From Rhodococcus sp. P-2 (lineage in GTDB: Bacteria > Actinomycetota > Actinomycetes > Mycobacteriales > Mycobacteriaceae): a stretch of 64,000 nt of DNA. A model generated the notes under the pieces. The model worked only from the letters and a program-made list of their open reading frames with translations, was not told the origin of the DNA and searched no databases. Shown one piece after another: positions 1 to 64,000 of the stretch (within the stretch, counting starts at the first letter, position 1; each line of letters starts with the position of its first letter). The stretch is from the NCBI RefSeq assembly GCF_016598535.1, contig NZ_CP066779.1, positions 1,488,001-1,552,000 of the forward strand. Direction: 5' to 3'. Made by a program: the position numbers and the translations under genes.

Positions 1-73
1 TTCCACCACACCTTGGCCATCCACAATGACTATCGACTACGTACGTTGGTTCCACGAGAACTGACACGCGGAG

Positions 74-1318
74 TTACAGACATTCATCCAGCAGTGCGGT
101 GGGATCGCAAGCAACCGCTCGAAGCACCCCCTTGATCGTCTCGGTATCGAATACGTTGCTGTGGAAAGTGACTGAGAGGTGACGCCGCCCATCGATCTCT
201 GCACCGAGGAACGCGATACCTTCCGCTCCGTATGGGTCGGTAGCTGCCACACACAGCTGATCGCCTGTCCATCTGATTTCATCCGAGTTGGGAAGCCGAC
301 CTATGTCTGAGTATGAAACGAAGGCGTGAGGCTTGATACCCACGCTCGCCTCGGCGACCGTGGCGTGGGACCTCCCGAGAACCGAAGCGACAGTCGCCTT
401 CGCACTGATCGCTGAAAGGGTCAGCAACGGGTGACCCGAGACGAGCGCCCCCGCGATACCCCGACTGACCTCCGACAACGTCACGGATTCACCTACCGGA
501 ACATATTGCCCCACAGCAAAATTACCGTTGACAACGGTCGACGGATGCGCATATCTGCGCGCGTCCATCAACACGAGCGCATGGGACGCGGTTTCCACTC
601 CATGACCTCGCAATGCAGCAAGAAATGAAAACAGTGTTATCGCGCGCAAAGACGCCGACGGTGCGTGCTCGTCGCGCCAGCAAACTAGTCGATGCGCAAC
701 GTGCGGATCCATCGGGAGCGAAAGACTGACCGGGGTGGGCCGCCACGGCATTCGGAGAGTCGCCGGAACCGGCTCGATCTCTGTTCCACGCACGTGCGAA
801 TGCCATCGAACGGCCGCTCCAAGTCGCCGAGGATTGCCGCCAAAAGCACGAATAATTGTGCGCGACAACGGAAATCTTGACTCCACCGAATGCAGAGATG
901 CGGGTAATTGCCCTGATTGAGCGGTGCTGACAAGGGCAGCCCACAGTCGCGAACCACCGATCCCGTCGGAGATGCCGTGCGAACCCAAACATGCAACATA
1001 CTCCCCGGACGAAACGATCCGGATCGACGAGTGCGTCAAATCCGAATTGAACACGGCGGTCGCAAATCTCGAAATGTCTGCCGCGTCGGTGTGCGGAACT
1101 TCTTCGACTGCCGGGCCAACAGCATCAGGATCGAACAGCCAACGACGGCGAGAGGAATCCGCTCGCAATCCGAACCTCGTCTGCGGACCGATTCGAGCAA
1201 TCTCGATCAACGCACTACGCAGATCACTCGACGAGATGACACCAACTGGTCCGCCGATGACGAGTGCACGATCACGCACCCGCATCTGATCAACTGCAGA
1301 AACCTTGTAACTAGCCAT
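74..1318 (-). CDS. Condensation-fold acyltransferase-like protein, last visible gene of the envelope operon
   Basis: The 414-residue product has an HxxxDG motif (His114, Asp118, Gly119, followed by IGG), the signature of the CoA-dependent acyltransferase/condensation superfamily (NRPS C domains, PapA and WS/DGAT enzymes). In those families the second His of HHxxxDG is the catalytic base; here the first His is Ser. No signal peptide or membrane segment is seen. It starts 9 bases after the stop of the GH16 lipoprotein gene, so it is probably cotranscribed with the polysaccharide genes and may acylate a glycan, glycolipid or carrier intermediate. The substrate cannot be read from the sequence. 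The superfamily call is fairly safe; the role is inferred from context. The operon may continue beyond the left edge. Confidence 0.7.
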   Translation of the reverse strand: MASYKVSAVDQMRVRDRALVIGGPVGVISSSDLRSALIEIARIGPQTRFGLRADSSRRRWLFDPDAVGPAVEEVPHTDAADISRFATAVFNSDLTHSSIRIVSSGEYVACLGSHGISDGIGGSRLWAALVSTAQSGQLPASLHSVESRFPLSRTIIRAFGGNPRRLGAAVRWHSHVRGTEIEPVPATLRMPWRPTPVSLSLPMDPHVAHRLVCWRDEHAPSASLRAITLFSFLAALRGHGVETASHALVLMDARRYAHPSTVVNGNFAVGQYVPVGESVTLSEVSRGIAGALVSGHPLLTLSAISAKATVASVLGRSHATVAEASVGIKPHAFVSYSDIGRLPNSDEIRWTGDQLCVAATDPYGAEGIAFLGAEIDGRRHLSVTFHSNVFDTETIKGVLRAVACDPTALLDECL

Positions 1319-1327
1319 TATTCACTC

Positions 1328-2167
1328 TCAAGGCGTGAATCGGATCCAGTCGACGGTCAAGGTCGACACATCCGGGGTGGTTGCATCCGTCGGCCCGGGC
1401 CATTCTCCGCCCACCGCAATGTTCATCACGACATAGAACGGCTTGTCGAAAACCCATTTCGAGCCGTCCGGCGCCTCGCTGCGCAAGTACTCGCCCACCA
1501 TTTCACCGTCGATGAAGATCGAGATGGAGTCAGACCTTCTCGTCACCTCGTAAACATGGAAGGTGGTCGAGGCATCACCGCCGAGAAAACCATCCGACGA
1601 CATCTTCCACTTGCCGTCTGTATGTGCAGAAGGATCGGACCACGGACCGTGAATTGCGTTGTGATACTCAGTGGCGTTGTGCACCAACTCCATTACATCG
1701 ATCTCGCCGCTCTCTGGATAGCCCACCGTCGCCAAATTCTCGCCGAGTAACCAGAATGCCGGATGGATTCCCTGCGCCATCGGGAACTTTATTCGGGCAG
1801 AAATCGTGCCCTCTGTGAACGAAAACTTGTCCCTTGTCACGATCCTCGCTGACGTGAATCCCCCCAGGATCCGACGAGCTTCGAGCACGAGGTTACCGTT
1901 TCCATCCAAACGCGCGTTTTCGGCGTTGTCTGTGTAGATCTGCTTCTCCTGATTTCCCCAACCTCCGCCCCCGACATCGAATCCCCACATCGCCGGATCA
2001 GGAGAATCCCCTGCAGCACCATCGAATTCGTCTGTGCCGAAATCGCTCGAGACCATTCGCATCATTGGACTCCGGGGTTGACCGGTGGCGCACGAAGTAG
2101 CCAATAGTAGTGAGGCCATCGAAAGAATCATCCCGGCCCGAACCACGGCACGCGTACTCCCACTCAT
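1328..2167 (-). CDS. GH16-family glycoside hydrolase lipoprotein
   Basis: This 279-residue protein begins with a signal sequence ending in a lipobox (ATS-Cys26), so it is probably lipid-anchored outside the membrane. The core carries the GH16 active-site pattern GEIDVMELVH, with Glu155 the expected nucleophile, Asp157 the assisting acid and Glu160 the acid/base. GH16 enzymes hydrolyse or transglycosylate beta-1,3/1,4-glucans and galactans. Its start overlaps the stop of the GT4 gene by 4 bases (ATGA), which implies translational coupling. In polysaccharide operons such an enzyme commonly trims or releases the secreted polymer; that role is inferred here. The family is clear; the glycan is unknown. 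Confidence 0.86.
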   Translation of the reverse strand: MSGSTRAVVRAGMILSMASLLLATSCATGQPRSPMMRMVSSDFGTDEFDGAAGDSPDPAMWGFDVGGGGWGNQEKQIYTDNAENARLDGNGNLVLEARRILGGFTSARIVTRDKFSFTEGTISARIKFPMAQGIHPAFWLLGENLATVGYPESGEIDVMELVHNATEYHNAIHGPWSDPSAHTDGKWKMSSDGFLGGDASTTFHVYEVTRRSDSISIFIDGEMVGEYLRSEAPDGSKWVFDKPFYVVMNIAVGGEWPGPTDATTPDVSTLTVDWIRFTP

Positions 2168-3321
2168 TTCACAACCCTTCGATAGACGTCAATCACCCGA
2201 TCAGCTCGCGCTGAGACCTCGTGGTCATCCAATACCGACCTGCGTGCACCGGTCACCAACCGGGTGCGAAGCTGGCTGTCATCCAGGAGGGACAGAATTC
2301 TCTCGGCAACGTCTGCGGGATCACCCGGGACGGACAGCAGTCCGTTCTCCCCATCGACGACGTAATCGAGGAAACCGTCCGTCCGACTGGCCACCACCGG
2401 AGTACCAACTGACATCGCTTCGATCGCTATGAGCCCGAAAGGTTCTCGCACGGAGGGAACACACAGGATGTCAACCGACCGCAGAATAGCCGCAACATCG
2501 TTCCGTTGCCCGACAAACCTGACAGCGCCAGGAGCCAATTCCGCGGCTATTCGGCGAAGATTCTCGCCGTAGTGCTCGTTCCCCGGGCTCGACCTGCCAA
2601 CGATGACCAGATGTAAGTCCTTGCCGCGGGAACGAATCTGGGATACTGCCTCGATCAAAGTGTCGATTCCTTTGACAGGGTCGACGCGTCCAATGACTGC
2701 GACCAATGCGGAATCGGGGGAATCAGTGAGCTCAGCTCGCACCGTGGCTGGTCCTGGCGCAAAGACTGCCGCATCGACGCCCTGGGGAACTACCGTCGTC
2801 TTTCCCTGAGCCGATTCCGAAAGCTGCTGCCGTGCAGCATTACTCACTGCGATCGAGGCTGAGGCCCCACGAACGGCCGCACTCAGCAGACTCCGACCTC
2901 GCCCGGGGTCGAGTATGTCGTGAATCTCGAGCACCACAGGTGTTCGCGCCAGCCTGCCAGCCGCAACGCAATCCAGATGTGACAAGAGCGAATTCGAGTG
3001 GACGACATCAGCACGCCGAGCATGTACCAAAAGCTTTGAAACCCACGTCGCAGACCGCGGGATCTGCGACAACAACGTCGCCGAAGTTTGAGAAACGCCA
3101 GAGGAATCACGCAGACCGACACGCGCCCCGTCTGGCATCGGTATGAATTCGAGTCCCATCTCGTTCCACGTCTGTTCGAGCTCACCACCAGAGGGCGCGG
3201 CCATGACAACGTTCACACCTTGCTCACCGAGACGTGGGAGCAACCGAATAACACTGTGCTCAATACCCGTGACATCGCGAGTCAGCGTCGACGCAAGAAT
3301 TCGCAGCCTGCGATCAGCCAT
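2164..3321 (-). CDS. GT4-type glycosyltransferase
   Basis: The product of about 385 residues has the GT-B layout: an N-terminal Rossmann half with an HSNSLLSHLD segment, then a donor-binding half with the IGRVDPVKGIDTLIEA segment and the EPFGLIAIE motif (E-x7-E), the hallmark of retaining family 4 glycosyltransferases. It should transfer a sugar from a nucleotide donor to a lipid-linked glycan on the cytoplasmic side. An in-frame ATG at 3336 is also possible; the ATG at 3321 is preferred because GAAGGTGG lies just upstream at good spacing. The start overlaps the preceding membrane protein gene, and the stop overlaps the GH16 gene (ATGA), so it sits inside a coupled operon. Confidence 0.88.
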   Translation of the reverse strand: MADRRLRILASTLTRDVTGIEHSVIRLLPRLGEQGVNVVMAAPSGGELEQTWNEMGLEFIPMPDGARVGLRDSSGVSQTSATLLSQIPRSATWVSKLLVHARRADVVHSNSLLSHLDCVAAGRLARTPVVLEIHDILDPGRGRSLLSAAVRGASASIAVSNAARQQLSESAQGKTTVVPQGVDAAVFAPGPATVRAELTDSPDSALVAVIGRVDPVKGIDTLIEAVSQIRSRGKDLHLVIVGRSSPGNEHYGENLRRIAAELAPGAVRFVGQRNDVAAILRSVDILCVPSVREPFGLIAIEAMSVGTPVVASRTDGFLDYVVDGENGLLSVPGDPADVAERILSLLDDSQLRTRLVTGARRSVLDDHEVSARADRVIDVYRRVVK

Positions 3322-5089
3322 CGTTACCACCTTCATCCTTAACGGCGACTCGCTCGAAGACTACGAATCCACTACCTTCGAGGAAGACTTTCCACATCGG
3401 GTCCAACCGCATTCGTGCCTCCAGATTCGGCAATGCGTCCCGTGGGGAGAGCCCGAAGTACCAATTGTAGAAAACCATTTGATCGGAAATCGCGAAGTAC
3501 GTTGTCCGGTGGTCAGCGACGAAGTATTCATTGAACTTCTCGTACTCTTCGTCAGTCGCGAAGTCTGCACCGTAGAAAAGAGTCGCGGCCTCCGGTTGCA
3601 CATCGAACTTCGGATCGAGGCCGGCCAACCGCAGATAGGCCTGAGTTGGCCGATCAGGCCACGCCGGGGACGGAACCCTCAGTACGCCATAGGGATCAGC
3701 CGACTCCAACACCTCGGAAGCGCCCTTGACTACTGCGGGTTTCGTCAAGTAGGCGAACCAAGCACCAAAATACGCTTCCGATGAAGACAGCGTGACACCG
3801 ATAAGCAGGATGCTCCCAGCTATTAGCTTTACCCTCGAGGCACGGGACGCGCGGAGCATCGCAGTGACCGGAAATGCAAGCAGTAGGGAACAACCCACCA
3901 GGGAGTAAAGATACACACGAAAGATCGCTTCACCACCATAGCCTTGCCCGGCCAGAATGGCGAGCGGGGCAAACGCGACAATCACGAAAGCGAGTACCGG
4001 CATCTTCTTGCGCCACATAACAATTGCCGTGACTGCGGAGGAAACCAACAGTCCGACAGTCAAGAAACGCATCGTCTTACTTGCAAATACCTGTCCCGCA
4101 GTCGGCGTCAGATTCGCTCCAGCGAGGTTGGACTTCGCGTTCGACGTCACGTCGAAAGAAAATTTCGCGAAGTCACCTGCACTGTCCCAGTTGTAAATGA
4201 GGAAACCAATGGCTATTGCAGCGAACACGAATGTCAACCACCACGGCCGAAGCATTCGGAAGGCCATGAGCGCCACCACGATCAATCCCATCCAATACGG
4301 AGTGAGTTGGTGAGTGACTACTATCGCGCAGAAGACCACGATCATGATGACGACAAGGTTAGGTCGGTCTCGCGAGGATCCAACCAGGGTTAAGAATGCA
4401 AGAACAAGGATCAGTGCCAGCGACTGTGGGGCGAAGTAATCCTGCGCCACCCAATTGAGCACCTCGAAGAGAAACGTGGCGGAAATAGCGGTCGGGACAT
4501 CCAGCCTCCACGCCCTCGCCATGCAGTAGAACAGAATCACCATGAGGAGATGCGCAGCGATCGCGAACCAGTTCGCAACGGCTATGTCCGGCACGCCGGT
4601 AACGCGAGAGAACCACGCCGTTGCCGTGAAGAGGCCAGGCCACCCGTTGTACACATCGACACCTCGCGCCAGGAAATGGCTTCGCTGGATCAGATCCGTG
4701 ACCCCAAGATGCTTGTACGTCCAGGTATACAGCGGCACATCGGACGCCATGAGTGTCGCAGTCCTCTGCACGAGCGCAACAGTTACCACCGCGCCGAACG
4801 CTGCGCGGTTGTTCCTTCGTGACATTGCGACTGCGAAGCCGATCACCGACAAAGTGATTGCACCGGCGAAGAACGGCGACGCCGCGAACAGCAGGCCGAA
4901 ATCCGACGCCTGTGCAGTCGACAGCGAAGGTATAGCGATCCACCAACTCACCAGTGCTGCAACGAGAATCCCCCACGAAACCCAATCGCGCCTCTTGCTG
5001 TCGGATACGACGGCAATCGTCAGCCGGTCAGTCGGAGCATCATATGACTTCGTCGACGACAGGTCGTTTCGCTCCTTCAAACTCGTCAT
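3314..5089 (-). CDS. Polytopic membrane protein, polysaccharide polymerase or GT-C-like
   Basis: This 591-residue protein has about ten to twelve hydrophobic segments between residues 35 and 440, then a soluble C-terminal region of about 140 residues rich in aromatic and charged residues. The architecture fits polyprenyl-phosphosugar-dependent GT-C enzymes or Wzy/O-antigen-ligase-type polymerases, but no diagnostic motif is recognised. It is coupled by a 4-base overlap to the upstream GT2 gene and overlaps the GT4 gene downstream. In an operon with a flippase and three glycosyltransferases the polymerase role would otherwise be vacant, which makes it the natural candidate. Function is inferred from topology and neighbours. 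Confidence 0.6.
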   Translation of the reverse strand: MTSLKERNDLSSTKSYDAPTDRLTIAVVSDSKRRDWVSWGILVAALVSWWIAIPSLSTAQASDFGLLFAASPFFAGAITLSVIGFAVAMSRRNNRAAFGAVVTVALVQRTATLMASDVPLYTWTYKHLGVTDLIQRSHFLARGVDVYNGWPGLFTATAWFSRVTGVPDIAVANWFAIAAHLLMVILFYCMARAWRLDVPTAISATFLFEVLNWVAQDYFAPQSLALILVLAFLTLVGSSRDRPNLVVIMIVVFCAIVVTHQLTPYWMGLIVVALMAFRMLRPWWLTFVFAAIAIGFLIYNWDSAGDFAKFSFDVTSNAKSNLAGANLTPTAGQVFASKTMRFLTVGLLVSSAVTAIVMWRKKMPVLAFVIVAFAPLAILAGQGYGGEAIFRVYLYSLVGCSLLLAFPVTAMLRASRASRVKLIAGSILLIGVTLSSSEAYFGAWFAYLTKPAVVKGASEVLESADPYGVLRVPSPAWPDRPTQAYLRLAGLDPKFDVQPEAATLFYGADFATDEEYEKFNEYFVADHRTTYFAISDQMVFYNWYFGLSPRDALPNLEARMRLDPMWKVFLEGSGFVVFERVAVKDEGGNDG

Positions 5090-6888
5090 AACCGCCGGAA
5101 CCCCGACAGGACAGCCCCAATACGTCGCTTGAGGTTTTCGCGGCCGGAAACGTCCGGGCGACTATCGAGGGTGAGAAGTCGAACTAGAGATGCTCCAATG
5201 GTAGCGAGACTGGGAATCACGAGCTGCGAAAAGGGATAGTACTCTTCGATTGTGGTCATCAGGAATGTCATCAGCACGACGATCGAGATCCCCAGGGCCG
5301 GAACAGCTGCGACCCGAACGTAGCCAGGTTGATCAGGCATGTACGACATAATTGCCGCACCCGGGCCGACCGCAACAAAAACGATCACGGCTACACCGGT
5401 GAGAGCGCCGATCGCGCCCAGGCCGGCACCGATCAGACCACAAACGCCACCGACCAATCCCAGAATTGCCAGTCTGTGCTCGTCGGTCGGCCACCGCGCG
5501 TCAACCGTCGCGATCGCCCGACGAATCGACCTAGCGCCGGGAAATTCGACGGCTATCGAACTGCGCACCGCGCGCGTTCCCTTCGGGAGAAGTGGGCGCC
5601 CCCGTAATCCCCCGATACGCGAGCGCACCAACGCTGCGGGACCTCGCAACAAAGCGCGCCGCTCGATCCAAGGCAATTTGTCAAGATCGGGTGTAAGTCG
5701 AATCTGACCTTCTTCAGGCTGAGAGACGCTCCTGAAGTGCGAAAGTCCCTTGACCATACGCGTCGCCAACATCATCGCTATTCGCGGATCCATAGCGAGT
5801 TTCGTCAACCAGGCGCCAAGCCCGAGGCCGTAGTCGGCCATCTGTTTACTCAATCCCGCTGGATCGATGCGATGACGGTGCCAGACTCGCGCAGCAGGCG
5901 CATAGACCAGCGCACCCCTGCCGAGAATGACCCTGACGAACATGTCGATATCTTCACCGCCACCTGAAGGCGATCCCACCCCTAGCCCCTCGTCGAATCC
6001 GCCGAGCTCGAGCATCACGGATCGTCTTACCGCGAAATTGGCACCCGTCCCGAAATCGCCTACGCGGAAAGGGAACAGAGCGTCGTTCTCCGGCGGATCC
6101 GACAAGCGGTACGTCGTTCGCACAAGATTCTTCGACCAACTCACGCGACGATCGAAAAAGGCTTGAGCAGGAGTCGATACCTCACCTGTCGGCACGAGAC
6201 CTGTGACGATGTGGACGTCGTCCGCGACTGCGAATCCACTGACCAACTCACGGAGCCAGTTCTTGTCAATCACGACATCGTCATCCGTAAATGCCACGAA
6301 CTCTTCAGTGGCCGCAACGAGGCCTATGTTTCGGGCCTTGGACAGGCCACGTTCCGGCGCATCAACGATCCGAACTCCGGCGAAAGCATCCACTATCGGC
6401 GGTGTCAAACCAGACGAAGGATCGTTGTCCACGACGAGCACGTCATAGTTTCGGTAGTCGAGATCGGCGAGTGAGGTCAAAACTTCACGGAGCATGTCCG
6501 GTCGATTCATCGTGCAAATGATCAATGTAACAGGCACTTCGGGGATCGGCGGAGCGGTTACGGGCTCGGAATCCGGCAAGTAGGCCAGGACTTCCTTCGA
6601 TCTGATCATTCCGTTCGCGACTTGAACCTCGACAAAGGCAGATGATCCGTTGAGGCGCGCGACCAGCAGGCGAGCACGTGAGTAGGCTGTTCCCCCGGTC
6701 AATTCGATGACACTCGATGCAAGTAGCTCCCACTCGTCCACCTGACCAATCCAAATGGCCCCTGCCCACAATTCGGTTCCGGCCGTCGGCGTCATCACCG
6801 GATCGAGATTCGTGAGTCCATCACGCCGAACGCCCTGTGCGGCTGGCTCATCGGCGTCCTGATTTCTGACATGTTCTTCAAACCTCAT
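5086..6888 (-). CDS. GT2 glycosyltransferase with C-terminal membrane segments
   Basis: The product is 600 residues. An N-terminal region of about 115 residues has no recognised fold. It is followed by a GT-A family 2 domain with the start strand VTLIICTMNRP, a VVDND segment and the TDDD metal-binding motif. The last 160 residues hold several hydrophobic segments, so the enzyme is probably anchored at the inner face of the membrane. GT2 enzymes add sugars from UDP- or GDP-donors with inversion. It overlaps the flippase gene by 11 bases and the next membrane protein gene by 4, consistent with one transcript. Linkage and donor cannot be told from sequence. Confidence 0.85.
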   Translation of the reverse strand: MRFEEHVRNQDADEPAAQGVRRDGLTNLDPVMTPTAGTELWAGAIWIGQVDEWELLASSVIELTGGTAYSRARLLVARLNGSSAFVEVQVANGMIRSKEVLAYLPDSEPVTAPPIPEVPVTLIICTMNRPDMLREVLTSLADLDYRNYDVLVVDNDPSSGLTPPIVDAFAGVRIVDAPERGLSKARNIGLVAATEEFVAFTDDDVVIDKNWLRELVSGFAVADDVHIVTGLVPTGEVSTPAQAFFDRRVSWSKNLVRTTYRLSDPPENDALFPFRVGDFGTGANFAVRRSVMLELGGFDEGLGVGSPSGGGEDIDMFVRVILGRGALVYAPAARVWHRHRIDPAGLSKQMADYGLGLGAWLTKLAMDPRIAMMLATRMVKGLSHFRSVSQPEEGQIRLTPDLDKLPWIERRALLRGPAALVRSRIGGLRGRPLLPKGTRAVRSSIAVEFPGARSIRRAIATVDARWPTDEHRLAILGLVGGVCGLIGAGLGAIGALTGVAVIVFVAVGPGAAIMSYMPDQPGYVRVAAVPALGISIVVLMTFLMTTIEEYYPFSQLVIPSLATIGASLVRLLTLDSRPDVSGRENLKRRIGAVLSGFRRL

Positions 6889-8152
6889 ACTGAAACACCC
6901 GCCTTCTTATTGCATCTCGACGCCGAGCTATTCCGAAGACTGCGGCGATGCTAGCCGCCGTCTGGGCCACACCGACAGCGACCGCCGCACCCACAGCTCC
7001 CCAGAGAAAGCACGCGAAAGGCAAGACCACCATGAGAAGTCCGGCGAACAGACCGTTGATGACGACCAACGGTCCGATCTCGCGCCTTGCTCGTTGCAAC
7101 GCAGACCACACCACGAACATCGTTCTCATCAACGACCCGATCGCAAGGATGATCACAACAAACTCGGCATTCAAATTCAGATACTCAGGATCGAGTATTC
7201 CGAAGATAATCGGTGCGCCCAGCGAGACCAATACCCCGCCCACAGCGACCAGAACAGAAACCCTCACAAACAAGACCAACGCCATCTTGGAACCATCTTT
7301 GGGGTTCTTCGACGCGTGAACCACAAGGGAAGTCCCCATGGCAGAGCCGACGAATTCGAGAGTCTGTGCAATGCTCATCGAAAGGGAGAAAACTGCGCCC
7401 TGAACGGGACCGGAATAGGCGGTGACGAGAAATGGCATCAGAAGGATCACTCCGACACCCATGGCTTGGGTCGGGACAGCTTGCCTGCACATTCTCACGA
7501 CCTCAGCCGACGCATTGCCGTCAGTCCACAGGCCAAGTGGAGAGGCAGCCGAGCGCCGTTCGACGATACGGCTGATCATCAACCGCATGAACACAACCGA
7601 CACTCCGCCTACTACGACCGTCGACATCACCACCGGTTGCCAATTCGCTAACCACACCAACGCGAGAAGAACACCAATGCGACCAGCGCTGACGATCCCG
7701 TTGATCAAGGGCAACTTCCGGGACTCGTCCAAACTGGTCAAAGTGCTGTTCTGCAGAATGAACATGCCCCAGACGACAACGCCCACAAACACCAGGCAGG
7801 CAACCGGAATCGAGCCCTTCACTTCCGGAATGAACCAAACCGCCGCGACTGCCGCCATGACGCCCACAGGAATCGACAACATGTAGAACACCCGCAGACC
7901 TCGCCGGTGTACGGCGCCGAGGCTTGCACCTGCTGCAGGCATCATCGAATTGAAGACATCGCCGACTCCGGTACCGATGACCATCGCCGGCGCAGTAACG
8001 AGCGCAAGCAGCGCCGTCATGACGCCCAGCTGTGCCGGCGGTAGAACTACAGCCGCAACCGCCCAAAATCCCATGCCCAGCGCGGCATTGATGATCTGGG
8101 ACGACGCCATTGAAGCTGCATCCGCGTAGATACGCGGCCCCTTGTTCGCCAT
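6878..8152 (-). CDS. Polysaccharide flippase-like membrane protein (MATE/MVF superfamily)
   Basis: The protein of about 424 residues is almost entirely hydrophobic, with about twelve predicted membrane spans and short loops, and has the look of Wzx/MurJ-like exporters. Such proteins flip undecaprenyl-linked oligosaccharide to the outer face. The ATG at 8152 is preferred because it shares a base with the stop of the upstream GT2 gene (TGATG), a usual sign of coupled translation; an ATG at 8182 is also open. Its position between two GT2 genes and upstream of a polymerase-like protein supports a Wzx/Wzy-type polysaccharide pathway. Confidence 0.78.
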   Translation of the reverse strand: MANKGPRIYADAASMASSQIINAALGMGFWAVAAVVLPPAQLGVMTALLALVTAPAMVIGTGVGDVFNSMMPAAGASLGAVHRRGLRVFYMLSIPVGVMAAVAAVWFIPEVKGSIPVACLVFVGVVVWGMFILQNSTLTSLDESRKLPLINGIVSAGRIGVLLALVWLANWQPVVMSTVVVGGVSVVFMRLMISRIVERRSAASPLGLWTDGNASAEVVRMCRQAVPTQAMGVGVILLMPFLVTAYSGPVQGAVFSLSMSIAQTLEFVGSAMGTSLVVHASKNPKDGSKMALVLFVRVSVLVAVGGVLVSLGAPIIFGILDPEYLNLNAEFVVIILAIGSLMRTMFVVWSALQRARREIGPLVVINGLFAGLLMVVLPFACFLWGAVGAAVAVGVAQTAASIAAVFGIARRRDAIRRRVFQYEV

Positions 8153-9105
8153 CACGGCCCTACGAAGTGCCGACGCCTGCACACGATGGCGGACAGGGCC
8201 CCCAAACCTGCCGAAACGATTCCGGCAACCACGGCACCCGCCTTCGACAGGGACACCCTGCCCCCCAAGACGTATCGCCGAAGCCCGCCGGTGAGAACAC
8301 TGCGCACGTAGTCACGCTCATCGTCGAGTTCCTCGGAGCCGTTCCGGTCGTCCCGTAGTTCGATCTTTCCCTTCCCTTCGGAATAGCAGCGGGCCAGGAA
8401 GAATCGAAATGTGCTGCGTTCCAAAGGAATATCGTGATCAATAACCGAGTTCGGCACGTAGATCCAATGAAAGTCGTTGCCAAGTTCCGCCATTCGGATA
8501 CACAGGTCGGTATCCTCGGGTTGCGATTGCTCGCCGCTCTTGCCGAACCCGACTCGAAACCCTCCGACCGCACGGAAAGCCGCTGTTCGAACGGCCATGC
8601 TGCCACTCCAGACGTTGCGAACACGGGTGGTCTCGATCGGCATTCCTTGAAACGATTCTCCGACGACCCACCCGAATTCATCCGGAAACCAACCGGGCTT
8701 GGGTGATCTCCATACTGCCCTGTACCGTCCCCCCGTTCCGACGACTCGCTCGTCTGCGAACGGTTTGATCAGCTCCGACAACCAGTTGCTGTCAGCAATC
8801 TCGTCGTCATCAATGAAGGCAGTGTAGGGCGTCGACACGACAGCAACTCCGGCGTTGCGGGCGCCGGACGCACCTCGGGGTCCGTCCTCGTAGGAGATCA
8901 CACAGATGTCTGGCATTGCGCGGCGCAAGGTGTGCGCGAGCGCGCGATTGTGGTCGACCGCAACGATGATCTCGGCAGGCTGCAAGGTCTGCGCTGCAAT
9001 CGAATGAACAGCAGCAACAATCCCCCGCAGTCGCTCCATCGAATAACAAGCCATGACGACGCTTACCGCACCGCTCTTCAAATTGAGGCCATGTCGTGTG
9101 AGCAT
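8152..9105 (-). CDS. GT2 glycosyltransferase, first gene of the envelope operon
   Basis: The product of about 317 residues has a GT-A fold with a VSVVMACYSMERL start, the IDDDE metal-binding motif and an SQPEDTDLCIRM segment typical of the acceptor half (ED-type catalytic base). It belongs to the inverting family 2 enzymes. ATG codons at 9123 and 9105 are both possible; 9105 leaves an N terminus that begins just before the first strand. It is the promoter-proximal gene of a seven-gene coupled operon running left. A possible AAACAWAC-type operator half-palindrome lies about 110 bases upstream, in the gap shared with a divergent gene. Confidence 0.85.
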   Translation of the reverse strand: MLTRHGLNLKSGAVSVVMACYSMERLRGIVAAVHSIAAQTLQPAEIIVAVDHNRALAHTLRRAMPDICVISYEDGPRGASGARNAGVAVVSTPYTAFIDDDEIADSNWLSELIKPFADERVVGTGGRYRAVWRSPKPGWFPDEFGWVVGESFQGMPIETTRVRNVWSGSMAVRTAAFRAVGGFRVGFGKSGEQSQPEDTDLCIRMAELGNDFHWIYVPNSVIDHDIPLERSTFRFFLARCYSEGKGKIELRDDRNGSEELDDERDYVRSVLTGGLRRYVLGGRVSLSKAGAVVAGIVSAGLGALSAIVCRRRHFVGP

Positions 9106-9212
9106 GGTCACGTCTCCAATCATTGCACCGGCCGATTTCCCGTCCCGCCCGCATCCGGACCACGCTCTGCACGCCCGAATCAAATCGTCTAAGCCGCCAC
9201 AAAAGTCCAGAT

Positions 9213-9233
9213 TAACCGACTTTTAGTCTGTTT
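9213..9233. promoter_or_regulatory. Candidate ARE-like operator between divergent genes
   Basis: TAACCGAC-TTTTA-GTCTGTTT matches the window-wide 21-bp pattern AAACAWAC-N5-GTNTGTTT. The right arm is a full match and the left arm is weaker (5 of 8). It lies in the gap between the start of the polysaccharide operon (9105, minus) and the EEP gene (9334, plus), so it could control either or both. Confidence 0.4.
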
Positions 9234-9333
9234 TTTGGCTATTATCTTGACGATTGCCCCGCCAACTGTCGTAACCCAATGTACCCCAGTAACGGCTCAG
9301 CGATCATTTCGCTGATGCGGTACAACCGAGGTT

Positions 9334-10260
9334 GTGACGTTTCTGAAATGGGCATGCTGGATCACCCTCGTCGTGGGCGCAGGCGTACTCGCCCTTCGAT
9401 ACTTGCCGCTACGCAGTCCCGCGTTGCTCTCACTGGTGATCGCCGTGCCGTACCTGCCGCTCGCAATGGTGCCCGCGACGGTGACATTGCTCGCCACTCG
9501 CGAGAGGATTGGGTCGATCATCGGACTGGCCATGATCATGCTCGCGATCGGCACACAGATCGCGATGCCCGTCACCCCGCCTCATGCAGCCGAGGCCATG
9601 CGAATCATGTCGATCAACGTCGCAAAGGGTGCAGCCGACGTAGATGCGGTCATCGACGCAGCAAGACTTCACGAAGTCGACGCAATCGCAGTACAGGAAT
9701 TGACCCCCGCCTTTGCAGTCGCGCTGGAAGCTGCAGGAATGTCCGGGATCTTCCCGTTCAATGTCCTCCGGCCGGACGATGATGCACGAGGAACCGGACT
9801 ATGGAGTCGATTCCCGATCAGCAACCCCCGACAGTTGCATGGATTCGGGTTCGCCTGCGTCGCCGGCACAATCGAATTCGGAGGTGCAAAATACGACCTG
9901 GTCGCGACGCATATCACCGCCCCGATACAAGATCAGGACTCTACGAATTGGATCGCGGATCTCGCACGTGTGGATGCACTGATCGAGACGAATCTCAATC
10001 CACTCGTTGTCGCCGGCGACTTCAACGCAACCGTCGATCACAAGCAATTTCGACGTTTGCTACAGGATGGAACACAGGACGCAGCGAGGCAGGCTGGCCG
10101 GTCATACGTAAACACATTCCCCGCGAACTGGTCATGGCCGCCATTCGCGGCTCTCGACCACATCCTCGTCCCGTCGGAACTGACGGCGACGGCGTTCGAC
10201 ACCGTCGAGATCGCCGGCTCCGACCATCTCGCTATCCTAAGCGCGCTTGTGCAGCGCTGA
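9334..10260 (+). CDS. Membrane-anchored endonuclease/exonuclease/phosphatase (EEP) family protein
   Basis: The 308-residue product starts with three hydrophobic segments (about residues 1-85), followed by an EEP domain with all core motifs in order: SINVAKG (Asn), AVQEL (metal-binding Glu), AGDFNAT (Asp and Asn), LDHI and a terminal SDH. This fold covers DNase I, sphingomyelinase and inositol polyphosphatase-type hydrolases of phosphodiesters and phosphomonoesters. The topology suggests the catalytic domain faces the outside, but that is not certain. The start is GTG. It is divergent from the polysaccharide operon and shares its upstream gap, so a link to envelope metabolism is possible. Substrate unknown. 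Confidence 0.85.
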   Translation: MTFLKWACWITLVVGAGVLALRYLPLRSPALLSLVIAVPYLPLAMVPATVTLLATRERIGSIIGLAMIMLAIGTQIAMPVTPPHAAEAMRIMSINVAKGAADVDAVIDAARLHEVDAIAVQELTPAFAVALEAAGMSGIFPFNVLRPDDDARGTGLWSRFPISNPRQLHGFGFACVAGTIEFGGAKYDLVATHITAPIQDQDSTNWIADLARVDALIETNLNPLVVAGDFNATVDHKQFRRLLQDGTQDAARQAGRSYVNTFPANWSWPPFAALDHILVPSELTATAFDTVEIAGSDHLAILSALVQR

Positions 10261-10296
10261 CGAAACTTGACTTGTCGCTACTATGTGGCAAATTCT

Positions 10297-10317
10297 AAAC
10301 AAACCTGTATCCTGTTT
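10297..10317. promoter_or_regulatory. Candidate ARE-like operator upstream of the two-domain hydrolase
   Basis: AAACAAAC-CTGTA-TCCTGTTT: the left arm fits the AAACAWAC consensus perfectly and the right arm keeps the TGTTT end (5 of 8). It lies 77-97 bases before the ATG at 10394 and after the stop of the EEP gene, where a promoter is expected. Confidence 0.45.
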
Positions 10318-10393
10318 TCTGGCGGATCAACTATCCGAGAGTTTGTTCTCGGCTGAGGCGCTCCCTCAGCCACTTGGATGTCGAAGGATTCAG

Positions 10394-12232
10394 ATGCAGT
10401 TAGCGCGCAGCCGCACCGATGTGGCGAGTTCGACAGACCACATCGGGTCGGCGAACGCTGTTGAAAACACGACTGATCCCGACACGTGCGCACACTCGAC
10501 GTGCGGGGTCACAGATGGCGGAAAATTCACAACTTGGTTTGGCAGCGAGTCCTCGCCGTTATTCGGCACATTGCACGTTCCGACTGGGGGCACAGCACGC
10601 GGAGGGGTCGTGCTGTGCCCTCCGATCGGAAAGGAGCATGTCGATTCCTATCGCGGCCTCATGCTTCTGGCTCAAAAACTCTGCGCGCAGGGCATGTTGG
10701 TCCTTCGGTTCGACTATCTAGGCACCGGCGACTCGTCCGGTGAACAGACCCGAGAAGACGCTGTCGAAATGTGGGAGTCGAGCGTCGTGGAGGCTGCCGA
10801 GTTTCTCCAGTCCTGTGGAGTGCGTGGAATCACCCTGGTCGGGCTGCGAGTAGGCGCGTTGATCGCAACTTCTGCGGCGTCGAGGATACGAGAAATGACG
10901 ACGCTGGTACTTTGGGACCCCGTCATCCGTGGGCGCACGTTCGTTCAGCAACAGAAGGCGTTGAATCTGCTCGCAGCGGGCCCCGATGCCGACGATCCAC
11001 TCATCCCGCTCGTCGGGATGTCGGTGCACCCACTTGCTGCACAACGTCTTTCGGGTATGAATCTCGCTGCGCTCCCCGTCGACCCTTCAATAAACGTCCT
11101 GGTTGCGTCGCGACCAGAGCACGCCGACACTGTACGAGTAAGACAACTCGTAGAATCGCTGTCAGCTGACCATATGAACATCGACGGCCAGGCCCCCTAC
11201 ATCGAGCCAGCCGACTTCGCGGTCCAGATACCCTGGCATACAGTGTCTTCTCTGGCGCAATGGATTAGCGATTCGACGCGCTCGCCACGCACAAGTGTCA
11301 CCGCACATCTTCGTCATTCCACGACGTTGTTGAACTCTCAGTTCGAATTCCCGATCACCGAATGCATCTCCTACGCCGGCACGAACCGTATGCTGACTAT
11401 CCACACAGCGCCGGCCTCGAGTGTCCCCGGCGGCCCGACACTAGTTCTATATGGCACCGCGTCCGAACACCGGATTGGTCCCAGTCGCCTTTGGGTTGAG
11501 TTGGCAAGAGAGTTGGCTGGCTACGGAATCACGACTATCCGATTCGACCGCACTTCGACCGGTGAAACGACCGCGGCGCAGGATCGAGAAATCAGCACCA
11601 TCTACACACCCGAGCAACGCGCCGATGGGGTAGAGGCGGCCAGCAACGCTGGCGTCCGCCCAGAAAACCTGGTTGTCGCCGGTCTGTGCTCCGGATCGTG
11701 GAGCGCCGCAATCGCTGCCGCAGAACTCGGAGCAAATCGAGCAATACTGGTCAATCCCCTTCGGTGGACCACGCGACAATTAGAGTTCACGCGAAGCCAG
11801 TCGCTCGCGCATGCAGAATACTCGCGAGGAACCTTCGCGCTTCGAGCACACAACTGGGCTGTCAGGTTCAAAGACAAGCTTCGTGACCGGTTGCCGTATC
11901 GCGCCTGGCTCGCGTTGGGTCAGATTGGTCTCGTACAGGTACCAGAGGTGCTTCTCGCGCCGTTGGTCGAAGCCGGCGTCGCAACGACAGTGCTTGTATC
12001 ACCAACCGACGAGGAGTGGTTTAACGAGAATCGCGGTCACAGCGGAGTCCGTCGCCTACGGAAAGCATTCGGCACCATCGAGATTCGAAGGCTCGAGCAG
12101 GGCGATCACGCGCTCATCGGACCAAGGATTCGCGCCTCGGTTCACGAGGAAATGAAGAATTCAATCTTGACGACTTTTGGAATCTCTCATTCCCGAGTTC
12201 ACGACTACTCTCAACGCCGCCGGAGGCAATGA
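10394..12232 (+). CDS. Two-domain alpha/beta hydrolase resembling exosortase-associated hydrolases
   Basis: With the ATG at 10394 (GAAGGA six bases upstream) the protein is 612 residues and contains two alpha/beta-hydrolase units. The first (about 45-295) has the VVLCPPIGKEH and RFDYLGTGDS segments, with GLRVG at the nucleophile elbow, residues 150-154, so Arg replaces Ser. The second (about 330-600) has IRFDRTSTGE and GLCSG at 430-434, with Cys432 in the nucleophile place, and a late GDHALIG segment that could supply the His. From memory of the families, GLR-G and GLC-G elbows are typical of the two separate exosortase-A-system hydrolases found with Gram-negative exopolysaccharide clusters; here they appear fused. 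No exosortase gene is seen in this window. Substrate unknown. Confidence 0.75.
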   Translation: MQLARSRTDVASSTDHIGSANAVENTTDPDTCAHSTCGVTDGGKFTTWFGSESSPLFGTLHVPTGGTARGGVVLCPPIGKEHVDSYRGLMLLAQKLCAQGMLVLRFDYLGTGDSSGEQTREDAVEMWESSVVEAAEFLQSCGVRGITLVGLRVGALIATSAASRIREMTTLVLWDPVIRGRTFVQQQKALNLLAAGPDADDPLIPLVGMSVHPLAAQRLSGMNLAALPVDPSINVLVASRPEHADTVRVRQLVESLSADHMNIDGQAPYIEPADFAVQIPWHTVSSLAQWISDSTRSPRTSVTAHLRHSTTLLNSQFEFPITECISYAGTNRMLTIHTAPASSVPGGPTLVLYGTASEHRIGPSRLWVELARELAGYGITTIRFDRTSTGETTAAQDREISTIYTPEQRADGVEAASNAGVRPENLVVAGLCSGSWSAAIAAAELGANRAILVNPLRWTTRQLEFTRSQSLAHAEYSRGTFALRAHNWAVRFKDKLRDRLPYRAWLALGQIGLVQVPEVLLAPLVEAGVATTVLVSPTDEEWFNENRGHSGVRRLRKAFGTIEIRRLEQGDHALIGPRIRASVHEEMKNSILTTFGISHSRVHDYSQRRRRQ

Positions 12233-12429
12233 GCGATCCGGCTCAGGAGACCACTTCTGCGCCGAAATCGAGTGCATTCGCATAAGCCACAATCGCTCCC
12301 CGGCCGCAAGTGCCGGTGGGCGTCATTTACATGTCCGCAGCGGCACTGCAGATCCGAACCGGTGAGGCGAAATGTCGACATCCAACAATGTTGACACATC
12401 CAGATCGTGTCGTACGAGGATTGAACGTG

Positions 12430-12466
12430 CGAAGGCCCTCCCGCCGGACGGACGGGAGGGCCTTCG
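12430..12466. terminator. Bidirectional intrinsic terminator
   Basis: CGAAGGCCCTCCCG and CGGGAGGGCCTTCG form a perfect 14-bp stem with a 9-base loop. It lies between two convergent genes (stops at 12232 plus and 12478 minus) and can serve both. Confidence 0.85.
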
Positions 12467-12477
12467 TTAGTCTCCGA

Positions 12478-13263
12478 CTACTTTGCGCGCACTGCTTCCC
12501 GCAGCGGAACCCGACGCTCACTCCGGATGGTTCGCAGTACTCGAAATCCGTCACGTACTGCGTTGAGATTGCTCTCGCCATAGATACGGTCGCGCTCGTA
12601 GCTCGGTACTTCGGATATCTTCAATCCCGCGTTGGCTACCCGAACATTGATCAAGGTTTCGATCTCGAAACCGTCGCCCCATTGCGCCTCCGAGGTACCC
12701 GTCTCCGGCAGGTTCATGACAGGTATGTGGCGACGCCAGAACGCGTTGTAGCCGTAGCAAAGGTCGCTGAAAGACGCACGGAACTTGATGTTTACGATTC
12801 CATTCAGTGCTTTGTTTCCAAGTTTGCGGGAAAAGGTGATGTCATCACTCCCTCCGCCTTGCGCAAACCGTGTCCCCTTGGCAAAGTCGGCCCCCCGCAC
12901 CAGCGCATCGACGAACAAAGGGATCTCGGCAGGATCCGTCGAACCGTCAGCGTCGATCATGACGACAATGTCACTCGTTGCCGCCCGAAATCCACATGCG
13001 AGTGCGTTGCCTTTCCCTCGTCTCGTCTGCGTTACGATCGTCGCCTTCGGCCACAACCGCTTGGCAACATCCACCGAATCATCGACCGAATGGCCATCGA
13101 CGAAAACGATCTCATCGATTCCGTCAGGCATCCGCTCTGCGACGTAAGGCAGATTCTTCGCCTCATTCATCGCCGGCACCACCACCGTCACAGAGGGACG
13201 CCGTGAAGCCGGTGCGTGCTCCTGCTCGGATATCTGGATGCGGTCAGTTGTGTCCACGCTCAT
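12478..13263 (-). CDS. GT2 glycosyltransferase, polyprenyl-phosphate mannose/glucose synthase-like
   Basis: The product of about 261 residues has the features of DPM1/DPG-type GT2 enzymes: VTVVVPAMNEAKNL at the first strand, the DADGS metal-binding motif, GTRF, and a C-terminal RIYGESNLNAVRDG segment. It has no C-terminal membrane spans, so it is the short soluble type. Such enzymes make lipid-linked sugar donors used by GT-C enzymes outside the membrane, which would suit the polymerase-like protein of the nearby operon. The ATG at 13263 is preferred over an upstream one because AGAGGA precedes it. A 21-bp operator-like palindrome lies about 200 bases upstream, in the gap after mazG, so it probably has its own promoter. 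Confidence 0.85.
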   Translation of the reverse strand: MSVDTTDRIQISEQEHAPASRRPSVTVVVPAMNEAKNLPYVAERMPDGIDEIVFVDGHSVDDSVDVAKRLWPKATIVTQTRRGKGNALACGFRAATSDIVVMIDADGSTDPAEIPLFVDALVRGADFAKGTRFAQGGGSDDITFSRKLGNKALNGIVNIKFRASFSDLCYGYNAFWRRHIPVMNLPETGTSEAQWGDGFEIETLINVRVANAGLKISEVPSYERDRIYGESNLNAVRDGFRVLRTIRSERRVPLREAVRAK

Positions 13264-13463
13264 TGGTCCTCTGTCTCCCCGGTTGCGTCCCCCGCCAGAT
13301 GTCAAAAACGGTGAACCTTTGGCTTCAAGCAAATAGTTGGCCAACCGCCGAACGCCCCGCCGTCCGGCACTGACTGGCTCACCTCTCGCTCGACTTGTAC
13401 CGAACCAACGGTTGGTACCCCCAACCTCGCAGGTAAAGCGGCAAGGTTTGCTCGTCTGGAGAT

Positions 13464-13484
13464 AAACATACCTTGAGTTTGTTT
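13464..13484. promoter_or_regulatory. ARE-like operator (strong copy)
   Basis: AAACATAC-CTTGA-GTTTGTTT is an imperfect inverted repeat (arms differ at one position). It is nearly identical to the copy at 24828-24848 upstream of the carrier-protein operon; even the flanking T is shared. It sits in the 277-base gap between mazG and the DPM-like GT2 gene and is likely part of the latter's control region. The gap also contains a weaker dyad around 13398-13418. Confidence 0.65.
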
Positions 13485-13540
13485 ATTTCGCAGCCTCGAC
13501 CTCAGGTGACCTTCCCCTCAGCTACAGAATGGCAATCAAA

Positions 13541-14491
13541 TCACTGGAGTCGCCGAATTCGCCAGGCATGAGCCCACCCCGCAGTCGAGCGAGCGGAAGA
13601 CTCCTCGCCCTGCACATTCACCGAATTTCTCGCCGACGACCGAAACATCGACTCAGCATCACGGAAGTGTTCAGCAAAGCGCTGAGCCTCGAAGCGAAGA
13701 GCCTCGTCGGCGTCACGGGACCGCGCAACCGCGTCCCGCAACTCAACCGGTACCAGGTCCTCAGGAAACCCTCCACGAACAGCCCTCTTCACATACTGCT
13801 CAGCCAGCATCCTTGCGGGTTGGCTCTGTGCAATGCCGTCAAGCTCCGAGGCACGCGACTTCTCCTCAGCCTTTCGCTGATCCCATGCCCGCTCCTGCGC
13901 CGCAATGTCGACCGACTCCGAAGGTTCGCCGGCCAAATGTGGGCTCCGGTGGCAAAGTTTCGCCACCAATGCGCCGGCAATCGTGTCTATGTCGACTGGC
14001 GGTGCAGTTGACTCACACTCCGCTATCCGTGCGTGAAACAACACCTGCAACAAAAGATCACCGAGTTCCTCGTTCAGCGCCTCACGGTCGCCGGACAGAA
14101 TCGCATCGAGCACCTCATACGTCTCTTCCAGGAGGTAGTTCGACAAGCTCTCGTGAGTCTGAGCAACCTCCCAGCCGCCGAAACTCCACATCCGGTCCAT
14201 CAACGCACTCGCTGTGACAAGTCCATCGCCCTTCACGCGTTCACCGGCAATCAAACGCGCACCATCCTCGAGCCTGCTGCGCGCCGCCTCGCACTCGGGG
14301 TCGGTCGTCACCAACACCCGGGCGCCGGGGACTGACTCAGCAAATCGGTCCCGAACCCGCGCTGGCACATCTTCGGCAATCTCGACAGGACCGACGAGAG
14401 CAGTCAAAGCTTCGATTGGAACGGACATGGGGCGAGACGGGTCGAGCACGACCACAGTCGGCAGGTGGTCCTCGTCTGATATCTCGTTCAC
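13541..14491 (-). CDS. mazG: MazG-type nucleoside triphosphate pyrophosphohydrolase
   Basis: The product of about 316 residues hydrolyses (d)NTPs to NMP and pyrophosphate, a house-cleaning activity that removes damaged nucleotides such as 8-oxo- or 5-hydroxy-dCTP in mycobacteria. The MazG signature is clear: EETYE and EELGD, the paired acidic motifs that bind Mg, flanked by GDREALN and LLLQVLFHARIAE. Length and N-terminal VVVLDPSRP match mycobacterial MazG. A GTG at 14521 inside mfd is also open; the GTG at 14491 is preferred because homologues begin close to that point. It directly follows mfd, the order seen in mycobacteria. Confidence 0.92.
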   Translation of the reverse strand: MNEISDEDHLPTVVVLDPSRPMSVPIEALTALVGPVEIAEDVPARVRDRFAESVPGARVLVTTDPECEAARSRLEDGARLIAGERVKGDGLVTASALMDRMWSFGGWEVAQTHESLSNYLLEETYEVLDAILSGDREALNEELGDLLLQVLFHARIAECESTAPPVDIDTIAGALVAKLCHRSPHLAGEPSESVDIAAQERAWDQRKAEEKSRASELDGIAQSQPARMLAEQYVKRAVRGGFPEDLVPVELRDAVARSRDADEALRFEAQRFAEHFRDAESMFRSSARNSVNVQGEESSARSTAGWAHAWRIRRLQ

Positions 14492-14498
14492 CGTGTAC

Positions 14499-17400
14499 TC
14501 ACGCCTCGACCGGGACGGCACCGGCGGCGCGCCCGTCTATCGCCAGGATGAAGTCCGCGATGTACTGGAGTAGTTCGACGTCCCGCAGACGATCCGAGCC
14601 GACTCCGCCGGTGCGAGGCAGCGGGAGTTGCACGAGCCCGGTCGTTGCCCGGTACTGCGCGCTCGGATAGATCCTCTTGAGCCTGATCTGTTTGGAATCG
14701 GGCAGTGACATAGGCGAGATCTTGAGCTGAGTTCCGGTGACGGCAACTTCCTCCAGTTGGTACTCGCGGCAGAGGAGTCGAAGCTTGGCCACCGAGATCA
14801 GCCGTCGAACCTCTTCGGGCAGTGGGCCGTAGCGATCGACCAGTTCTTCGACTACGGCAGCGATGCCGTCGGAATCGGTTGCCGCAGCGAGCTTGCGGTA
14901 CCCCTCCAACCTGAGCCTGTCACTGGTGACGTAGTCGGGCGGGATGTGCGCGTCCACCGGTAGGTCGATCCGGACTTCCTTCGTGCCCTCGTCCATGGTG
15001 ATCGGCTTGCCGTCGGCTGCAGCCCGGAAGGCTTCGACCGCCTCACCGACCAGCCTGACGTACAGATCGAACCCGACCCCCGCGACGTGGCCGGACTGCT
15101 CTGCGCCCAGAACGTTTCCGGCTCCACGGATTTCGAGGTCCTTCATCGCGACGGCCATACCCGCGCCGAGGTCCGAATTCTGCGAAATCGTTGCCAGCCG
15201 GTCGTATGCCGTTTCCGTCAAAGGCTTTTCGGCCGGATACAGGAAATAGGCGTATCCACGTTCGCGACTACGCCCGACGCGTCCGCGAAGCTGATGCAAC
15301 TGCGAGAGGCCCAGCGAATCCGCACGTTCGACGATCAGTGTGTTGGCGTTCGAGATGTCCAGACCGGTTTCGATGATCGTGGTACAGACCAACACGTCGA
15401 AGTCGCGTTCCCAGAATCCCTGCACGGTCTTTTCGAGAGTGTCCTCGTTCATCTGACCGTGCGCGACGACGACGCGAGCCTCCGGGACGAGTTCGCGGAT
15501 CTTCTTGGCTGCCTTGTCGATCGAGCTGACGCGGTTGTGTACGTAGAAGACCTGGCCGTCGCGCAACAGTTCGCGCCGGATGGCCGCGGCAACCTGCTTG
15601 TCCGCATACGCGCCGACGTAGGTGAGGATCGGATGACGTTCTTCCGGCGGCGTGAGGATCGTGGACATCTCGCGGATCCCGGCCATACTCATCTCGAGAG
15701 TACGAGGAATCGGGGTAGCTGACATCGTCAGGACATCCACATGGGTGCGCAGTGCCTTGATGTGTTCCTTGTGCTCGACTCCGAATCGCTGTTCCTCGTC
15801 GACGATCACAAGCCCGAGGTCCTTCCAGCGGATACCGGTCTGCAGCAACCGGTGAGTACCGACGACGATGTCGATCTCACCTTCCGCCATGCCTGCGATG
15901 ATTTCCTTCGAGTCCTTGGCGTCGGTGAAACGGGACAGCCCTCGCACCTTCACCGGGAACGACGCCATTCGTTCAGTGAACGTCTGAAGATGTTGCTGTG
16001 CAAGCAGGGTCGTCGGAACCAGCACCGCTACCTGCTTGCCGTCCTGCACTGCCTTGAACGCGGCACGAACGGCGATCTCCGTCTTGCCGTACCCGACGTC
16101 ACCGATCACCACCCGGTCCATCGGAACCGGCTTCTCCATGTCGGACTTGACCTCACTGATGACGGTCAACTGGTCGATGGTCTCGGTGAACGCAAATGCG
16201 TCTTCGAGTTCCTTCTGCCACGGCGTGTCCGGGCCGAACGCATGCCCGGGAGCTGCCTGACGCGCAGCGTACAGCTGAACCAACTCACCCGCGATCTCAC
16301 GAACTGCCTTGCGGGCCTTACGCTTGGTGTTTGCCCAGTCGGATCCACCGAGCTTGCTCAGCGCAGGCAACTCTCCACCGACGTACCGGGAAAGTTGATC
16401 GAGTGATTCCATCGGGACGAACAGACGATCGCCCGGGTGGCCACGCTTGCTCGGCGCGTACTCGATGACCAGGTATTCACGACGCGCCCCGCCGATGGTG
16501 CGTTCGACCATTTCGACAAACCGGCCGATACCGTGCTGATCGTGCACGACCATGTCCCCTGCCGACAGCGCGAGGGGGTCAACCTGATTGCGGCGCTTGG
16601 CCGGCAAACGCTTTCCGTCGCCGACCGCCGCAACACGGTTGCCGGTCAGATCGGACTCGGTGACGATCACCATCCCTGGTGTCGAGTCATCGCCGGCGAG
16701 TACAAGTCCGTCGTGCAGAGAACCGCGGAGCACCGCGACCTGTCCACGGGCGGGGGTCGCTCCGGCATCGAGCATCTTGGCAGGCACTTCGGCTTCACCG
16801 AGTCGCTCCACGACGCGGCTTGCCGTTCCAGCACCTGCCACCACGATCGCCGCGCGACCGCCCGTGCTCACGTGTGCCCGCAGGCTGACGAACAGTTCGG
16901 CCAACAAGTCGTCGGAACCACGAACCTGCGGTGCTGCCTGAACCGGGAGTTCGAGTTCTTCACCATTCCCGGACGCCAGCGGGCTGACCGTCCACCACGG
17001 ACGGCCGGCAGCTTCGGCAGATTCGCGAACATGACGGAGCGACCGATATGCGGAGGCGCCGAGATCGACTCCCCCGCCGTTGAGGATCGACGTGTCCAGC
17101 GGTGCAGCGCCGCCGATCGACGCCGCGGTCCACGACGCTTCCAAGAATTCCTGGCCGGTGCGCACCAGGTCGGTGGCGCGGGTGCGCACCTTCTCCGGAT
17201 CACACAGAAGGATGTGCGCCCCCACGGGAAGGACATCGGAAAGTAGTTGCAGCTCACCGGGTTTGAGGACCGGAAGTAGAGCTTCCATCCCCTCGACGGG
17301 GATGCCTGCCGAGATCTTGTCCAGCATCTCGACCAACGACGCGTCGGCCTGATTCTCAGCAGCAAGTGCTGCAGCTCGGTCGCGAACATCAGCTGTCAGA

Positions 17401-18125
17401 ATCAGCTCACGACACGGCGGCGCGATCACGGAATCGACGTCGACGTCCGGTAGTGAACGCTGATCGGCAACAGAGAAATACCGAAGTTCCGATACCTCGT
17501 CACCCCAGAATTCGATACGGACCGGATGATCCGCCGTCGGCGAGAACAGATCGAGAATGCCACCGCGGACCGCGAACTCACCGCGCTTTCCCACCATGTC
17601 GACACGGCTGTACGCCATCTCCACCAGACGAACCAGAACGGAATCGAAATCGATCTCGGTGCCGACGCGCAACGTGATCGGCTCGATCTCGCCGAGCCCC
17701 GGCGCCATCGGCTGTACGAGAGAGCGCACCGTCGTGACAATCACCCGAAGAGGCGAGCCGTACGAGGCGTCGTCTGGTCTGGCGAGTCGGCGCAGTACCT
17801 CCACTCGCCGCCCGACGGTGTCCGCGCTCGGCGACAGTCGCTCGTGCGGCAATGTTTCCCACGACGGGAACTGCGCGACGCCTCCACCGAGCATCTCGGT
17901 GAGTTCTGACGTCAGATCGTCGGCTTCGCGACCGGTGGCCGTCACCAGCAGCACCGGCGTGCGGGAGGCAAGGGCAGCGGCGATGAATGGTCGCGCCGGC
18001 TTCGGCGCCACGATGTCCAGGGCGGCCGCACCGATGGAGTCGATCACTGGAGTGAACGCGGCGTCTGCGAGGGCGACCTCGGCGAGTCCAGCGAGCGCAG
18101 TCTGGGCAGAGGACAAGGAAGTCAA
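14499..18125 (-). CDS. mfd: Transcription-repair coupling factor Mfd
   Basis: The 1208-residue protein removes RNA polymerase stalled at lesions and recruits UvrA. It has the UvrB-like N-terminal module, the RNAP-interaction region ([13 protein letters not shown], about residue 510), and the SF2 translocase with GDVGYGKTE (Walker A), [12 protein letters not shown] (DEEQ box), [13 protein letters not shown] and QLRGRVGRS. The C-terminal part contains the usual ...[11 protein letters not shown] region. No ATG is suitable; the start is set at a TTG at 18125 with AGGAG upstream, giving a length close to M. tuberculosis Mfd (1234). The minus-strand open frame further upstream to 18524 lacks homology-like sequence. 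It overlaps or abuts mazG. Confidence 0.96.
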
Positions 18126-18253
18126 CGAACGCGCTCCTGAACAGTGATGACGGGTTGCGGACGCACAGCCCGAGCGCAAGATCCCCACCGAGGCAGAGTT
18201 GTGCGCCGGTTCGATTCTATCGGTGCGCGATCTCGCAGCGCAGTCCGATCCGT

Positions 18254-20836
18254 TCAGTTTCCCGCAACGCTCGTCTTCTTCGTCGTTCGTTTGGTCGGTG
18301 AAGATCGGGTGGCCGGGACGCTCGGCGGTGTCACGGCCACGCTGGTGTGAGAGTTGAGCGCCCGAACCCGGCCGATTACCTTCGTTGCCTGGCCGGTTCT
18401 CCGCAGATGCACGGTCCTGCGACCGTTCGGCGCGAGGTGGAACCAGGAGTCTTCGGGCTCGAAGCCCTGCAGTTCGAGGGCAACGTATTGGGCGGCAGCA
18501 TCGGTCGTGACGTCGACGACCCACTCGTCGTCACCGACAGTGCGCGCAGTAGCGACAAGTCCGACCGACCGCTCGAGGGGCCGTGCCGGACTCCCCAGGA
18601 GGTGCACCACTTCGTCCACCATCTCGCCGTCTTCGCCTTCGAGTGTGACGGTGACGGCGTCGTATGTCCGCGCCCCGAACCGAAAGACGTGAGTGAGGTC
18701 GGTGAAACGGCCGACAAGACTGTCCACCGACCAGGTCAGACTCGAATGCGCCTCCACCTTGACCGGTAACGCGACGTCGACCGGGACGACACCTGACCGA
18801 CTGTGCGCTCGAAACCTGATCTCGCCGACGACAGGTTCGGCGGTCTCGTTGATCGCGTCCAGCCTCAATCCGTCCATACCGTCGTCCGTGACGAGGAGCG
18901 CGATCGGTTTGGCGCTCCTGCGGAGCACGAACCACGGAGCTTTGGGGTCACCGTTCCAATCGAGGACCCCCCACCCCGGTCCGGGCTCAAGATCCCGCAG
19001 TGCGAGCGTCAAGGCGCCGTCGCACCGAGAGTCCGGCCGACGCCAGTAACCGAGAGTGGACGCGAACGCCTCACAGACAGCTGCGCGTCCGAGGTCGAGA
19101 TAGCGTTCCGGGTCGGACCACCGGACTTCACGAGCATCTTCGCCGAAGAGCGCGTGGACGTAGTGGTCCCGTACATCCTCGAAATCCCACGACGATCCGT
19201 TGTCCCGCGGCACGGCGGCTTTCCACGCCGGATGGTGCCCCGCGACGGTGAGTGAACCGAATTCGTTCTCGATCACGGCATTCGACGGTGGAATCGAAAA
19301 CGCCAGTGATTCGGTCGCAAAACGTACTCGCGCGCTGAGCACGTCAGCCAAGGGACGACGATAGGCACCCACCCCGAAGTAGTGAGCGACCCCGCTTCCG
19401 ACGTGCGTGGTCAATTGCTCTCCCCCGCGGGGCGCCGAGGGCGACGACGTCACGTACTCGAGTTCAGGTGCCACCGTCGAGATCAGCTCCAGCAGTCTCG
19501 AATGAATGAGCGGGATGTGTTGATCGACCAAGCCCAGCATGGTCGGCTGCTGTTCGGTCTCGCTGCCGCCGCAGAAGACTGCCAATGCGGGATTTCCACG
19601 CACTCTGTCCAAGAACGCGGTGACCTCGGTGGCGACGAGTTCGAAGAATTCGTCGGTGTCGGGCGGATCGAGCGTCGCCAACATCATGTCCTGCCACACG
19701 AGAATTCCCAGACGCGCGCATTCGACCCAGAAGTGGTCGCTCTCGTAGAACATCGTCCCCGGGATTCGAACCATGTTCAGGCCCGCCTCGGCCAGTTTCT
19801 CCAGCACACGGGTGGTGCCGGCGTCGCCTTGAAGCGAGATCGGGTCGGTCGGCACCCACACCGAACCACGGCAGTACACACCGATACCGTTGACACTCAA
19901 CCGGAATCCACCATCGGATCTGTCAACTTCCACCGTCCGGAATCCAACGGAACCAAGATGCTCGGAGACTCCGTCCGTTTCCAACGTCACAGGATAGGTA
20001 CACGGGGCGCCATGCGTATGCGGCCACCACAATTGCGCGTCCGCCACTTCGACGACGCCGGACACGTCGTGGAATCCGTCGGGTCCGGCAATCGCAGCCA
20101 ATCGTTGCGAGTGCTCGCCGACTCGCACGGTGACGTAGTCCAGCGAGGCCGGCAACCCGGTGAGCCGAGCGCTGATCGCAACGCGACCGGTTGTGCCGTG
20201 GACACTCGCCTGAGTGGACACCGAGGTTACGGCGGCAACCCTTTTGTCCAACAACCGGATACCTCGCCACGGACCCACCGGCACCGGCACGCCACTGAAT
20301 ACAGGGGCCATACCGAGCATCGTGGTTCGGATCCACCGAAGGCCCTGCTCGCGTACCATCGACGAGCGCCAACGTCCGCGTGGGCGGCGTGCCTTCAAAG
20401 TCGCGGCGAGCGAATGAAAATGAATAGCCACCCGGACACGTTCACCCACTCCGACTCCGGCCGGAATGCTCACTTCCCCAGGTGCGAACATGGATTCACT
20501 GGACGCGACGAGGACGCCGTCGATCCAGACGTCCGCAAACGCCGTCAGACCGTCGAACTGGAGCAGCCACGACCCCTCACCGGTCGTAGCCGCTGTGGTT
20601 ACGAACCACCAATCCGACGATTCAACAGATGACGAAACTGACGGCGATGCAAACTGTTTTGCACGTCCGGCGTCCGATTGCGACTCACGCAACGCACCGA
20701 CGACTGTTCCCGGCACGGACGCCGTCACCCAGTCGGTCACGGTGTCGAGAGCATCCGGATGAGTCACGGATCCGGGTTCGGTTGCAGCGCATCGCCATCT
20801 CGCGCCGGCCAACACGTCTGCCGACGATCTGGTCAC
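18254..20836 (-). CDS. GH2 beta-mannosidase-like glycoside hydrolase in the carrier-protein operon
   Basis: The protein of about 860 residues has the GH2 order: jelly-roll sugar-binding N terminus ([16 protein letters not shown]), immunoglobulin-like region and TIM barrel. Barrel motifs are [25 protein letters not shown] and [14 protein letters not shown], the last aligning Glu426 with the acid/base of the GNNE motif. [12 protein letters not shown] aligns with the SEFGFQS-type nucleophile motif, making Glu509 the likely nucleophile, although the usual Phe-Gly after it is changed. No signal peptide is seen, so it is probably cytoplasmic. The GTG at 20836 is chosen because it lies 2 bases after the DUF1839 stop. 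It is the last gene of the operon. The sugar substrate is unknown. Confidence 0.82.
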
Positions 20837-20838
20837 GG

Positions 20839-21825
20839 CTAGACCAACCTCAGATGTCGATGCGAGTCGACGCCGACCGTGTCGGCCACGACTTCCATCG
20901 CCCTCTTCCACGACACCGCCATCTCGTCGAGTTGCTCACGTGGGTCCACGGCGCGGCCCCGGGCGGCGCGCGCCATCTGAAACTGCACGCTCTTGGCCCC
21001 GGACGCCACTTTGCGGAAATCCGCCGCAGCTTCGACCATCCCGGAAAAACCTGAGGTGTCCAGGAACTCACTGGCGTCGGCCGCGAGCTCCGCGCTGGCA
21101 CCGCACTGACGAAGAAGCCCGAAGGACCAGAGGTGAAAGGCATCCATGCCTGCCCCCTGCACCCATTCGAGGTCGGCGATCACCTTGCGCCCCAGCTCGC
21201 GCACGGGATTACCCGCTGCTCGAACCGCGACGTTCCGCCGAGCCACTTCGGCGATGTTTCCGGCGTTGGTGGCATGGACCGGATTCAACCGGATCTGTTC
21301 GACGTAAGGAACAAACGACGGAAGTGAGGAACGATCGAGATCGAAGACACCGGAGAAGTCTTCCCCTCGCAACATGTAATACCCGCTGTTGTGGAAGTAT
21401 TCGAGCTCGCCGGCAACCCTGTCGATCCGATTGGGCACGATCGTGGTCTTGGTGTGCCCCTCGTGATAACTCGTTCCGAGGGTGTCGGGAAGCCAATATC
21501 CGTCCACCTCGACCGTCGACAACATCCCAACCGCGAGATTGTCCTCGACATGTATCAGTGGCGCCCGCCAGACGTTCATCTCGGCGACTTCGATTCCGTA
21601 CAGCGCGTAGATGTCTTCTGCCTTGAGTTTGAGAAACGTCCACTGATTTCCGTCGAAACGCGACGAGAAGGCACAGGCCAACGCCGGGACGGGATCCAAT
21701 CCGAGCGAATGCAACACTTCGATCCACAGATCCGTGTAGCAGTTGGTCTGCGCCCATACCCGGTCGTCCTCGTGCAACGTGTGGGGCCGGTAGCGATCAG
21801 GTGAAATGTCGATGAGCCGGGACAT
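20839..21825 (-). CDS. DUF1839 family protein
   Basis: This 328-residue soluble protein has no catalytic motif I can name. It resembles the DUF1839 family, uncharacterised proteins that I recall occurring beside amino acid:[carrier protein] ligases. Visible conserved-looking blocks are an N-terminal HEDDRVWAQTNCYTDLWIE (with a Cys and a His), FLKLKAEDIYALYGIEV, and AFHLWSFGLLRQCGAS. Its ATG shares one base with the ligase stop (TGATG), so the two are translationally coupled and are likely partners. A Cys-containing N terminus preceding the DLWIE segment could suggest a transferase that accepts the aminoacyl group, but that is speculation. Confidence 0.7.
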   Translation of the reverse strand: MSRLIDISPDRYRPHTLHEDDRVWAQTNCYTDLWIEVLHSLGLDPVPALACAFSSRFDGNQWTFLKLKAEDIYALYGIEVAEMNVWRAPLIHVEDNLAVGMLSTVEVDGYWLPDTLGTSYHEGHTKTTIVPNRIDRVAGELEYFHNSGYYMLRGEDFSGVFDLDRSSLPSFVPYVEQIRLNPVHATNAGNIAEVARRNVAVRAAGNPVRELGRKVIADLEWVQGAGMDAFHLWSFGLLRQCGASAELAADASEFLDTSGFSGMVEAAADFRKVASGAKSVQFQMARAARGRAVDPREQLDEMAVSWKRAMEVVADTVGVDSHRHLRLV

Positions 21826-22781
21826 CAGATGCCCATTCGTTCACGAACGGTAGTCGGCCACGCAGTCACATCGAGACCATGAGTCCGCAACAAGGACAAG
21901 GCAATTCGCTCCATCCCGAAGCCGACGCACGAGCTGTGTGCTACTTCGCCCGCTGCCGTTCGGATGTCGAAGTTGACACCGAAATGGTCGAGATGGTTGT
22001 TCGAGGACACGATTGCCGTGCCCTCGTCGAGATCTCCGTAGAGCCGAACCGTCAGTTCCGTCTTCAGATTCTCTTCACGCTGGTTGGCTGCAAGCATCTT
22101 TCCAGCGCGTCCGAAGAAAGGGTCATTGGCGATCACCGGGGTGGCGTCGAGTTGGAGCTGACCGAGCACCTCGAGTCCCCGCTCGATCCAGTGCTCGCGA
22201 TGCGCTCGTGCTGCGGCGGCATCACCGATAGTCACGAACTCGTGCATCCGAAACGCTTGCATGCGAGCCGGATCGATCGCCGGTTCGTGCCGGAAGCAAA
22301 AACCGTAGATGTCCAGTAGCACCCCACCTTCGGGGAGCACTCCGGTGTATCGCGCATAGGCGGGATGGCACGCAGCGGACACGAGCATGGTCTCGGTCGG
22401 CTCGAGGTGGCGATCCCACGATTGCCCCTCGGCGCGATCGGCGAGCAGTCGTGCGTGATCGCGATTGGAACCGGCGAAGGTATTGATGGCGCCGGTCAGA
22501 TTGGGGAATGAAGCGATGTAGTCGGTGCGCTCGAAACTGCTGCGCGGGAACACCGGCGGAAACCGCAGCCGCGTCGCGGCAGCGCCTGGTCCTGCCGCAA
22601 CCACCACTCGGTCGATACCGTCGACGATGTCCTCGAACACGCCGGAACGCCCGTAGAGTCCCGGTACCTCCGTCTCGACGAGAAGTCCCTCGACGAGCAG
22701 TTCGCGCTGAAATGCGGCCCGCGCCAGATCCAGGTCGGTCTCGCCGGTCACAGTTTCGGTTGTCACAGTCTCGCTTGTCAT
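21825..22781 (-). CDS. Amino acid:[carrier protein] ligase (seryl-tRNA-synthetase-like, class II)
   Basis: The 318-residue protein lacks a tRNA-binding arm but has class II synthetase motifs: FRHEP (motif 2, residues 163-167) and GFGMERIAL (motif 3, 287-295). Cys138 (in AACHPAY), Glu181 (in RMHEFV) and Cys285 (in SSCVGFG) are spaced like the zinc ligands of the Bradyrhizobium amino acid:[carrier protein] ligase, which charges glycine onto the phosphopantetheine arm of a small carrier instead of tRNA. That similarity, and the carrier gene two places upstream, make the assignment strong. The amino acid used here is not determined. It overlaps the dehydrogenase gene by 4 bases and the DUF1839 gene by 1. 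Not a true seryl-tRNA synthetase: too short and without the coiled coil. Confidence 0.86.
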   Translation of the reverse strand: MTSETVTTETVTGETDLDLARAAFQRELLVEGLLVETEVPGLYGRSGVFEDIVDGIDRVVVAAGPGAAATRLRFPPVFPRSSFERTDYIASFPNLTGAINTFAGSNRDHARLLADRAEGQSWDRHLEPTETMLVSAACHPAYARYTGVLPEGGVLLDIYGFCFRHEPAIDPARMQAFRMHEFVTIGDAAAARAHREHWIERGLEVLGQLQLDATPVIANDPFFGRAGKMLAANQREENLKTELTVRLYGDLDEGTAIVSSNNHLDHFGVNFDIRTAAGEVAHSSCVGFGMERIALSLLRTHGLDVTAWPTTVRERMGI

Positions 22782-23968
22782 ATCGTTCCCCGGTATCCGA
22801 TTGCCATGTGCGCTGAACCCGCCATGATTCGATCGTTGTTCACCATCACAGCTGCGCCGTGCGCGTCACGAAGGTGCCGGCCGAGCGAAAACTCGGTGTC
22901 CTCGCGATATCCGGAGATGCCGCAAATCAACATTGTCTGCCCGACGATTTCCACCACCGCAGTGGAGGTTGTGACTTTCAAGTTGTTCATCGCGAGCGAA
23001 AAGCCCACCGCGCCGGTCGCCTCGAAATCGGCGCTACCCTCTTCGGCCTGAACCGCCCGGTCGTACCTGCGTGCAGAAGCATCGACGAGATCGGCGAATT
23101 GTTGTGCGGAAGCAGCAACTTCGGCGAGACGCAGCGCCCCCGGCGAAGTGACTCCCGGCTGCTTACGGGCGGCGGCACGCACGTACTTGCGGGCCTTCTC
23201 GACCGCAGCGTCGGCGATTCCCAGCCACACCGAACTCCAGACGACGTGCGAGACCGGAAGCATCGTGTGGGTGGAGATATCGGAGTACGGAACGTCGGCG
23301 ACCATCTCGGGCGTCGAGGTGGCCCGAAGAATGTAACCGAGACTACAAGTTCCCCTCAGTCCCAGCGTGTTCCATTCGGTGGTGCGTTCGAGCGTCAGGT
23401 CTGGGGTACGACACACCACGAGAACCTGGTCGTTCGGCTGGCTCTCCGGTGTTCGCCGGGCCGTGACGACTATCGCGTCGGAATGCTCACCGTACGAAAT
23501 GACGGGCGCATTCTTGATCAGTAGTAGATGTCCACCCAAATCTTCCACCGCACAGTAACTCCGGCTGACATCTCCGCCGATTCCCAGCTCGGTGGTTGCC
23601 GACGCCAACAGCAGTTGCTTGTCCGCCGTTTCTTCGATAAACCCACGTAGCGCTTCGGTGTTGCCATGCTTGACCAACGAGTAGATCTGTGTCTGATGCA
23701 TGGCAAAAATCATTCCGCTTGCTGCACAGCGCGTTCCGATCACGCGAGCGATCTGCGACACCTCCTGCAGCGAGAGCCCTTCGCCCCCGAGTTCCCTCGG
23801 TACAGCCACGGACAGCAGCCGTTCGCTCCGCATGGCATCGACAGCTTCACGAGGAAACCTTGCCTCGGCATCGACTTCGTCGGCCCACACCGCTGCAACG
23901 TCGTCGGCCAACCGTGCGGCGCGCTCGAGGGCCGTCCCGGTGGAGCACTGCGATTGCGGAGCGTTCAT
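22778..23968 (-). CDS. Acyl-CoA-dehydrogenase-like flavoenzyme, probably acting on an aminoacyl carrier
   Basis: The 396-residue product has the full ACAD fold: helical N domain (VAVPRELGGEGLSLQEVS), middle beta domain with EWNTLGLRGTCS, and C-terminal helical domain ending in REDTEFSLGRHLRDA. ACAD-type enzymes form alpha-beta double bonds using FAD; some in antibiotic clusters act on aminoacyl groups held on carrier proteins, such as prolyl carriers. The gene overlaps the carrier gene and the ligase gene by 4 bases each, so the thioester made by the ligase is its most likely substrate. The catalytic base cannot be placed with certainty from sequence alone. Confidence 0.82.
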   Translation of the reverse strand: MNAPQSQCSTGTALERAARLADDVAAVWADEVDAEARFPREAVDAMRSERLLSVAVPRELGGEGLSLQEVSQIARVIGTRCAASGMIFAMHQTQIYSLVKHGNTEALRGFIEETADKQLLLASATTELGIGGDVSRSYCAVEDLGGHLLLIKNAPVISYGEHSDAIVVTARRTPESQPNDQVLVVCRTPDLTLERTTEWNTLGLRGTCSLGYILRATSTPEMVADVPYSDISTHTMLPVSHVVWSSVWLGIADAAVEKARKYVRAAARKQPGVTSPGALRLAEVAASAQQFADLVDASARRYDRAVQAEEGSADFEATGAVGFSLAMNNLKVTTSTAVVEIVGQTMLICGISGYREDTEFSLGRHLRDAHGAAVMVNNDRIMAGSAHMAIGYRGTI

Positions 23969-24207
23969 GCAGCACCCAACTCCGCCAGCGCACCCTCGAT
24001 CGCCTTGACGCTCGAGAAAGTACTCTTCCGCAACAACTCGTCAGGAAACTCGATGTCGAACGAATCCTCCAGCGCCAACATGACATTCACGCTCGCATGC
24101 GAAGTCAAACCCAACTCGTAAAGATCGGCCTCTCCGTCGATCGTGCTCACGTCGACTGCCAGCCGACCGTGCTCGACGAGCACTTTCCGAATTGCCTGAT
24201 CAATCAT
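23965..24207 (-). CDS. Dedicated acyl/aminoacyl carrier protein
   Basis: An 80-residue, acidic four-helix carrier. The phosphopantetheine attachment site is Ser36 in DLYELGLTSHASV, where LTSHASV replaces the DSL of fatty acid ACPs, as in carriers of amino acid:[carrier protein] ligases. Helix II continues VMLALEDSFDIEFPDE. The start overlaps the phosphopantetheinyl transferase stop and the stop overlaps the dehydrogenase start, giving a tight stoichiometric block. It is expected to carry an aminoacyl thioester through the operon's enzymes. It is unlikely to be the fatty acid synthase ACP because of this sequence and context. Confidence 0.9.
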   Translation of the reverse strand: MIDQAIRKVLVEHGRLAVDVSTIDGEADLYELGLTSHASVNVMLALEDSFDIEFPDELLRKSTFSSVKAIEGALAELGAA

Positions 24208-24661
24208 CAGCGATGTCGTCCTTCTTTTCGATGCGAGTGCCCGAGCGAGTTGCGATCACCATTGCGATGGCAACGTCCGCTTCGTGCGAGATAGATACTT
24301 GAAAGTCGTGCAGATCCTGGGCCCGAGCCAGTTCCGCGGCATTACCGGACAGCGTCACCCCACAACCACCCCAGTCAGCCCGAGTGATTTCGATGGAATT
24401 CCACGGAACGGGAACGTCACCCGGTCGCAGCACCTTCACAACAGCCTCTTTGGCGGCGAAACGTGCAGCCAATCGCTGATCCCGCGCCGGACCGGCGCAC
24501 GTCTGCAATTCGTGTGAAGTGAAGGTTCGATCGAGATACCTCCGCCCGAAGAGGTCGATACTTCGAGTGACATCCACGACGTTCACCACGTCACAGCCGA
24601 TACGCGGGCCGATGTCGAGCATCGGCGGCGGTGCAGTGTCACCCATCTGTTGACTCCCCAT
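24200..24661 (-). CDS. AcpS-type 4'-phosphopantetheinyl transferase, first gene of the operon
   Basis: The product of at most 153 residues shows the AcpS-family motifs: GCDVVNV (Mg-binding Asp), RFAAKEAVVKVL (KEA motif) and SISHE. It would transfer 4'-phosphopantetheine from CoA to a carrier Ser, here most plausibly Ser36 of the carrier encoded immediately downstream (genes overlap by 8 bases). In-frame ATGs at 24646 and 24622 are alternative starts. A dedicated transferase suggests the carrier is poorly served by the housekeeping enzyme. The 270 bases upstream contain the ARE-like operator and then the 3' end of a tetR gene. Confidence 0.85.
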   Translation of the reverse strand: MGSQQMGDTAPPPMLDIGPRIGCDVVNVVDVTRSIDLFGRRYLDRTFTSHELQTCAGPARDQRLAARFAAKEAVVKVLRPGDVPVPWNSIEITRADWGGCGVTLSGNAAELARAQDLHDFQVSISHEADVAIAMVIATRSGTRIEKKDDIADD

Positions 24662-24827
24662 CTGGGGTCGTACACGCCGGGCAGCCCCCTATGCTGCCCG
24701 GTGCGCCGACGCCGTCACCCTGCCCTGACAAACCCTCGTTATCAGCAATTATTCAGCTACCGGAAGAACATACCGCAATCCGTCGATAGTCGGCAAGATC
24801 AGACTTCCGGAATCCCATCGACACTGT

Positions 24828-24848
24828 AAACATACTCTCAGTTTGTTT
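24828..24848. promoter_or_regulatory. ARE-like operator upstream of the carrier-protein operon (strong copy)
   Basis: AAACATAC-TCTCA-GTTTGTTT, an imperfect inverted repeat with 8-base arms. It differs from the copy at 13464-13484 only in the spacer. It lies about 170 bases upstream of the first operon gene and just after the gene of the gamma-butyrolactone-receptor-like TetR. A lone half-site AAACAAAC follows at 24892. It resembles AREs bound by ArpA/ScbR-type repressors. Confidence 0.65.
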
Positions 24849-24931
24849 CGAATGCAGAACAAAGAGAACAAGCTCCCTACCAGGACATTTCAAACAAACA
24901 AATCAAACGAGTCGCAAGGCGGGCTGCGATT

Positions 24932-25573
24932 TCAGTGGTCGCTGGCTAGACGCCGTGCCGCGAATTGTCTGAAGTACTCAACTTTCGATTCCGGGACCAC
25001 GATCGGAAGTATCAGGTTCCACGATGCCTTCATGGAGTCCGAAAGCTCACGAACGGTCCCGGTCGCGGCTGCCATCAGCCGAACTCCGGACGCCACTTCC
25101 AACAAGAAACGAGCGATATCGGCAGAGTCCGCGTCCGAACGAAGATCACCTTCGTCGGCCGCGCGGCTGGCAAGTTCGCGGTAAATGTCGAGCCAGACGT
25201 CCAGAGTCGCCGGCCCGGAGCCCCGATAGTCGCCGATCTCGACCAACAAGCGGAACGTCGCTCTGACCATGGCGTCGTGCGCACCGATGTCGACGATGAC
25301 CGACGAGATACCGATCAGCGACTCGAGCGCCGGAGTGCGACGGTCCAACCAGAGCTCACATTTTGCGTCGAAACGTGCCGAACCCTCGTCGATCACCGCC
25401 CGCGCGAGTTCTTCCTTCGACCCGAAATGGAAGTACAGGGCGCCTTTGGTCACCTGCGACTCGGCGATGATCTCACTCAAACTGGCATTGGCATAACCCA
25501 GGCGCAAGAACACACCCGCTGCACCGCGCAGCACCGAATCACGGGTGGCTTCTGCCCGCTCTTGCCTCACCAT
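24932..25573 (-). CDS. TetR regulator of the gamma-butyrolactone-receptor (ArpA/ScbR) type
   Basis: The product of about 213 residues starts MVRQERAEATRDSVLRGAA and has the helix-turn-helix region SEIIAESQVTKGALYFHFGSK followed by EELARAVIDE. This pattern is very close to Streptomyces gamma-butyrolactone receptors and related pseudo-receptors. The C-terminal ligand domain is of matching length. The ATG at 25573 is chosen because GGAGG lies 8 bases upstream; a TTG at 25588 is less likely. In Streptomyces these repressors leave their operators when a butyrolactone accumulates. No AfsA-type synthase is seen in the window, so the ligand source is unknown. It is codirectional with and upstream of the carrier operon. 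Confidence 0.78.
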   Translation of the reverse strand: MVRQERAEATRDSVLRGAAGVFLRLGYANASLSEIIAESQVTKGALYFHFGSKEELARAVIDEGSARFDAKCELWLDRRTPALESLIGISSVIVDIGAHDAMVRATFRLLVEIGDYRGSGPATLDVWLDIYRELASRAADEGDLRSDADSADIARFLLEVASGVRLMAAATGTVRELSDSMKASWNLILPIVVPESKVEYFRQFAARRLASDH

Positions 25574-25672
25574 CGATCCGGCCTCCAATCACCACACATC
25601 GAACGAATCCTTGGTCTTACCCGTTCACAGCGTCAAAATGGAAGGCACGGTTCGGCATTCAACCCACCCTGC

Positions 25673-25693
25673 AAACAAATGAGACATTTGCCC
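25673..25693. promoter_or_regulatory. Dyad upstream of the receptor-like tetR, possible autoregulatory site
   Basis: AAACAAAT-GAGAC-ATTTGCCC keeps 7 of 8 bases of the left arm of the ARE-like pattern and contains an exact nested palindrome CAAATG-AGA-CATTTG (25676-25690). It is 100 bases before the tetR start at 25573, the position expected for self-repression. The right arm is poor, so the site is tentative. Confidence 0.35.
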
Positions 25694-25762
25694 ATCAAAC
25701 GATCGTGATACAGCGAACACAGCTTAGACCGCGATCCATCTCTGCGTGGCAGGCGCGCCTGG

Positions 25763-26416
25763 TTAACCCTCCAATTGTGGGTCGGCTTCCAGATTCGTGA
25801 GGCCGTTCCAGCACAGATTCACGAGGTGGGCGGCGACAACTTCCTTGGACGGAGTTCGTTCGTCGAGCCACCACGTAGCCGTCGTGGACACCATGCCGAC
25901 AAGCGCCTGCGCGTACATCGTTGCTAGTCCGGGGTCGAAACCGCGTCTGGAGAAGTCTCCCGCCAGCAGGTAACCCACCTGACTGATCGCGTCGTTGAGG
26001 AGGCTCGAGTAAGTTCCGCTTGGCGCGACAACAGACGAATCGCGCACGAGTATCCGGAATCCGTCGGTGTGCTCTTCCACGTAGGTGAGCAAAGCCAACG
26101 CAACCCGCTCGACTCGAACTCTCGAGCGATTTTGCGAGAGGGAAGAAGTGATCATCTCGAGAAGGCGCGACATCTCCCGGTCCACTACGACGGCGTACAG
26201 CCCCTCCTTGCCACCGAAGTGCTCGTACACGACCGGCTTGGACACGTTCGCTCGCTGGGCGATCTCCTCGATCGAGGTCGCTTCGTATCCCCGTTCGGCG
26301 AAGAGCGCCCGCCCGATCTCGATGAGTTGCTGACGCCGTTGGGTACCGGTCATCCGGATTCGTGTCGCTCGTTCGGGAACTGGATCCCCGCCACCCGAAC
26401 CGGACACCGTCGCCAT
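25763..26416 (-). CDS. TetR-family regulator, orthologue of the mycobacterial mfd-glmU locus regulator
   Basis: The 217-residue product has a TetR helix-turn-helix ([27 protein letters not shown]) and an all-helical ligand domain. The ATG at 26416 has GAGAGGAAG upstream. In M. tuberculosis a TetR gene (Rv1019) holds the same place and orientation, between glmU and mfd and codirectional with mfd, so this is probably the same gene; there it is immediately beside mfd, whereas here the carrier operon and another tetR are inserted between them. Targets and ligand cannot be read from sequence. Confidence 0.85.
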
Positions 26417-26570
26417 TGTCTTCCTCTCGCCGACTCACAAATTGTTGCTGTGGACACTCAGCCTATCGGGACTTCGGGGGCCCAATCGGAGGAGCGGTTC
26501 GACCTACGGCGGGTCGGCGTGCGATTATTCTTTCGCGCGTTCGGCCGCAAGGCTCGGCAATGCGTGGCAA

Positions 26571-26641
26571 TCCGCCGTGGTGTAATGGCAGCACCTCTGA
26601 TTTTGGTTCAGATAGTTCAGGTTCGAGTCCTGGCGGCGGAG
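26571..26641 (+). tRNA. tRNA-Gln (anticodon TTG)
   Basis: TCCGCCG pairs with CGGCGGA to form the acceptor stem, with discriminator G at 26641. The D arm (GTGTAATGGCAGCAC), anticodon stem TCTGA/TCAGA with loop containing TTG, and T arm (CAGGTTCGAGTCCTG) are all present. The 3' CCA is not encoded. It lies just upstream of glmU. Confidence 0.93.
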
Positions 26642-26719
26642 CTGGTGAACAACATGCATTTCCCGAGCGGAAATTCATGTCTTGATCGACAGCTTGATCG
26701 ACAGAGGGAGCTCAAACCA

Positions 26720-28171
26720 GTGCAGACCGCCGTGATCGTTCTCGCAGCGGGTGCCGGTACACGAATGAAGTCGAAGACTCCCAAGGTCCTCCACACTCTC
26801 GCCGGACGCAGCATGCTGGCACATTCGCTTCACGCGGCAACCTCACTGAATCCCACGCACCTCGTGACCGTCGTCGGCCACGATCGTGAGCGTGTCACCG
26901 AGGCCGTCAACACAGTCGCCGGCGAGCTGGGTCGTCCCGTCACCGTCGCCGTTCAGGACGAACAGAAGGGCACCGGGCACGCCGTCAGCTGCGGGCTCGA
27001 GGGGCTGCCGGCCGACTTCGCCGGGACCGTACTCGTCACAGCCGCCGACGTGCCCCTGCTCGACGGCAAGACCATCGCGGATCTCCTCGCCCAGCACACG
27101 GCTGCTCCCGCTGCCGCGGTCACGGTGTTGACATCGACGGCCGTCGACCCCACCGGCTACGGACGAATCCTTCGCACGACGGACGGCGAGGTCAACGCCA
27201 TCGTCGAGGAGAAGGAAGCCACTGATTCGCAGCGCTCGATCACCGAGGTCAATTCAGGGGTGTACGCCTTCGACTTCGAAACTCTGCGCGACGCCCTGGC
27301 ATCCCTCGACTCCAACAACGCACAGCACGAGTTCTATCTCACCGATGTGATCATGATCGCTCGACGCGCAGGAAAGCGTGTTCGTGCGCAACACATCGCG
27401 GATTCGGTTCTCGTCGCGGGCGCCAACGACCGAGTGCAGCTCTCGACGCTCGCCCGCGAGATGAATCGTCGAATCCTGGAGTCGTGGATGCGCGCCGGCG
27501 TCACCGTCGTCGACCCCGCGAGCACCTGGATAGATTGCGACGTGCACATCTCGCAGGACGTGACGCTCCTGCCCGGAGTTCAGCTGACCGGCACGACGTC
27601 GGTGGGCGAAGACGCCGTGATCGGCCCGGACACCACCTTGGACAACGTGACAGTCGGCGAGCGCGCAGTGGTCGTCCGCTCGCACGGGACCGACTCTGTT
27701 GTCGGCGCGGACGCAACTGTCGGCCCCTTCGCCTATCTCCGGCCGGGTACCCGCCTGGGTGCACACGGCAAGATCGGCGCTTACGTGGAAACCAAGAACG
27801 CGGATATCGGCGAGCATTCGAAGATTCCGCATCTTACCTACGTCGGCGACGCCACCATCGGCCATCACAGCAATATCGGAGCTTCGAGCGTCTTCGTCAA
27901 TTACGACGGGGTGAACAAGAGCCGTACTGTGGTGGGGTCGCACGTCCGAACCGGCTCCGACACCATGTTCGTCGCCCCACTCACTGTTGGTGACGGCGCA
28001 TACACCGGTGCGGGCACGGTCTTGAAGAACGACGTACCGCCTGGGGCGCTTGCCGTCTCGGGTGGGGCGCAGCGCAACATCGAGGGTTGGGTGCAGAAGA
28101 ATCGACCCGGCACTCCTGCGGCCGACGCCGCTGCAGCGGCTGCTCAACCTGACAGCCCTGCAACAACCTGA
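26720..28171 (+). CDS. glmU: Bifunctional UDP-GlcNAc pyrophosphorylase / glucosamine-1-P acetyltransferase
   Basis: The 483-residue cytoplasmic enzyme acetylates GlcN-1-P and then makes UDP-GlcNAc for peptidoglycan and other glycans. The N-terminal uridyltransferase has [19 protein letters not shown] (nucleotide loop) and [11 protein letters not shown]; the C-terminal left-handed beta-helix has hexapeptide repeats, [25 protein letters not shown], and [13 protein letters not shown]. The GTG at 26720 with GGGAG upstream gives [13 protein letters not shown], as in homologues (M. tuberculosis 495 residues); the long upstream open frame to 26069 runs through tRNA-Gln and is not coding. prs follows after 54 bases, probably in one operon. 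Confidence 0.97.
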
Positions 28172-28225
28172 CAGCACAGATCACCACCAGATCGACCGGC
28201 AAGTACAAAAGGATGGCATGAACCA

Positions 28226-29206
28226 GTGACTGCGAATTGGATCGACAACCAGAAGAACCTGATGTTGTTCTCGGGTCGCGCACATCCCGAGTTGGCGGAG
28301 CAGGTGGCGAAGGAACTCGACATCCGCGTCACCCCGCAGACCGCGCGCGACTTCGCGAACGGCGAGATCTTCGTTCGATTCGAAGAGTCCGTTCGCGGCT
28401 CCGACGCGTTTGTCCTGCAGAGTCATCCGGCACCGCTGAACACGTGGGTGATGGAGCAGCTCATCATGATCGACGCTCTCAAGCGTGGATCGGCAAAGCG
28501 CATCACTGCAGTGCTCCCGTTCTACCCGTACGCCCGCCAGGACAAGAAGCACCGCGGACGCGAGCCGATCTCCGCTCGCCTGATCGCGGACCTGCTCAAG
28601 ACCGCCGGCGCCGATCGCATCATCACGGTCGACCTGCATACCGATCAGATCCAGGGCTTCTTCGACGGGCCCGTCGATCACATGCACGCACACAGCCAGT
28701 TGGCCAACCACATTCGCGCGGGCTACAACCTCGAGAACATCACGGTGGTCTCCCCCGACTCGGGCCGCGTTCGTGTCGCCGAGAAGTGGGCCGACTCGCT
28801 CGGCGGAGCACCGCTGGCATTCATTCACAAGACGCGCGATCCGTTGGTACCCAACCAGGTCAAGTCCAACCGCGTCGTCGGTGAGGTCGAAGGTCGCACC
28901 TGCATCCTGATCGACGACATGATCGACACCGGTGGAACCATCGCCGGTGCGGTCAAGGTCCTCAAGGAGGCCGGTGCGGGTGACGTCGTCATCGCCGCAA
29001 CCCACGGCGTCTTGTCCGACCCTGCGGCCGAGCGTCTGTCGACGTGTGGCGCAAAGGAAGTTGTTGTCACCAATACACTTCCGATCGACGAGTCGAAGAA
29101 GTTCCCGACGCTGACGGTGCTGTCCATCGCACCGCTGCTGGCACGCACCATCAAGGAAGTTTTCGAGAACGGTTCTGTGACTTCGCTGTTCAACGGCAGC
29201 GCCTAG
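28226..29206 (+). CDS. prs: Ribose-phosphate pyrophosphokinase
   Basis: The 326-residue enzyme makes PRPP from ribose-5-P and ATP for nucleotide, His, Trp and (in actinomycetes) decaprenyl-phosphoarabinose synthesis. Visible motifs are FYPYARQDKKHRGREPIS (ATP/flexible loop region), ITVDLHTDQIQGFFD and the PRPP-binding loop CILIDDMIDTGGT. The start is GTG. It follows glmU, the conserved actinobacterial order, and is followed by a strong terminator. Length and motifs are normal for class I enzymes. Confidence 0.97.
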   Translation: MTANWIDNQKNLMLFSGRAHPELAEQVAKELDIRVTPQTARDFANGEIFVRFEESVRGSDAFVLQSHPAPLNTWVMEQLIMIDALKRGSAKRITAVLPFYPYARQDKKHRGREPISARLIADLLKTAGADRIITVDLHTDQIQGFFDGPVDHMHAHSQLANHIRAGYNLENITVVSPDSGRVRVAEKWADSLGGAPLAFIHKTRDPLVPNQVKSNRVVGEVEGRTCILIDDMIDTGGTIAGAVKVLKEAGAGDVVIAATHGVLSDPAAERLSTCGAKEVVVTNTLPIDESKKFPTLTVLSIAPLLARTIKEVFENGSVTSLFNGSA

Positions 29207-29217
29207 TCTCCCGCCGC

Positions 29218-29267
29218 ACTACGGGCGCGTACCTGTGACTTCACGGTCACCGGTACGCGCCCGTAGT
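29218..29267 (+). terminator. Intrinsic terminator after prs
   Basis: ACTACGGGCGCGTACC pairs with GGTACGCGCCCGTAGT (16 bp), and the 18-base loop itself contains GTGAC/GTCAC, which lengthens the hairpin. It starts 12 bases after the prs stop and marks the end of the glmU-prs transcript. Confidence 0.85.
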
Positions 29268-29445
29268 CGTCTTCGCGAACCTCACAGAAACAGACCACCT
29301 GGTCATCATGAAACCACCTGTGGGACACACGAATACCACCAAAAGCGGCAATCAGCATGATCTTGATCACGCCCGCGTCGAGAAACCCAGGTCGATGTTG
29401 GGGCGGTGTTCACCGCGCCGCAATCTTCGCCTAGTGTGGCTCGTC

Positions 29446-30102
29446 GTGATCGACGCGCAAACCCTGGAATCCCGGCCCGAATCTCATTCCCTGAATTCAT
29501 CAGTTCCGACGATCCGGCGGTGGCGCCCAGGATCTTGTGTCTGGTGCGGAGACGACAACTCCGTGGACATGTTCCGCAACGAACCCCGCTGCGGAAAATG
29601 CCGTGAAAACGAAGGCATCATCGACGACGCGAAGCGTTTCCTCGGCATGTACGGTCTGCGCCCGCTCGGCGGCACGCTGCAGTCCGACGACGACGAAGAG
29701 CGCGAGTACCGCGTCAACGCTCGCGAGGCACGCCGAGTCCTGAACGAGATCCGCATGGACGTCCTTCCCGATGCGGCCGCGGTTCGCAAGGCAATTCGGC
29801 CGCGCGCCGCGACTGTTGTCGCCGACACGTCGCCCGCACGCGCTTCCCGCCCCGCCAGCACGGGCACCGCGACGCGCGTTGCCGCTCCGGTCAAGACGGA
29901 CACCGTGGACATCGACACGCTCCAGACGCGCGTCCTAGGGCTTCTCGATCAGCTCGGTTCGATCGACGAGCAGATCAAGGTCGCCGAACTCGCACAAGGG
30001 TTGCCGGCGCGCGCTCGACTGAGCGATCTCAACAAGCAGAAGGCCACGGTTCTTCGCACGCTGGCTGCTCTCGAGAAGGCCCGAATCGCCGCCTCCAACT
30101 AA
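29446..30102 (+). CDS. Zinc-ribbon hypothetical protein
   Basis: The product of about 218 residues has an N-terminal pair CVWC and CGKC, 18 residues apart, a probable zinc ribbon, then a conserved-looking region (DDAKRFLGMYGLRPLGGTLQS, EYRVNAREARRVLNEI), a Pro/Ala/Thr/Arg-rich linker and a C-terminal helical segment likely to form a coiled coil (VLGLLDQLGSIDEQIKVAELAQG). The start is taken as the GTG at 29446; an ATG at 29308 would place the start near the terminator. It lies between two terminators, so it is probably monocistronic. Function not recognised. Confidence 0.65.
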   Translation: MIDAQTLESRPESHSLNSSVPTIRRWRPGSCVWCGDDNSVDMFRNEPRCGKCRENEGIIDDAKRFLGMYGLRPLGGTLQSDDDEEREYRVNAREARRVLNEIRMDVLPDAAAVRKAIRPRAATVVADTSPARASRPASTGTATRVAAPVKTDTVDIDTLQTRVLGLLDQLGSIDEQIKVAELAQGLPARARLSDLNKQKATVLRTLAALEKARIAASN

Positions 30103-30120
30103 TTCCTTCGCGTCCGTCCC

Positions 30121-30151
30121 ACGGCCCCGTCTCCTTGCGAGACGGGGCCGT
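30121..30151 (+). terminator. Intrinsic terminator
   Basis: ACGGCCCCGTCTC and GAGACGGGGCCGT form a perfect 13-bp stem with loop CTTGC, followed by TTCTGT. It lies 18 bases after the zinc-ribbon gene and separates it from the permease gene. Confidence 0.88.
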
Positions 30152-30179
30152 TCTGTATGAGCAGGTACCTTTACGAATC

Positions 30180-31760
30180 GTGAATGACATCACCATCACC
30201 TTCGTCGTGCTTGCACTGGTAGTGGCGCTGTTCGTGATCGGCCGAATCCCGGTCGGCATCATCGCGATCGGCACTGCCCTGGCGCTGTACGCCACCGGTG
30301 TGATCACGATGGAGCAGGCGCTCGCCGGATTCGGCGATCCCACTGTGGTGTTCATCGCCGCGCTCTTCGTCGTCAGCGAAGCCCTCGACGCCACCGGCGT
30401 CACCACGTGGGCGGGCGAGAAACTGCTGGCGAAAGTCGGCGAATCCCGAGTCCGTCTCGTGAGTGCGATCATGTTGCTGGTTGCCGCGTTGACCGCACTG
30501 ATCAGCGTCAACGGAGCCGTAGCCGCGTTGGTGCCAATGGTGGTGGTCTTGGCGGTGCGTCTCGGTAAGTCGACGTCACAACTGCTTCTGCCGTTGGCAT
30601 TTGCCGCCCATGCCGGATCGATGCTCACCTTGACCGGAACGCCGGTCAACATCATCGTTTCCGAAGCCGCCGAGGAATCCGGGGCCGGTGCTTTCGGGTT
30701 CTTCAGTTTCACCTTGGTCGGTGCGCCCCTGGTGTTGGGAACGATCGCGATCGCCGTACTTCTCGGCCCTCGCGTCCTCCCCCATCGTGCGGGGACGTCC
30801 ATGTCGCCTGATCTGAGCCGACACGCCAAGACCCTCGCGAAGCAGTATCAGCTGATGGGCAAGGATGCGCCGTCCGCAGAGCCCTTGATCACCAAGCACG
30901 ACGGCGTGGTCGAGGTGATAATCCCGCCGCGCTCGGAAATGATCGGCGACAGGGCTTTTCCGGGCATGATGACCGACAGCGGCGATCTGGTGATACTTGC
31001 AGTCCAGCGTGCCGGTGAGGACTGCGGCCCCAAGGGCGTCGAATTGGCAGCGGGTGACACGCTTCTCCTCCAAGGCAGCTGGGACGATCTCGACACGCAC
31101 ACCGCGGTCGATCCGAATGTCCTCGTGGTGGACGCACCTGCCCAGATCCGTAAGCAGGCAGCGCCGTTGGGCACCCGCGCGGTCATCGCTCTCGTCGTCG
31201 TCGCAGCGATGGTCGTGTTGCTGACGTTCGGATTGGTGCCGTCGGCGATAGCCGGACTCCTCGCGGCGTGTGCGATGGTGCTGCTACGAGTCATCAGTGT
31301 CGAGCAGGCGCATCGGTCTATCTCGTGGACCACGTTGATTCTCGTCGGCGGAATGATCCCGCTGTCGACCGCGATCCAGCAGACCGGCGCAGCCGAGAAG
31401 CTCGCGCATGCCTTCGTCGACGTCGTCGGTGGTGCAAGCCCGTATGTCGTCGTCGCCGGGCTCTTTGTCGTGACGGCGACTCTGGGCCAGCTGATCAGCA
31501 ACACCGCGACCGCGTTGATCATCACGCCGATAGCTATCTCGGTCGCCATCGAACTCGACATCTCGGTGCTGCCCCTACTGATGACGGTCACCGTCGCTGC
31601 GGCGGCATCGTTCCTGACGCCCGTAGCCACGCCGGCGAACATGATGGTGATGGGGCCTGGCGGGTACAAGTTCGGTGATTACTGGAAGCTCGGACTCCCG
31701 ATGTTGTTGTGGTTCCTGATAGTTGCAACGGTATTGATCCCACTGATCTGGAGTTTCTGA
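30180..31760 (+). CDS. SLC13/DASS-type permease with TrkA-C domain
   Basis: The product of about 526 residues has about ten membrane spans split around a cytoplasmic RCK_C/TrkA-C-like insert (about residues 230-320, with VVEVIIPPRSEMIGD and GDTLLLQGSWDDL). The repeats ending in TGTPVNIIV and PVATPANMMVMGPGGYKFGDY are the paired SNT-like motifs of the SLC13/citrate-transporter family, which imports dicarboxylates, sulfate or citrate with Na+ or H+. The GTG at 30180 is chosen because the upstream ATG lies inside the terminator. The stop overlaps the next gene's ATG (TGATG), so transport and the Tat-exported cyclase may serve one substrate. Confidence 0.82.
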   Translation: MNDITITFVVLALVVALFVIGRIPVGIIAIGTALALYATGVITMEQALAGFGDPTVVFIAALFVVSEALDATGVTTWAGEKLLAKVGESRVRLVSAIMLLVAALTALISVNGAVAALVPMVVVLAVRLGKSTSQLLLPLAFAAHAGSMLTLTGTPVNIIVSEAAEESGAGAFGFFSFTLVGAPLVLGTIAIAVLLGPRVLPHRAGTSMSPDLSRHAKTLAKQYQLMGKDAPSAEPLITKHDGVVEVIIPPRSEMIGDRAFPGMMTDSGDLVILAVQRAGEDCGPKGVELAAGDTLLLQGSWDDLDTHTAVDPNVLVVDAPAQIRKQAAPLGTRAVIALVVVAAMVVLLTFGLVPSAIAGLLAACAMVLLRVISVEQAHRSISWTTLILVGGMIPLSTAIQQTGAAEKLAHAFVDVVGGASPYVVVAGLFVVTATLGQLISNTATALIITPIAISVAIELDISVLPLLMTVTVAAAASFLTPVATPANMMVMGPGGYKFGDYWKLGLPMLLWFLIVATVLIPLIWSF

Positions 31761-32647
31761 TGTGCTCACCGAAGGTCTTGTCGGAGGTCTACGAATCGAT
31801 CGGACGCGAGGGCAGGAAGGTCAGCCGACGATCGATGTTCGCGGCGCTCGGCACTACTGCGCTCGGCGCGACCGTCGTGGCCGGCGCGGTGCAGCCCCTA
31901 GCGTCGGCAGCGCCATCGGGTCGGACCATTGTCGATCTGACACACGTACTGACGCCGGATTTCCCGGTGTGGCCGGGCGCGCGCTCGTTCGAGATGAGGA
32001 ACCTGGCGAAGATCGCCGACGCCGGCGGGTCTCTGGGCTCGCTCGGTTCTGCCGGGTCAGGTGGAAAGTTCTACCTCAACGAACTCAGCCTCGAGGAACA
32101 CACGGGTACTCACATCGACGCGCCCGCACACGCCAGTGCGGACGGGATCACCGTCGAGAAGATTCCGGTTGCCGACCTCGTCGTACCGATTGCGATCGTC
32201 GACATCAGCGCCCGCGCCGCCGTCGACCCTGACACATTGCTCACCCGCCAGGACATCCTCGATTGGGAAGCCGTCCACGGGAAGATATCTCCCCGCAGCC
32301 TGGTGGCGATGAGCTCGGGTTGGGATACCCGGGCCGGTGCCGGTGGTGCCTTCACGAATCGAGATGCACTCGGCGTGCAGCACACACCCGGATTCGCCCC
32401 CGAGGCGATCGACTTTCTCGTCCGCGAACGCGACATAGTCGCCGTGGGCTCGGACACCCTCAGCATCGACGCTGGCCGAAGCACGACCCACGGGGCTCAC
32501 CGAAGCGCTTTGGGCTCAGGCAAGTACGCAGTCGAAGCCCTTGCAAACCTGTCCGCACTTCCAGCCGCCGGCGCCACGGTGATGGTGGGCGCGCCGACGC
32601 ACGCGGGTGGTTCCGGTGGTCCGTGCCGGGTTATCGCCTGGTACTGA
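31760..32647 (+). CDS. Tat-exported cyclase-family (kynurenine formamidase-like) hydrolase
   Basis: The 295-residue product starts with a twin-arginine signal (SRRSMFAALGTTALGA, then a hydrophobic stretch and an Ala-rich cleavage region). The mature part is a PF04199-type cyclase: IVDLTHVLTPDFPVWPG at the start and the metal-binding HTGTHIDAPAH motif, with a late GAHRSALGSGKYAVEAL segment. Members open cyclic or amide bonds, such as N-formylkynurenine or isatin. Its ATG shares a base with the permease stop, so it is probably cotranslated. Export of this family is unusual; a substrate outside the cell that is then imported by the permease is a reasonable inference. Confidence 0.83.
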   Translation: MCSPKVLSEVYESIGREGRKVSRRSMFAALGTTALGATVVAGAVQPLASAAPSGRTIVDLTHVLTPDFPVWPGARSFEMRNLAKIADAGGSLGSLGSAGSGGKFYLNELSLEEHTGTHIDAPAHASADGITVEKIPVADLVVPIAIVDISARAAVDPDTLLTRQDILDWEAVHGKISPRSLVAMSSGWDTRAGAGGAFTNRDALGVQHTPGFAPEAIDFLVRERDIVAVGSDTLSIDAGRSTTHGAHRSALGSGKYAVEALANLSALPAAGATVMVGAPTHAGGSGGPCRVIAWY

Positions 32648-32666
32648 ACGCTGACGTGTTGAGAGA

Positions 32667-33872
32667 TCAGGGCGTGGGTGTCACCCGAAGCACCTTGTCG
32701 CCTGTTCCGTTGTCCGTGGTCACCAGAAGCGAACCGTCGGGCGTCGGAGTCACCGACCGCAAGCGACCGAACTGGTTCTCCAACCCGAAGGTCTGCGCGT
32801 CGACCGAGCGTCCGTCGGCACTCAGGCGGAGGAAGATCAGTTCCTTGCTCTTGAGACCACCCATTACGAGCGCACCGTCCCAGGCACCCCACGCAGCCCC
32901 ACTGGTGAAGGCAGCGCTCGCAGTAGCCAACGTCGAGCTACCCGAACGCCACACCGCCGCAATCGCTCCCGGCACTCGCACGGGGTCGGTCATCGGCACG
33001 GATTCGTCGTACGTTCCGGGAAGCCGATCCGGGCGGTAGCCGTAGTTTCCGCCGGGGGCAAGCAGGTTGACTTCGTCGTCGACGCTTGTGCCCTGCTCCA
33101 CCGAGTAGACCCGGCCGGTTCCCGGTTGCACGGCCAAGCCTTGGACGTTGCGGTGCCCGAGCGTGTAGACCGGGCTGGAAGCATTCGGATTCCCCGCCGC
33201 CGGAGTTCCGTCGGCATTGATGTGCAAGACCTTGCCGCCCAGCGAATTCGGATCCTGCGGCACGCTCGGTGTCGCGGTGTCACCCGTTCCGACGAACAGC
33301 GTTCCGTCCTGGGCCGCAAGAATTCGGCACCCACCATGACGGCCTGACGAGACCGGGATCCCGGGCAATACGGTTCCGGTTCTCGTCAGTGCGGTCCATC
33401 CGGCGTCGACGGTCCACGAGATCACTCGAACGTCCGTGACTCCCCCGGCACTGAATCCCTGGCAGGTGTACAGGGTGCGCGACTGAGCGAAGTCGCGAGC
33501 AAGCGCGATGCCCATGAGTCCGGTTTCGGACTGCGCGTAGAGATCCGAAAGGTCAGCAGAGACTGGACCTGTCGTGTTGTCGCTTCGGCGAACGAAGAAT
33601 CCGCCGGACCGTTGTCCGGTCAGGATCGCGCCGTCCGGGGCCGCCGCGACGTCCCAGGGGTGATCGAGTCCGTCGACCAGTGTGGTGACCGACAGATGTG
33701 GGAGGGTGTTCTCGATGGGTATGTCCGGGTCGTCGCTCCCCAACGATCCGGTGCTTCCGTTGCCGAAACTGCCGGGGTCGAAGGGGAATGGTTGAGCCAC
33801 ACACTGCGCCACCGGCATCACCAGTACTGCAGTCAGGGCCACGGTCAATGCGGCGAGCTTCGGATGACGCAC
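32667..33872 (-). CDS. Secreted PQQ-type glucose/sorbosone dehydrogenase-like protein
   Basis: The 401-residue product has a Sec signal peptide (about 1-27, ending AQC-VAQ; a Cys is present but the lipobox is poor). The rest is a six-bladed propeller of the soluble GDH/Hhip type: GLDHPWDVAAAPDGAILTGQRSG, TGLMGIALARDF, GDTATPSVPQDPNSLGGKVLHI, GHRNVQGLAVQPGTGRVYSVEQG, and NYGYRPD. These enzymes oxidise aldose sugars using PQQ and Ca, but many members have unproved activity. It is convergent with the cyclase gene (19-base gap). A single ARE-like half-site lies upstream at 33913. Confidence 0.82.
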   Translation of the reverse strand: MRHPKLAALTVALTAVLVMPVAQCVAQPFPFDPGSFGNGSTGSLGSDDPDIPIENTLPHLSVTTLVDGLDHPWDVAAAPDGAILTGQRSGGFFVRRSDNTTGPVSADLSDLYAQSETGLMGIALARDFAQSRTLYTCQGFSAGGVTDVRVISWTVDAGWTALTRTGTVLPGIPVSSGRHGGCRILAAQDGTLFVGTGDTATPSVPQDPNSLGGKVLHINADGTPAAGNPNASSPVYTLGHRNVQGLAVQPGTGRVYSVEQGTSVDDEVNLLAPGGNYGYRPDRLPGTYDESVPMTDPVRVPGAIAAVWRSGSSTLATASAAFTSGAAWGAWDGALVMGGLKSKELIFLRLSADGRSVDAQTFGLENQFGRLRSVTPTPDGSLLVTTDNGTGDKVLRVTPTP

Positions 33873-33980
33873 GCGTTCTCCTCGGGTCGGAAACCGTTCT
33901 GCGCCTCACTATAAACAGACAAACACCATTTTTCGGGCCGTCGCGCTATACCCGCAGGCCACAGGAGAAACGAAACCCCT

Positions 33981-35540
33981 TCAGAAGTCTGCAAACTCCG
34001 ACAAAGCGTTCGCCAGCGGGGACGCGGTCCGTCTTGATGTAGATCGTGCCTTCCGCCAGGCGGGCACACTCCAGTCCAGGAGGTATTCAAGATCCGCTTC
34101 CACTCCCCTGTCTCGAAGCCCGAAACGTCGTTCCAGCGCATCGTCGTCCGTCAAATGCGGTCTCGCCGCGTCGGGCACTTTCACTTCGGGGTCACAAAAC
34201 AGGCCTACGGGCGCGGTAACCGTTCGTCGTCCTGAGGGATCTTTCCACTCCAGATGACCACCTCCGATTTGCTGCACTGTCCACCTGCCAAACGTCTTCA
34301 GTCGGTGATGTTTTCGACACAGACAGGCCAAGTTCCGTTCTGCAGTAGGTCCTCCCTGGGCGGGGTTGCCGTGATCGAACGGCACCGTGTGATCGATATC
34401 GCAACTATCGGAACGCACAACACAATTCGGAAAGCGGCACGTACCGTCTCGCGTCCTTACAATCTTCGCCAACGCCGCGGACGGCTGGTACGTGCATTCA
34501 CTGCGCCGCGAACCACTGTTCCTTCTCGAGCGATTGCCCCTTGTCGAGCGATTACCCCTTGTCACAGCGGGCAGTATCTCCGGTGAGCGCATCGACCGAC
34601 CCACGCCGAGCACCGGTCCGACTGCCCCCGCAGTCGAACAATGTTGCACCTCGGACGGTGAAAGGGTGAGGACTCTCTGCCACGTGGCATCCGCGGCGAT
34701 CGCGCGCGCAAGGTCGGCATCGATATGGCCGTGCCCCTGCAAATAGCCTGGCAGGTCGTCGAATCCGAGCAGGGTGGAAGCGTTGACACCCACAAGAATT
34801 GTCGAAATCGGGAGCGCGGAGGTCTTCGAATCGTCCCTGCTGGTGCAATCGCCGTCGCACTGACAATCCAACAACGTCTTTCCTTCCGCCAATGCGATCA
34901 GTGCATCGGCACGACGTTGCCCGAAAGTTCTCGGATCTGAACCACACACCTGCATCGACATCGCACGGAGTCTGGTCGCCAAAGTCTGAGCGCCGACCGC
35001 TGGAAGCATTCCGTCCAGAGTCGACATGCCGTCGTGAGACGCGCACGTCCGAACGTCCCGATCCGCCTCCGCACGAACCCGCCTGGCACGCACCCCATCA
35101 GGGTCGTGCCGAGCAATGAGACCTCGTGCGCGCGCCTTCAACTTGTTACCGGTTGCACGGCACGCACCGTCCACGAGGAGTCGCTCGATCTCATCGAGCG
35201 CGTGCTCGGAAACATTGGCGAGAGCTTCGGACAGTGCCGTCGCTTTGGCCAGATCGATGTCACCACAAGCAAAAGCGGCCGCCACCCGCGGGAGCCGCCA
35301 GCGCAGGTCACATCCCAGTGCAATCATTTTCTGCGCGGCATACTCCGTAATACTCAGTATCGACGCGATCTCCACGTGCGCGAATTGACCCTGAAAAGCC
35401 TCGTTTACTCCAACCGCGGCGTCCTCCTCACAACGGTCCAGGTACAGCGCAGTGACTGCGTCGATCTCGAGGAAGTGGGCGCGCGCGATTTCCGCATGCT
35501 GCCGAGACAGCGCATCCGCGGAAATCATTGATTCGAACAT
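33981..35540 (-). CDS. DUF222 / HNH endonuclease-domain protein
   Basis: The product of about 519 residues has an N-terminal DUF222 (13E12-type) region and a C-terminal HNH nuclease domain, CRFPNC, CDIDHTVPFDHG, and NLACLCRKHH, with two Cys pairs and the catalytic His. Such proteins are abundant in actinomycetes, sometimes tied to mobile elements, with unknown roles. The ATG at 35540 is preferred over 35570 because family members start near MFESMIS. An 18-bp tandem duplication in the linker (34526-34561) adds repeated basic TRGNRS residues. Confidence 0.85.
   Translation of the reverse strand: MFESMISADALSRQHAEIARAHFLEIDAVTALYLDRCEEDAAVGVNEAFQGQFAHVEIASILSITEYAAQKMIALGCDLRWRLPRVAAAFACGDIDLAKATALSEALANVSEHALDEIERLLVDGACRATGNKLKARARGLIARHDPDGVRARRVRAEADRDVRTCASHDGMSTLDGMLPAVGAQTLATRLRAMSMQVCGSDPRTFGQRRADALIALAEGKTLLDCQCDGDCTSRDDSKTSALPISTILVGVNASTLLGFDDLPGYLQGHGHIDADLARAIAADATWQRVLTLSPSEVQHCSTAGAVGPVLGVGRSMRSPEILPAVTRGNRSTRGNRSRRNSGSRRSECTYQPSAALAKIVRTRDGTCRFPNCVVRSDSCDIDHTVPFDHGNPAQGGPTAERNLACLCRKHHRLKTFGRWTVQQIGGGHLEWKDPSGRRTVTAPVGLFCDPEVKVPDAARPHLTDDDALERRFGLRDRGVEADLEYLLDWSVPAWRKARSTSRRTASPLANALSEFADF
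34526..34561. repeat. Two-copy 18-bp tandem repeat inside the HNH gene
   Basis: TCGAGCGATTGCCCCTTG is followed directly by TCGAGCGATTACCCCTTG (one mismatch). The unit is a multiple of three, so the HNH protein gains six residues without a frameshift. It sits in a basic, low-complexity linker. Confidence 0.85.
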
Positions 35541-35638
35541 ATGATCGATACTACGGGCACCTACCGACAAGTTTGCGGAATCCCGGGGTATTCACCGATA
35601 CCCAAGGCGGAGACAGCATCCTCTGACGTGCGCCCACT

Positions 35639-36610
35639 TCACGCCCGCTGCGCACACAACAGCGCAAAGCGCTGATCCTGATCCGTCCACACCTTCCGTA
35701 CCCCGAAGCCCGCCGACGCGAGTTCCGCGGCAATCCCGTCCTCGGTGAACTTCGCCGAGATCTCGGTTCGCAGTTGCTCGTCCGCTGCGAAGGTGATCTC
35801 CAGATCCAGGTCGTCGATACGCACCGAGAGTTCCCGAAGCGCTTCCAGTCGCATCTCGATCCACTCGTTCTCGGCGTCCCAGAGCGCGAGGTGGCGGAAG
35901 TCCTCCAAGGGAAAGTTCGCTCCCAGTTGCTTGTTCAGGACCGCGAGAACATTGAGGTTGAACTGCGCCGTCACGCCGGCAGCGTCGTCGTAGGCGGGCA
36001 CGAGGACTGCGGGATCGATCACCAATCCGACGCCCAGGATCAGGTTCTCCCCCGGATCGAGCACCGCCGCGATCCCCGAGAGGAAATCGGCTCGTTCTGC
36101 GGGAACAAGATTTCCGAGAGTTCCGCCGAGAAACGCGACCGTCCGCCGTCCACCACCGGGCAGATGATGCAGCGAGCCGGTGAAGTCGCTGACCACTCCG
36201 ACCACGTCGATTCCGGGAAATTCGGCACCGACCTGCTGCGCAGCGCCTTCCAGTGCCGTTACCGAAACATCCTGCGGTACATACGTTCGCAGAGTTCCAC
36301 GAGCGGTCATCGCGTCGAGGAGCAATCGGGTCTTCTCCGAGGAACCGGAACCCAGTTCGATCAGGATCTCGGGTTCGGTCAACGCCGCGATCTCGTCGGC
36401 GTACTGCGCGAGCAAGCCGCGCTCGGTACGGGTGGGGTAATACTCGGGTAAGGCCGTGATCTCCTCGAACAATTCACTTCCACGCGCGTCGTAGAACCAT
36501 TTGGGCGAGAGCCATTTCGGCATAGCGGTCAAGCCCTCCCTGGCCTCGGCTCGCAGTGCGTCGACCGATTCGGCCGGTGTCAGATAAACCTCGAGTGTAG
36601 GGGTTTTCAT
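35639..36610 (-). CDS. egtD: L-histidine N-alpha-methyltransferase EgtD
   Basis: The 323-residue SAM enzyme trimethylates histidine to hercynine, the first carbon skeleton of ergothioneine. It has the EgtD-type start (TPAESVDALRAEAREGLTA), SPKWFYDARGSELFEEIT, ELGSGSSEKTRLLLDA (SAM loop), FLGGTLGNL, and the late AYDDAAGVTAQFNLNVL segment with NEWIEMRLEA. The ATG at 36610 overlaps the egtC stop by 4 bases; the longer open frame to 37267 is only read-through of the egtC region. It is the last gene of egtABCD. Confidence 0.96.
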   Translation of the reverse strand: MKTPTLEVYLTPAESVDALRAEAREGLTAMPKWLSPKWFYDARGSELFEEITALPEYYPTRTERGLLAQYADEIAALTEPEILIELGSGSSEKTRLLLDAMTARGTLRTYVPQDVSVTALEGAAQQVGAEFPGIDVVGVVSDFTGSLHHLPGGGRRTVAFLGGTLGNLVPAERADFLSGIAAVLDPGENLILGVGLVIDPAVLVPAYDDAAGVTAQFNLNVLAVLNKQLGANFPLEDFRHLALWDAENEWIEMRLEALRELSVRIDDLDLEITFAADEQLRTEISAKFTEDGIAAELASAGFGVRKVWTDQDQRFALLCAQRA

Positions 36611-37353
36611 TGTTCTCCCATCGGAATCGGGGTGATGATCAAATGACCGGGACGCGCGCAGACGATGTGCCGGTCCGGCACCTGCTGCCAGTCCGGGAGT
36701 TGATCGAACGGTTCGGAAACGATCAGGGCCCGCGACTCGTCGACTCGCGTGTACAGCGTGTGACCCCACGCCGTGGCCCACAGTTCCTGCCCGTCGCCGA
36801 ACAGGAGGTTCAATCGTGAATCCGGTGCCACCGCAGCCACATCGTGAACGAGGCTCGTCACGGCGGCCTCCGCGGGCTTCGACTTCAACCGATGCCGTAG
36901 CACCGTCCACAACAAGGCAGCATCCGTCGGGGCGGGCATCTTCAGCAGTTCGACGGCGGGTACCTCCGCCGCCAAGTCGGCAAGTGAACCAGGCCAACCG
37001 GATACCGCTCCGTTGTGGCTGAAAGCGTAGGTTCCGTCGACGAACGGTGCACAGGCCCCGATCTCGACGGCCATCCCCTCCGTCGCGGAACGTACGGCAG
37101 CGAGAACGGATCCGGAATCGATGTGGGACAACGTCTCGTCGACAGTCGGGTCCGACCAGATCGGCGAGACACTGCGGTACCGTCCCTGCCTTCCACCGTT
37201 CCACCACGCCGCACCGAATCCGTCGGCATTGATGGTCCCGCCGCCACGCATCTCGCGAGGTGCCCACGACTGTCGCATCAGCGAGTTCTCGCCGTCGTGG
37301 AGGAGTTCACGAACCGAACGCGGCGGCCCGAGATACCCGAGGTGCCGACACAT
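36607..37353 (-). CDS. egtC: Gamma-glutamyl-hercynylcysteine sulfoxide hydrolase EgtC
   Basis: The product of about 248 residues is a class II glutamine amidotransferase-type hydrolase, whose catalytic nucleophile is the N-terminal Cys2 after Met removal (start MCRHLGYLG). Other motifs are MRGGGTINADGFGAAWW, FSHNGAVSGWPG and LLFGDGQELWA. It removes the gamma-glutamyl group from the sulfoxide made by EgtB. The start at 37353 is fixed by the Cys2 requirement; it lies one base after the egtB stop (TGACATG). Coupled to egtD downstream. Confidence 0.95.
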   Translation of the reverse strand: MCRHLGYLGPPRSVRELLHDGENSLMRQSWAPREMRGGGTINADGFGAAWWNGGRQGRYRSVSPIWSDPTVDETLSHIDSGSVLAAVRSATEGMAVEIGACAPFVDGTYAFSHNGAVSGWPGSLADLAAEVPAVELLKMPAPTDAALLWTVLRHRLKSKPAEAAVTSLVHDVAAVAPDSRLNLLFGDGQELWATAWGHTLYTRVDESRALIVSEPFDQLPDWQQVPDRHIVCARPGHLIITPIPMGEQ

Positions 37354-37354
37354 G

Positions 37355-38662
37355 TCAGGGTCTACCCGAAATCGTTCTGGCGCACCGAAAACCCGAGAAG
37401 ATCTGGCGCCTGATCGGGTGGTCCCAGTTGCGGAACGTCCCGCGACAGGCAACGCTGTCGGTCCCGAACGATCCCCCTCGCAACACCTTGTAGTCGCCGC
37501 CGAAGAACACCTCCGAATACTCCCGATACGGGAAGGCCCGGAACCCCGGATACGGATGGAAACCCGAAGACGTCCACTCCCACACGTCGCCGATCATCTG
37601 CTCGACACCCGCTGCCGACGCCCCGGCCGGGTAGGAGCCGACGCCGGCGGGACCAAGATGGCGTTGACCGAGATTGGCGAGATTCTCGTCTGCGGGGACG
37701 TCCCCCCAGGGGAACCGTCGTGATCTTCCGGATTCCGGATCCCACCGCGCCGCCTTCTCCCATTCCGCCTCGGTGGGAAGCCGTTTGCCTGCCCAGTTGG
37801 CGTAGGCCTCGGCCTCGTAGAAGCTCACGTGCACTACCGGCTTGTCCGGTGGAACCGGAGCTTCGACGCCGAAAGTCTCGTGCCACCAACCCGAACTGTC
37901 GCGTTCCCAGAACAGGGGTGCACGAAGTTTCGCATCGACACGATGCCGCCAACCGTCGCGAGACCACAGTTCCGGGCGGGAATACCCACCGTCCTCGATG
38001 AATTCGACGAACTGCCCGTTGGTGACCGGGAATCTGTCGATCGCGAAGTCGGTGAGATAGACCTGATGTGCGGTGCGCTCGTTGTCGAGTGCCCACGGTT
38101 CGTCGTCGGTTCCCATGACGAACGGGCCGGCGGGAATCGTGATCTCGTCGAGTTCCGGCATGCGGGCCGCTTGCGGAGCGGGTGTCGCAACGAGTGCCGT
38201 GGGCCCCGAACGTAATTGGTGTGTCGCAAGCATGGTCTCGGCGTGTTGCTGTTCGTGCTGCGCGATCATCCCGAAGGCAAAACCGTCCATGTCGAGTTCT
38301 GTGCGCCCGAACGTGCTGGCTTCGAGCACATCCCAGACCTTCCCGCGAACAGTACGTACGTATTCGCGCGCCTCGGCCGGGTTGAGCAGGGGAAGTGTGG
38401 GTCTCGACGATCTCGAATGCTTGAAAGCGTCGTACAGCTCGTCTATGTCGCTACGCACCGGATCGCGGCCACCGACGTCGCGCACCAGCCAGAGTTCCTC
38501 TTGATTGCCGATATGCGCCAGGTCCCACACGAGCGGACTCATCAACGGGGAATGCTGAGCGATCAATTCGGTATCGTCAACGCAGTCGGTGAGCAGCGTC
38601 GACCGCTCACGCGCCCGCAGAAGCACGGCCTCGACCGCTTCCTTGGTGACCTCCTCCGTCAT
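37355..38662 (-). CDS. egtB: Iron-dependent sulfoxide synthase EgtB
   Basis: The 435-residue protein joins hercynine to gamma-glutamylcysteine with O2. It has a DinB-like N domain with DLAHIGNQEE and the HEQQHAE motif, which together supply the three-His iron site, then a formylglycine-generating-enzyme/C-type-lectin C domain with PAGPFVMGTDDEPWALDNER, VTNGQFVEFIEDGGY, GKRLPTEAEWEKAAR, DVWEWTSSGFHPYPGF and RGGSFGTDSVACR. Overlaps egtA by 4 bases. Requirement for gamma-Glu-Cys fits the presence of egtA and egtC, the mycobacterial route. Confidence 0.96.
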   Translation of the reverse strand: MTEEVTKEAVEAVLLRARERSTLLTDCVDDTELIAQHSPLMSPLVWDLAHIGNQEELWLVRDVGGRDPVRSDIDELYDAFKHSRSSRPTLPLLNPAEAREYVRTVRGKVWDVLEASTFGRTELDMDGFAFGMIAQHEQQHAETMLATHQLRSGPTALVATPAPQAARMPELDEITIPAGPFVMGTDDEPWALDNERTAHQVYLTDFAIDRFPVTNGQFVEFIEDGGYSRPELWSRDGWRHRVDAKLRAPLFWERDSSGWWHETFGVEAPVPPDKPVVHVSFYEAEAYANWAGKRLPTEAEWEKAARWDPESGRSRRFPWGDVPADENLANLGQRHLGPAGVGSYPAGASAAGVEQMIGDVWEWTSSGFHPYPGFRAFPYREYSEVFFGGDYKVLRGGSFGTDSVACRGTFRNWDHPIRRQIFSGFRCARTISGRP

Positions 38663-39882
38663 GTGGTGCTCTCACCGGGCACGATGGCGCGACAACACCG
38701 TTCGGCAGCGGCATCGAGAAGGCGGACGAACTGCGGCTCCGGCGCATACGAGGCGGCAAGCGACATCAGAGATGTTGCCGCCGAACGTAGTTCGACGTCA
38801 TCCAAGCCGTACTCCGCCGCGTCTCGCCACCGCCCGGCCGTTGACGCTGCAGCATCACTCGCCTCACGCATCACAGCGGGCCCGGACAGTAACGCGTCGA
38901 CCGCTGCTATCGGCACTCGCCACAGATCCCCCGGTTGTGCGTCGATGTAGCGAACCTCCAGGTGGCCGACAGCGCGAACCGGCGGGAACAGCGTGGACAG
39001 GTGATAGTCCAAGTCCGCCCAGACGGGTCGGCGTCCGATCTCGGCATCCAATGCGCCGTCGATCCAGTCTCCGAAGGTGGCACCCCGCGGAGCCGTCCAA
39101 TCGTCGCCTTCGTTCCTCACGCACATAAGCGGAACGTCGAGCGCCCAGCCTGCGTAGTCCTGCGCTTCCGGGACTGCACTTGTTCGCCAGGAATCGAGTT
39201 CGAGCCACGTCCGCATGCGTTGGGAGGCCCAATCTCCTCTCGGAACCCCTTGCAGGCGCGGAGAACACGCAAACGCAGCGATGAGGGCCGGGCCCATGTC
39301 CCCGAGAAGTCGCCAACGCTGGGCGATGGACTCAGGACTGCTGCCGGCATCGACACTGACCTGTACTGCTGCGGTATTGCACATCATCAACGTGCCGTAC
39401 GGGCCTATCCCGGCGAAGCGGGATTCCATTGCGCAGTAACGCGGCAACCGGAGAATGCGGGAGGGTGGGCGGGCGACGTCGGCCGCGGCCGCATTGATTT
39501 CTATGGAGTACGACGCGAGGAGCGTTTCGAGAGTCCGACGGTCTTCGTCGAGACAGTCACACAGTTCGCGGGCGGACGTGCGCGGAGCTGAGGAGAGTTC
39601 GATCTGTCCGCCAGGTTCTACGGTGACGAGGCTGCCGCGTGGAAGCGGCGCCGCCGGTGAATCCGGGTCGATACTGGTGGGTGCGTGTCGCCCGAGTGCC
39701 TTTGCCAGAGTCGCGGCTGACGGCCGCTCTCCACCGGGAACCTGGCTGGTCAGCCACTCGAGCTCAGCTCCGACCAAACGGGGTGGCCCCTGTTTGAAGC
39801 ACACACCACCGACGTAGGCCTCGGCCGCAGGACGTGAATCCACCTGCGTGGTCTGTGCTGCTGTCAACGCTGCTGTCACCAT
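38659..39882 (-). CDS. egtA: Glutamate-cysteine ligase EgtA
   Basis: The 407-residue GCS2-type ATP-grasp-like ligase makes gamma-glutamylcysteine for EgtB. Motifs seen are GAELEWLT (Mg/ATP), VTVEPGGQIELSSAP, MCNTAAVQVSVDAG, and HLEVRYIDAQPGDLWRVP. It heads the coupled operon egtA-egtB-egtC-egtD on the minus strand, with ATGA overlaps or a 1-base gap at each junction. The only gap in the cluster is 78 bases, to the APC permease gene on its upstream side. Confidence 0.94.
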   Translation of the reverse strand: MVTAALTAAQTTQVDSRPAAEAYVGGVCFKQGPPRLVGAELEWLTSQVPGGERPSAATLAKALGRHAPTSIDPDSPAAPLPRGSLVTVEPGGQIELSSAPRTSARELCDCLDEDRRTLETLLASYSIEINAAAADVARPPSRILRLPRYCAMESRFAGIGPYGTLMMCNTAAVQVSVDAGSSPESIAQRWRLLGDMGPALIAAFACSPRLQGVPRGDWASQRMRTWLELDSWRTSAVPEAQDYAGWALDVPLMCVRNEGDDWTAPRGATFGDWIDGALDAEIGRRPVWADLDYHLSTLFPPVRAVGHLEVRYIDAQPGDLWRVPIAAVDALLSGPAVMREASDAAASTAGRWRDAAEYGLDDVELRSAATSLMSLAASYAPEPQFVRLLDAAAERCCRAIVPGESTT

Positions 39883-39960
39883 TCGACTTCCCCTTCGGGC
39901 GGTCTTCGCGGTCGTTACCGACGATAGAACGCCAACGTCCGAGATGCACCCTTTGTGGTG

Positions 39961-41235
39961 TTACGTGTCGTTGAATTTCTTCAGTCGTATCCACCGGTAC
40001 CCACAACCGGCGAGAACCACACCTGCCCCGGAAACAACCGCGATCCACGGAAGTGTGACCACCAGAACGACACAACCAGCCGCGCCGACGGCCTGCAACC
40101 ACTTCGGATACAACCGGTCCACACCGCGTTGGCTGTACGCACTCACGTTCGCGACGAAGTAGTAGAGCAGCACTCCGAACGACGAAAAGCCGATCACCCC
40201 ACGAAGATCGGTTGTCGAGACCAAGACGATCACAACGGCACCGACCACAAGTTCAGCATGGTGGGGGACCCCGAACCGCGGATGGACGGCAGCGAGCGAA
40301 ACGGGCAGATCGCGCTCGCGGGCCATGGCCATCGCCGTGCGGCTCACTCCGGCTATCAAAGCCAGCAGCGCCCCCGCCGACGCCGCCGCGGCACCGATCA
40401 CCACTACGGGAACGGCCCAGTTCCACCCGGCTGCGCCCACTGCATCTGCCAGTGGTCGCGCCGCATTCGCCAGCCGATCAGGTCCCAGTGTCACCAGCAG
40501 TACCACCGCTACCAGTGCATAGAGGACAACCGCGACGGTGAGTGCAATCAGAATCGCCCGCGGAATCGTTCGACGCGGATCACGCACTTCCTCCCCCAGC
40601 GTCGCGATCCTGGCGTAACCGGCGAACGCGAAGAACAGCAGTCCCGCCGATTGCAGAATCCCGTACCACGACCCGAACGCGAGATCCGGGAGCTCGCGCA
40701 CCGCACCAGGGCCGACGACGGCAACCACCAGCGCTACACACAGTGCTGTCGTCGACACGGCGACGATCACCCTGGCCATGTGCGCCGTCCGTGTCACCCC
40801 GCGGTAGTTGACCGCAACCAGCGCCGCTACTACCAGCACCGCAACGGGAACACGCCAGGACGCCGGAACAACGTACGTCGCGAAGGTCAGAGCCATTGCC
40901 GCGCAACTCGCGGTCTTCCCGATCACGAACGACCAGCCGGCGGCAAACCCCCACCAAGGTCCAAGCTGCTCACGTCCGTAGACGTAGGTCCCACCTGACG
41001 TGGGGTATCTGGCTGCAAGCTGGGCCGACGACGTCGCGTTGCAGTAGGCGATGAACGCTGCGATCGCCAAGCCCACAAGCAACCCGGTACCGGCTACTGC
41101 GGCAGCAGGCGCGAACACCACGAAGACTCCGGCGCCGATCATCGCGCCGAGGCCGATAACTACGGCATCGGCCGTGCCCAGCCTTCGCTCCATCGGGACA
41201 GCTTCGTTCACAGGTAGTTTGAACCACACCGACAT
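39961..41235 (-). CDS. APC-family amino acid permease next to egt genes
   Basis: The 424-residue protein has about twelve membrane spans and the APC start ERRLGTADAVVIGLGAMIGAGVFV, with GGTYVYGREQLGPWWGFAAGW. This fits amino acid-polyamine-organocation permeases. The start may be ATG 41193 rather than 41235. It is transcribed in the same direction as egtABCD, 78 bases upstream of egtA, and divergently from the EgtE-like gene, with the two starts very close. Its place inside the ergothioneine locus suggests a substrate such as histidine, hercynine, ergothioneine or a sulfur amino acid, but this is inferred. Confidence 0.82.
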   Translation of the reverse strand: MSVWFKLPVNEAVPMERRLGTADAVVIGLGAMIGAGVFVVFAPAAAVAGTGLLVGLAIAAFIAYCNATSSAQLAARYPTSGGTYVYGREQLGPWWGFAAGWSFVIGKTASCAAMALTFATYVVPASWRVPVAVLVVAALVAVNYRGVTRTAHMARVIVAVSTTALCVALVVAVVGPGAVRELPDLAFGSWYGILQSAGLLFFAFAGYARIATLGEEVRDPRRTIPRAILIALTVAVVLYALVAVVLLVTLGPDRLANAARPLADAVGAAGWNWAVPVVVIGAAAASAGALLALIAGVSRTAMAMARERDLPVSLAAVHPRFGVPHHAELVVGAVVIVLVSTTDLRGVIGFSSFGVLLYYFVANVSAYSQRGVDRLYPKWLQAVGAAGCVVLVVTLPWIAVVSGAGVVLAGCGYRWIRLKKFNDT

Positions 41236-41249
41236 GAACGGAAGGTGCC

Positions 41250-42431
41250 ATGTTCGATCTCGACACGATCCGCCGCGACACTCCTGGATGCCTGGACAAG
41301 GTGTTCCTCGACAGTGCAGGGTCCTCGCTCCCGCCCGAGCCGGTGCTGACCACGATGATCGAGCACCTGCGACGTGAAGCCGACGTCGGCGGATACGTCG
41401 CAGCTGCTCGTCAGAGCGGCGCCCTGGCCGCTGTTCCGCATTCGCTGGCCCGGGTCATCGGCGCTCAGGCAACCGATATCGCGTTGACGGACAGCGCAAC
41501 CCGCGCGTGGAACGACTTCTTCGCCGCCGTTCCGCTCGGACCTGGCGATCGAATCCTCATCAGCGGAGTCGAATACGCGAGCAACGCCATCGCCGCTCTG
41601 GGTCGGGCGCGCTCCACCGGCGCCGGAGTCGAGATCATTCCGAGCGATCAAGACGGACGCATCGACCTCGACGCACTCGAAGCCATGCTCGACGATCGGG
41701 TTCGCCTCGTCTCCGTCGTCCACGTCCCCACCAACGGCGGCCTGATCAACCCGGTCCGTGAGGTCGTCGAACTCGCCAGGGCCCACGGCTCTCTCGTTCT
41801 GCTCGACGCGTGCCAGTCCGTCGGCCAATTGCCCATCGACGTCGGCGAACTCGGCGTCGACGCACTCAGTGCCACCGGGCGCAAATGGCTTCGCGGGCCA
41901 CGCGGGACCGGATTCCTGTACGTCCGCCCCGGACTCGTCGACGCGCTCGAACCCGCGGCGATGGACCTGCACGGAGCTGAATGGACCGGCGGGGACAGCT
42001 ACGTCCCTGCGCCGGACGCAACACGATTCGAGCTCTGGGAAACGAGTGTCGCTGCGCGCCTGGGTCTCGGCGTCGCCGCCGATTATCTGCTCTCGATCGG
42101 CACCGACACGGCGTGGGCGCAGATCGAATCCCGAGCCGGCGCACTGAGGCAAGGTCTGGCCGCGATTCCCGGAGTCGAAGTCCGCGATCGAGGAACTCAG
42201 CTGAGCGGCATCGTCTCCTTCACCGTCGACGGCGTTTCCGAGCACCTTGTGCGGGATCAGCTTGCAGCACAGAACATCACCGTCACCGTCAGCGGTCGCG
42301 GGTCCACGCTCCTCGACATGGATGCCCGCGGGCTCGACGCCGTGGTTCGCGCATCGCCGCACTACTTCGTCGACGAATCGGACCTGGACGCATTTCTGGG
42401 AGCAGTCAGGAGACTGCAAACCTCCCGTTGA
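41250..42431 (+). CDS. egtE: EgtE-like PLP-dependent class V aminotransferase-fold enzyme
   Basis: The 393-residue product has the class V PLP fold: FLDSAGSSLPP, DSATRAWNDFF, HVPTNGGLINPV, LLDACQSVGQLPID, and the Schiff-base Lys in SATGRKWLRGPRGTGFLYV. EgtE cleaves the C-S bond of hercynylcysteine sulfoxide to give ergothioneine. In mycobacteria egtE follows egtD; here it is on the other strand, separated by a permease. Since no other C-S lyase is in the cluster, EgtE is the best fit, but a related cysteine-desulfurase-like enzyme cannot be excluded. GGAAGG precedes the ATG at 41250. Confidence 0.78.
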   Translation: MFDLDTIRRDTPGCLDKVFLDSAGSSLPPEPVLTTMIEHLRREADVGGYVAAARQSGALAAVPHSLARVIGAQATDIALTDSATRAWNDFFAAVPLGPGDRILISGVEYASNAIAALGRARSTGAGVEIIPSDQDGRIDLDALEAMLDDRVRLVSVVHVPTNGGLINPVREVVELARAHGSLVLLDACQSVGQLPIDVGELGVDALSATGRKWLRGPRGTGFLYVRPGLVDALEPAAMDLHGAEWTGGDSYVPAPDATRFELWETSVAARLGLGVAADYLLSIGTDTAWAQIESRAGALRQGLAAIPGVEVRDRGTQLSGIVSFTVDGVSEHLVRDQLAAQNITVTVSGRGSTLLDMDARGLDAVVRASPHYFVDESDLDAFLGAVRRLQTSR

Positions 42432-42513
42432 CCGGGACCATGCCTGATCTGCGGAAGTCGAAACTGCAACTGTGGGGTGATCAGCAGTTTCGCCTTCCGA
42501 GAGGACTATTCGC

Positions 42514-43974
42514 ATGGCCGACCCCACCGTCAGACCGATCTCCGCTGCCGACATCACCACCTGGGACTACGAGGCCGACGTCGTCGTCGCGGGATACGGC
42601 ATCGCCGGCGTCACTGCTGCGATCGAAGCAGCGCGAGCCGGCGCCGAGGTTCTCGTCCTGGAGCGAACGGGCGGTTGGGGCGGAGCCGCGTCACTGGCGG
42701 GTGGATTCATCTACCTGGGCGGTGGAACGCCGCTACAGAAGGCGTGTGGGTTCGAGGATTCGGTCCAGAACATGAAGACGTTCATGAAGGCAGCGCTCGG
42801 ACCCGGAACCGACGACGCAAAGATCGATGCCTACTGCGAGGGCAGCGTCGATCATTACAACTGGCTCGTCGACGCCGGCGTCCCGTTCAAGGAATCGTTC
42901 TGGGGTCAGCCCGGCTGGGAACCACCGTACGACGACGGCCTCATGTACTCGGGCGGTGAGAACGCTGCGCCGTTCAACGCGCTCGTCGATCCCGCGCCCC
43001 GCGGACACGTCCCGCAGATGACCGAGAAGAAGACCGGTGAGCAGGGCGGCGGCTACATGCTGATGAAGCCACTCGTCGAGACGGCCGAAAAGCTCGGTGT
43101 CCGAGCAGAATACGACCTGCGCGTCCAGACTCTGGTGGTCGACGGTGATCGGGTTGTCGGAGTACTCGCCAAGCGTTACGGCAAAGACGTCGCGATTCGT
43201 GCCCGCAAGGGTGTCGTGCTGGCGATGGGCAGCTTCGCGTACAACAACGAGATGGTGCGCTCGAACGCACCGCGCATCTTCGGCCACCCGGCAGCCTCCA
43301 TCGAGGCCCACGACGGCCGAGCAATCCAGATCGGTCAGGCTCTCGGCGCCGACACCGCACACATGGACGCCACGGAGGTCGCGTTCTTCTGCGACCCACA
43401 ATTGATGGTGCGCGGCATTCTTGTCAACGGCCGCGGTCAGCGATACATCCCCGAGGACACCTACCCGGGCCGCATCGGACAAGCAACACTGTTCCAGCAG
43501 GACAACCAGACATTCCTCGTGATCGACGAAGCTGCGTACGAGGAAGGCATGAATGCCGAATCGTCCAGTGCGCAGTTGCGGGCGCAACCGACCTGGGTAG
43601 CGGAAACCGTCGAGGAACTCGAAGCCGAAATGGGGCTTCCCGCCGGATCGCTGCAATCGACCGTCGACCTCTACAACCGTCACGCGTCTGAAGGGTCCGA
43701 CCCGGTGCTGGGGAAGAAGCCGGAGTGGGTCAAGCCTATCGTCGGACCATTCGCAGCGATCGATCTACGCGGCCGCACAGGCGGATTCACGCTCGGCGGG
43801 TTGAAGACCACCGTCGATTCCGAGGTTCTGCACGTCTCGGGTGCGCCGATCCCCGGGCTCTTCGCGGCAGGCCGTTGCACGTCCGGTGTCTGCGCAGGTG
43901 GTTACGCCAGCGGAACCAGCCTCGGCGACGGCAGCTTCTTCGGACGTCGTGCCGGAATCAGCGCGGCGCGTTAG
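42514..43974 (+). CDS. FAD-dependent oxidoreductase, fumarate reductase/3-ketosteroid dehydrogenase-like
   Basis: The 486-residue product begins with a Rossmann FAD site (VVVAGYGIAGVTAAIEAARAG, followed by VLERTGGWGG) and ends with the second FAD contact GLFAAGRCTSGVCAGGYASGTSLGDG. It matches the FAD_binding_2 family that includes fumarate reductase flavoproteins and 3-ketosteroid-delta1-dehydrogenases. Rhodococci carry many such enzymes for steroid and terpenoid catabolism; no steroid genes neighbour it here. It ends convergently with the GAF regulator gene, the two stops overlapping by 4 bases, so the regulator may control it. Confidence 0.84.
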   Translation: MADPTVRPISAADITTWDYEADVVVAGYGIAGVTAAIEAARAGAEVLVLERTGGWGGAASLAGGFIYLGGGTPLQKACGFEDSVQNMKTFMKAALGPGTDDAKIDAYCEGSVDHYNWLVDAGVPFKESFWGQPGWEPPYDDGLMYSGGENAAPFNALVDPAPRGHVPQMTEKKTGEQGGGYMLMKPLVETAEKLGVRAEYDLRVQTLVVDGDRVVGVLAKRYGKDVAIRARKGVVLAMGSFAYNNEMVRSNAPRIFGHPAASIEAHDGRAIQIGQALGADTAHMDATEVAFFCDPQLMVRGILVNGRGQRYIPEDTYPGRIGQATLFQQDNQTFLVIDEAAYEEGMNAESSSAQLRAQPTWVAETVEELEAEMGLPAGSLQSTVDLYNRHASEGSDPVLGKKPEWVKPIVGPFAAIDLRGRTGGFTLGGLKTTVDSEVLHVSGAPIPGLFAAGRCTSGVCAGGYASGTSLGDGSFFGRRAGISAAR

Positions 43975-45176
43975 GTCACCACAACCCGCACGCCGTCGGC
44001 AAAGCGGTACGGCTGAGTCTGCAGGACTGCGCCGAGGTGTTTCCTCAGTCTGGACACCTCGGCGCGCACTGCCACGACGTGCTCGCGATCGCCGAAGAGC
44101 ACTTCGCTGAGTCCTGCGGCATCCACGCCCGCCGAACCGACGGCTGCCAGGGCCCGCAAGATCTGAGCGTGACGCGGCGAAAGCGCGCGCGTCCAGTTGG
44201 CGTCACCACGCACCGTCACCTGCGGCGATGCACCGAGGGACAGCTCCAGCTCGATCACCGGTCCGCCTACGCCGGTGCGCAACAGCCAGCCGTCCCCGAG
44301 TGGCTCAGGCAGACACATCCCCAGACCGGGCACGATGACGGGCTTGCCCGCACTCGGTGCCGCCACGCGGTCTGGTGCGGCAATTCCGCTGGCGCCTGCC
44401 ACCCAGCCGAACTCGTCCACCACCAGCGCCGGACCCGTCCCGGCCGCGAACAGCGGCGCCGCCCGCGAGCGCAGGCGCTCGAGCGTAGCCGCGTGCTCGC
44501 GCCACAGCGTCGCCTCCGCGAGGCGAACCGCGGTTCGGACCAACGCGACAGTGGTGGGGTGCACCGAGGCTGCGGACCCACTGATGTCCACCACTCCCAG
44601 AATCTCGCCGGTCCGCGGATCATGAACCGGTGAGCCGGTGCACGACCAATTGTGATGCGTCGGCGCATAGTGCTCGGCCGAGAAGAGTTGCACCGCAGAA
44701 TCTTCGATCAGCGCGGTGCCTATTGCATTGGTACCCACCGATTGCTCCGACCAGCGCGCGCCTTCGGCGAACCCGAGAGCGTCCGCCGCACGTTTGACGG
44801 TCTTCGCCCCTTCGCGCCACAGCAGGACACCGTCGGCGTCGGCAACGACCACGATGAAGCCCGCGTCCTCGGCGACCTCGGTGAGCGTGGTTCGCAGTTC
44901 CGGCAGAACGCTGCGCAGCGCGGTACGCGAACGCCTCGACTCCAACTCGGAGAAGTCGGCGACAGCAGACGCACCGCAGTGATCCGGCGTGAGCCCGCCC
45001 GCGGCCACTCTCGACCACGATCGCGCCACGACGGTCCGCGGCTGCGCCGGTGGTTCCTGCCCGGAGAGAACTGCGTCGTGCACCCGACTGAGTAGGCGGG
45101 CATGCTGCGACAGGTCGGTACCCGGCACGACGGCACCGAGCCGACTGCCTTCGGGAGCGTTCCCCACGGTGGTCAC
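43971..45176 (-). CDS. GAF-domain transcriptional regulator with C-terminal winged-helix
   Basis: The 401-residue product resembles the N-terminal sensor half of AcoR/sigma-54-type activators: AGFIVVVADADGVLLWREG, SVGTNAIGTALIED, and HHNWSCTGSPVHDPRTGEILGVVDISG (GAF). It lacks the AAA+ domain. The C-terminal about 75 residues, SPRHAQILRALAAVGSAGVDA and EVSRLRKHLGAVLQTQPYRF, look like a winged-helix DNA-binding domain. Actinomycete regulators of this form often respond to acetoin, alcohols or terpenes. Its target may be the convergent FAD enzyme gene. Ligand unknown. Confidence 0.8.
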   Translation of the reverse strand: MTTVGNAPEGSRLGAVVPGTDLSQHARLLSRVHDAVLSGQEPPAQPRTVVARSWSRVAAGGLTPDHCGASAVADFSELESRRSRTALRSVLPELRTTLTEVAEDAGFIVVVADADGVLLWREGAKTVKRAADALGFAEGARWSEQSVGTNAIGTALIEDSAVQLFSAEHYAPTHHNWSCTGSPVHDPRTGEILGVVDISGSAASVHPTTVALVRTAVRLAEATLWREHAATLERLRSRAAPLFAAGTGPALVVDEFGWVAGASGIAAPDRVAAPSAGKPVIVPGLGMCLPEPLGDGWLLRTGVGGPVIELELSLGASPQVTVRGDANWTRALSPRHAQILRALAAVGSAGVDAAGLSEVLFGDREHVVAVRAEVSRLRKHLGAVLQTQPYRFADGVRVVVT

Positions 45177-45466
45177 TCCGTCAGGCTACCGCTTTCGATG
45201 TGACGCGAACCACGTCCACACGGCCAGGTCCCCACCACCTGCGATTAGCGGCGGGGAGCAAACTCCGGTAACGTATCCAAAGTTGTCTCGGCGAGGGTGA
45301 ATCGCAGCAGTTCCACACGTTGCAGGTTTACCGTGATCGACGCGGCTACGGCTCAGCTCGAGCGTTTCGCTCCTGGCCGTGTGCGCGCCTGTCTCACTTG
45401 TCGCAGGCAAAACCACACGTCAGTAAACCGAGCACGAACCCCGTGAGTTGTAGGAGCCGTTTCATC

Positions 45467-46075
45467 ATGTCTGAAGAAAACAACCTCGTCGCCGTCGTCC
45501 GCACCGAATTCGGCAAGGGCGCAGCTCGCCGCGCACGTCGCGACGGCCAGGTCCCCACGGTTCTCTACGGCCACGGCGAAGATCCCCGCCACCTCAACGT
45601 GCCGGCACGCGACTTCGCCGCCATCCTCCGCGCACACGGCACCAACGCCATCCTCACCCTCGACATCGAGGGCACGGAGCAGGTTGCACTGACCAAGTCG
45701 GTCGTCGTGCACCCCATCCGCAACTACATCGAGCACGCTGACCTCCTCGTCATCAAGAAGGGCGAGAAGGTCACGATCGACGTGAACGTCATCGTCGTCG
45801 GTGACGCGGCTGCAGGCACCATGGTCGCGCAGGACGCATCCACGATCTCCATCGAGGCCGACGCGCTTCACATCCCCGAGCAGATCGAGGTTTCGGTCGA
45901 GGGTCTCGAGATCGGTACCCAGATCCTGGCAAGCCAGCTCGAACTGCCCAAGGGCTCGACCCTGCAGGCTGACGCCGACACCCTGATCGTCAACGTCGTT
46001 GCTGCACCCACCGAGGCAGACCTCGAAGAGGGCGCAGAAGCTCCCGCCGCCGACGAGGCTGCAGAAGAGGCCTGA
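45467..46075 (+). CDS. rplY: 50S ribosomal protein L25 / general stress protein Ctc
   Basis: The 202-residue protein is the long CTC form of L25, binding 5S rRNA with the N domain ([25 protein letters not shown]) plus a TL5/Ctc C domain and an acidic Ala/Glu tail. The ATG at 45467 follows TAGGAG. In mycobacteria the gene lies between prs and pth; here the prs-to-rplY interval is about 16 kb, with lpqT missing, so the block has been opened. The 290 bases upstream (45177-45466) lie between divergent starts and hold no recognised gene; a long leader is likely. Confidence 0.95.
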
Positions 46076-46107
46076 TCCTCTCGGTTCCTACAGAACTCAC
46101 TGCGCGC

Positions 46108-46138
46108 GGCGCGTCATTCCGATTCGGAGTGACGCGCC
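46108..46138 (+). terminator. Hairpin between rplY and pth
   Basis: GGCGCGTCATTCC and GGAGTGACGCGCC form a 13-bp stem (one G-T pair) with loop GATTC. There is no clear U run. It may terminate or attenuate read-through into pth 46 bases later. Confidence 0.6.
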
Positions 46139-46184
46139 GTTCGCGCGTAGCAGGAAAAAAGAACAAGCCAGAAAGTAGCGACCG

Positions 46185-46757
46185 TTGAGCACAGATACCG
46201 CACTCGTCATCGGCCTGGGTAATCCCGGCCCGCAGTACGAGAAGACTCGGCACAACGTCGGCTTCATGGTCGCCGGCACCCTTGCCGGGCGCATGGGCGG
46301 AAAGTTCAACGTACACAAGAAGAGTGGCGCCGAAATCGTCGAAGGTCGTCTCGCCGGCCGACGCGTGATTCTCGGAAAACCACGCTCGTACATGAATCTC
46401 TCGGGTGGCGCTGTCGCCGGTCTCGCGCGGTTCTTCTCGGTCGACGCGGCGAACGTCATCGTCGTCCATGACGAACTGGATCTCGATTTCGGGACAATCC
46501 GACTCAAACTCGGCGGCGGCGAAGGCGGCCACAACGGCCTGCGGTCCATTTCGAGTTCGTTGACCACCAAGGACTACCTGCGCACGCGCGTCGGGATCGG
46601 TCGCCCGCCGGGCCGCATGGACCCGGCGGACTACGTTCTCAAGCCGTTCTCGTCCACGGAGCGAAAAGAACTCGATCTCGTGTGCGAAGAGGCCGCGGAT
46701 GCCGTGGAACTACTGCTCGAACTCGGCCTGGAAGCCGCACAGAACCGCCTGCACTGA
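46185..46757 (+). CDS. pth: Peptidyl-tRNA hydrolase
   Basis: The 190-residue enzyme frees tRNA from peptidyl-tRNA released by stalled ribosomes. Motifs: [20 protein letters not shown] (catalytic His in RHNVG), [21 protein letters not shown] and [13 protein letters not shown]. It starts with TTG, as no ATG or GTG fits the conserved start. rplY-pth is the conserved actinobacterial order. It ends 3 bases from the convergent AMP-ligase gene, with no terminator visible in between. Confidence 0.95.
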
Positions 46758-46760
46758 CGG

Positions 46761-48395
46761 TCAGTTACCCAGCAGGGCAGCCGAATTGGCTCGTCGGAGC
46801 TTTCCCGACGACGTCTTCGGGATACTGCCGGGCCCCAGGACCGCAACGGCGCGAGGTCGGACACCGACGTCGGCAACCACGGCGTGGACCACTTCACGCT
46901 CGATACGCTTGACCTCTTCCGGATCCTCGAAAGCGTTGGTCTCGACGGCGACCGCAAAGCTCTCACGCTTCTGGCCGGCATCGAGGCGAATGGCGACGGC
47001 GTTTCCGGGACGCACACCGGCAACACTTCCGGCCGCTCGCTCGATGTCGGTCGGATACACGTTCCGGCCGCCCATGATGATGACGTCCTTGACGCGCCCG
47101 CACACCACGACCAGGCCTTCTTCGGTGAAATAGCCGACGTCACCGGTATCGAGCCAACCGTCGGCGTCCTGCGCCGGCTTGTGTCCGTCGACTGTGACAT
47201 ACCCTGGAGTGACTGCTTTGCCGCGAACCTCGATGATTCCGACGCCTCGGGCCGGGAGCACCTGGCCGTCACGATCGACGATGCGACCCTCGAGGTCAGG
47301 CACCATCTTTCCGAGTGTGGCGAGGGCGCGAGCGTTGGGACGATTGGACGGCACCGCCCGAGACATCGACTCGAGAAAGTCTGGATCGACGTAGTCGAGA
47401 ACCTGGCCTTGATCGGGATCCGGAATCGACACGGCCAGGGTGGTTTCCGCCATTCCGTACACGGGGGCCAGAGCAGTCGGGTTCAACCCGAAACGCGCGC
47501 CCGCCTCGGCGAGGGCATCCATCGTGTCAGGATCCACCGGCTCGGCACCGTTCCACATGTATCGGACGCTGGACAGATCGACTGCCCCGTCCTCTGCCTG
47601 TGCGAGTCGACGAGCCAAGAGGGAGTATGCGAAGTTCGGTGCGGCAGTGACAGTTCCGCCGTACTTGCCCATCAGTTCCGCCCACAGCACCGGGGTGCGG
47701 AGGAAGTCCATCGGCGTGATGCTGATGACCTCCGCGCCCACCTGCATCGGAACCGTCAAGAACCCGACCATGCCCATGTCGTGGAACAACGGAAGCCAGC
47801 TCACCATCACGTCGTCCTCGATGGAGAACTTGATGCGGTTGATCATCGCGTACGCATTTGTGTAGAAGTTCTCGTGCGTGATCTGGACGGCCTTGGGTGA
47901 TCCGGTGGAACCGGACGTCAGCTGCTGGAGAGCGATATCCGATTCGGCCGTCTCCACAGGATCGATCGATGTTCCGCCACGAAGCTCGTCCACTGTCACG
48001 ACGGTGATGCCACGCTCTTCGAGGAGCGGTTTGGCCGCGTCGAAGGGCGCACCCAGGATGACGGCTTTTGCCGAGATCATGTCGATCACCGTCTCGGTGT
48101 CCTGAGCCCAGACACCCAGATCCGTTCGGGGGGTCGGCTGATGCAGCATCGTCACCGACGCACCGCGCATCCACGTCGCCTGGCAGGCAGGTGCGATGTC
48201 GACGGGCTGTCCGGCGAGAATGCCGATCGCGACGCCGCGATCGATACCGACGTCGGCCAGGCCACCGGCCATGCGCCGAGCTTCCTGGTGGATGTCGCCC
48301 CAGGTCTGACGGAAAGCGTTGTCCGGCTCTCCCGTCACCAGGCCGCGGTCGGTGACTGCGGCGGTCGCATACATCTCTTCGGTGAACTTGCTCAA
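46761..48395 (-). CDS. Acyl-CoA synthetase / fatty acyl-AMP ligase, Pks16-like
   Basis: The 544-residue ANL-superfamily enzyme has [17 protein letters not shown] (A3), the A5-like YGMAETT, A7-A8 [23 protein letters not shown] and A10 Lys in [11 protein letters not shown]. The length and place beside pth match M. tuberculosis Rv1013 (annotated pks16, 544 residues), although it is not a polyketide synthase. It activates a fatty acid as acyl-AMP and hands it to CoA or a carrier. No PKS or carrier is adjacent. Acceptor and chain length unknown. Confidence 0.87.
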
Positions 48396-48633
48396 CGCAA
48401 CTCCTCGGTCAGTGTCACTCTTCGATCAGTGCAACTCTTCGCAGGACACAAATGGCTGTGTGTTCGAACACACACATACATGGATAATCAGCGATCGTTC
48501 GCCGAGTGTTACGCCGCAGTGGCTATTGCATTGTGGTCTGCGAGTATCCTTTCTCTGTTGTGCTGCCGCACTGTCCACCCGTCCGCGCACCGGCACGTCG
48601 CCGGCACCGACGCCCACTTCGAGAGGTTCTTCG

Positions 48634-50352
48634 TTGACTACCCCGTCCGACTCGACCGTCCCTACCGACTCGACTGTCCAGTCCGACATCGAAGGCCCCG
48701 ATTCCACTGAGAGCGGGTCGGTCGCGGTCACGACGACCACCAAGGGCTTGTCCGCAGAGGTGGAGCGTCGCCGCACCTTCGCCGTCATCTCGCATCCTGA
48801 CGCCGGTAAGTCGACACTCACCGAAGCGCTCGCACTGCACGCGAAGAAGATCTCCGAGGCCGGCGCCGTTCACGGCAAAGCCGGCCGCAAGTCGACGGTC
48901 TCGGACTGGATGGAGATGGAGAAGGCCCGCGGCATTTCCGTCAGTTCCACCGCACTGCAGTTCAACTACCACTCCTCCGAGACGCCGGACGAGCAGATCA
49001 ACGTCATCAACCTCGTCGACACCCCCGGTCACTCCGACTTCTCCGAGGACACGTATCGCGTCCTGACCGCCGTCGACGCGGCGGTCATGCTCATCGACGC
49101 TGCCAAGGGCCTCGAACCGCAGACGCTCAAGCTGTTCCAGGTATGCCGCCACCGCGGCATTCCGGTCATCACTGTCATCAACAAGTGGGACCGGCCCGGT
49201 CAGACTCCTCTCGAACTGCTCGACGAGATCAGCGAACGCATCGGCCTCACTCCCACTCCCCTGTACTGGCCCGTCGGCATCGCCGGCGACTTCCGCGGAC
49301 TGCTGCGGCGCGGCGAAGACGGTGAGGCTCGCGAGTACGTCCGCTTCACCCGTACCGCAGGCGGCGCGAAGATCGCCCCCGAAGAGGTCATGGACGCCGA
49401 CGCGGCGCTCGCCAAGGAAGGCTCCGAGTGGGAGACCGCGGCCGAGGAGAGTGAGCTGCTCTCCGCTACCGGCCAGGACCACGATCAGGAGATGTTCCTC
49501 GCCGGTCAGACGTCCCCGGTGATCTTCGCGTCCGCGATGCTCAACTTCGGTGTCCGCCAGATCCTCGACACTCTCGTCGAATTGGCGCCGCCGCCGCGGG
49601 GCCGCGAAGACCTCAGCGGTAAGCCGCGCGAGGTCACCGATCCGTTCAGCGCGGTCGTCTTCAAGGTGCAGGCCGGTATGGACACCGCGCACCGTGACCG
49701 ACTGGCATTCATGCGCATCGTCTCCGGCGTGTTCGAGCGCGGCATGGTCGTCACGCACGCCCAAACCGGCAAGCCCTTCACGACCAAGTACGCGCAGACG
49801 GTGTTCGGCCGTGAACGTTCCACCGTCGAATCCGCGTTCCCCGGCGATGTCGTCGGCCTCGTCAACGCCACCGCACTCGCACCCGGTCACACGCTGTACA
49901 CCGAGAAGAAGGTGGAGTTCCCGCCGATTCCGTCGTTCGCGCCGGAACACTTCTCGATCCTGCGCGCCGAAAGCGCCGGCAAGTACAAGCAGTTCCGTCG
50001 TGCAGTCGACCAACTCGATTCCGAGGGCGTCGTCCAGATTCTTCGCAACGACATCCGCGGCGACGCCTCCCCCGTCATGGCGGCTGTCGGTCCGATGCAG
50101 TTCGAGGTTGTCGCAGCGCGCATGAAGGCCGAGTTCAACGTCGAGGCCAAGATGGAACCGCTCGGCTACGCATTGGCTCGCCGTACCGACGCCGCGTCCG
50201 AGGTCGAACTGAACCGTCAGCGCGGTGTGGAGGTCTTCACGCGATCCGACGGCGTCCTGCTCGCCCTGGTCAGTGACAAGTGGCGACTGCAGTACATCCA
50301 GAAGGAACTCCCGGACCTGACGCTCGAACCCCTCGTCGCTGCTGCGGACTGA
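48634..50352 (+). CDS. prfC: Peptide chain release factor 3
   Basis: The product of about 572 residues is a translational GTPase that recycles RF1/RF2. Motifs: SHPDAGKST (P loop), GISVSSTALQF (switch I), DTPGHSDF (G3) and NKWD (G4), with RF3-specific EVMDADAALAKEGSEWE insertion. The start is set at a TTG with GAGAGG upstream; a Ser/Thr-rich N-terminal extension precedes the GTPase domain. Distinguished from EF-G by length and the EKARGIS switch. Its stop overlaps the pnuC ATG (TGATG). Confidence 0.93.
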   Translation: MTTPSDSTVPTDSTVQSDIEGPDSTESGSVAVTTTTKGLSAEVERRRTFAVISHPDAGKSTLTEALALHAKKISEAGAVHGKAGRKSTVSDWMEMEKARGISVSSTALQFNYHSSETPDEQINVINLVDTPGHSDFSEDTYRVLTAVDAAVMLIDAAKGLEPQTLKLFQVCRHRGIPVITVINKWDRPGQTPLELLDEISERIGLTPTPLYWPVGIAGDFRGLLRRGEDGEAREYVRFTRTAGGAKIAPEEVMDADAALAKEGSEWETAAEESELLSATGQDHDQEMFLAGQTSPVIFASAMLNFGVRQILDTLVELAPPPRGREDLSGKPREVTDPFSAVVFKVQAGMDTAHRDRLAFMRIVSGVFERGMVVTHAQTGKPFTTKYAQTVFGRERSTVESAFPGDVVGLVNATALAPGHTLYTEKKVEFPPIPSFAPEHFSILRAESAGKYKQFRRAVDQLDSEGVVQILRNDIRGDASPVMAAVGPMQFEVVAARMKAEFNVEAKMEPLGYALARRTDAASEVELNRQRGVEVFTRSDGVLLALVSDKWRLQYIQKELPDLTLEPLVAAAD

Positions 50353-51002
50353 TGAGCCTGATCGAGGCGCTGTTCGACGCCGAACTGCACATCGGCAGCG
50401 CCACGATTCTCTGGCGAGAGATCATCGGAAACGCGTTCGGAATTGGCTCCGCGATCGCGGGTGCGCGACGCTCGGTATGGGCGTGGCCTGTCGGAATAGC
50501 CGGAAATGCCTTGTTGTTCACGGTGTTCATGGGCGCGCTTTTCCACACGCCGCAAGAGCTCAATCTCTACGGCCAGGCCGGCCGTCAGTTGTTGTTCGTC
50601 ACCGTCAGCATCTACGGATGGACCCAGTGGCGACGTGGGGCACGTGACTCCGGTCGCGCAGTCCTGCCCCATTGGGCGACAGCCCGCGAGCGCGTCGCCA
50701 TGATCGCCGTCATGGCAAGCGGCACAATCGCTTTCGCCTGGATCTTCGACCTTCTCGGCTCGTACGGAGCGTGGGCGGAGGCCTGGATCTTCACTGGCTC
50801 CATCCTCGCGACGTACGGCATGGCACGCGGCTGGACCGAGTTCTGGCTCATCTGGATCGGCGTCGACGCCGTTGGTGTTCCCCTTCTCTTCCGAGCCGGC
50901 TACTACCCTTCGGCGATCCTCTATCTGGTCTACGCATTCTTCGTATTGTGGGGCTTCGCAATGTGGCTGCGCATTCAACGCCGAACTCCACAAGGGGTGT
51001 GA
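50352..51002 (+). CDS. pnuC: PnuC-type nicotinamide riboside transporter
   Basis: The 216-residue protein has seven membrane spans and the PnuC patterns WPVGIAGNALLF, YGQAGRQLLFVTVSIYGWTQW and WLIWIGVDAVGVPLLF with the paired WxxxGxD-like residues. PnuC proteins take up nicotinamide riboside by facilitated diffusion with phosphorylation in the cell. Translation is coupled to prfC through TGATG, an odd partner. No NadR-like kinase is in the window, and no NAD+ riboswitch is seen because the gene lacks a leader. Confidence 0.88.
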   Translation: MSLIEALFDAELHIGSATILWREIIGNAFGIGSAIAGARRSVWAWPVGIAGNALLFTVFMGALFHTPQELNLYGQAGRQLLFVTVSIYGWTQWRRGARDSGRAVLPHWATARERVAMIAVMASGTIAFAWIFDLLGSYGAWAEAWIFTGSILATYGMARGWTEFWLIWIGVDAVGVPLLFRAGYYPSAILYLVYAFFVLWGFAMWLRIQRRTPQGV

Positions 51003-51006
51003 CCAT

Positions 51007-51057
51007 AAACGAACTCCTGGTATGTTTGCGTCGATTAAGCAAACCAGCGGTCTGTTT
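51007..51057. promoter_or_regulatory. Tandem pair of ARE-like operators
   Basis: Two copies of the 21-bp pattern lie 30 bases centre to centre: AAACGAAC-TCCTG-GTATGTTT (51007-51027) and AAGCAAAC-CAGCG-GTCTGTTT (51037-51057). They occupy the whole gap between pnuC and the ribosome-binding site (CAGGAG, 51066) of the Ser/Gly/Asn-rich gene. Thirty bases is near three helical turns, so bound dimers would lie on one face of DNA. Confidence 0.65.
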
Positions 51058-51078
51058 ACGGGCATCAGGAGCGAAACA

Positions 51079-51636
51079 ATGGAAGACAAGAATTCCCACG
51101 GAATAGCGGGCCCCAACGGTTCCGGCAACGGATCGAGAGCCAGTGGTTCCGCGAGTAATGGTTCTGCGAGCAACCTTTCCACGGGTAACGGTTCTGCGAG
51201 CAACGGTTCCAACAGTGCCACCGCCACAGCGGATTTTCTGTCGACCGCACCCAAGCAATCGGACGCATTCACGTTTCCGCTTCCTGCCCGAACCACGGCC
51301 GCACACAGCAGCGGAGAGGACCTTTCAGTGCCAGCTTCAACACGCGAATCATCGAGGACACTCGAGACTCGGAGTCGCACCGTCGTCCGGCGCGACGCGA
51401 TGGGCATAGCCGCCGTTCGAGTGGCCGGGCGACTCACCCACACCGAACTCATCGCAAATCAGGCCTCACCCTCGAGCACGCACTCCTCCGACCCGACGAC
51501 GGATCTGGACGAGTTGCTCACGATGCTCGGCAGCTACCTGTTGTCTTCGGGCTTCGAGCACCCCGAAATCCACGCCAAACTCGGTGGACAGTCGATCGTC
51601 GTCAACCTCGTGTCGCCGGAGATCAGCGCCAGCTGA
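51079..51636 (+). CDS. Ser/Gly/Asn-rich protein of unknown function under tandem ARE-like sites
   Basis: The 185-residue product begins MEDKNSHGIAG and has about 45 residues of GSASNGS-type low complexity, made by short DNA repeats (GGTTCTGCGAGCAAC at 51160 and 51190). The rest is moderately charged and ends with a block that looks structured (LDELLTMLGSYLLSSGFEHPEIHAKLGGQSIVVNLVS split around hydrophobic residues). No signal peptide or known domain is seen. CAGGAG precedes the ATG. Two ARE-like operators occupy its promoter region. Function not recognised; it may be a small secondary-metabolism or envelope-linked protein. Confidence 0.6.
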   Translation: MEDKNSHGIAGPNGSGNGSRASGSASNGSASNLSTGNGSASNGSNSATATADFLSTAPKQSDAFTFPLPARTTAAHSSGEDLSVPASTRESSRTLETRSRTVVRRDAMGIAAVRVAGRLTHTELIANQASPSSTHSSDPTTDLDELLTMLGSYLLSSGFEHPEIHAKLGGQSIVVNLVSPEISAS

Positions 51637-51651
51637 GCTCGACCCAGCTGT

Positions 51652-52326
51652 TCAGGGCCACAGCACTGCGCGTGTCCATGCTCGGTCCGAGCCACGCCGG
51701 TACAACCACCGCTGATGCCGACGCCCGGAGTCTGCCTGCCAGAACTCGACAGACTCCGGCTCGAGGCACCACGCCCGCCAGTCCTTCGACACGAACCCCG
51801 GGTCGCCGCCGATTCTTGCTTCCGCAGCGGCCACCGATGTCTCGTACGCCCCGGAGTCTTCGAGTACCTCACTCTGCTTACTCGCCGTCGCCACCGCCCT
51901 CGCAGTGACGGATCGTTCGACGAAGTCGCGGGTCCGAATTGCGTCGTCACCCTCGCGGACCAATCCGCGAATCCGGACCTGCTGGCCCGTCTCACGCCAG
52001 TAGAACGCCAGGGATGCTCGCGGATTTTCTTTCAGCTCAACACCTTTCGGTGAAGCAGCCGAACCGGAGAACCAGAAACCGCCCTCGGTCACGTCCTTGA
52101 GGATGAGGAAGCGGGAATCAGGCATACCGTCACCGTCCACGGTCGAGAGCGCACACACCTGTGGCTCGACGACGCCGAAGGCCACGGCCGCACGGAGCCA
52201 GTCGAGGAACAACTCTCCCGGCTTATCCGGAAAATGTTCAGGCGCGGGCGGCGGAGTTCCGGTCAGTGCGGGGATACCGCGAATCCACGTCCGTACGTCA
52301 GGCAGCGAGAAATCTGCATCAACCAT
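51652..52326 (-). CDS. Pyridoxamine-phosphate-oxidase-family protein
   Basis: The 224-residue product is a PNPOx-type FMN protein: STVDGDGMPDSRFLILKDV, GFWFSGSAASPKGVELKENP, ASLAFYWRETGQQVRIRG, and the C-terminal WCLEPESVEFWQ with RRHQRWLYRR, matching the PNP oxidase C-terminal dimerisation region. It could be PdxH, converting PNP or PMP to PLP, or a closely related flavin reductase. PLP supply would suit the EgtE enzyme but the genes are far apart. It converges with the Ser-rich gene, 15 bases apart. Confidence 0.8.
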   Translation of the reverse strand: MVDADFSLPDVRTWIRGIPALTGTPPPAPEHFPDKPGELFLDWLRAAVAFGVVEPQVCALSTVDGDGMPDSRFLILKDVTEGGFWFSGSAASPKGVELKENPRASLAFYWRETGQQVRIRGLVREGDDAIRTRDFVERSVTARAVATASKQSEVLEDSGAYETSVAAAEARIGGDPGFVSKDWRAWCLEPESVEFWQADSGRRHQRWLYRRGSDRAWTRAVLWP

Positions 52327-52351
52327 GAGCCGACTCTAATCGTGAGCGGCC

Positions 52352-52852
52352 TCAGGAGACGTTGCGAACTACCGAGTCGCCGAACGACGGTTGCTGCAGC
52401 AGTGCCCACTTGTTGGACGTCAATCGGAAACTCGGCATGTCGGCGAGCGCCACCACCGATTCCCAGGTTCGCTCGTAACTCGTGTGGGAGATTCGCCATT
52501 CACCGTCGCTGCAGCGGGTGTATCTGTCGTGATAGAAGGCCGATCCGCGAAGCAGCATGCCGTCTTCGGGGATGACCACTGTGTCCGCGAGGCACCAGAT
52601 CCCGGTTGCGGTGTCTCCGTCGACGTCGATCTCGGGTTGCCCGCACTGATGTTCGGTGATGATGTGTGAGCCGAGGGTGTTCTCGAGGAAGGAGACGAAT
52701 GAATCCCGGGAATCGAAACTGAGTTGTTCTCCGTAGATCGCGGTGGCGTCGACGGTCAAAGTGTCGGCGAATTCGACCCACGATTTGGTGTCCAAGGCGC
52801 GTGCGTATCGGTACTTGAGTCTTTGGATGAGAACAATCGCTTCGAGATCCAT
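52352..52852 (-). CDS. NTF2-like (SnoaL-type) protein
   Basis: The product of about 166 residues fits the SnoaL-like fold: an N-terminal helix (AIVLIQRLKYRYARALDTKSW), then alternating helix and strands (TEHQCGQPEIDVDGDTATGIW and WRISHTSYER). Members are isomerases, hydrolases or dehydratases of small rings, with a dyad in the cavity. The ATG at 52852 is preferred over 52876. It is codirectional with the PNPOx gene (25-base gap). Role unknown. Confidence 0.75.
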   Translation of the reverse strand: MDLEAIVLIQRLKYRYARALDTKSWVEFADTLTVDATAIYGEQLSFDSRDSFVSFLENTLGSHIITEHQCGQPEIDVDGDTATGIWCLADTVVIPEDGMLLRGSAFYHDRYTRCSDGEWRISHTSYERTWESVVALADMPSFRLTSNKWALLQQPSFGDSVVRNVS

Positions 52853-52949
52853 GATCCCCGCCTCCCGGTGCAGCAACCACCCGTCCTATGTGTGCACATT
52901 AGCCTGTATCACGCCGAAACGGGCATTACTCTCAAAGCTAGTAGAAATG

Positions 52950-53591
52950 TCAGCCGATAACACGCTTTTCCAGGCCGTCGAGCATGATCGTGATCTTCTC
53001 GTCCAACCAACCTCGCCCGTGCCACGTCGATTCGTCGCCGATCCCCTCGACCAACGACTCCGACGCATTCCAGCTCTCCTGATACGCCTGGCGCGCAGAA
53101 CGTGAATCCGCGGAGCTCACGGTCTTGTCCATCGCCGCCATCATGGCGAACTGCGTCATGGTCACCTCGGAGATGAAATCCACCGCCAGGACTGCGTCAT
53201 GTGGTGTGAAGCCTTGCGCAGTCAACGAACCGACCAGTCTCTCCACGATCTCGATTATCGCCGGCGGCGTGCCCGGAACTGCGAGACCGACCTGGGCTAG
53301 ACCTGGATAGCGCTCGAACGAGGACCACAGAACGTCGCAGAAATCCTTCAGGAATTCACGCCACGGGCGATTTGTATCGGGCCATACAGTCTGACGCACA
53401 ACATGATCCGAGCAGGCCCGCAGCAGCGCTTCGCGGTCGGCGAAGTAACGATAAAGTGCAGAATGACTGACGCCCAGACGCTTTGCCACACTCGGCATGG
53501 TCAATTCACTCAGATCACCAGCCAGGGCGGCCTCGACGATGTCCGCTGTCGACAACGTCGGCGGCCGCCCCGTCTTCTTTCCGGTCTGCAT
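52950..53591 (-). CDS. TetR-family regulator between the NTF2 and siderophore genes
   Basis: The product of about 213 residues has a TetR HTH (MPSVAKRLGVSHSALYRYFADREALLRA) near the N terminus and a longer C-terminal ligand domain. The start at 53591 is favoured over 53618 because the latter lies deeper inside the IrtB-like gene; the genes are codirectional and nearly touching (stop 53597). It may be cotranscribed with the ABC genes or control the NTF2 gene downstream. Ligand unknown. Confidence 0.8.
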   Translation of the reverse strand: MQTGKKTGRPPTLSTADIVEAALAGDLSELTMPSVAKRLGVSHSALYRYFADREALLRACSDHVVRQTVWPDTNRPWREFLKDFCDVLWSSFERYPGLAQVGLAVPGTPPAIIEIVERLVGSLTAQGFTPHDAVLAVDFISEVTMTQFAMMAAMDKTVSSADSRSARQAYQESWNASESLVEGIGDESTWHGRGWLDEKITIMLDGLEKRVIG

Positions 53592-53596
53592 TCTGC

Positions 53597-55333
53597 TCAG
53601 CTTGCCACCAACCGCCATCCCGACGCACGGTGGCGCTGATTCCAGAACGCGGCGTAGTTCCCACCGGCTGTGAGCAGAACTTCGTGGGTTCCTACTTCGA
53701 CGATCGAACCGTCGTCACCGAGCACGATGATCTGGTCTGCGGCCACGACGGTCGACAGTTTGTGAGCGATCACGAGCAGTGTGCTTTCACTGGCGAGTTC
53801 CTGCATCGCACGCTGCACATGGGCCTCGTTCTCGGGATCGAGCGCGGCCGTCGCCTCGTCGAGCAGAACGATAGGTGCTCGTTTGAGGAGTGCGCGCGCG
53901 ATGGACACCCGCTGCCGCTCTCCACCGGACAGCGCCGTCCCGCCCTCACCGACACGGGTGTCCCAACCCCGCGGGAGGCGCTCGACGATTTCCGCGACGC
54001 CCGCGATCCGAGCGACGTCGAAGACCTCCTCGTCCGTGGCTTCGGGGCGGCCGAGGCGGATGTTCGCGATCAACGTGTCGTCGAAGAGATACACGTCCTG
54101 GAAGACCAGGGACAACTGCGACATCAGGTCGGCACTCGTGAGGTCCCGTACGTCGACACCACCGACACGCACTACCCCGGAGTCGACGTCGTAGAAGCGC
54201 GAGATCAGCCGGGTGACGGTTGTTTTGCCAGACCCTGACGGACCGACCAACGCCGTCAACGACTTCCGTGGCACGTCGAAGGAGATGTTTCGCAGAACCT
54301 GCCCGCCGTCGGCGTAACCGAAGTCGACGGCGTCGAACTGCACGGCCGTCTCCCCCGTCGCCTGCCCGCTGGTATCGGGTTCGACCAGTGGTTCCACTTC
54401 GAGGATCTCGGACATCCGCCGGATTTCGTTGCGTGCCATTCTGATTGCACCGCCGAACTCGCCGATCTCACCCAGCGGCTGGATGAACCGTGCGGTCAGG
54501 CCGAGTAGCGCGATCAACGTGACCGGGTCGATGTCGCCGCCGAGCGCGAGGAACGCGCCCAGGATGATCACGGCAGAGAACACGAACTGCAAGGCGATCC
54601 CGTTCACCACGGAACCGATCACCACGAACCACAGTTGTGAACGACCAGCGGTGTGCTGAGCTTCGATCGCGTCGTCGAGCGGCTCGTACACCCCGTGGGT
54701 GCGTCCGAAAGCACGCAGGACCGGTTGGCAACGCGCGTATTCGAGCACTCGATTGTTCGACTCGACGGCCGCGGCATGCGCTCGATCGTCGGCCTTGGCA
54801 GTCATCGTCGCTGCAAACCGTGCTGCCACGAACAGAATCGGAACACTGATCACCAGTGCGAGCCCGAGCCGCCAATCGAAGAACAGCATGCACACGACAA
54901 TGGTTGCCGGGCTGGCGATTCCGGAGATGATCGGCGTCATCAGATGCGCAGCCGCCCCCATCACCGAGATGGTGCCCTTGCTGGCGACCTGCGATACCTG
55001 GCCGAGTCGGCCGGCACCGAACCAACCGAGCGGGAGTGTGACGAGGTGATCGCCGAGGCGCAGATGCATCGTCCGCAGCAGAGTGAGCGCCGACTCGAAC
55101 CCCTTTATGGCCTGCAGGTAGTGCGCAATCGAACTGATCACGGCGCACACGGCCATCGCGGCGAGCCACCGAACGAAACTGCCCCAGTCCTGCTCGAACA
55201 GCGCCTGCACGGTCGGCACGAGCAATGCCACGGCCAACCCTTGCATCACGCCGTACAACACTGCCCACACCAGGAACTCGCGATAGCGGCCCTGATTCTG
55301 CGGGCCGAGTATCCGGAAGAGGTCGCGAATCAT
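53597..55333 (-). CDS. ABC half-transporter, IrtB-like
   Basis: The 578-residue protein has six membrane spans followed by an ATPase: Walker A VGPSGSGKTT, signature LSGGERQRVS, Walker B IVLLDEATAALD, H loop VIAHKLSTV. It overlaps by 4 bases with a second half-transporter gene, and the pair resembles IrtAB (mycobactin) and YbtPQ (yersiniabactin) importers, which use exporter-type folds to take in ferric siderophores. A siderophore-binding lipoprotein is encoded upstream in the same operon, which supports import. A multidrug exporter is the main alternative. Confidence 0.85.
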   Translation of the reverse strand: MIRDLFRILGPQNQGRYREFLVWAVLYGVMQGLAVALLVPTVQALFEQDWGSFVRWLAAMAVCAVISSIAHYLQAIKGFESALTLLRTMHLRLGDHLVTLPLGWFGAGRLGQVSQVASKGTISVMGAAAHLMTPIISGIASPATIVVCMLFFDWRLGLALVISVPILFVAARFAATMTAKADDRAHAAAVESNNRVLEYARCQPVLRAFGRTHGVYEPLDDAIEAQHTAGRSQLWFVVIGSVVNGIALQFVFSAVIILGAFLALGGDIDPVTLIALLGLTARFIQPLGEIGEFGGAIRMARNEIRRMSEILEVEPLVEPDTSGQATGETAVQFDAVDFGYADGGQVLRNISFDVPRKSLTALVGPSGSGKTTVTRLISRFYDVDSGVVRVGGVDVRDLTSADLMSQLSLVFQDVYLFDDTLIANIRLGRPEATDEEVFDVARIAGVAEIVERLPRGWDTRVGEGGTALSGGERQRVSIARALLKRAPIVLLDEATAALDPENEAHVQRAMQELASESTLLVIAHKLSTVVAADQIIVLGDDGSIVEVGTHEVLLTAGGNYAAFWNQRHRASGWRLVAS

Positions 55334-57219
55334 GAGTTGGCCTTTCCTGCTGCGTCATACATACCTGCGATACTGTCGGCCCGACTGTGTTGAATCGAGT
55401 CGGCCCGACTGTGACTCGCCCACATCCGGGCATACGTTGAACCATTCGCCACGAGCTGATCATGCGTGCCCTTCTCCACGATCCGCCCGGCGTCGAGGAC
55501 CACGATCTGATCGGCACTCACGATCGAAGCCAACCGGTGCGCGATCACCAGCACCGTACGGCCGACCGTCAAGCGCGACAACGCTTCCTGGATATCGGCT
55601 TCGGACTCCGGGTCCGCGAACGCCGTCGCCTCGTCGAGCACGAGAACAGGGGTATCCGCGAGGATCGCCCGCGCGATGGAGACTCGTTGCGCCTCACCGC
55701 CCGAGAACCTGGCGTCGACTCCGACCACGGAGTCGTACCCTCTCGGAAGCGCTTCGATTCGGGTGTCGATCTGCGCAGCCGCGGCGGCAACCTTCACCTC
55801 CGCCAACGACGCCTGCGGCCGGGCAAGCCGAATGTTGTCGAGCACAGTCGCTTCGACCAGCTGCACGTCCTGCAGAACGAATCCGACGTGGCGGTACAGC
55901 TCGTCGGTAGCGACTTCCCTGACGTCGACACCACCGATCACCACGGATCCGGCACGCACATCGTGGAACCTCGGAACCAGCGTCGCCAGCGTCGACTTAC
56001 CCGAACCCGAAGGTCCGACCAACGCCGTCACCGTCCCCTCCGGCAGTGTGAGATCGATGTCGGACAGAACATCGGCGCCGTCGTCGTAGGCGAAGGAGAC
56101 TCCGGAGAATCGAACTTCGTTCCCCGCAGGCTTTTTCGGATGATCGGTTTCCGGCAGAGCGTCGGTTGCGAACAGCGCGATCAGTCGCGCCGCAGCGGCG
56201 GCTGCCTCACGGCGTGCCTGCATACCGAAACCGATGGTCGTCACCGACACCGGAATCACCATCGCGACAAGAGAACTGGTCAGCACATCGATGGGTGACA
56301 CCCATCCGGAGTGGACGAACCACGAACCGAGACCAAGGTTGACCACCAGCACTACCGGTGCACTCAATGCAATCGAGGCCAGCGCCTCGGTTCGCAGCAT
56401 CGGGCGAACCCAACCCTCGTACGAGACGGCGAAAGCCTTGGCGGCATCGCGGTATCGAGAATGTGACTGCTTGTCCTGACCGAAAGTTTTGACCACTGCG
56501 ATGCCGGTGACGAACTCGACGATGGTGTTGCTGATAGCCGCGATGCCCTCATTCATCCGGCTCATCTTGACTGCCATGTCCCTGGTCATCGTCGCATAGG
56601 CGATCATGTAGATCGGGAGTGTGGCAATCGCGACCAATCCCAGACGCCAGTCGATCGAAATCACGTAACCGAGCCCGACCAGTGGCACCGCGATGGCGCC
56701 GGTGGTCTCGACGGCGCTGTGCGCAACCAGGTAGTGGAGATCGGAAATGTCGTTCTGCGCGGCTTTGCGCACGGTTCCGGACGAGTGGGAGGTGAACCAG
56801 CCCAGTGGAAGTCGACCGAGAGTCGCTGCGATTCGACGCCGCAGCACCGCCTGCAGATTCACATCGGCGAAGTGCGTCACGATCAACGCACCGCCTCCGA
56901 AGAACGCACGCATACCCAGACCGAAGACGACCACCCACACGATCGTCCAGACACGAGACGAGTCGACGTCACCGCCCACGATCAGCGTCTTACCGAGTTC
57001 GGCGATGGCCACGTACGGCACGATGGCCGCGACCGCGGCGATCACCTGCATCACCATCGCGATGGTGGTCCGCGTGCGAACTGGAGCAAGGAGTTCGCGT
57101 AGCGCACTCTTGTGTGCCGCCGCTTCCGCCTTGGCTCGCGAGGCTTCGGCCGCAGATCCGTGCGGTGTGTCAGCCTCCGCCGGTGGAACGTCTGCTGCCT
57201 TGTCCTGTGTTGTCGTCAT
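55330..57219 (-). CDS. ABC half-transporter, IrtA/YbtP-like without a SIP domain
   Basis: The product of about 629 residues has an N-terminal Ala-rich stretch, six spans, and an ATPase with Walker A VGPSGSGKSTL, signature FSGGEAQRVS (Phe for the usual Leu), Walker B VLVLDEATAFAD (Phe-Ala for Ala-Leu) and H loop VIAHRLASI. Mycobacterial IrtA carries an N-terminal siderophore-reductase (SIP) domain; this one lacks it, so iron release must occur elsewhere. The ATG at 57219 overlaps the binding-protein stop; the longer frame to 57363 is not used. Forms a heterodimer with the IrtB-like partner by inference. Confidence 0.85.
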   Translation of the reverse strand: MTTTQDKAADVPPAEADTPHGSAAEASRAKAEAAAHKSALRELLAPVRTRTTIAMVMQVIAAVAAIVPYVAIAELGKTLIVGGDVDSSRVWTIVWVVVFGLGMRAFFGGGALIVTHFADVNLQAVLRRRIAATLGRLPLGWFTSHSSGTVRKAAQNDISDLHYLVAHSAVETTGAIAVPLVGLGYVISIDWRLGLVAIATLPIYMIAYATMTRDMAVKMSRMNEGIAAISNTIVEFVTGIAVVKTFGQDKQSHSRYRDAAKAFAVSYEGWVRPMLRTEALASIALSAPVVLVVNLGLGSWFVHSGWVSPIDVLTSSLVAMVIPVSVTTIGFGMQARREAAAAAARLIALFATDALPETDHPKKPAGNEVRFSGVSFAYDDGADVLSDIDLTLPEGTVTALVGPSGSGKSTLATLVPRFHDVRAGSVVIGGVDVREVATDELYRHVGFVLQDVQLVEATVLDNIRLARPQASLAEVKVAAAAAQIDTRIEALPRGYDSVVGVDARFSGGEAQRVSIARAILADTPVLVLDEATAFADPESEADIQEALSRLTVGRTVLVIAHRLASIVSADQIVVLDAGRIVEKGTHDQLVANGSTYARMWASHSRADSIQHSRADSIAGMYDAAGKANS

Positions 57220-58208
57220 TTCGAGAACGCCTTCCATCGGGTGACTGCGTCGGTGTCGGATGCGATGCGGCCCTGGAGTTCCGCGCCGGTGAGAGTGCGA
57301 TCGGCAAGAGCCTGGAGGTCTTCGAGGATCCAGTAGACCGCGAAAGGATAGCTGCCGAACCAAAGTTCACCGCTCACGTCCGCCGTGCGTCCGGCCTTCA
57401 CTGCGGCGATCTCGTTGAACAGTGGATTTGCGTGAACGAGAGCGCCGTCGTAGATGTTGCCCGAGGTCACGACCATCGCGTCCGCCGCGTGCTGTCCAAC
57501 CTCCTCGCCCGACACCGAAGACGTGGCGACACCTGTGTTGGGGCCGATCTTCGCGTCGAGTTCGGCTTGCGGGCGCCCGAAACCGGCTTCCTCGATGATC
57601 GAGGACATCGGCGACTCCGGAATGACGGTGTAAATGCCGCCGGAGAATCCCACCAGCACTGACAACGTCTGTGGTTGCGCCTCGACCGTTCCGGATACTT
57701 CGGCAAATTTGGTCTCGAGCCTCGACACGATTTCGCGAGCTTCGGACTCTCGACCCAATGCAGTCGCCGCGGTATTCAGAACTTCGCGCCACGGCGCCGC
57801 ATAGGCGAGCACCGTCGTCGGGGCAATCTCGTTGGCCTGCGAGGTGATCGACGTCAGCGAGCCGACATCACTGAGCAGGATTCGGTCAGGATGAACGGCC
57901 GCGATCTGCTCCACATCTGGTGACTGGAAGAACGTCGGTTTGTCGATGACCTCGATCCCCTCGCTCTGCAATATCTCCTTCGCCGCGTGCGATTGCAGCG
58001 TGGCGAAGACCGTATCGGGCCTGACCCCGAGCGTGAGTGCGTTGAGCGCTGCAAACTCGTCCAGTGCGAGCAATTTCTGAGGTGCAGGTACGGCCGACGA
58101 CGCGCCTGTTTCCGATGCGTCTGCGTCATCGCCGCCCACGGAGCAACCGACAAGCGCCGTTGCTGTCGCTGCGAGTGCCGTTGCTCGTAGGACCCACTGC
58201 TGACGCAT
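57216..58208 (-). CDS. Siderophore-binding lipoprotein
   Basis: The 330-residue protein has a signal peptide and lipobox (LVG-Cys22) and a class III periplasmic-binding fold: PAPQKLLALDEF, GVRPDTVFATL, VEQIAAVHPDRILLSDV, and SSIIEEAGFGRPQA, typical of Fe-siderophore or cobalamin binders. It heads the minus-strand operon with the two ABC half-transporters. An IdeR-type box ends 36 bases upstream of its ATG, so iron-dependent repression is likely. Pairing a type III binder with an IrtAB-like exporter-fold ABC is unusual; most pair with FecCD permeases. Confidence 0.87.
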   Translation of the reverse strand: MRQQWVLRATALAATATALVGCSVGGDDADASETGASSAVPAPQKLLALDEFAALNALTLGVRPDTVFATLQSHAAKEILQSEGIEVIDKPTFFQSPDVEQIAAVHPDRILLSDVGSLTSITSQANEIAPTTVLAYAAPWREVLNTAATALGRESEAREIVSRLETKFAEVSGTVEAQPQTLSVLVGFSGGIYTVIPESPMSSIIEEAGFGRPQAELDAKIGPNTGVATSSVSGEEVGQHAADAMVVTSGNIYDGALVHANPLFNEIAAVKAGRTADVSGELWFGSYPFAVYWILEDLQALADRTLTGAELQGRIASDTDAVTRWKAFSK

Positions 58209-58243
58209 CTATCTCTCCCTGCCTTAGTTACATGCTGTCTCGA

Positions 58244-58262
58244 TTAGGGGAGCCTACAATAA
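58244..58262. promoter_or_regulatory. IdeR/DtxR-type iron box
   Basis: TTAGGGGAGCCTACAATAA agrees at 13 of 19 positions with the IdeR consensus (TTAGGTTAGGCTAACCTAA). It lies 36-54 bases upstream of the binding-protein start and just past the stop of the MFS gene. Predicted to repress the IrtAB-like operon when iron is ample. Confidence 0.65.
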
Positions 58263-58263
58263 C

Positions 58264-59649
58264 TCATGCCGTTTGTGCAGCCTTCTTCACCGGAAGTGCA
58301 ATTGCCGGCAGACAGGCGACGACACTGATGACTGCACCCATCACGAACGCCACCGCGAACGAGTCGCCGGAAATGCCGATCGCCAGGACTGCCGTGGTCA
58401 CCGGCGCACCCACCGCCGATCCCACAGTCCTGATCACGCTGTTCACACCACTGGCTGCCGCCATTTCCGATGGTGGGACGATCGAGGCAACCAACAGGGC
58501 ACAGACCGCGAATCCCACGCCGTTCCCCAAGCCGACGAGGGAGAAGAACGCGACGATCGCAACCACTGAACTCGGCCAGATCGCGAGTCCGACTGCGCCC
58601 GCCGCCATGAGGGCAAGCGCCATGACCGCGGGCACCCGCGGCCCGTATCTCCGCGAGAGAGCCGGCGTCAAGCGGCCACCGAGGAAGACGAGGACAGCGG
58701 CGGGCAAGAGTGCCAACCCCGTCTGTACAACGGTGAATCCGCTTCCATACGTGGATGATTCCGGCGCTTGGAGGATCCGTGGCAGGCAAAGGTAGAAGAT
58801 GTACGGCACGAACCCGAACACCAGGGTGAGTGCACTGGTGATCATCATCGGCTTGTCCCGAAAGACTCGCATGTCGACGATCGGCGCGTCGTGGCGGGAA
58901 TCCACGGCAATCAATACTGCGAACGAGACGAACGCGATCACCACCAGACCCCAGAATCCTAGCGACAGGACTCCCCAGTCGGAGGCCTTGGTTATCGCCA
59001 GGAGCAGGCTCACCAGCCCGAACGCCAGGGCACCGGCACCGGCCCAGTCCGTCGGCATACCCGGCCGGCGATGCGAACCAGGAACCACAGCCACTACCGC
59101 AGCCAACGCGAGCACGATCAAGATGCCGGTGATCACGAACAGCCACTGCCAACTGAGATACTCGAGAATGACGCCGCCGATCACCAGTGCACTTCCGGCA
59201 CCGATCCCCAAAGTCCCAGCGAGCCAACCTATCCCCGAAGACAACTCTGGGCCTGCGACCGTTCTCCGCAGCACTGCCATCGCGAGTGGGAAGCTCGCCA
59301 TACTCACTCCCTGGACAGCCCGAACGGCAAGCAGCACGCCGATATTCGGGGCGGCCGCCGCGGCGAATGTCGCGAGAGCAAAGATGATCAGGACGATCAC
59401 CAGGACTCGCTTGTCCCCGAAACGGTCACCCATCGCCCCGACGATCGGAGCCAGCACCGCGGCCGCCAACAGGTACGACGTCAGAATCCAGCCCGTAACC
59501 GCCACGGATGTCTCGAAGTGCTCACCCAACACCGGCAACGCCGGCACCAGCATGGTCTGCATGAGCGAGTAGACGAGTACCGCCCCAGCCAGCGCGGCGA
59601 TCACCCGACTCCCGGATCGCACGGGCGTCTCCACCAAGGTTTCCATCAT
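58264..59649 (-). CDS. MFS transporter, DHA2 drug/H+ antiporter type
   Basis: The product of about 461 residues has about fourteen membrane spans and the DHA2 motif A region GAMGDRFGDKRVLV with WILTSYLLAAAV. This family exports drugs, siderophores or metabolites. ATG codons at 59649 and 59646 both follow AGGAAGG; a GTG at 59667 is less likely. It is divergent from a tetR gene, with a 32-bp palindrome in between. Proximity to siderophore uptake genes allows siderophore export, but local control by TetR suggests efflux of a compound sensed by that regulator. Confidence 0.85.
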   Translation of the reverse strand: MMETLVETPVRSGSRVIAALAGAVLVYSLMQTMLVPALPVLGEHFETSVAVTGWILTSYLLAAAVLAPIVGAMGDRFGDKRVLVIVLIIFALATFAAAAAPNIGVLLAVRAVQGVSMASFPLAMAVLRRTVAGPELSSGIGWLAGTLGIGAGSALVIGGVILEYLSWQWLFVITGILIVLALAAVVAVVPGSHRRPGMPTDWAGAGALAFGLVSLLLAITKASDWGVLSLGFWGLVVIAFVSFAVLIAVDSRHDAPIVDMRVFRDKPMMITSALTLVFGFVPYIFYLCLPRILQAPESSTYGSGFTVVQTGLALLPAAVLVFLGGRLTPALSRRYGPRVPAVMALALMAAGAVGLAIWPSSVVAIVAFFSLVGLGNGVGFAVCALLVASIVPPSEMAAASGVNSVIRTVGSAVGAPVTTAVLAIGISGDSFAVAFVMGAVISVVACLPAIALPVKKAAQTA

Positions 59650-59671
59650 TACCTTCCTCTGGATCACGATT

Positions 59672-59703
59672 TGAATCGGAACGGAGCATTCCGTTCCGAT
59701 TCA
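59672..59703. promoter_or_regulatory. Perfect palindromic operator between MFS and tetR genes
   Basis: TGAATCGGAACGGA and TCCGTTCCGATTCA are exact inverted arms of 14 bases around GCAT. It is 23 bases from the MFS start and 29 from the tetR start, so one TetR bound here could repress both divergent genes. Confidence 0.85.
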
Positions 59704-59731
59704 GTAAATCACGCATTGCTAGCCTGTGGGG

Positions 59732-60370
59732 ATGGTGAAAGAGAATGCGGGCCTTCCCGGGCGCGCCCGCGAAGCCGCAGACAACGACGTCACCGTCCTG
59801 CGCGCGGCACGCGAGATCTTCGCCGAACAGGGTTGGAATGCACCGGTATCGGCAATCGCCGCACGCGCCGGAGTCGGAGTCGGAAGCATCTATCGGCGCT
59901 ACCGCGGCAAGGAAGACCTGGCACAAGCCCTACGCGTCTGGGCGATCGACCACCTCGCCACTCTTGCCAGAGAGTGCGTGAGCAACGCAGACACCGACGA
60001 AGCCGTACTGAAGACGTTCTTCTCGCGATACCTCACCGAATCGGTGGGACCGCTCATTCCCGTCCTCGGCGGCAGATTGCCCGAACACGCCGAAGTAACC
60101 CGCGCCGCAGCTGAATTGGAGGCCGCACTGCAGTCGATGGTCGACGCCTGCATCGACACTCGCGAAGTCCCGCCCGACTTCACCTCTGCTGACGTCATGC
60201 TCATGACAGTGCATCTGCGGCCGACCCTGCCGATCGAGGGCGATCGAGCCACCGAAATACACACGCGCTACCTCGACTTCATGCTCGACGGACTTCGTGG
60301 CGGAAAACCCCGACCGTCGAGCACTCCCCCGTCCTGGAGCGAATGGCTTCAGATGTGGCAGGGCAACTGA
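59732..60370 (+). CDS. TetR-family regulator of the divergent MFS transporter
   Basis: The 212-residue product has a TetR HTH, VSAIAARAGVGVGSIYRRYRGKEDL, after an N-terminal helix. The ATG at 59732 is preferred; a GTG six bases earlier is in frame. Divergent arrangement with an exporter and an exact palindrome between them is the standard TetR efflux switch, so the palindrome at 59672-59703 is probably its operator. The C-terminal tail (WSEWLQMW) is unusually rich in Trp. Ligand unknown. Confidence 0.87.
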   Translation: MVKENAGLPGRAREAADNDVTVLRAAREIFAEQGWNAPVSAIAARAGVGVGSIYRRYRGKEDLAQALRVWAIDHLATLARECVSNADTDEAVLKTFFSRYLTESVGPLIPVLGGRLPEHAEVTRAAAELEAALQSMVDACIDTREVPPDFTSADVMLMTVHLRPTLPIEGDRATEIHTRYLDFMLDGLRGGKPRPSSTPPSWSEWLQMWQGN

Positions 60371-60394
60371 CCCCGACGACCCCCGAGCGATGGA

Positions 60395-60413
60395 TCAGGT
60401 TAGGCTTACCTGG
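60395..60413. promoter_or_regulatory. IdeR/DtxR-type iron box (strong)
   Basis: TCAGGTTAGGCTTACCTGG agrees at 15 of 19 positions with the IdeR consensus and keeps its central AGGTTAGGCT and ACCT. It ends 27 bases upstream of the ATG of the binding-protein gene at 60441. Confidence 0.8.
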
Positions 60414-60440
60414 CTTAGTTCTCCATGTTCGGAAGGTTCC

Positions 60441-61415
60441 ATGAAAATCAATCGCCGTCTCACCGGCTTCGCCGTACTACCCGCCGTTGCCGCGCTCCTC
60501 CTCACCGGCTGCGGAAGCAGCGACGCACCATCTTCTGCCGCGACCGATTCCGCCGACCAGTCCTGGAGTTATACAACGGGATACGGCAACACGATCACCC
60601 TCGATCATACCCCCGAGCGGATCGTCGTCGATGCGTATTCCGCAGCTGCGCTGTGGGACTACGGCATTCGGCCGGTCGGAATCTTCGGTTACGGCGTCAG
60701 CAATCCAGACGTCACCGATCACGCCGACGAGTCGACGATGACCGTCGTCGGCCGGGAAGGTGAACTCAGCGCGGAAGCTCTTGCCGCACTGGATCCCGAC
60801 CTCGTCATCGGGTACGGCAACAGCGACGACCCGACCCGCTGGACATGGTGGGACGAGCCGATGGGCAAGACCGTCAACAATGTTGCACCGTTTGTCGGCG
60901 TCAAGTTCTCCGGAGCCTCGACACCGGACGTGTTGAGCGAATACGCCTCACTCGCCGAAGCTCTCGGCGGCAACACCGACACAGCCGCAGCACGCGAGGG
61001 CAAGGAAGCATTCGACTCCGGTGCAGAGCGCATCCGGACGGTCGCGGCCAAGGTCGACGACATCGAAGTCCTCGCCCTGAACGGTGACGGGTCCGAGTTG
61101 TACGCAGGCACAACAGCGCTCGCTCAGTTCGGGTACCTGAAGGAACTCGGCGTGAAGTTCACCGGCCCGGGAGGCGACAAAGGCTGGGCCGATCTCAGCT
61201 GGGAACAGGTCCCGGACTATCCGGCGGACATCGTGTTCCAGTTCGCGAAGTCGGCAGAAGCATTCGCAGCATCACCGGTGTTCGTCAAGCTGCCCGCGGT
61301 GACCGCGAACCAGGTGATCGACTTCGACGACAAGCGTCCCAACACCTACGCCAATTACGGCGCCTGGTTCGAGCAGGTTGCTCAGCTACTCGACCAGGCC
61401 CGCAACGTCGCCTGA
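60441..61415 (+). CDS. Iron-siderophore-binding lipoprotein under IdeR-type control
   Basis: The 324-residue protein has a signal peptide with lipobox LTG-Cys23 and a binding-protein fold: ITLDHTPERIVVDAYSAAALW, ALDPDLVIGYGNSDDPTRW, GQxx-like aromatic patches (WTWWDEP, WSYTTGY). It is likely a ferric-siderophore binder of the FepB/FecB type. The ATG at 60441 follows GGAAGG and an IdeR-type box. It is alone on the plus strand and converges with the next binding-protein gene (1-base gap), so it must share a permease, possibly the Fe-ABC system downstream. Confidence 0.86.
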   Translation: MKINRRLTGFAVLPAVAALLLTGCGSSDAPSSAATDSADQSWSYTTGYGNTITLDHTPERIVVDAYSAAALWDYGIRPVGIFGYGVSNPDVTDHADESTMTVVGREGELSAEALAALDPDLVIGYGNSDDPTRWTWWDEPMGKTVNNVAPFVGVKFSGASTPDVLSEYASLAEALGGNTDTAAAREGKEAFDSGAERIRTVAAKVDDIEVLALNGDGSELYAGTTALAQFGYLKELGVKFTGPGGDKGWADLSWEQVPDYPADIVFQFAKSAEAFAASPVFVKLPAVTANQVIDFDDKRPNTYANYGAWFEQVAQLLDQARNVA

Positions 61416-61416
61416 C

Positions 61417-62457
61417 CTACTGCCCAGCGGTGAATCGCCCGGCCGCTTCCTCGAGAACGTCGAGGAAGATGGCCGCGGTGAGCGCGAATCCTTGGTTGTA
61501 TCGTGCGTCGCTCGTCAACACGTTGCCCGCCTGAACTGCAGGCAACCGCTGCCACGTCGGCTGCGTCTTGATCGCGTCGAGCGCTTCCTGATCGCGCGCC
61601 TGGGCGATGATCACATCCGCCGGAGCCAACGTGTCGAGTTGCTCGAACGACAACTCGAACGAGTTCTCTGCATTGTCGTCGTCACGGAAAAGTACGTCCA
61701 GGCCGGCATCGATGGCAACACTGATCCGCAGATTCCGCTGATGCACAAGGAATCCGGTCGGCGTCTGAACGCCGAACACGATCTTCTTTCCGCCTAGCTT
61801 CTCCTGCAACATCGGTCGCAGTCTCGCGAGCTTGTCGTCGTACTCCGCGATGGAAGCTTCGGCGATCGCCACACGGTCGAGCTGGCTCGCCTGCGCCATC
61901 AGCGCACCTCGCCAGTCGACCGGGTGTCCGGCGATCGGCTCGACGTCGTCGCCGACGACCAACAGCGGCGCGATGGAAGACAAGCGCTCGGTGCCGTACC
62001 AGTCACTGGTGTAACCGATCGCGGTGATGACGATCAGGTCGGGCTCGAGAGCGAGCAGAGCCTCGAAATTGGTGGAGAAGTCGCCGGCGACGTTGACGAA
62101 GCTCGCGTCCTCGATGGTGCGGCCGGGAAACTGGAATCCTGCCTTGGCGTCGGGGAACCAGAAGTTCCCCGAACCGACGATCGGGTAATCCATCATCATG
62201 GCGAATTCGAGGTCGACGCGGCCGTCGAGCACCACCACACGCTTCGGGTCGCGCGGAACGTCGCCACTGAACTCGGCCCACGTGTACGGGAGAATGTCAC
62301 TGGCAGAGTCGGATTCGCTGTCGGAGCTTCCGCAGGCGCTCAGCGCCAGTGCTGCAGCCACACCGGCTGCGCCACCGAAGAATCGACGCCGTGAAATGCG
62401 GTCGACGATCTGAGCCCACTCCGATTCGGTGACCTGCGCATCCAGGACGAGTGTCAT
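61417..62457 (-). CDS. Fe-siderophore-binding lipoprotein with twin-arginine-like signal
   Basis: The 346-residue product starts with about 20 polar residues, then RISRRRFFGGAAGVAAALALSAC, split here as a twin-arginine motif SRRRFF, a hydrophobic core and a lipobox LSA-Cys. Mature part: VPRDPKRVVVLDGRVDLEFAMM, NFEALLALEPDLIVITAIGY, and a late VNLVDNAENSFELSFEQL-like end region. Such folded export is used when cofactor binding precedes transport. ATGA overlap links it to the ATPase gene upstream, so it belongs to the FecCD-type importer at the right edge. Confidence 0.85.
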   Translation of the reverse strand: MTLVLDAQVTESEWAQIVDRISRRRFFGGAAGVAAALALSACGSSDSESDSASDILPYTWAEFSGDVPRDPKRVVVLDGRVDLEFAMMMDYPIVGSGNFWFPDAKAGFQFPGRTIEDASFVNVAGDFSTNFEALLALEPDLIVITAIGYTSDWYGTERLSSIAPLLVVGDDVEPIAGHPVDWRGALMAQASQLDRVAIAEASIAEYDDKLARLRPMLQEKLGGKKIVFGVQTPTGFLVHQRNLRISVAIDAGLDVLFRDDDNAENSFELSFEQLDTLAPADVIIAQARDQEALDAIKTQPTWQRLPAVQAGNVLTSDARYNQGFALTAAIFLDVLEEAAGRFTAGQ

Positions 62458-63332
62458 ACCTTTGCTCCTTCGATGTTTCGCTGACGCTCGCGTCCGAGCG
62501 GAATGACAAGCGGTGTATGGGAAACCGGATCGTCGATGATGCGGCACGCCATGCCGAACACCTCCTGCACCAGTTCTTCGGTGATGATCTCCGCGGGCGG
62601 GCCTTCGGCGACCACGGCGCCGTCCTTCATCGCGATGATGTGAGTTCCGTAGCGGCACGCGTGATTGAGATCGTGAAGCACCGCCACCAGCGTGTGTCCG
62701 TCGTTCTCGTTCAGATCGCGGCACAGCTCCAGCAGCTCGATCTGATGCGCGATGTCGAGGAACGTCGTCGGCTCGTCCAGCAGCACCAACGGAGTCTGCT
62801 GCGCGAGAACCATAGCGACCCAGACACGTTGGCGCTGACCACCGGACAGTTCGTCGACCGGCCTGGCCGACAGATCCGTGACCTTGGTTGCCTCCATCGC
62901 CTTGATGACGGCGGCTTCGTCCTCCCGGGACCACTGACGGATCAGCTTCTGGTGCGGATAACGTCCTCGCGCAACCAGATCGGCGACTTTGATGCCGTCC
63001 GGCGCGATCGACGTCTGCGGCAGAAGCCCGAGTCGCCTCGCGACTTCCTTGGCCGGGTACGACGTGATCGCTTTGCCGTCGAGGAGAACTTTGCCGGTAG
63101 TCGGCTTGAGCAACCGCGACAACGCACGCAGAAGCGTCGACTTGCCGCAGGCGTTGGGCCCGACGATGACTGTGAAGCCACCGTCGGGGATCTCGACGTC
63201 GAGGTGCTCCGAGATGACGCGCTTGTCGTAACCGATCGTGACGTCCTCGGCGCGAAGCCGATTCGTCCTTTCAGCCACGACGGCGGCCGTACTTGTCTCG
63301 TTCACGCTGTTCCTCGTTCCTTCACCGATCAC
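62454..63332 (-). CDS. Fe-siderophore ABC transporter ATPase (FepC/FhuC-like)
   Basis: The 292-residue ATPase has Walker A GPNACGKST, Q loop LLPQTS, signature LSGGQRQRVW, Walker B LVLLDEPTTFLD, and H loop VLHDLNHACRYG, the classic FepC pattern. It powers import of ferric siderophores through the FecCD permease encoded upstream. A GTG at 63332 overlaps the permease stop (GTGA); another GTG at 63305 has a better ribosome site and remains possible. Binding-protein gene follows with a 4-base overlap. Confidence 0.93.
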   Translation of the reverse strand: MIGEGTRNSVNETSTAAVVAERTNRLRAEDVTIGYDKRVISEHLDVEIPDGGFTVIVGPNACGKSTLLRALSRLLKPTTGKVLLDGKAITSYPAKEVARRLGLLPQTSIAPDGIKVADLVARGRYPHQKLIRQWSREDEAAVIKAMEATKVTDLSARPVDELSGGQRQRVWVAMVLAQQTPLVLLDEPTTFLDIAHQIELLELCRDLNENDGHTLVAVLHDLNHACRYGTHIIAMKDGAVVAEGPPAEIITEELVQEVFGMACRIIDDPVSHTPLVIPLGRERQRNIEGAKV

Positions 63333-64000
63333 TGCTTACGTGCCTCTCGCGCGAGAAGCCATACGAAATAGATGCCACCGATGGAGACGGTGACGACGCC
63401 GACCGGCAACTGTGTCGGTGCAAAAGCTCTTTGCGCCACCCAGTCGCTGACCATCAGCAGCGCTCCACCCATCGCCGCCGACGGCAGCAGGGTCACTCCG
63501 GCACTACCGGTCAATCGCCTCACCAACTGCGGAGCCGCCAGCGAGACGAATCCGATCGGTCCGGCCGCCGCCGTCACCATGGCCGTCAGTGCGACGCCGA
63601 GAACAACCAGGGAAAGACGCGTGGGTTCGGCCCGGACGCCGAGCGCCTTGGCGGCGTCGTCACCCATCTCGAGCATCTGCATCCGCCTGCCCAACACCAG
63701 GATCAGCGGAACGAGTATGGCCAGCACGACGACCACCGGCCACACCTGGGTCCAGCCGAGACCGTTCAGCGAACCGGCACCCCACACTGCGGCAGCCATG
63801 GCGTCGTCGAGTTTCGCCTTGAGGATCATCCAGGTGTTGACCGAGCCCAACATCGCACTGATGGCGATACCGACGATGATCAACCGGAATCCCTGCACAC
63901 CACGTTTGTACGCAAGGAGGTAAACCACTGCTGCGGTGGCGATACCGCCTACCAAGGCGCCGACTGCGATCTCGTAGTAAGTGCCACCGATGAGGAGGAT
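63329..64000 (-). CDS. FecCD-family siderophore permease (5' end outside the window)
   Basis: The visible 223 C-terminal residues include about six membrane spans and the FecCD pattern AKALGVRAEPTRLSLVVLGVALTAMVTAAAGPIGFV, given here as its start and end, followed by APQLVRRLTG, the coupling-helix region that contacts the ATPase. The gene is cut by the window edge and starts beyond 64000. It is coupled to the ATPase gene by a GTGA overlap. A second permease subunit is expected further right. Confidence 0.9.
   Translation of the reverse strand: MLLIGGTYYEIAVGALVGGIATAAVVYLLAYKRGVQGFRLIIVGIAISAMLGSVNTWMILKAKLDDAMAAAVWGAGSLNGLGWTQVWPVVVVLAILVPLILVLGRRMQMLEMGDDAAKALGVRAEPTRLSLVVLGVALTAMVTAAAGPIGFVSLAAPQLVRRLTGSAGVTLLPSAAMGGALLMVSDWVAQRAFAPTQLPVGVVTVSIGGIYFVWLLAREARKQ

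Follow-up and report, generated by a model that had tools for sequence, protein, structure and literature searches.

The fused two-domain alpha/beta-hydrolase encoded in the window (the whole stretch of DNA analysed here, 64,000 nucleotides of Rhodococcus sp. P-2) belongs with carrier-protein systems, above all with those of the amino acid:[carrier protein] ligases. We consider it very probable that it acts on a carrier protein in some way and, going by sequence comparisons, we lean with some reserve towards a cysteine acyltransferase that would unload an aminoacyl carrier protein, probably onto a glycan. Ligases of this family are described as activating an amino acid and transferring it to the phosphopantetheine of the carrier (PMC9437257), and a 2022 review calls their biological role unknown. 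Our literature search, thin on subscription journals, turned up neither an unloading enzyme nor a product attributed to this ligase system, and no paper linking the ligase with the fused hydrolase stood out in it. A Cys enzyme linked both to the ligase and carrier protein and to polysaccharide genes offers a candidate for the last step of the system and for its destination.

Fold and predicted catalytic residues of the fused hydrolase

The gene and its predicted functional parts are as follows:

10394..12232, + strand, fused two-domain alpha/beta-hydrolase of 612 aa (from the translation; the open reading frame opens at 10283)
10511..11290, + strand, domain 1, hydrolase-2-like, with Arg at the nucleophile position (family search, fold, alignment)
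10847..10849, + strand, codon of Arg152 in the domain 1 elbow (translation, alignment)
11324..12187, + strand, domain 2, hydrolase-1-like, with a predicted Cys-Asp-His triad (family search, fold, alignment)
11687..11689, + strand, codon of Cys432, predicted nucleophile (alignment)
12008..12010, + strand, codon of Asp539, predicted triad acid (alignment)
12107..12109, + strand, codon of His572, predicted triad base (alignment)

An in-frame ATG at 10283 is an alternative start that would add 37 residues to the protein read from 10394. The elbows given in the initial annotation, GLRVG (residues 150-154) and GLCSG (430-434), are indeed seen in the 612-aa translation. In Pfam the single match above cut-off was Hydrolase_4, in the first half of the protein. 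The structure prediction that had been proposed as a check gives an alpha/beta-hydrolase fold for both halves: the AlphaFold model (21 rows, mean pLDDT 83.5, pTM 0.87) consists of two such domains, with best matches to solved structures at Z 24.1, rmsd 2.8 and 234 aligned residues for domain 1, and Z 18.9, rmsd 3.4 and 221 aligned residues for domain 2. Arg152 and Cys432 (Arg113 and Cys393 in the alignment numbering) each sit between a strand and a helix in the model. Thioesterases were among the fold matches (DcsB and a myristoyl-ACP thioesterase); the comparison identified alpha/beta-hydrolases, yet it did not tell esterase, thioesterase and acyltransferase apart.

We compared 36 fused proteins, 21 of them in alignment A1 (the window protein and those of 20 genomes), 12 others and three from plasmids, many of which, including many of the A1 rows, are close relatives, so that the counts are not independent. 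The domain 2 elbow is Cys in all of them (21/21, 12/12 and 3/3, respectively), and the triad His is likewise present in 36/36, while the acid column holds Asp in 34, Glu in one (L201) and Ala in one (L197, where it depends on the alignment). At the domain 1 elbow we found Arg in 28 proteins, Gly in seven and Ser in one (L229, GHSIG), Arg being common in Actinobacteria and present in three of the eight proteobacterial proteins; it is the usual residue there, not a universal one. A conserved His at the matching place of domain 1 was looked for in the alignment and none was seen. The reading of Arg and Cys in place of Ser thus extends to the fused homologues, with a first elbow other than Ser in 35/36 and Cys at the second in every one, and by this conservation the elbow residues are not chance. 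Because of the pattern of elbow, His and Asp conservation, domain 1 is predicted to be non-catalytic and looks like a dead twin, and domain 2 retains what we read as a Cys-Asp-His triad.

Relation to the exosortase-A-associated hydrolases

It had been suggested that the protein combines the two exosortase-A-associated hydrolases, and this holds in part: its halves are related to hydrolases 2 and 1, but it stays below both curated cut-offs. The closest curated NCBIfam families are TIGR03101 (hydrolase 2), which the whole protein matches at 103.5 bits against a cut-off of 202.75, with the best stretch in the first half, and TIGR03100 (hydrolase 1), at 77.1 bits against 168.45. Taken alone, the first half gave 99.8 bits to hydrolase 2 and 45.3 to hydrolase 1, and the second half 36.4 bits to hydrolase 1 with no other match at E 1. 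A genuine adjacent pair was found in an actinobacterial draft genome (locus L189 of G090), scoring 240.9 bits against hydrolase 2 and 292.1 against hydrolase 1, above both cut-offs; its halves come in the same order and its elbows, GIRLG and GECNA, carry the same Arg and Cys, which upholds the idea that such elbows are typical of these hydrolases for a sample of one pair. Beside this pair lie a carrier-protein-like ORF (NF052616, 37.7 bits, cut-off 130) and a gene resembling the XrtA amidotransferase (237.9 bits, cut-off 816.9). Unlike the pair, the window protein is one chain, and the window ligase is a tRNA-synthetase relative rather than the TIGR03098 ligase of exosortase-type loci.

A quick tree of 66 rows (60 domains plus six outgroups, these being the longest frames of own-genome loci and putative hydrolases) groups 23 domain 2 rows with seven hydrolase-1-like rows (SH-aLRT 93), and 23 domain 1 rows with hydrolase 2 of L189 and L190 (SH-aLRT 80). 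On the side of domain 1 the remaining five rows of hydrolase-2 type make up a separate branch, whose attachment is unsupported (17), and the deeper branches are weak. Loci L193 (elbow Arg) and L200 (elbow Ser), which match domain 1 and had no second-gene partner paired with them, were left out of the tree. In the tandem pairs L191, L192, L194, L195 and L199 the second gene keeps the elbow Cys and the full Asp/His pair is absent, and L190 has Gly in the acid column; none of these was counted as active. The first-gene elbows of the tandem pairs are Arg, except in L192 (Ser) and L194 (Lys).

That the protein is a true pair of exosortase-A hydrolases in fused form, serving PEP-CTERM surface proteins, would accord with the homology to both families and with the identical elbow residues of L189, and one of the eight PEP-CTERM matches in the genome lies barely above its cut-off (21.1 against 20.7 bits), a marginal value. 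Both hydrolase cut-offs were failed, however, and the genome holds no exosortase above cut-off (PF09721 best 20.0, cut-off 25.7; TIGR04178 best 12.5, cut-off 23), so that the earlier remark on the absence of an exosortase in view extends, at these cut-offs, to the whole genome; for a weak exosortase-like ORF in L046, Pfam and NCBIfam gave no match at E 1. The genome searches largely refute this reading, to which we give hardly any credence, although a divergent exosortase scoring under the cut-offs is conceivable.

Linkage with carrier proteins and amino acid ligases

The hydrolase lies in a polysaccharide locus, and an operon with a ligase stands further along the window:

1328..2167, - strand, GH16 protein, polysaccharide locus
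2164..3336, - strand, GT4-type glycosyltransferase, polysaccharide locus
5086..6888, - strand, GT2 glycosyltransferase, polysaccharide locus
8152..9183, - strand, GT2 glycosyltransferase, polysaccharide locus
9334..10260, + strand, endonuclease/exonuclease/phosphatase-family protein, just upstream of the hydrolase and on the same strand
12478..13344, - strand, GT2 glycosyltransferase, polysaccharide locus
18254..20911, - strand, GH2 / beta-mannosidase-like protein
20839..21825, - strand, DUF1839 protein
21825..22781, - strand, amino acid:[carrier protein] ligase (NF005479, 439 bits, cut-off 357)
22778..23968, - strand, acyl-CoA dehydrogenase family protein
23965..24207, - strand, carrier protein of 80 aa (NF005480, 106.1 bits, cut-off 72)
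24200..24661, - strand, phosphopantetheinyl transferase, PPTase (TIGR00556, 72.2 bits, cut-off 45.35)

GT2, GT4-type and GH16 genes adjoin the hydrolase, in agreement with the polysaccharide neighbourhood that the initial annotation had described. The six partner genes (carrier protein, PPTase, dehydrogenase, ligase, DUF1839 and GH2) lie 6-12 kb from it, with a putative mfd (a 1341-residue frame named by eye) and mazG between the ligase operon and the hydrolase's polysaccharide locus. The window ligase matches the solved Bll0957 at E 3e-62, and with ligase and carrier protein above their curated cut-offs and a PPTase present the operon resembles the Bll0957-type system (PDB 3mey, 4h2w), of which the fused hydrolase would be the missing unloading part.

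The gene association between hydrolase and ligase is strong. Among 61 genomes searched (own, genus, family and order) 23 had a hydrolase match, which in 21, own included, was full-length in one frame, and since such matches recur in 21/61 genomes we regard the hydrolase as a real gene; the other 20 are 30-44% identical to the window protein, and the matches in G052 and G056, covering one part of the hydrolase, were excluded from the count. All 21 genomes also have the ligase, in 19 of them on the same contig, with starts 1.7-32.4 kb apart; six more of the 61 have the ligase without a full-length hydrolase (G026, which is 74% complete, and five at no more than 41% identity). In a sample of 396 genomes from the phylum, seven had a fused form covering both halves, nine a ligase match and five both, leaving G050, G167, G188 and G391 with the ligase match and no fused hydrolase, and G156 and G434 with the fused hydrolase and no match to the window-type ligase. 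Fisher tests gave 1.3e-9 for 37 family genomes and 3.3e-8 for the 396 phylum genomes, values that ignore relatedness and are indicative only. A search of 72,556 plasmid records returned 61 with a ligase match and 57 with a hydrolase match, many of the latter near-copies from one genus; at least 36 of the 57 also carry the ligase, 4.2-23.5 kb away, and in 21 no ligase was listed on the same record.

In all 17 same-genus genomes with the hydrolase, other than our own, the six partner genes are clustered and followed by an mfd match, and these genomes share one conserved region, so that their linkage counts as one event and not as 17. This could suit a plain carbohydrate esterase of the exopolysaccharide locus, whose linkage with the ligase would be hitchhiking at one chromosomal site. 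We find that very hard to credit, as it is opposed by separate carrier protein and ligase arrangements elsewhere: independent ARRANGEMENTS in which the hydrolase stands with a carrier protein or a ligase occur in L056-L072, L093, L094, L099, G349, G449 and three Proteobacteria. The order is hydrolase-ligase-carrier protein in Smaragdicoccus (L093) and carrier protein-dehydrogenase-ligase-hydrolase in G349; Williamsia (L094) has all partners save the PPTase, G449 has ligase, carrier protein, PPTase and hydrolase, and a plasmid polysaccharide cluster of Tsukamurella (L099) contains PPTase, carrier protein, ligase and hydrolase. The plasmids of Azospirillum, Mycetohabitans and Phyllobacterium carry a carrier protein-dehydrogenase-ligase-DUF1839-GH2 operon that ends in or faces the hydrolase; no PPTase was found in these operons.

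Forty-three named loci, mostly of Rhodococcus and Rhodococcoides, were fetched with flanks of up to 8 kb. Inside these flanks a carrier protein was found in 27 and a ligase in 24 (absent in 19), and in 21 of the 43 carrier protein, dehydrogenase, ligase and hydrolase are consecutive. That arrangement, together with DcsB and the myristoyl-ACP thioesterase among the fold matches, would suit an editing enzyme that hydrolyses misloaded carrier protein in the manner of type II thioesterases. Against it stand the invariant Cys in place of Ser, the two domains and the 17 mapped same-genus loci, which place the hydrolase in the polysaccharide cluster, outside the ligase operon, and we consider such an editing role improbable.

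In some loci the partners differ or are missing. In L198 and L203 (genomes G156 and G434) the hydrolase has a carrier protein and a PPTase no more than 5 kb away, and in G434 an adenylation-carrier-thioesterase (A-T-TE) protein stands directly upstream, ending about at the hydrolase start. In G237 (L190) the halves are separate. The first comes after an adenylation C-terminal region and a carrier domain in one protein, which the contig end truncates; next in line are the second half and genes for a dehydrogenase, an AMP-dependent ligase, a carrier protein and a condensation domain. In Shinella WSC3-e the polysaccharide locus that contains the fused hydrolase also encodes a carrier protein, a ligase scoring 566.8 bits against TIGR03098 (cut-off 592.35) and a decarboxylase scoring 413.1 bits against TIGR03099 (cut-off 478.45). 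These exceptions suggest that the activating enzyme varies while the carrier protein and the hydrolase stay. No local partners were seen around the hydrolase in Caballeronia NK8, where a ligase lies on another replicon, in Peteryoungia, or in G199, which has two ligases elsewhere. Listed by locus, no carrier protein or ligase was found near the hydrolase in L100, L104, L197 and L202, within 8 kb in L228 and L229, or in the flanks (up to 8 kb) of Mycolicibacterium L077 and L078, Mycobacterium L081 and Gordonia L095. Conversely, Rhizobium leguminosarum (L225) and Caballeronia Sq4a (L226) have the five-gene ligase operon with no adjoining hydrolase among the genes listed. The fused form, which had been called unusual for an actinomycete, is instead a family of Actinobacteria and Proteobacteria, often found with a carrier protein and an amino-acid-activating enzyme.

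Polysaccharide context and proposed reaction

The hydrolase is found in exopolysaccharide loci of two phyla. Representative loci of other genomes contain glycosyltransferases, GH16, GH5 or GH71 proteins, a sugar transferase and Wzz- or Wzy-like proteins (some under cut-off), and in the loci of Rhizobium tumorigenes and Shinella the hydrolase stands with glycosyltransferases and an exopolysaccharide transport or GumC-family protein, plus an O-antigen ligase in two of three. The window ligase is 94-97% identical to the ligases of G010, G015, G017 and G025, whereas the hydrolases of these same genomes are only 35-38% identical to ours; in G001, G005, G006, G012, G016, G018, G023 and G024 the value for the hydrolase is 41-44%. 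With ligases nearly identical and hydrolases divergent, the amino acid operon seems to stay put and the hydrolase to move with a polysaccharide cassette that varies, a pattern that fits an enzyme which would have to recognise a changing sugar.

A review of Rhodococcus exopolysaccharides describes ester-linked stearic and palmitic acid and, in its accessible text, no amino acid substituents (PMC12786566), which counts against the transfer of amino acids that we favour. The hydrolase might transfer fatty acids onto the exopolysaccharide, next to an amino acid system that serves a different purpose. This appears quite improbable to us, given that the loaders found in linkage are either amino acid ligases or adenylation domains and that a scan of the window ORFs (74 to 25708) turned up no AMP-dependent fatty acyl ligase.

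A PPTase converts a carrier protein to its holo form, and the ligase loads the amino acid onto it as a thioester. In the reading that we favour, the amino acid:[carrier protein] ligase system would have the fused hydrolase as its unloading enzyme. From the carrier protein the aminoacyl group, which the dehydrogenase may have modified, would pass onto Cys432 of domain 2, where Asp539 and His572 would complete the triad, and Cys432 would hand it to an acceptor, most likely an exopolysaccharide sugar or the lipid-linked repeat of that polymer. Domain 1, with Arg152 and without the conserved His, would be a dead twin, probably docking the carrier protein or shaping the acceptor site. In Dlt D-alanylation (DltA/DltC/DltB/DltD) an amino acid on a carrier protein is likewise bound for a cell-surface polymer; our proposal differs from that system in both enzymes, since its transferase is a membrane O-acyltransferase and its ligase comes from a different family.

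The chemistry proposed here resembles that of CmaE and SyrC, which we take to be single-domain enzymes of alpha/beta-hydrolase fold with a Cys nucleophile. The likeness, one by description, lies in an aminoacyl thioester that would leave its carrier protein by way of an acyl-enzyme intermediate, and Cys with Asp and His is present in the window family too. CmaE is described as shifting aminoacyl groups between carrier domains of NRPS, and SyrC likewise by the title of a reference (PMC8748450), whereas the window protein has two domains. With this precedent, the same carrier-protein substrate could have its aminoacyl group shuttled to another carrier protein or to a small molecule, the polysaccharide link being indirect; the NRPS-type neighbours in L190 and L203 speak for such a shuttle, as do the three proteobacterial operons, where no glycosyltransferase was listed within 12 kb. 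The scan of window ORFs, however, yielded no second carrier protein, and the representative actinobacterial loci scanned do contain glycosyltransferase, sugar-transferase or Wzz/Wzy-like genes; we judge the shuttle to be unlikely.

DUF1839 has been described as a papain-like cysteine fold that may process cell-wall glycans in an acyl-CoA-dependent manner, a role suggested from context (PMC10318531). That suggestion fits transfer to a glycan. More tentatively, and as a possibility that we would not call probable, hydrolase 2 and hydrolase 1 may together form a general module, a dead Arg-elbow domain and a Cys acyltransferase domain, unloading dedicated carrier proteins onto polysaccharides and fed by amino acid:[carrier protein] ligases, by NRPS adenylation domains or by the acyl ligase and decarboxylase set of exosortase loci. 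If this were true, the amino acid:[carrier protein] ligases would gain a product and the unexplained exosortase-A hydrolases would be explained too; the pair architecture that these share with the window protein makes it a testable idea for them.

As a minor observation, the endonuclease/exonuclease/phosphatase-family protein encoded at 9334..10260 has relatives in L072 (37%) and L086 (35%).

Probable exchange of the polysaccharide cassette

The window ligase (21825-22781) shares 94–97% identity with the ligases of four other genomes, while in sequence comparisons with the hydrolases of these same genomes (G010, G015, G017, and G025) the window hydrolase (10394-12232) reaches only 35–38%. Given this disparity, the polysaccharide cassette, including its hydrolase, seems to have been swapped at a fixed site. 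One further gene adjoins the hydrolase:

9334-10260, + strand, endonuclease/exonuclease/phosphatase-family gene, immediately 5' to the hydrolase and codirectional with it

Relatives of this gene were found near DUF1839 at two other loci (37% in L072 and 35% in L086).

Split hydrolases and exosortase-type genes

At locus L190 (G237, contig 20) a single protein joins an adenylation C-terminal region, a carrier domain, and a hydrolase-2-like domain, followed by a hydrolase-1-like protein, a dehydrogenase, an AMP ligase, a carrier protein, and a condensation domain. This arrangement is an NRPS version of the hydrolase-2/hydrolase-1 pair. Adjoining hydrolase-2-like and hydrolase-1-like genes also appear in other Actinobacteria (L191, L192, L194, L195, and L199), and these pairs retain the elbow Cys, with an incomplete Asp/His pair.

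In a Shinella polysaccharide locus (L230:19857-26915) the fused hydrolase accompanies a carrier protein and an exosortase-type ligase and decarboxylase, both scoring below their respective cut-offs, and no exosortase was listed across 41 kb of this locus. In the genome of Rhodococcus sp. P-2 itself, a 488 aa ORF (L046:1429-2895, contig C1, 5.54 Mb) gave a 20-bit exosortase-like match and no match in the family scan. A frame resembling a sugar transferase, as judged by eye, lies ca. 17 kb from it.

Ligase operons on plasmids

One plasmid of Rhizobium leguminosarum (L225), classified as conjugative, carries a carrier protein–dehydrogenase–ligase–DUF1839–GH2 operon; the genes listed next to this operon include no hydrolase. 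On a Priestia plasmid (L227), a PPTase, carrier protein, dehydrogenase, and ligase occur together. The neighbors of this Priestia set, namely a transporter, an ATP-grasp protein, a small hydrolase, an alanine permease, and an alanine racemase, hint at alanine as the substrate there.
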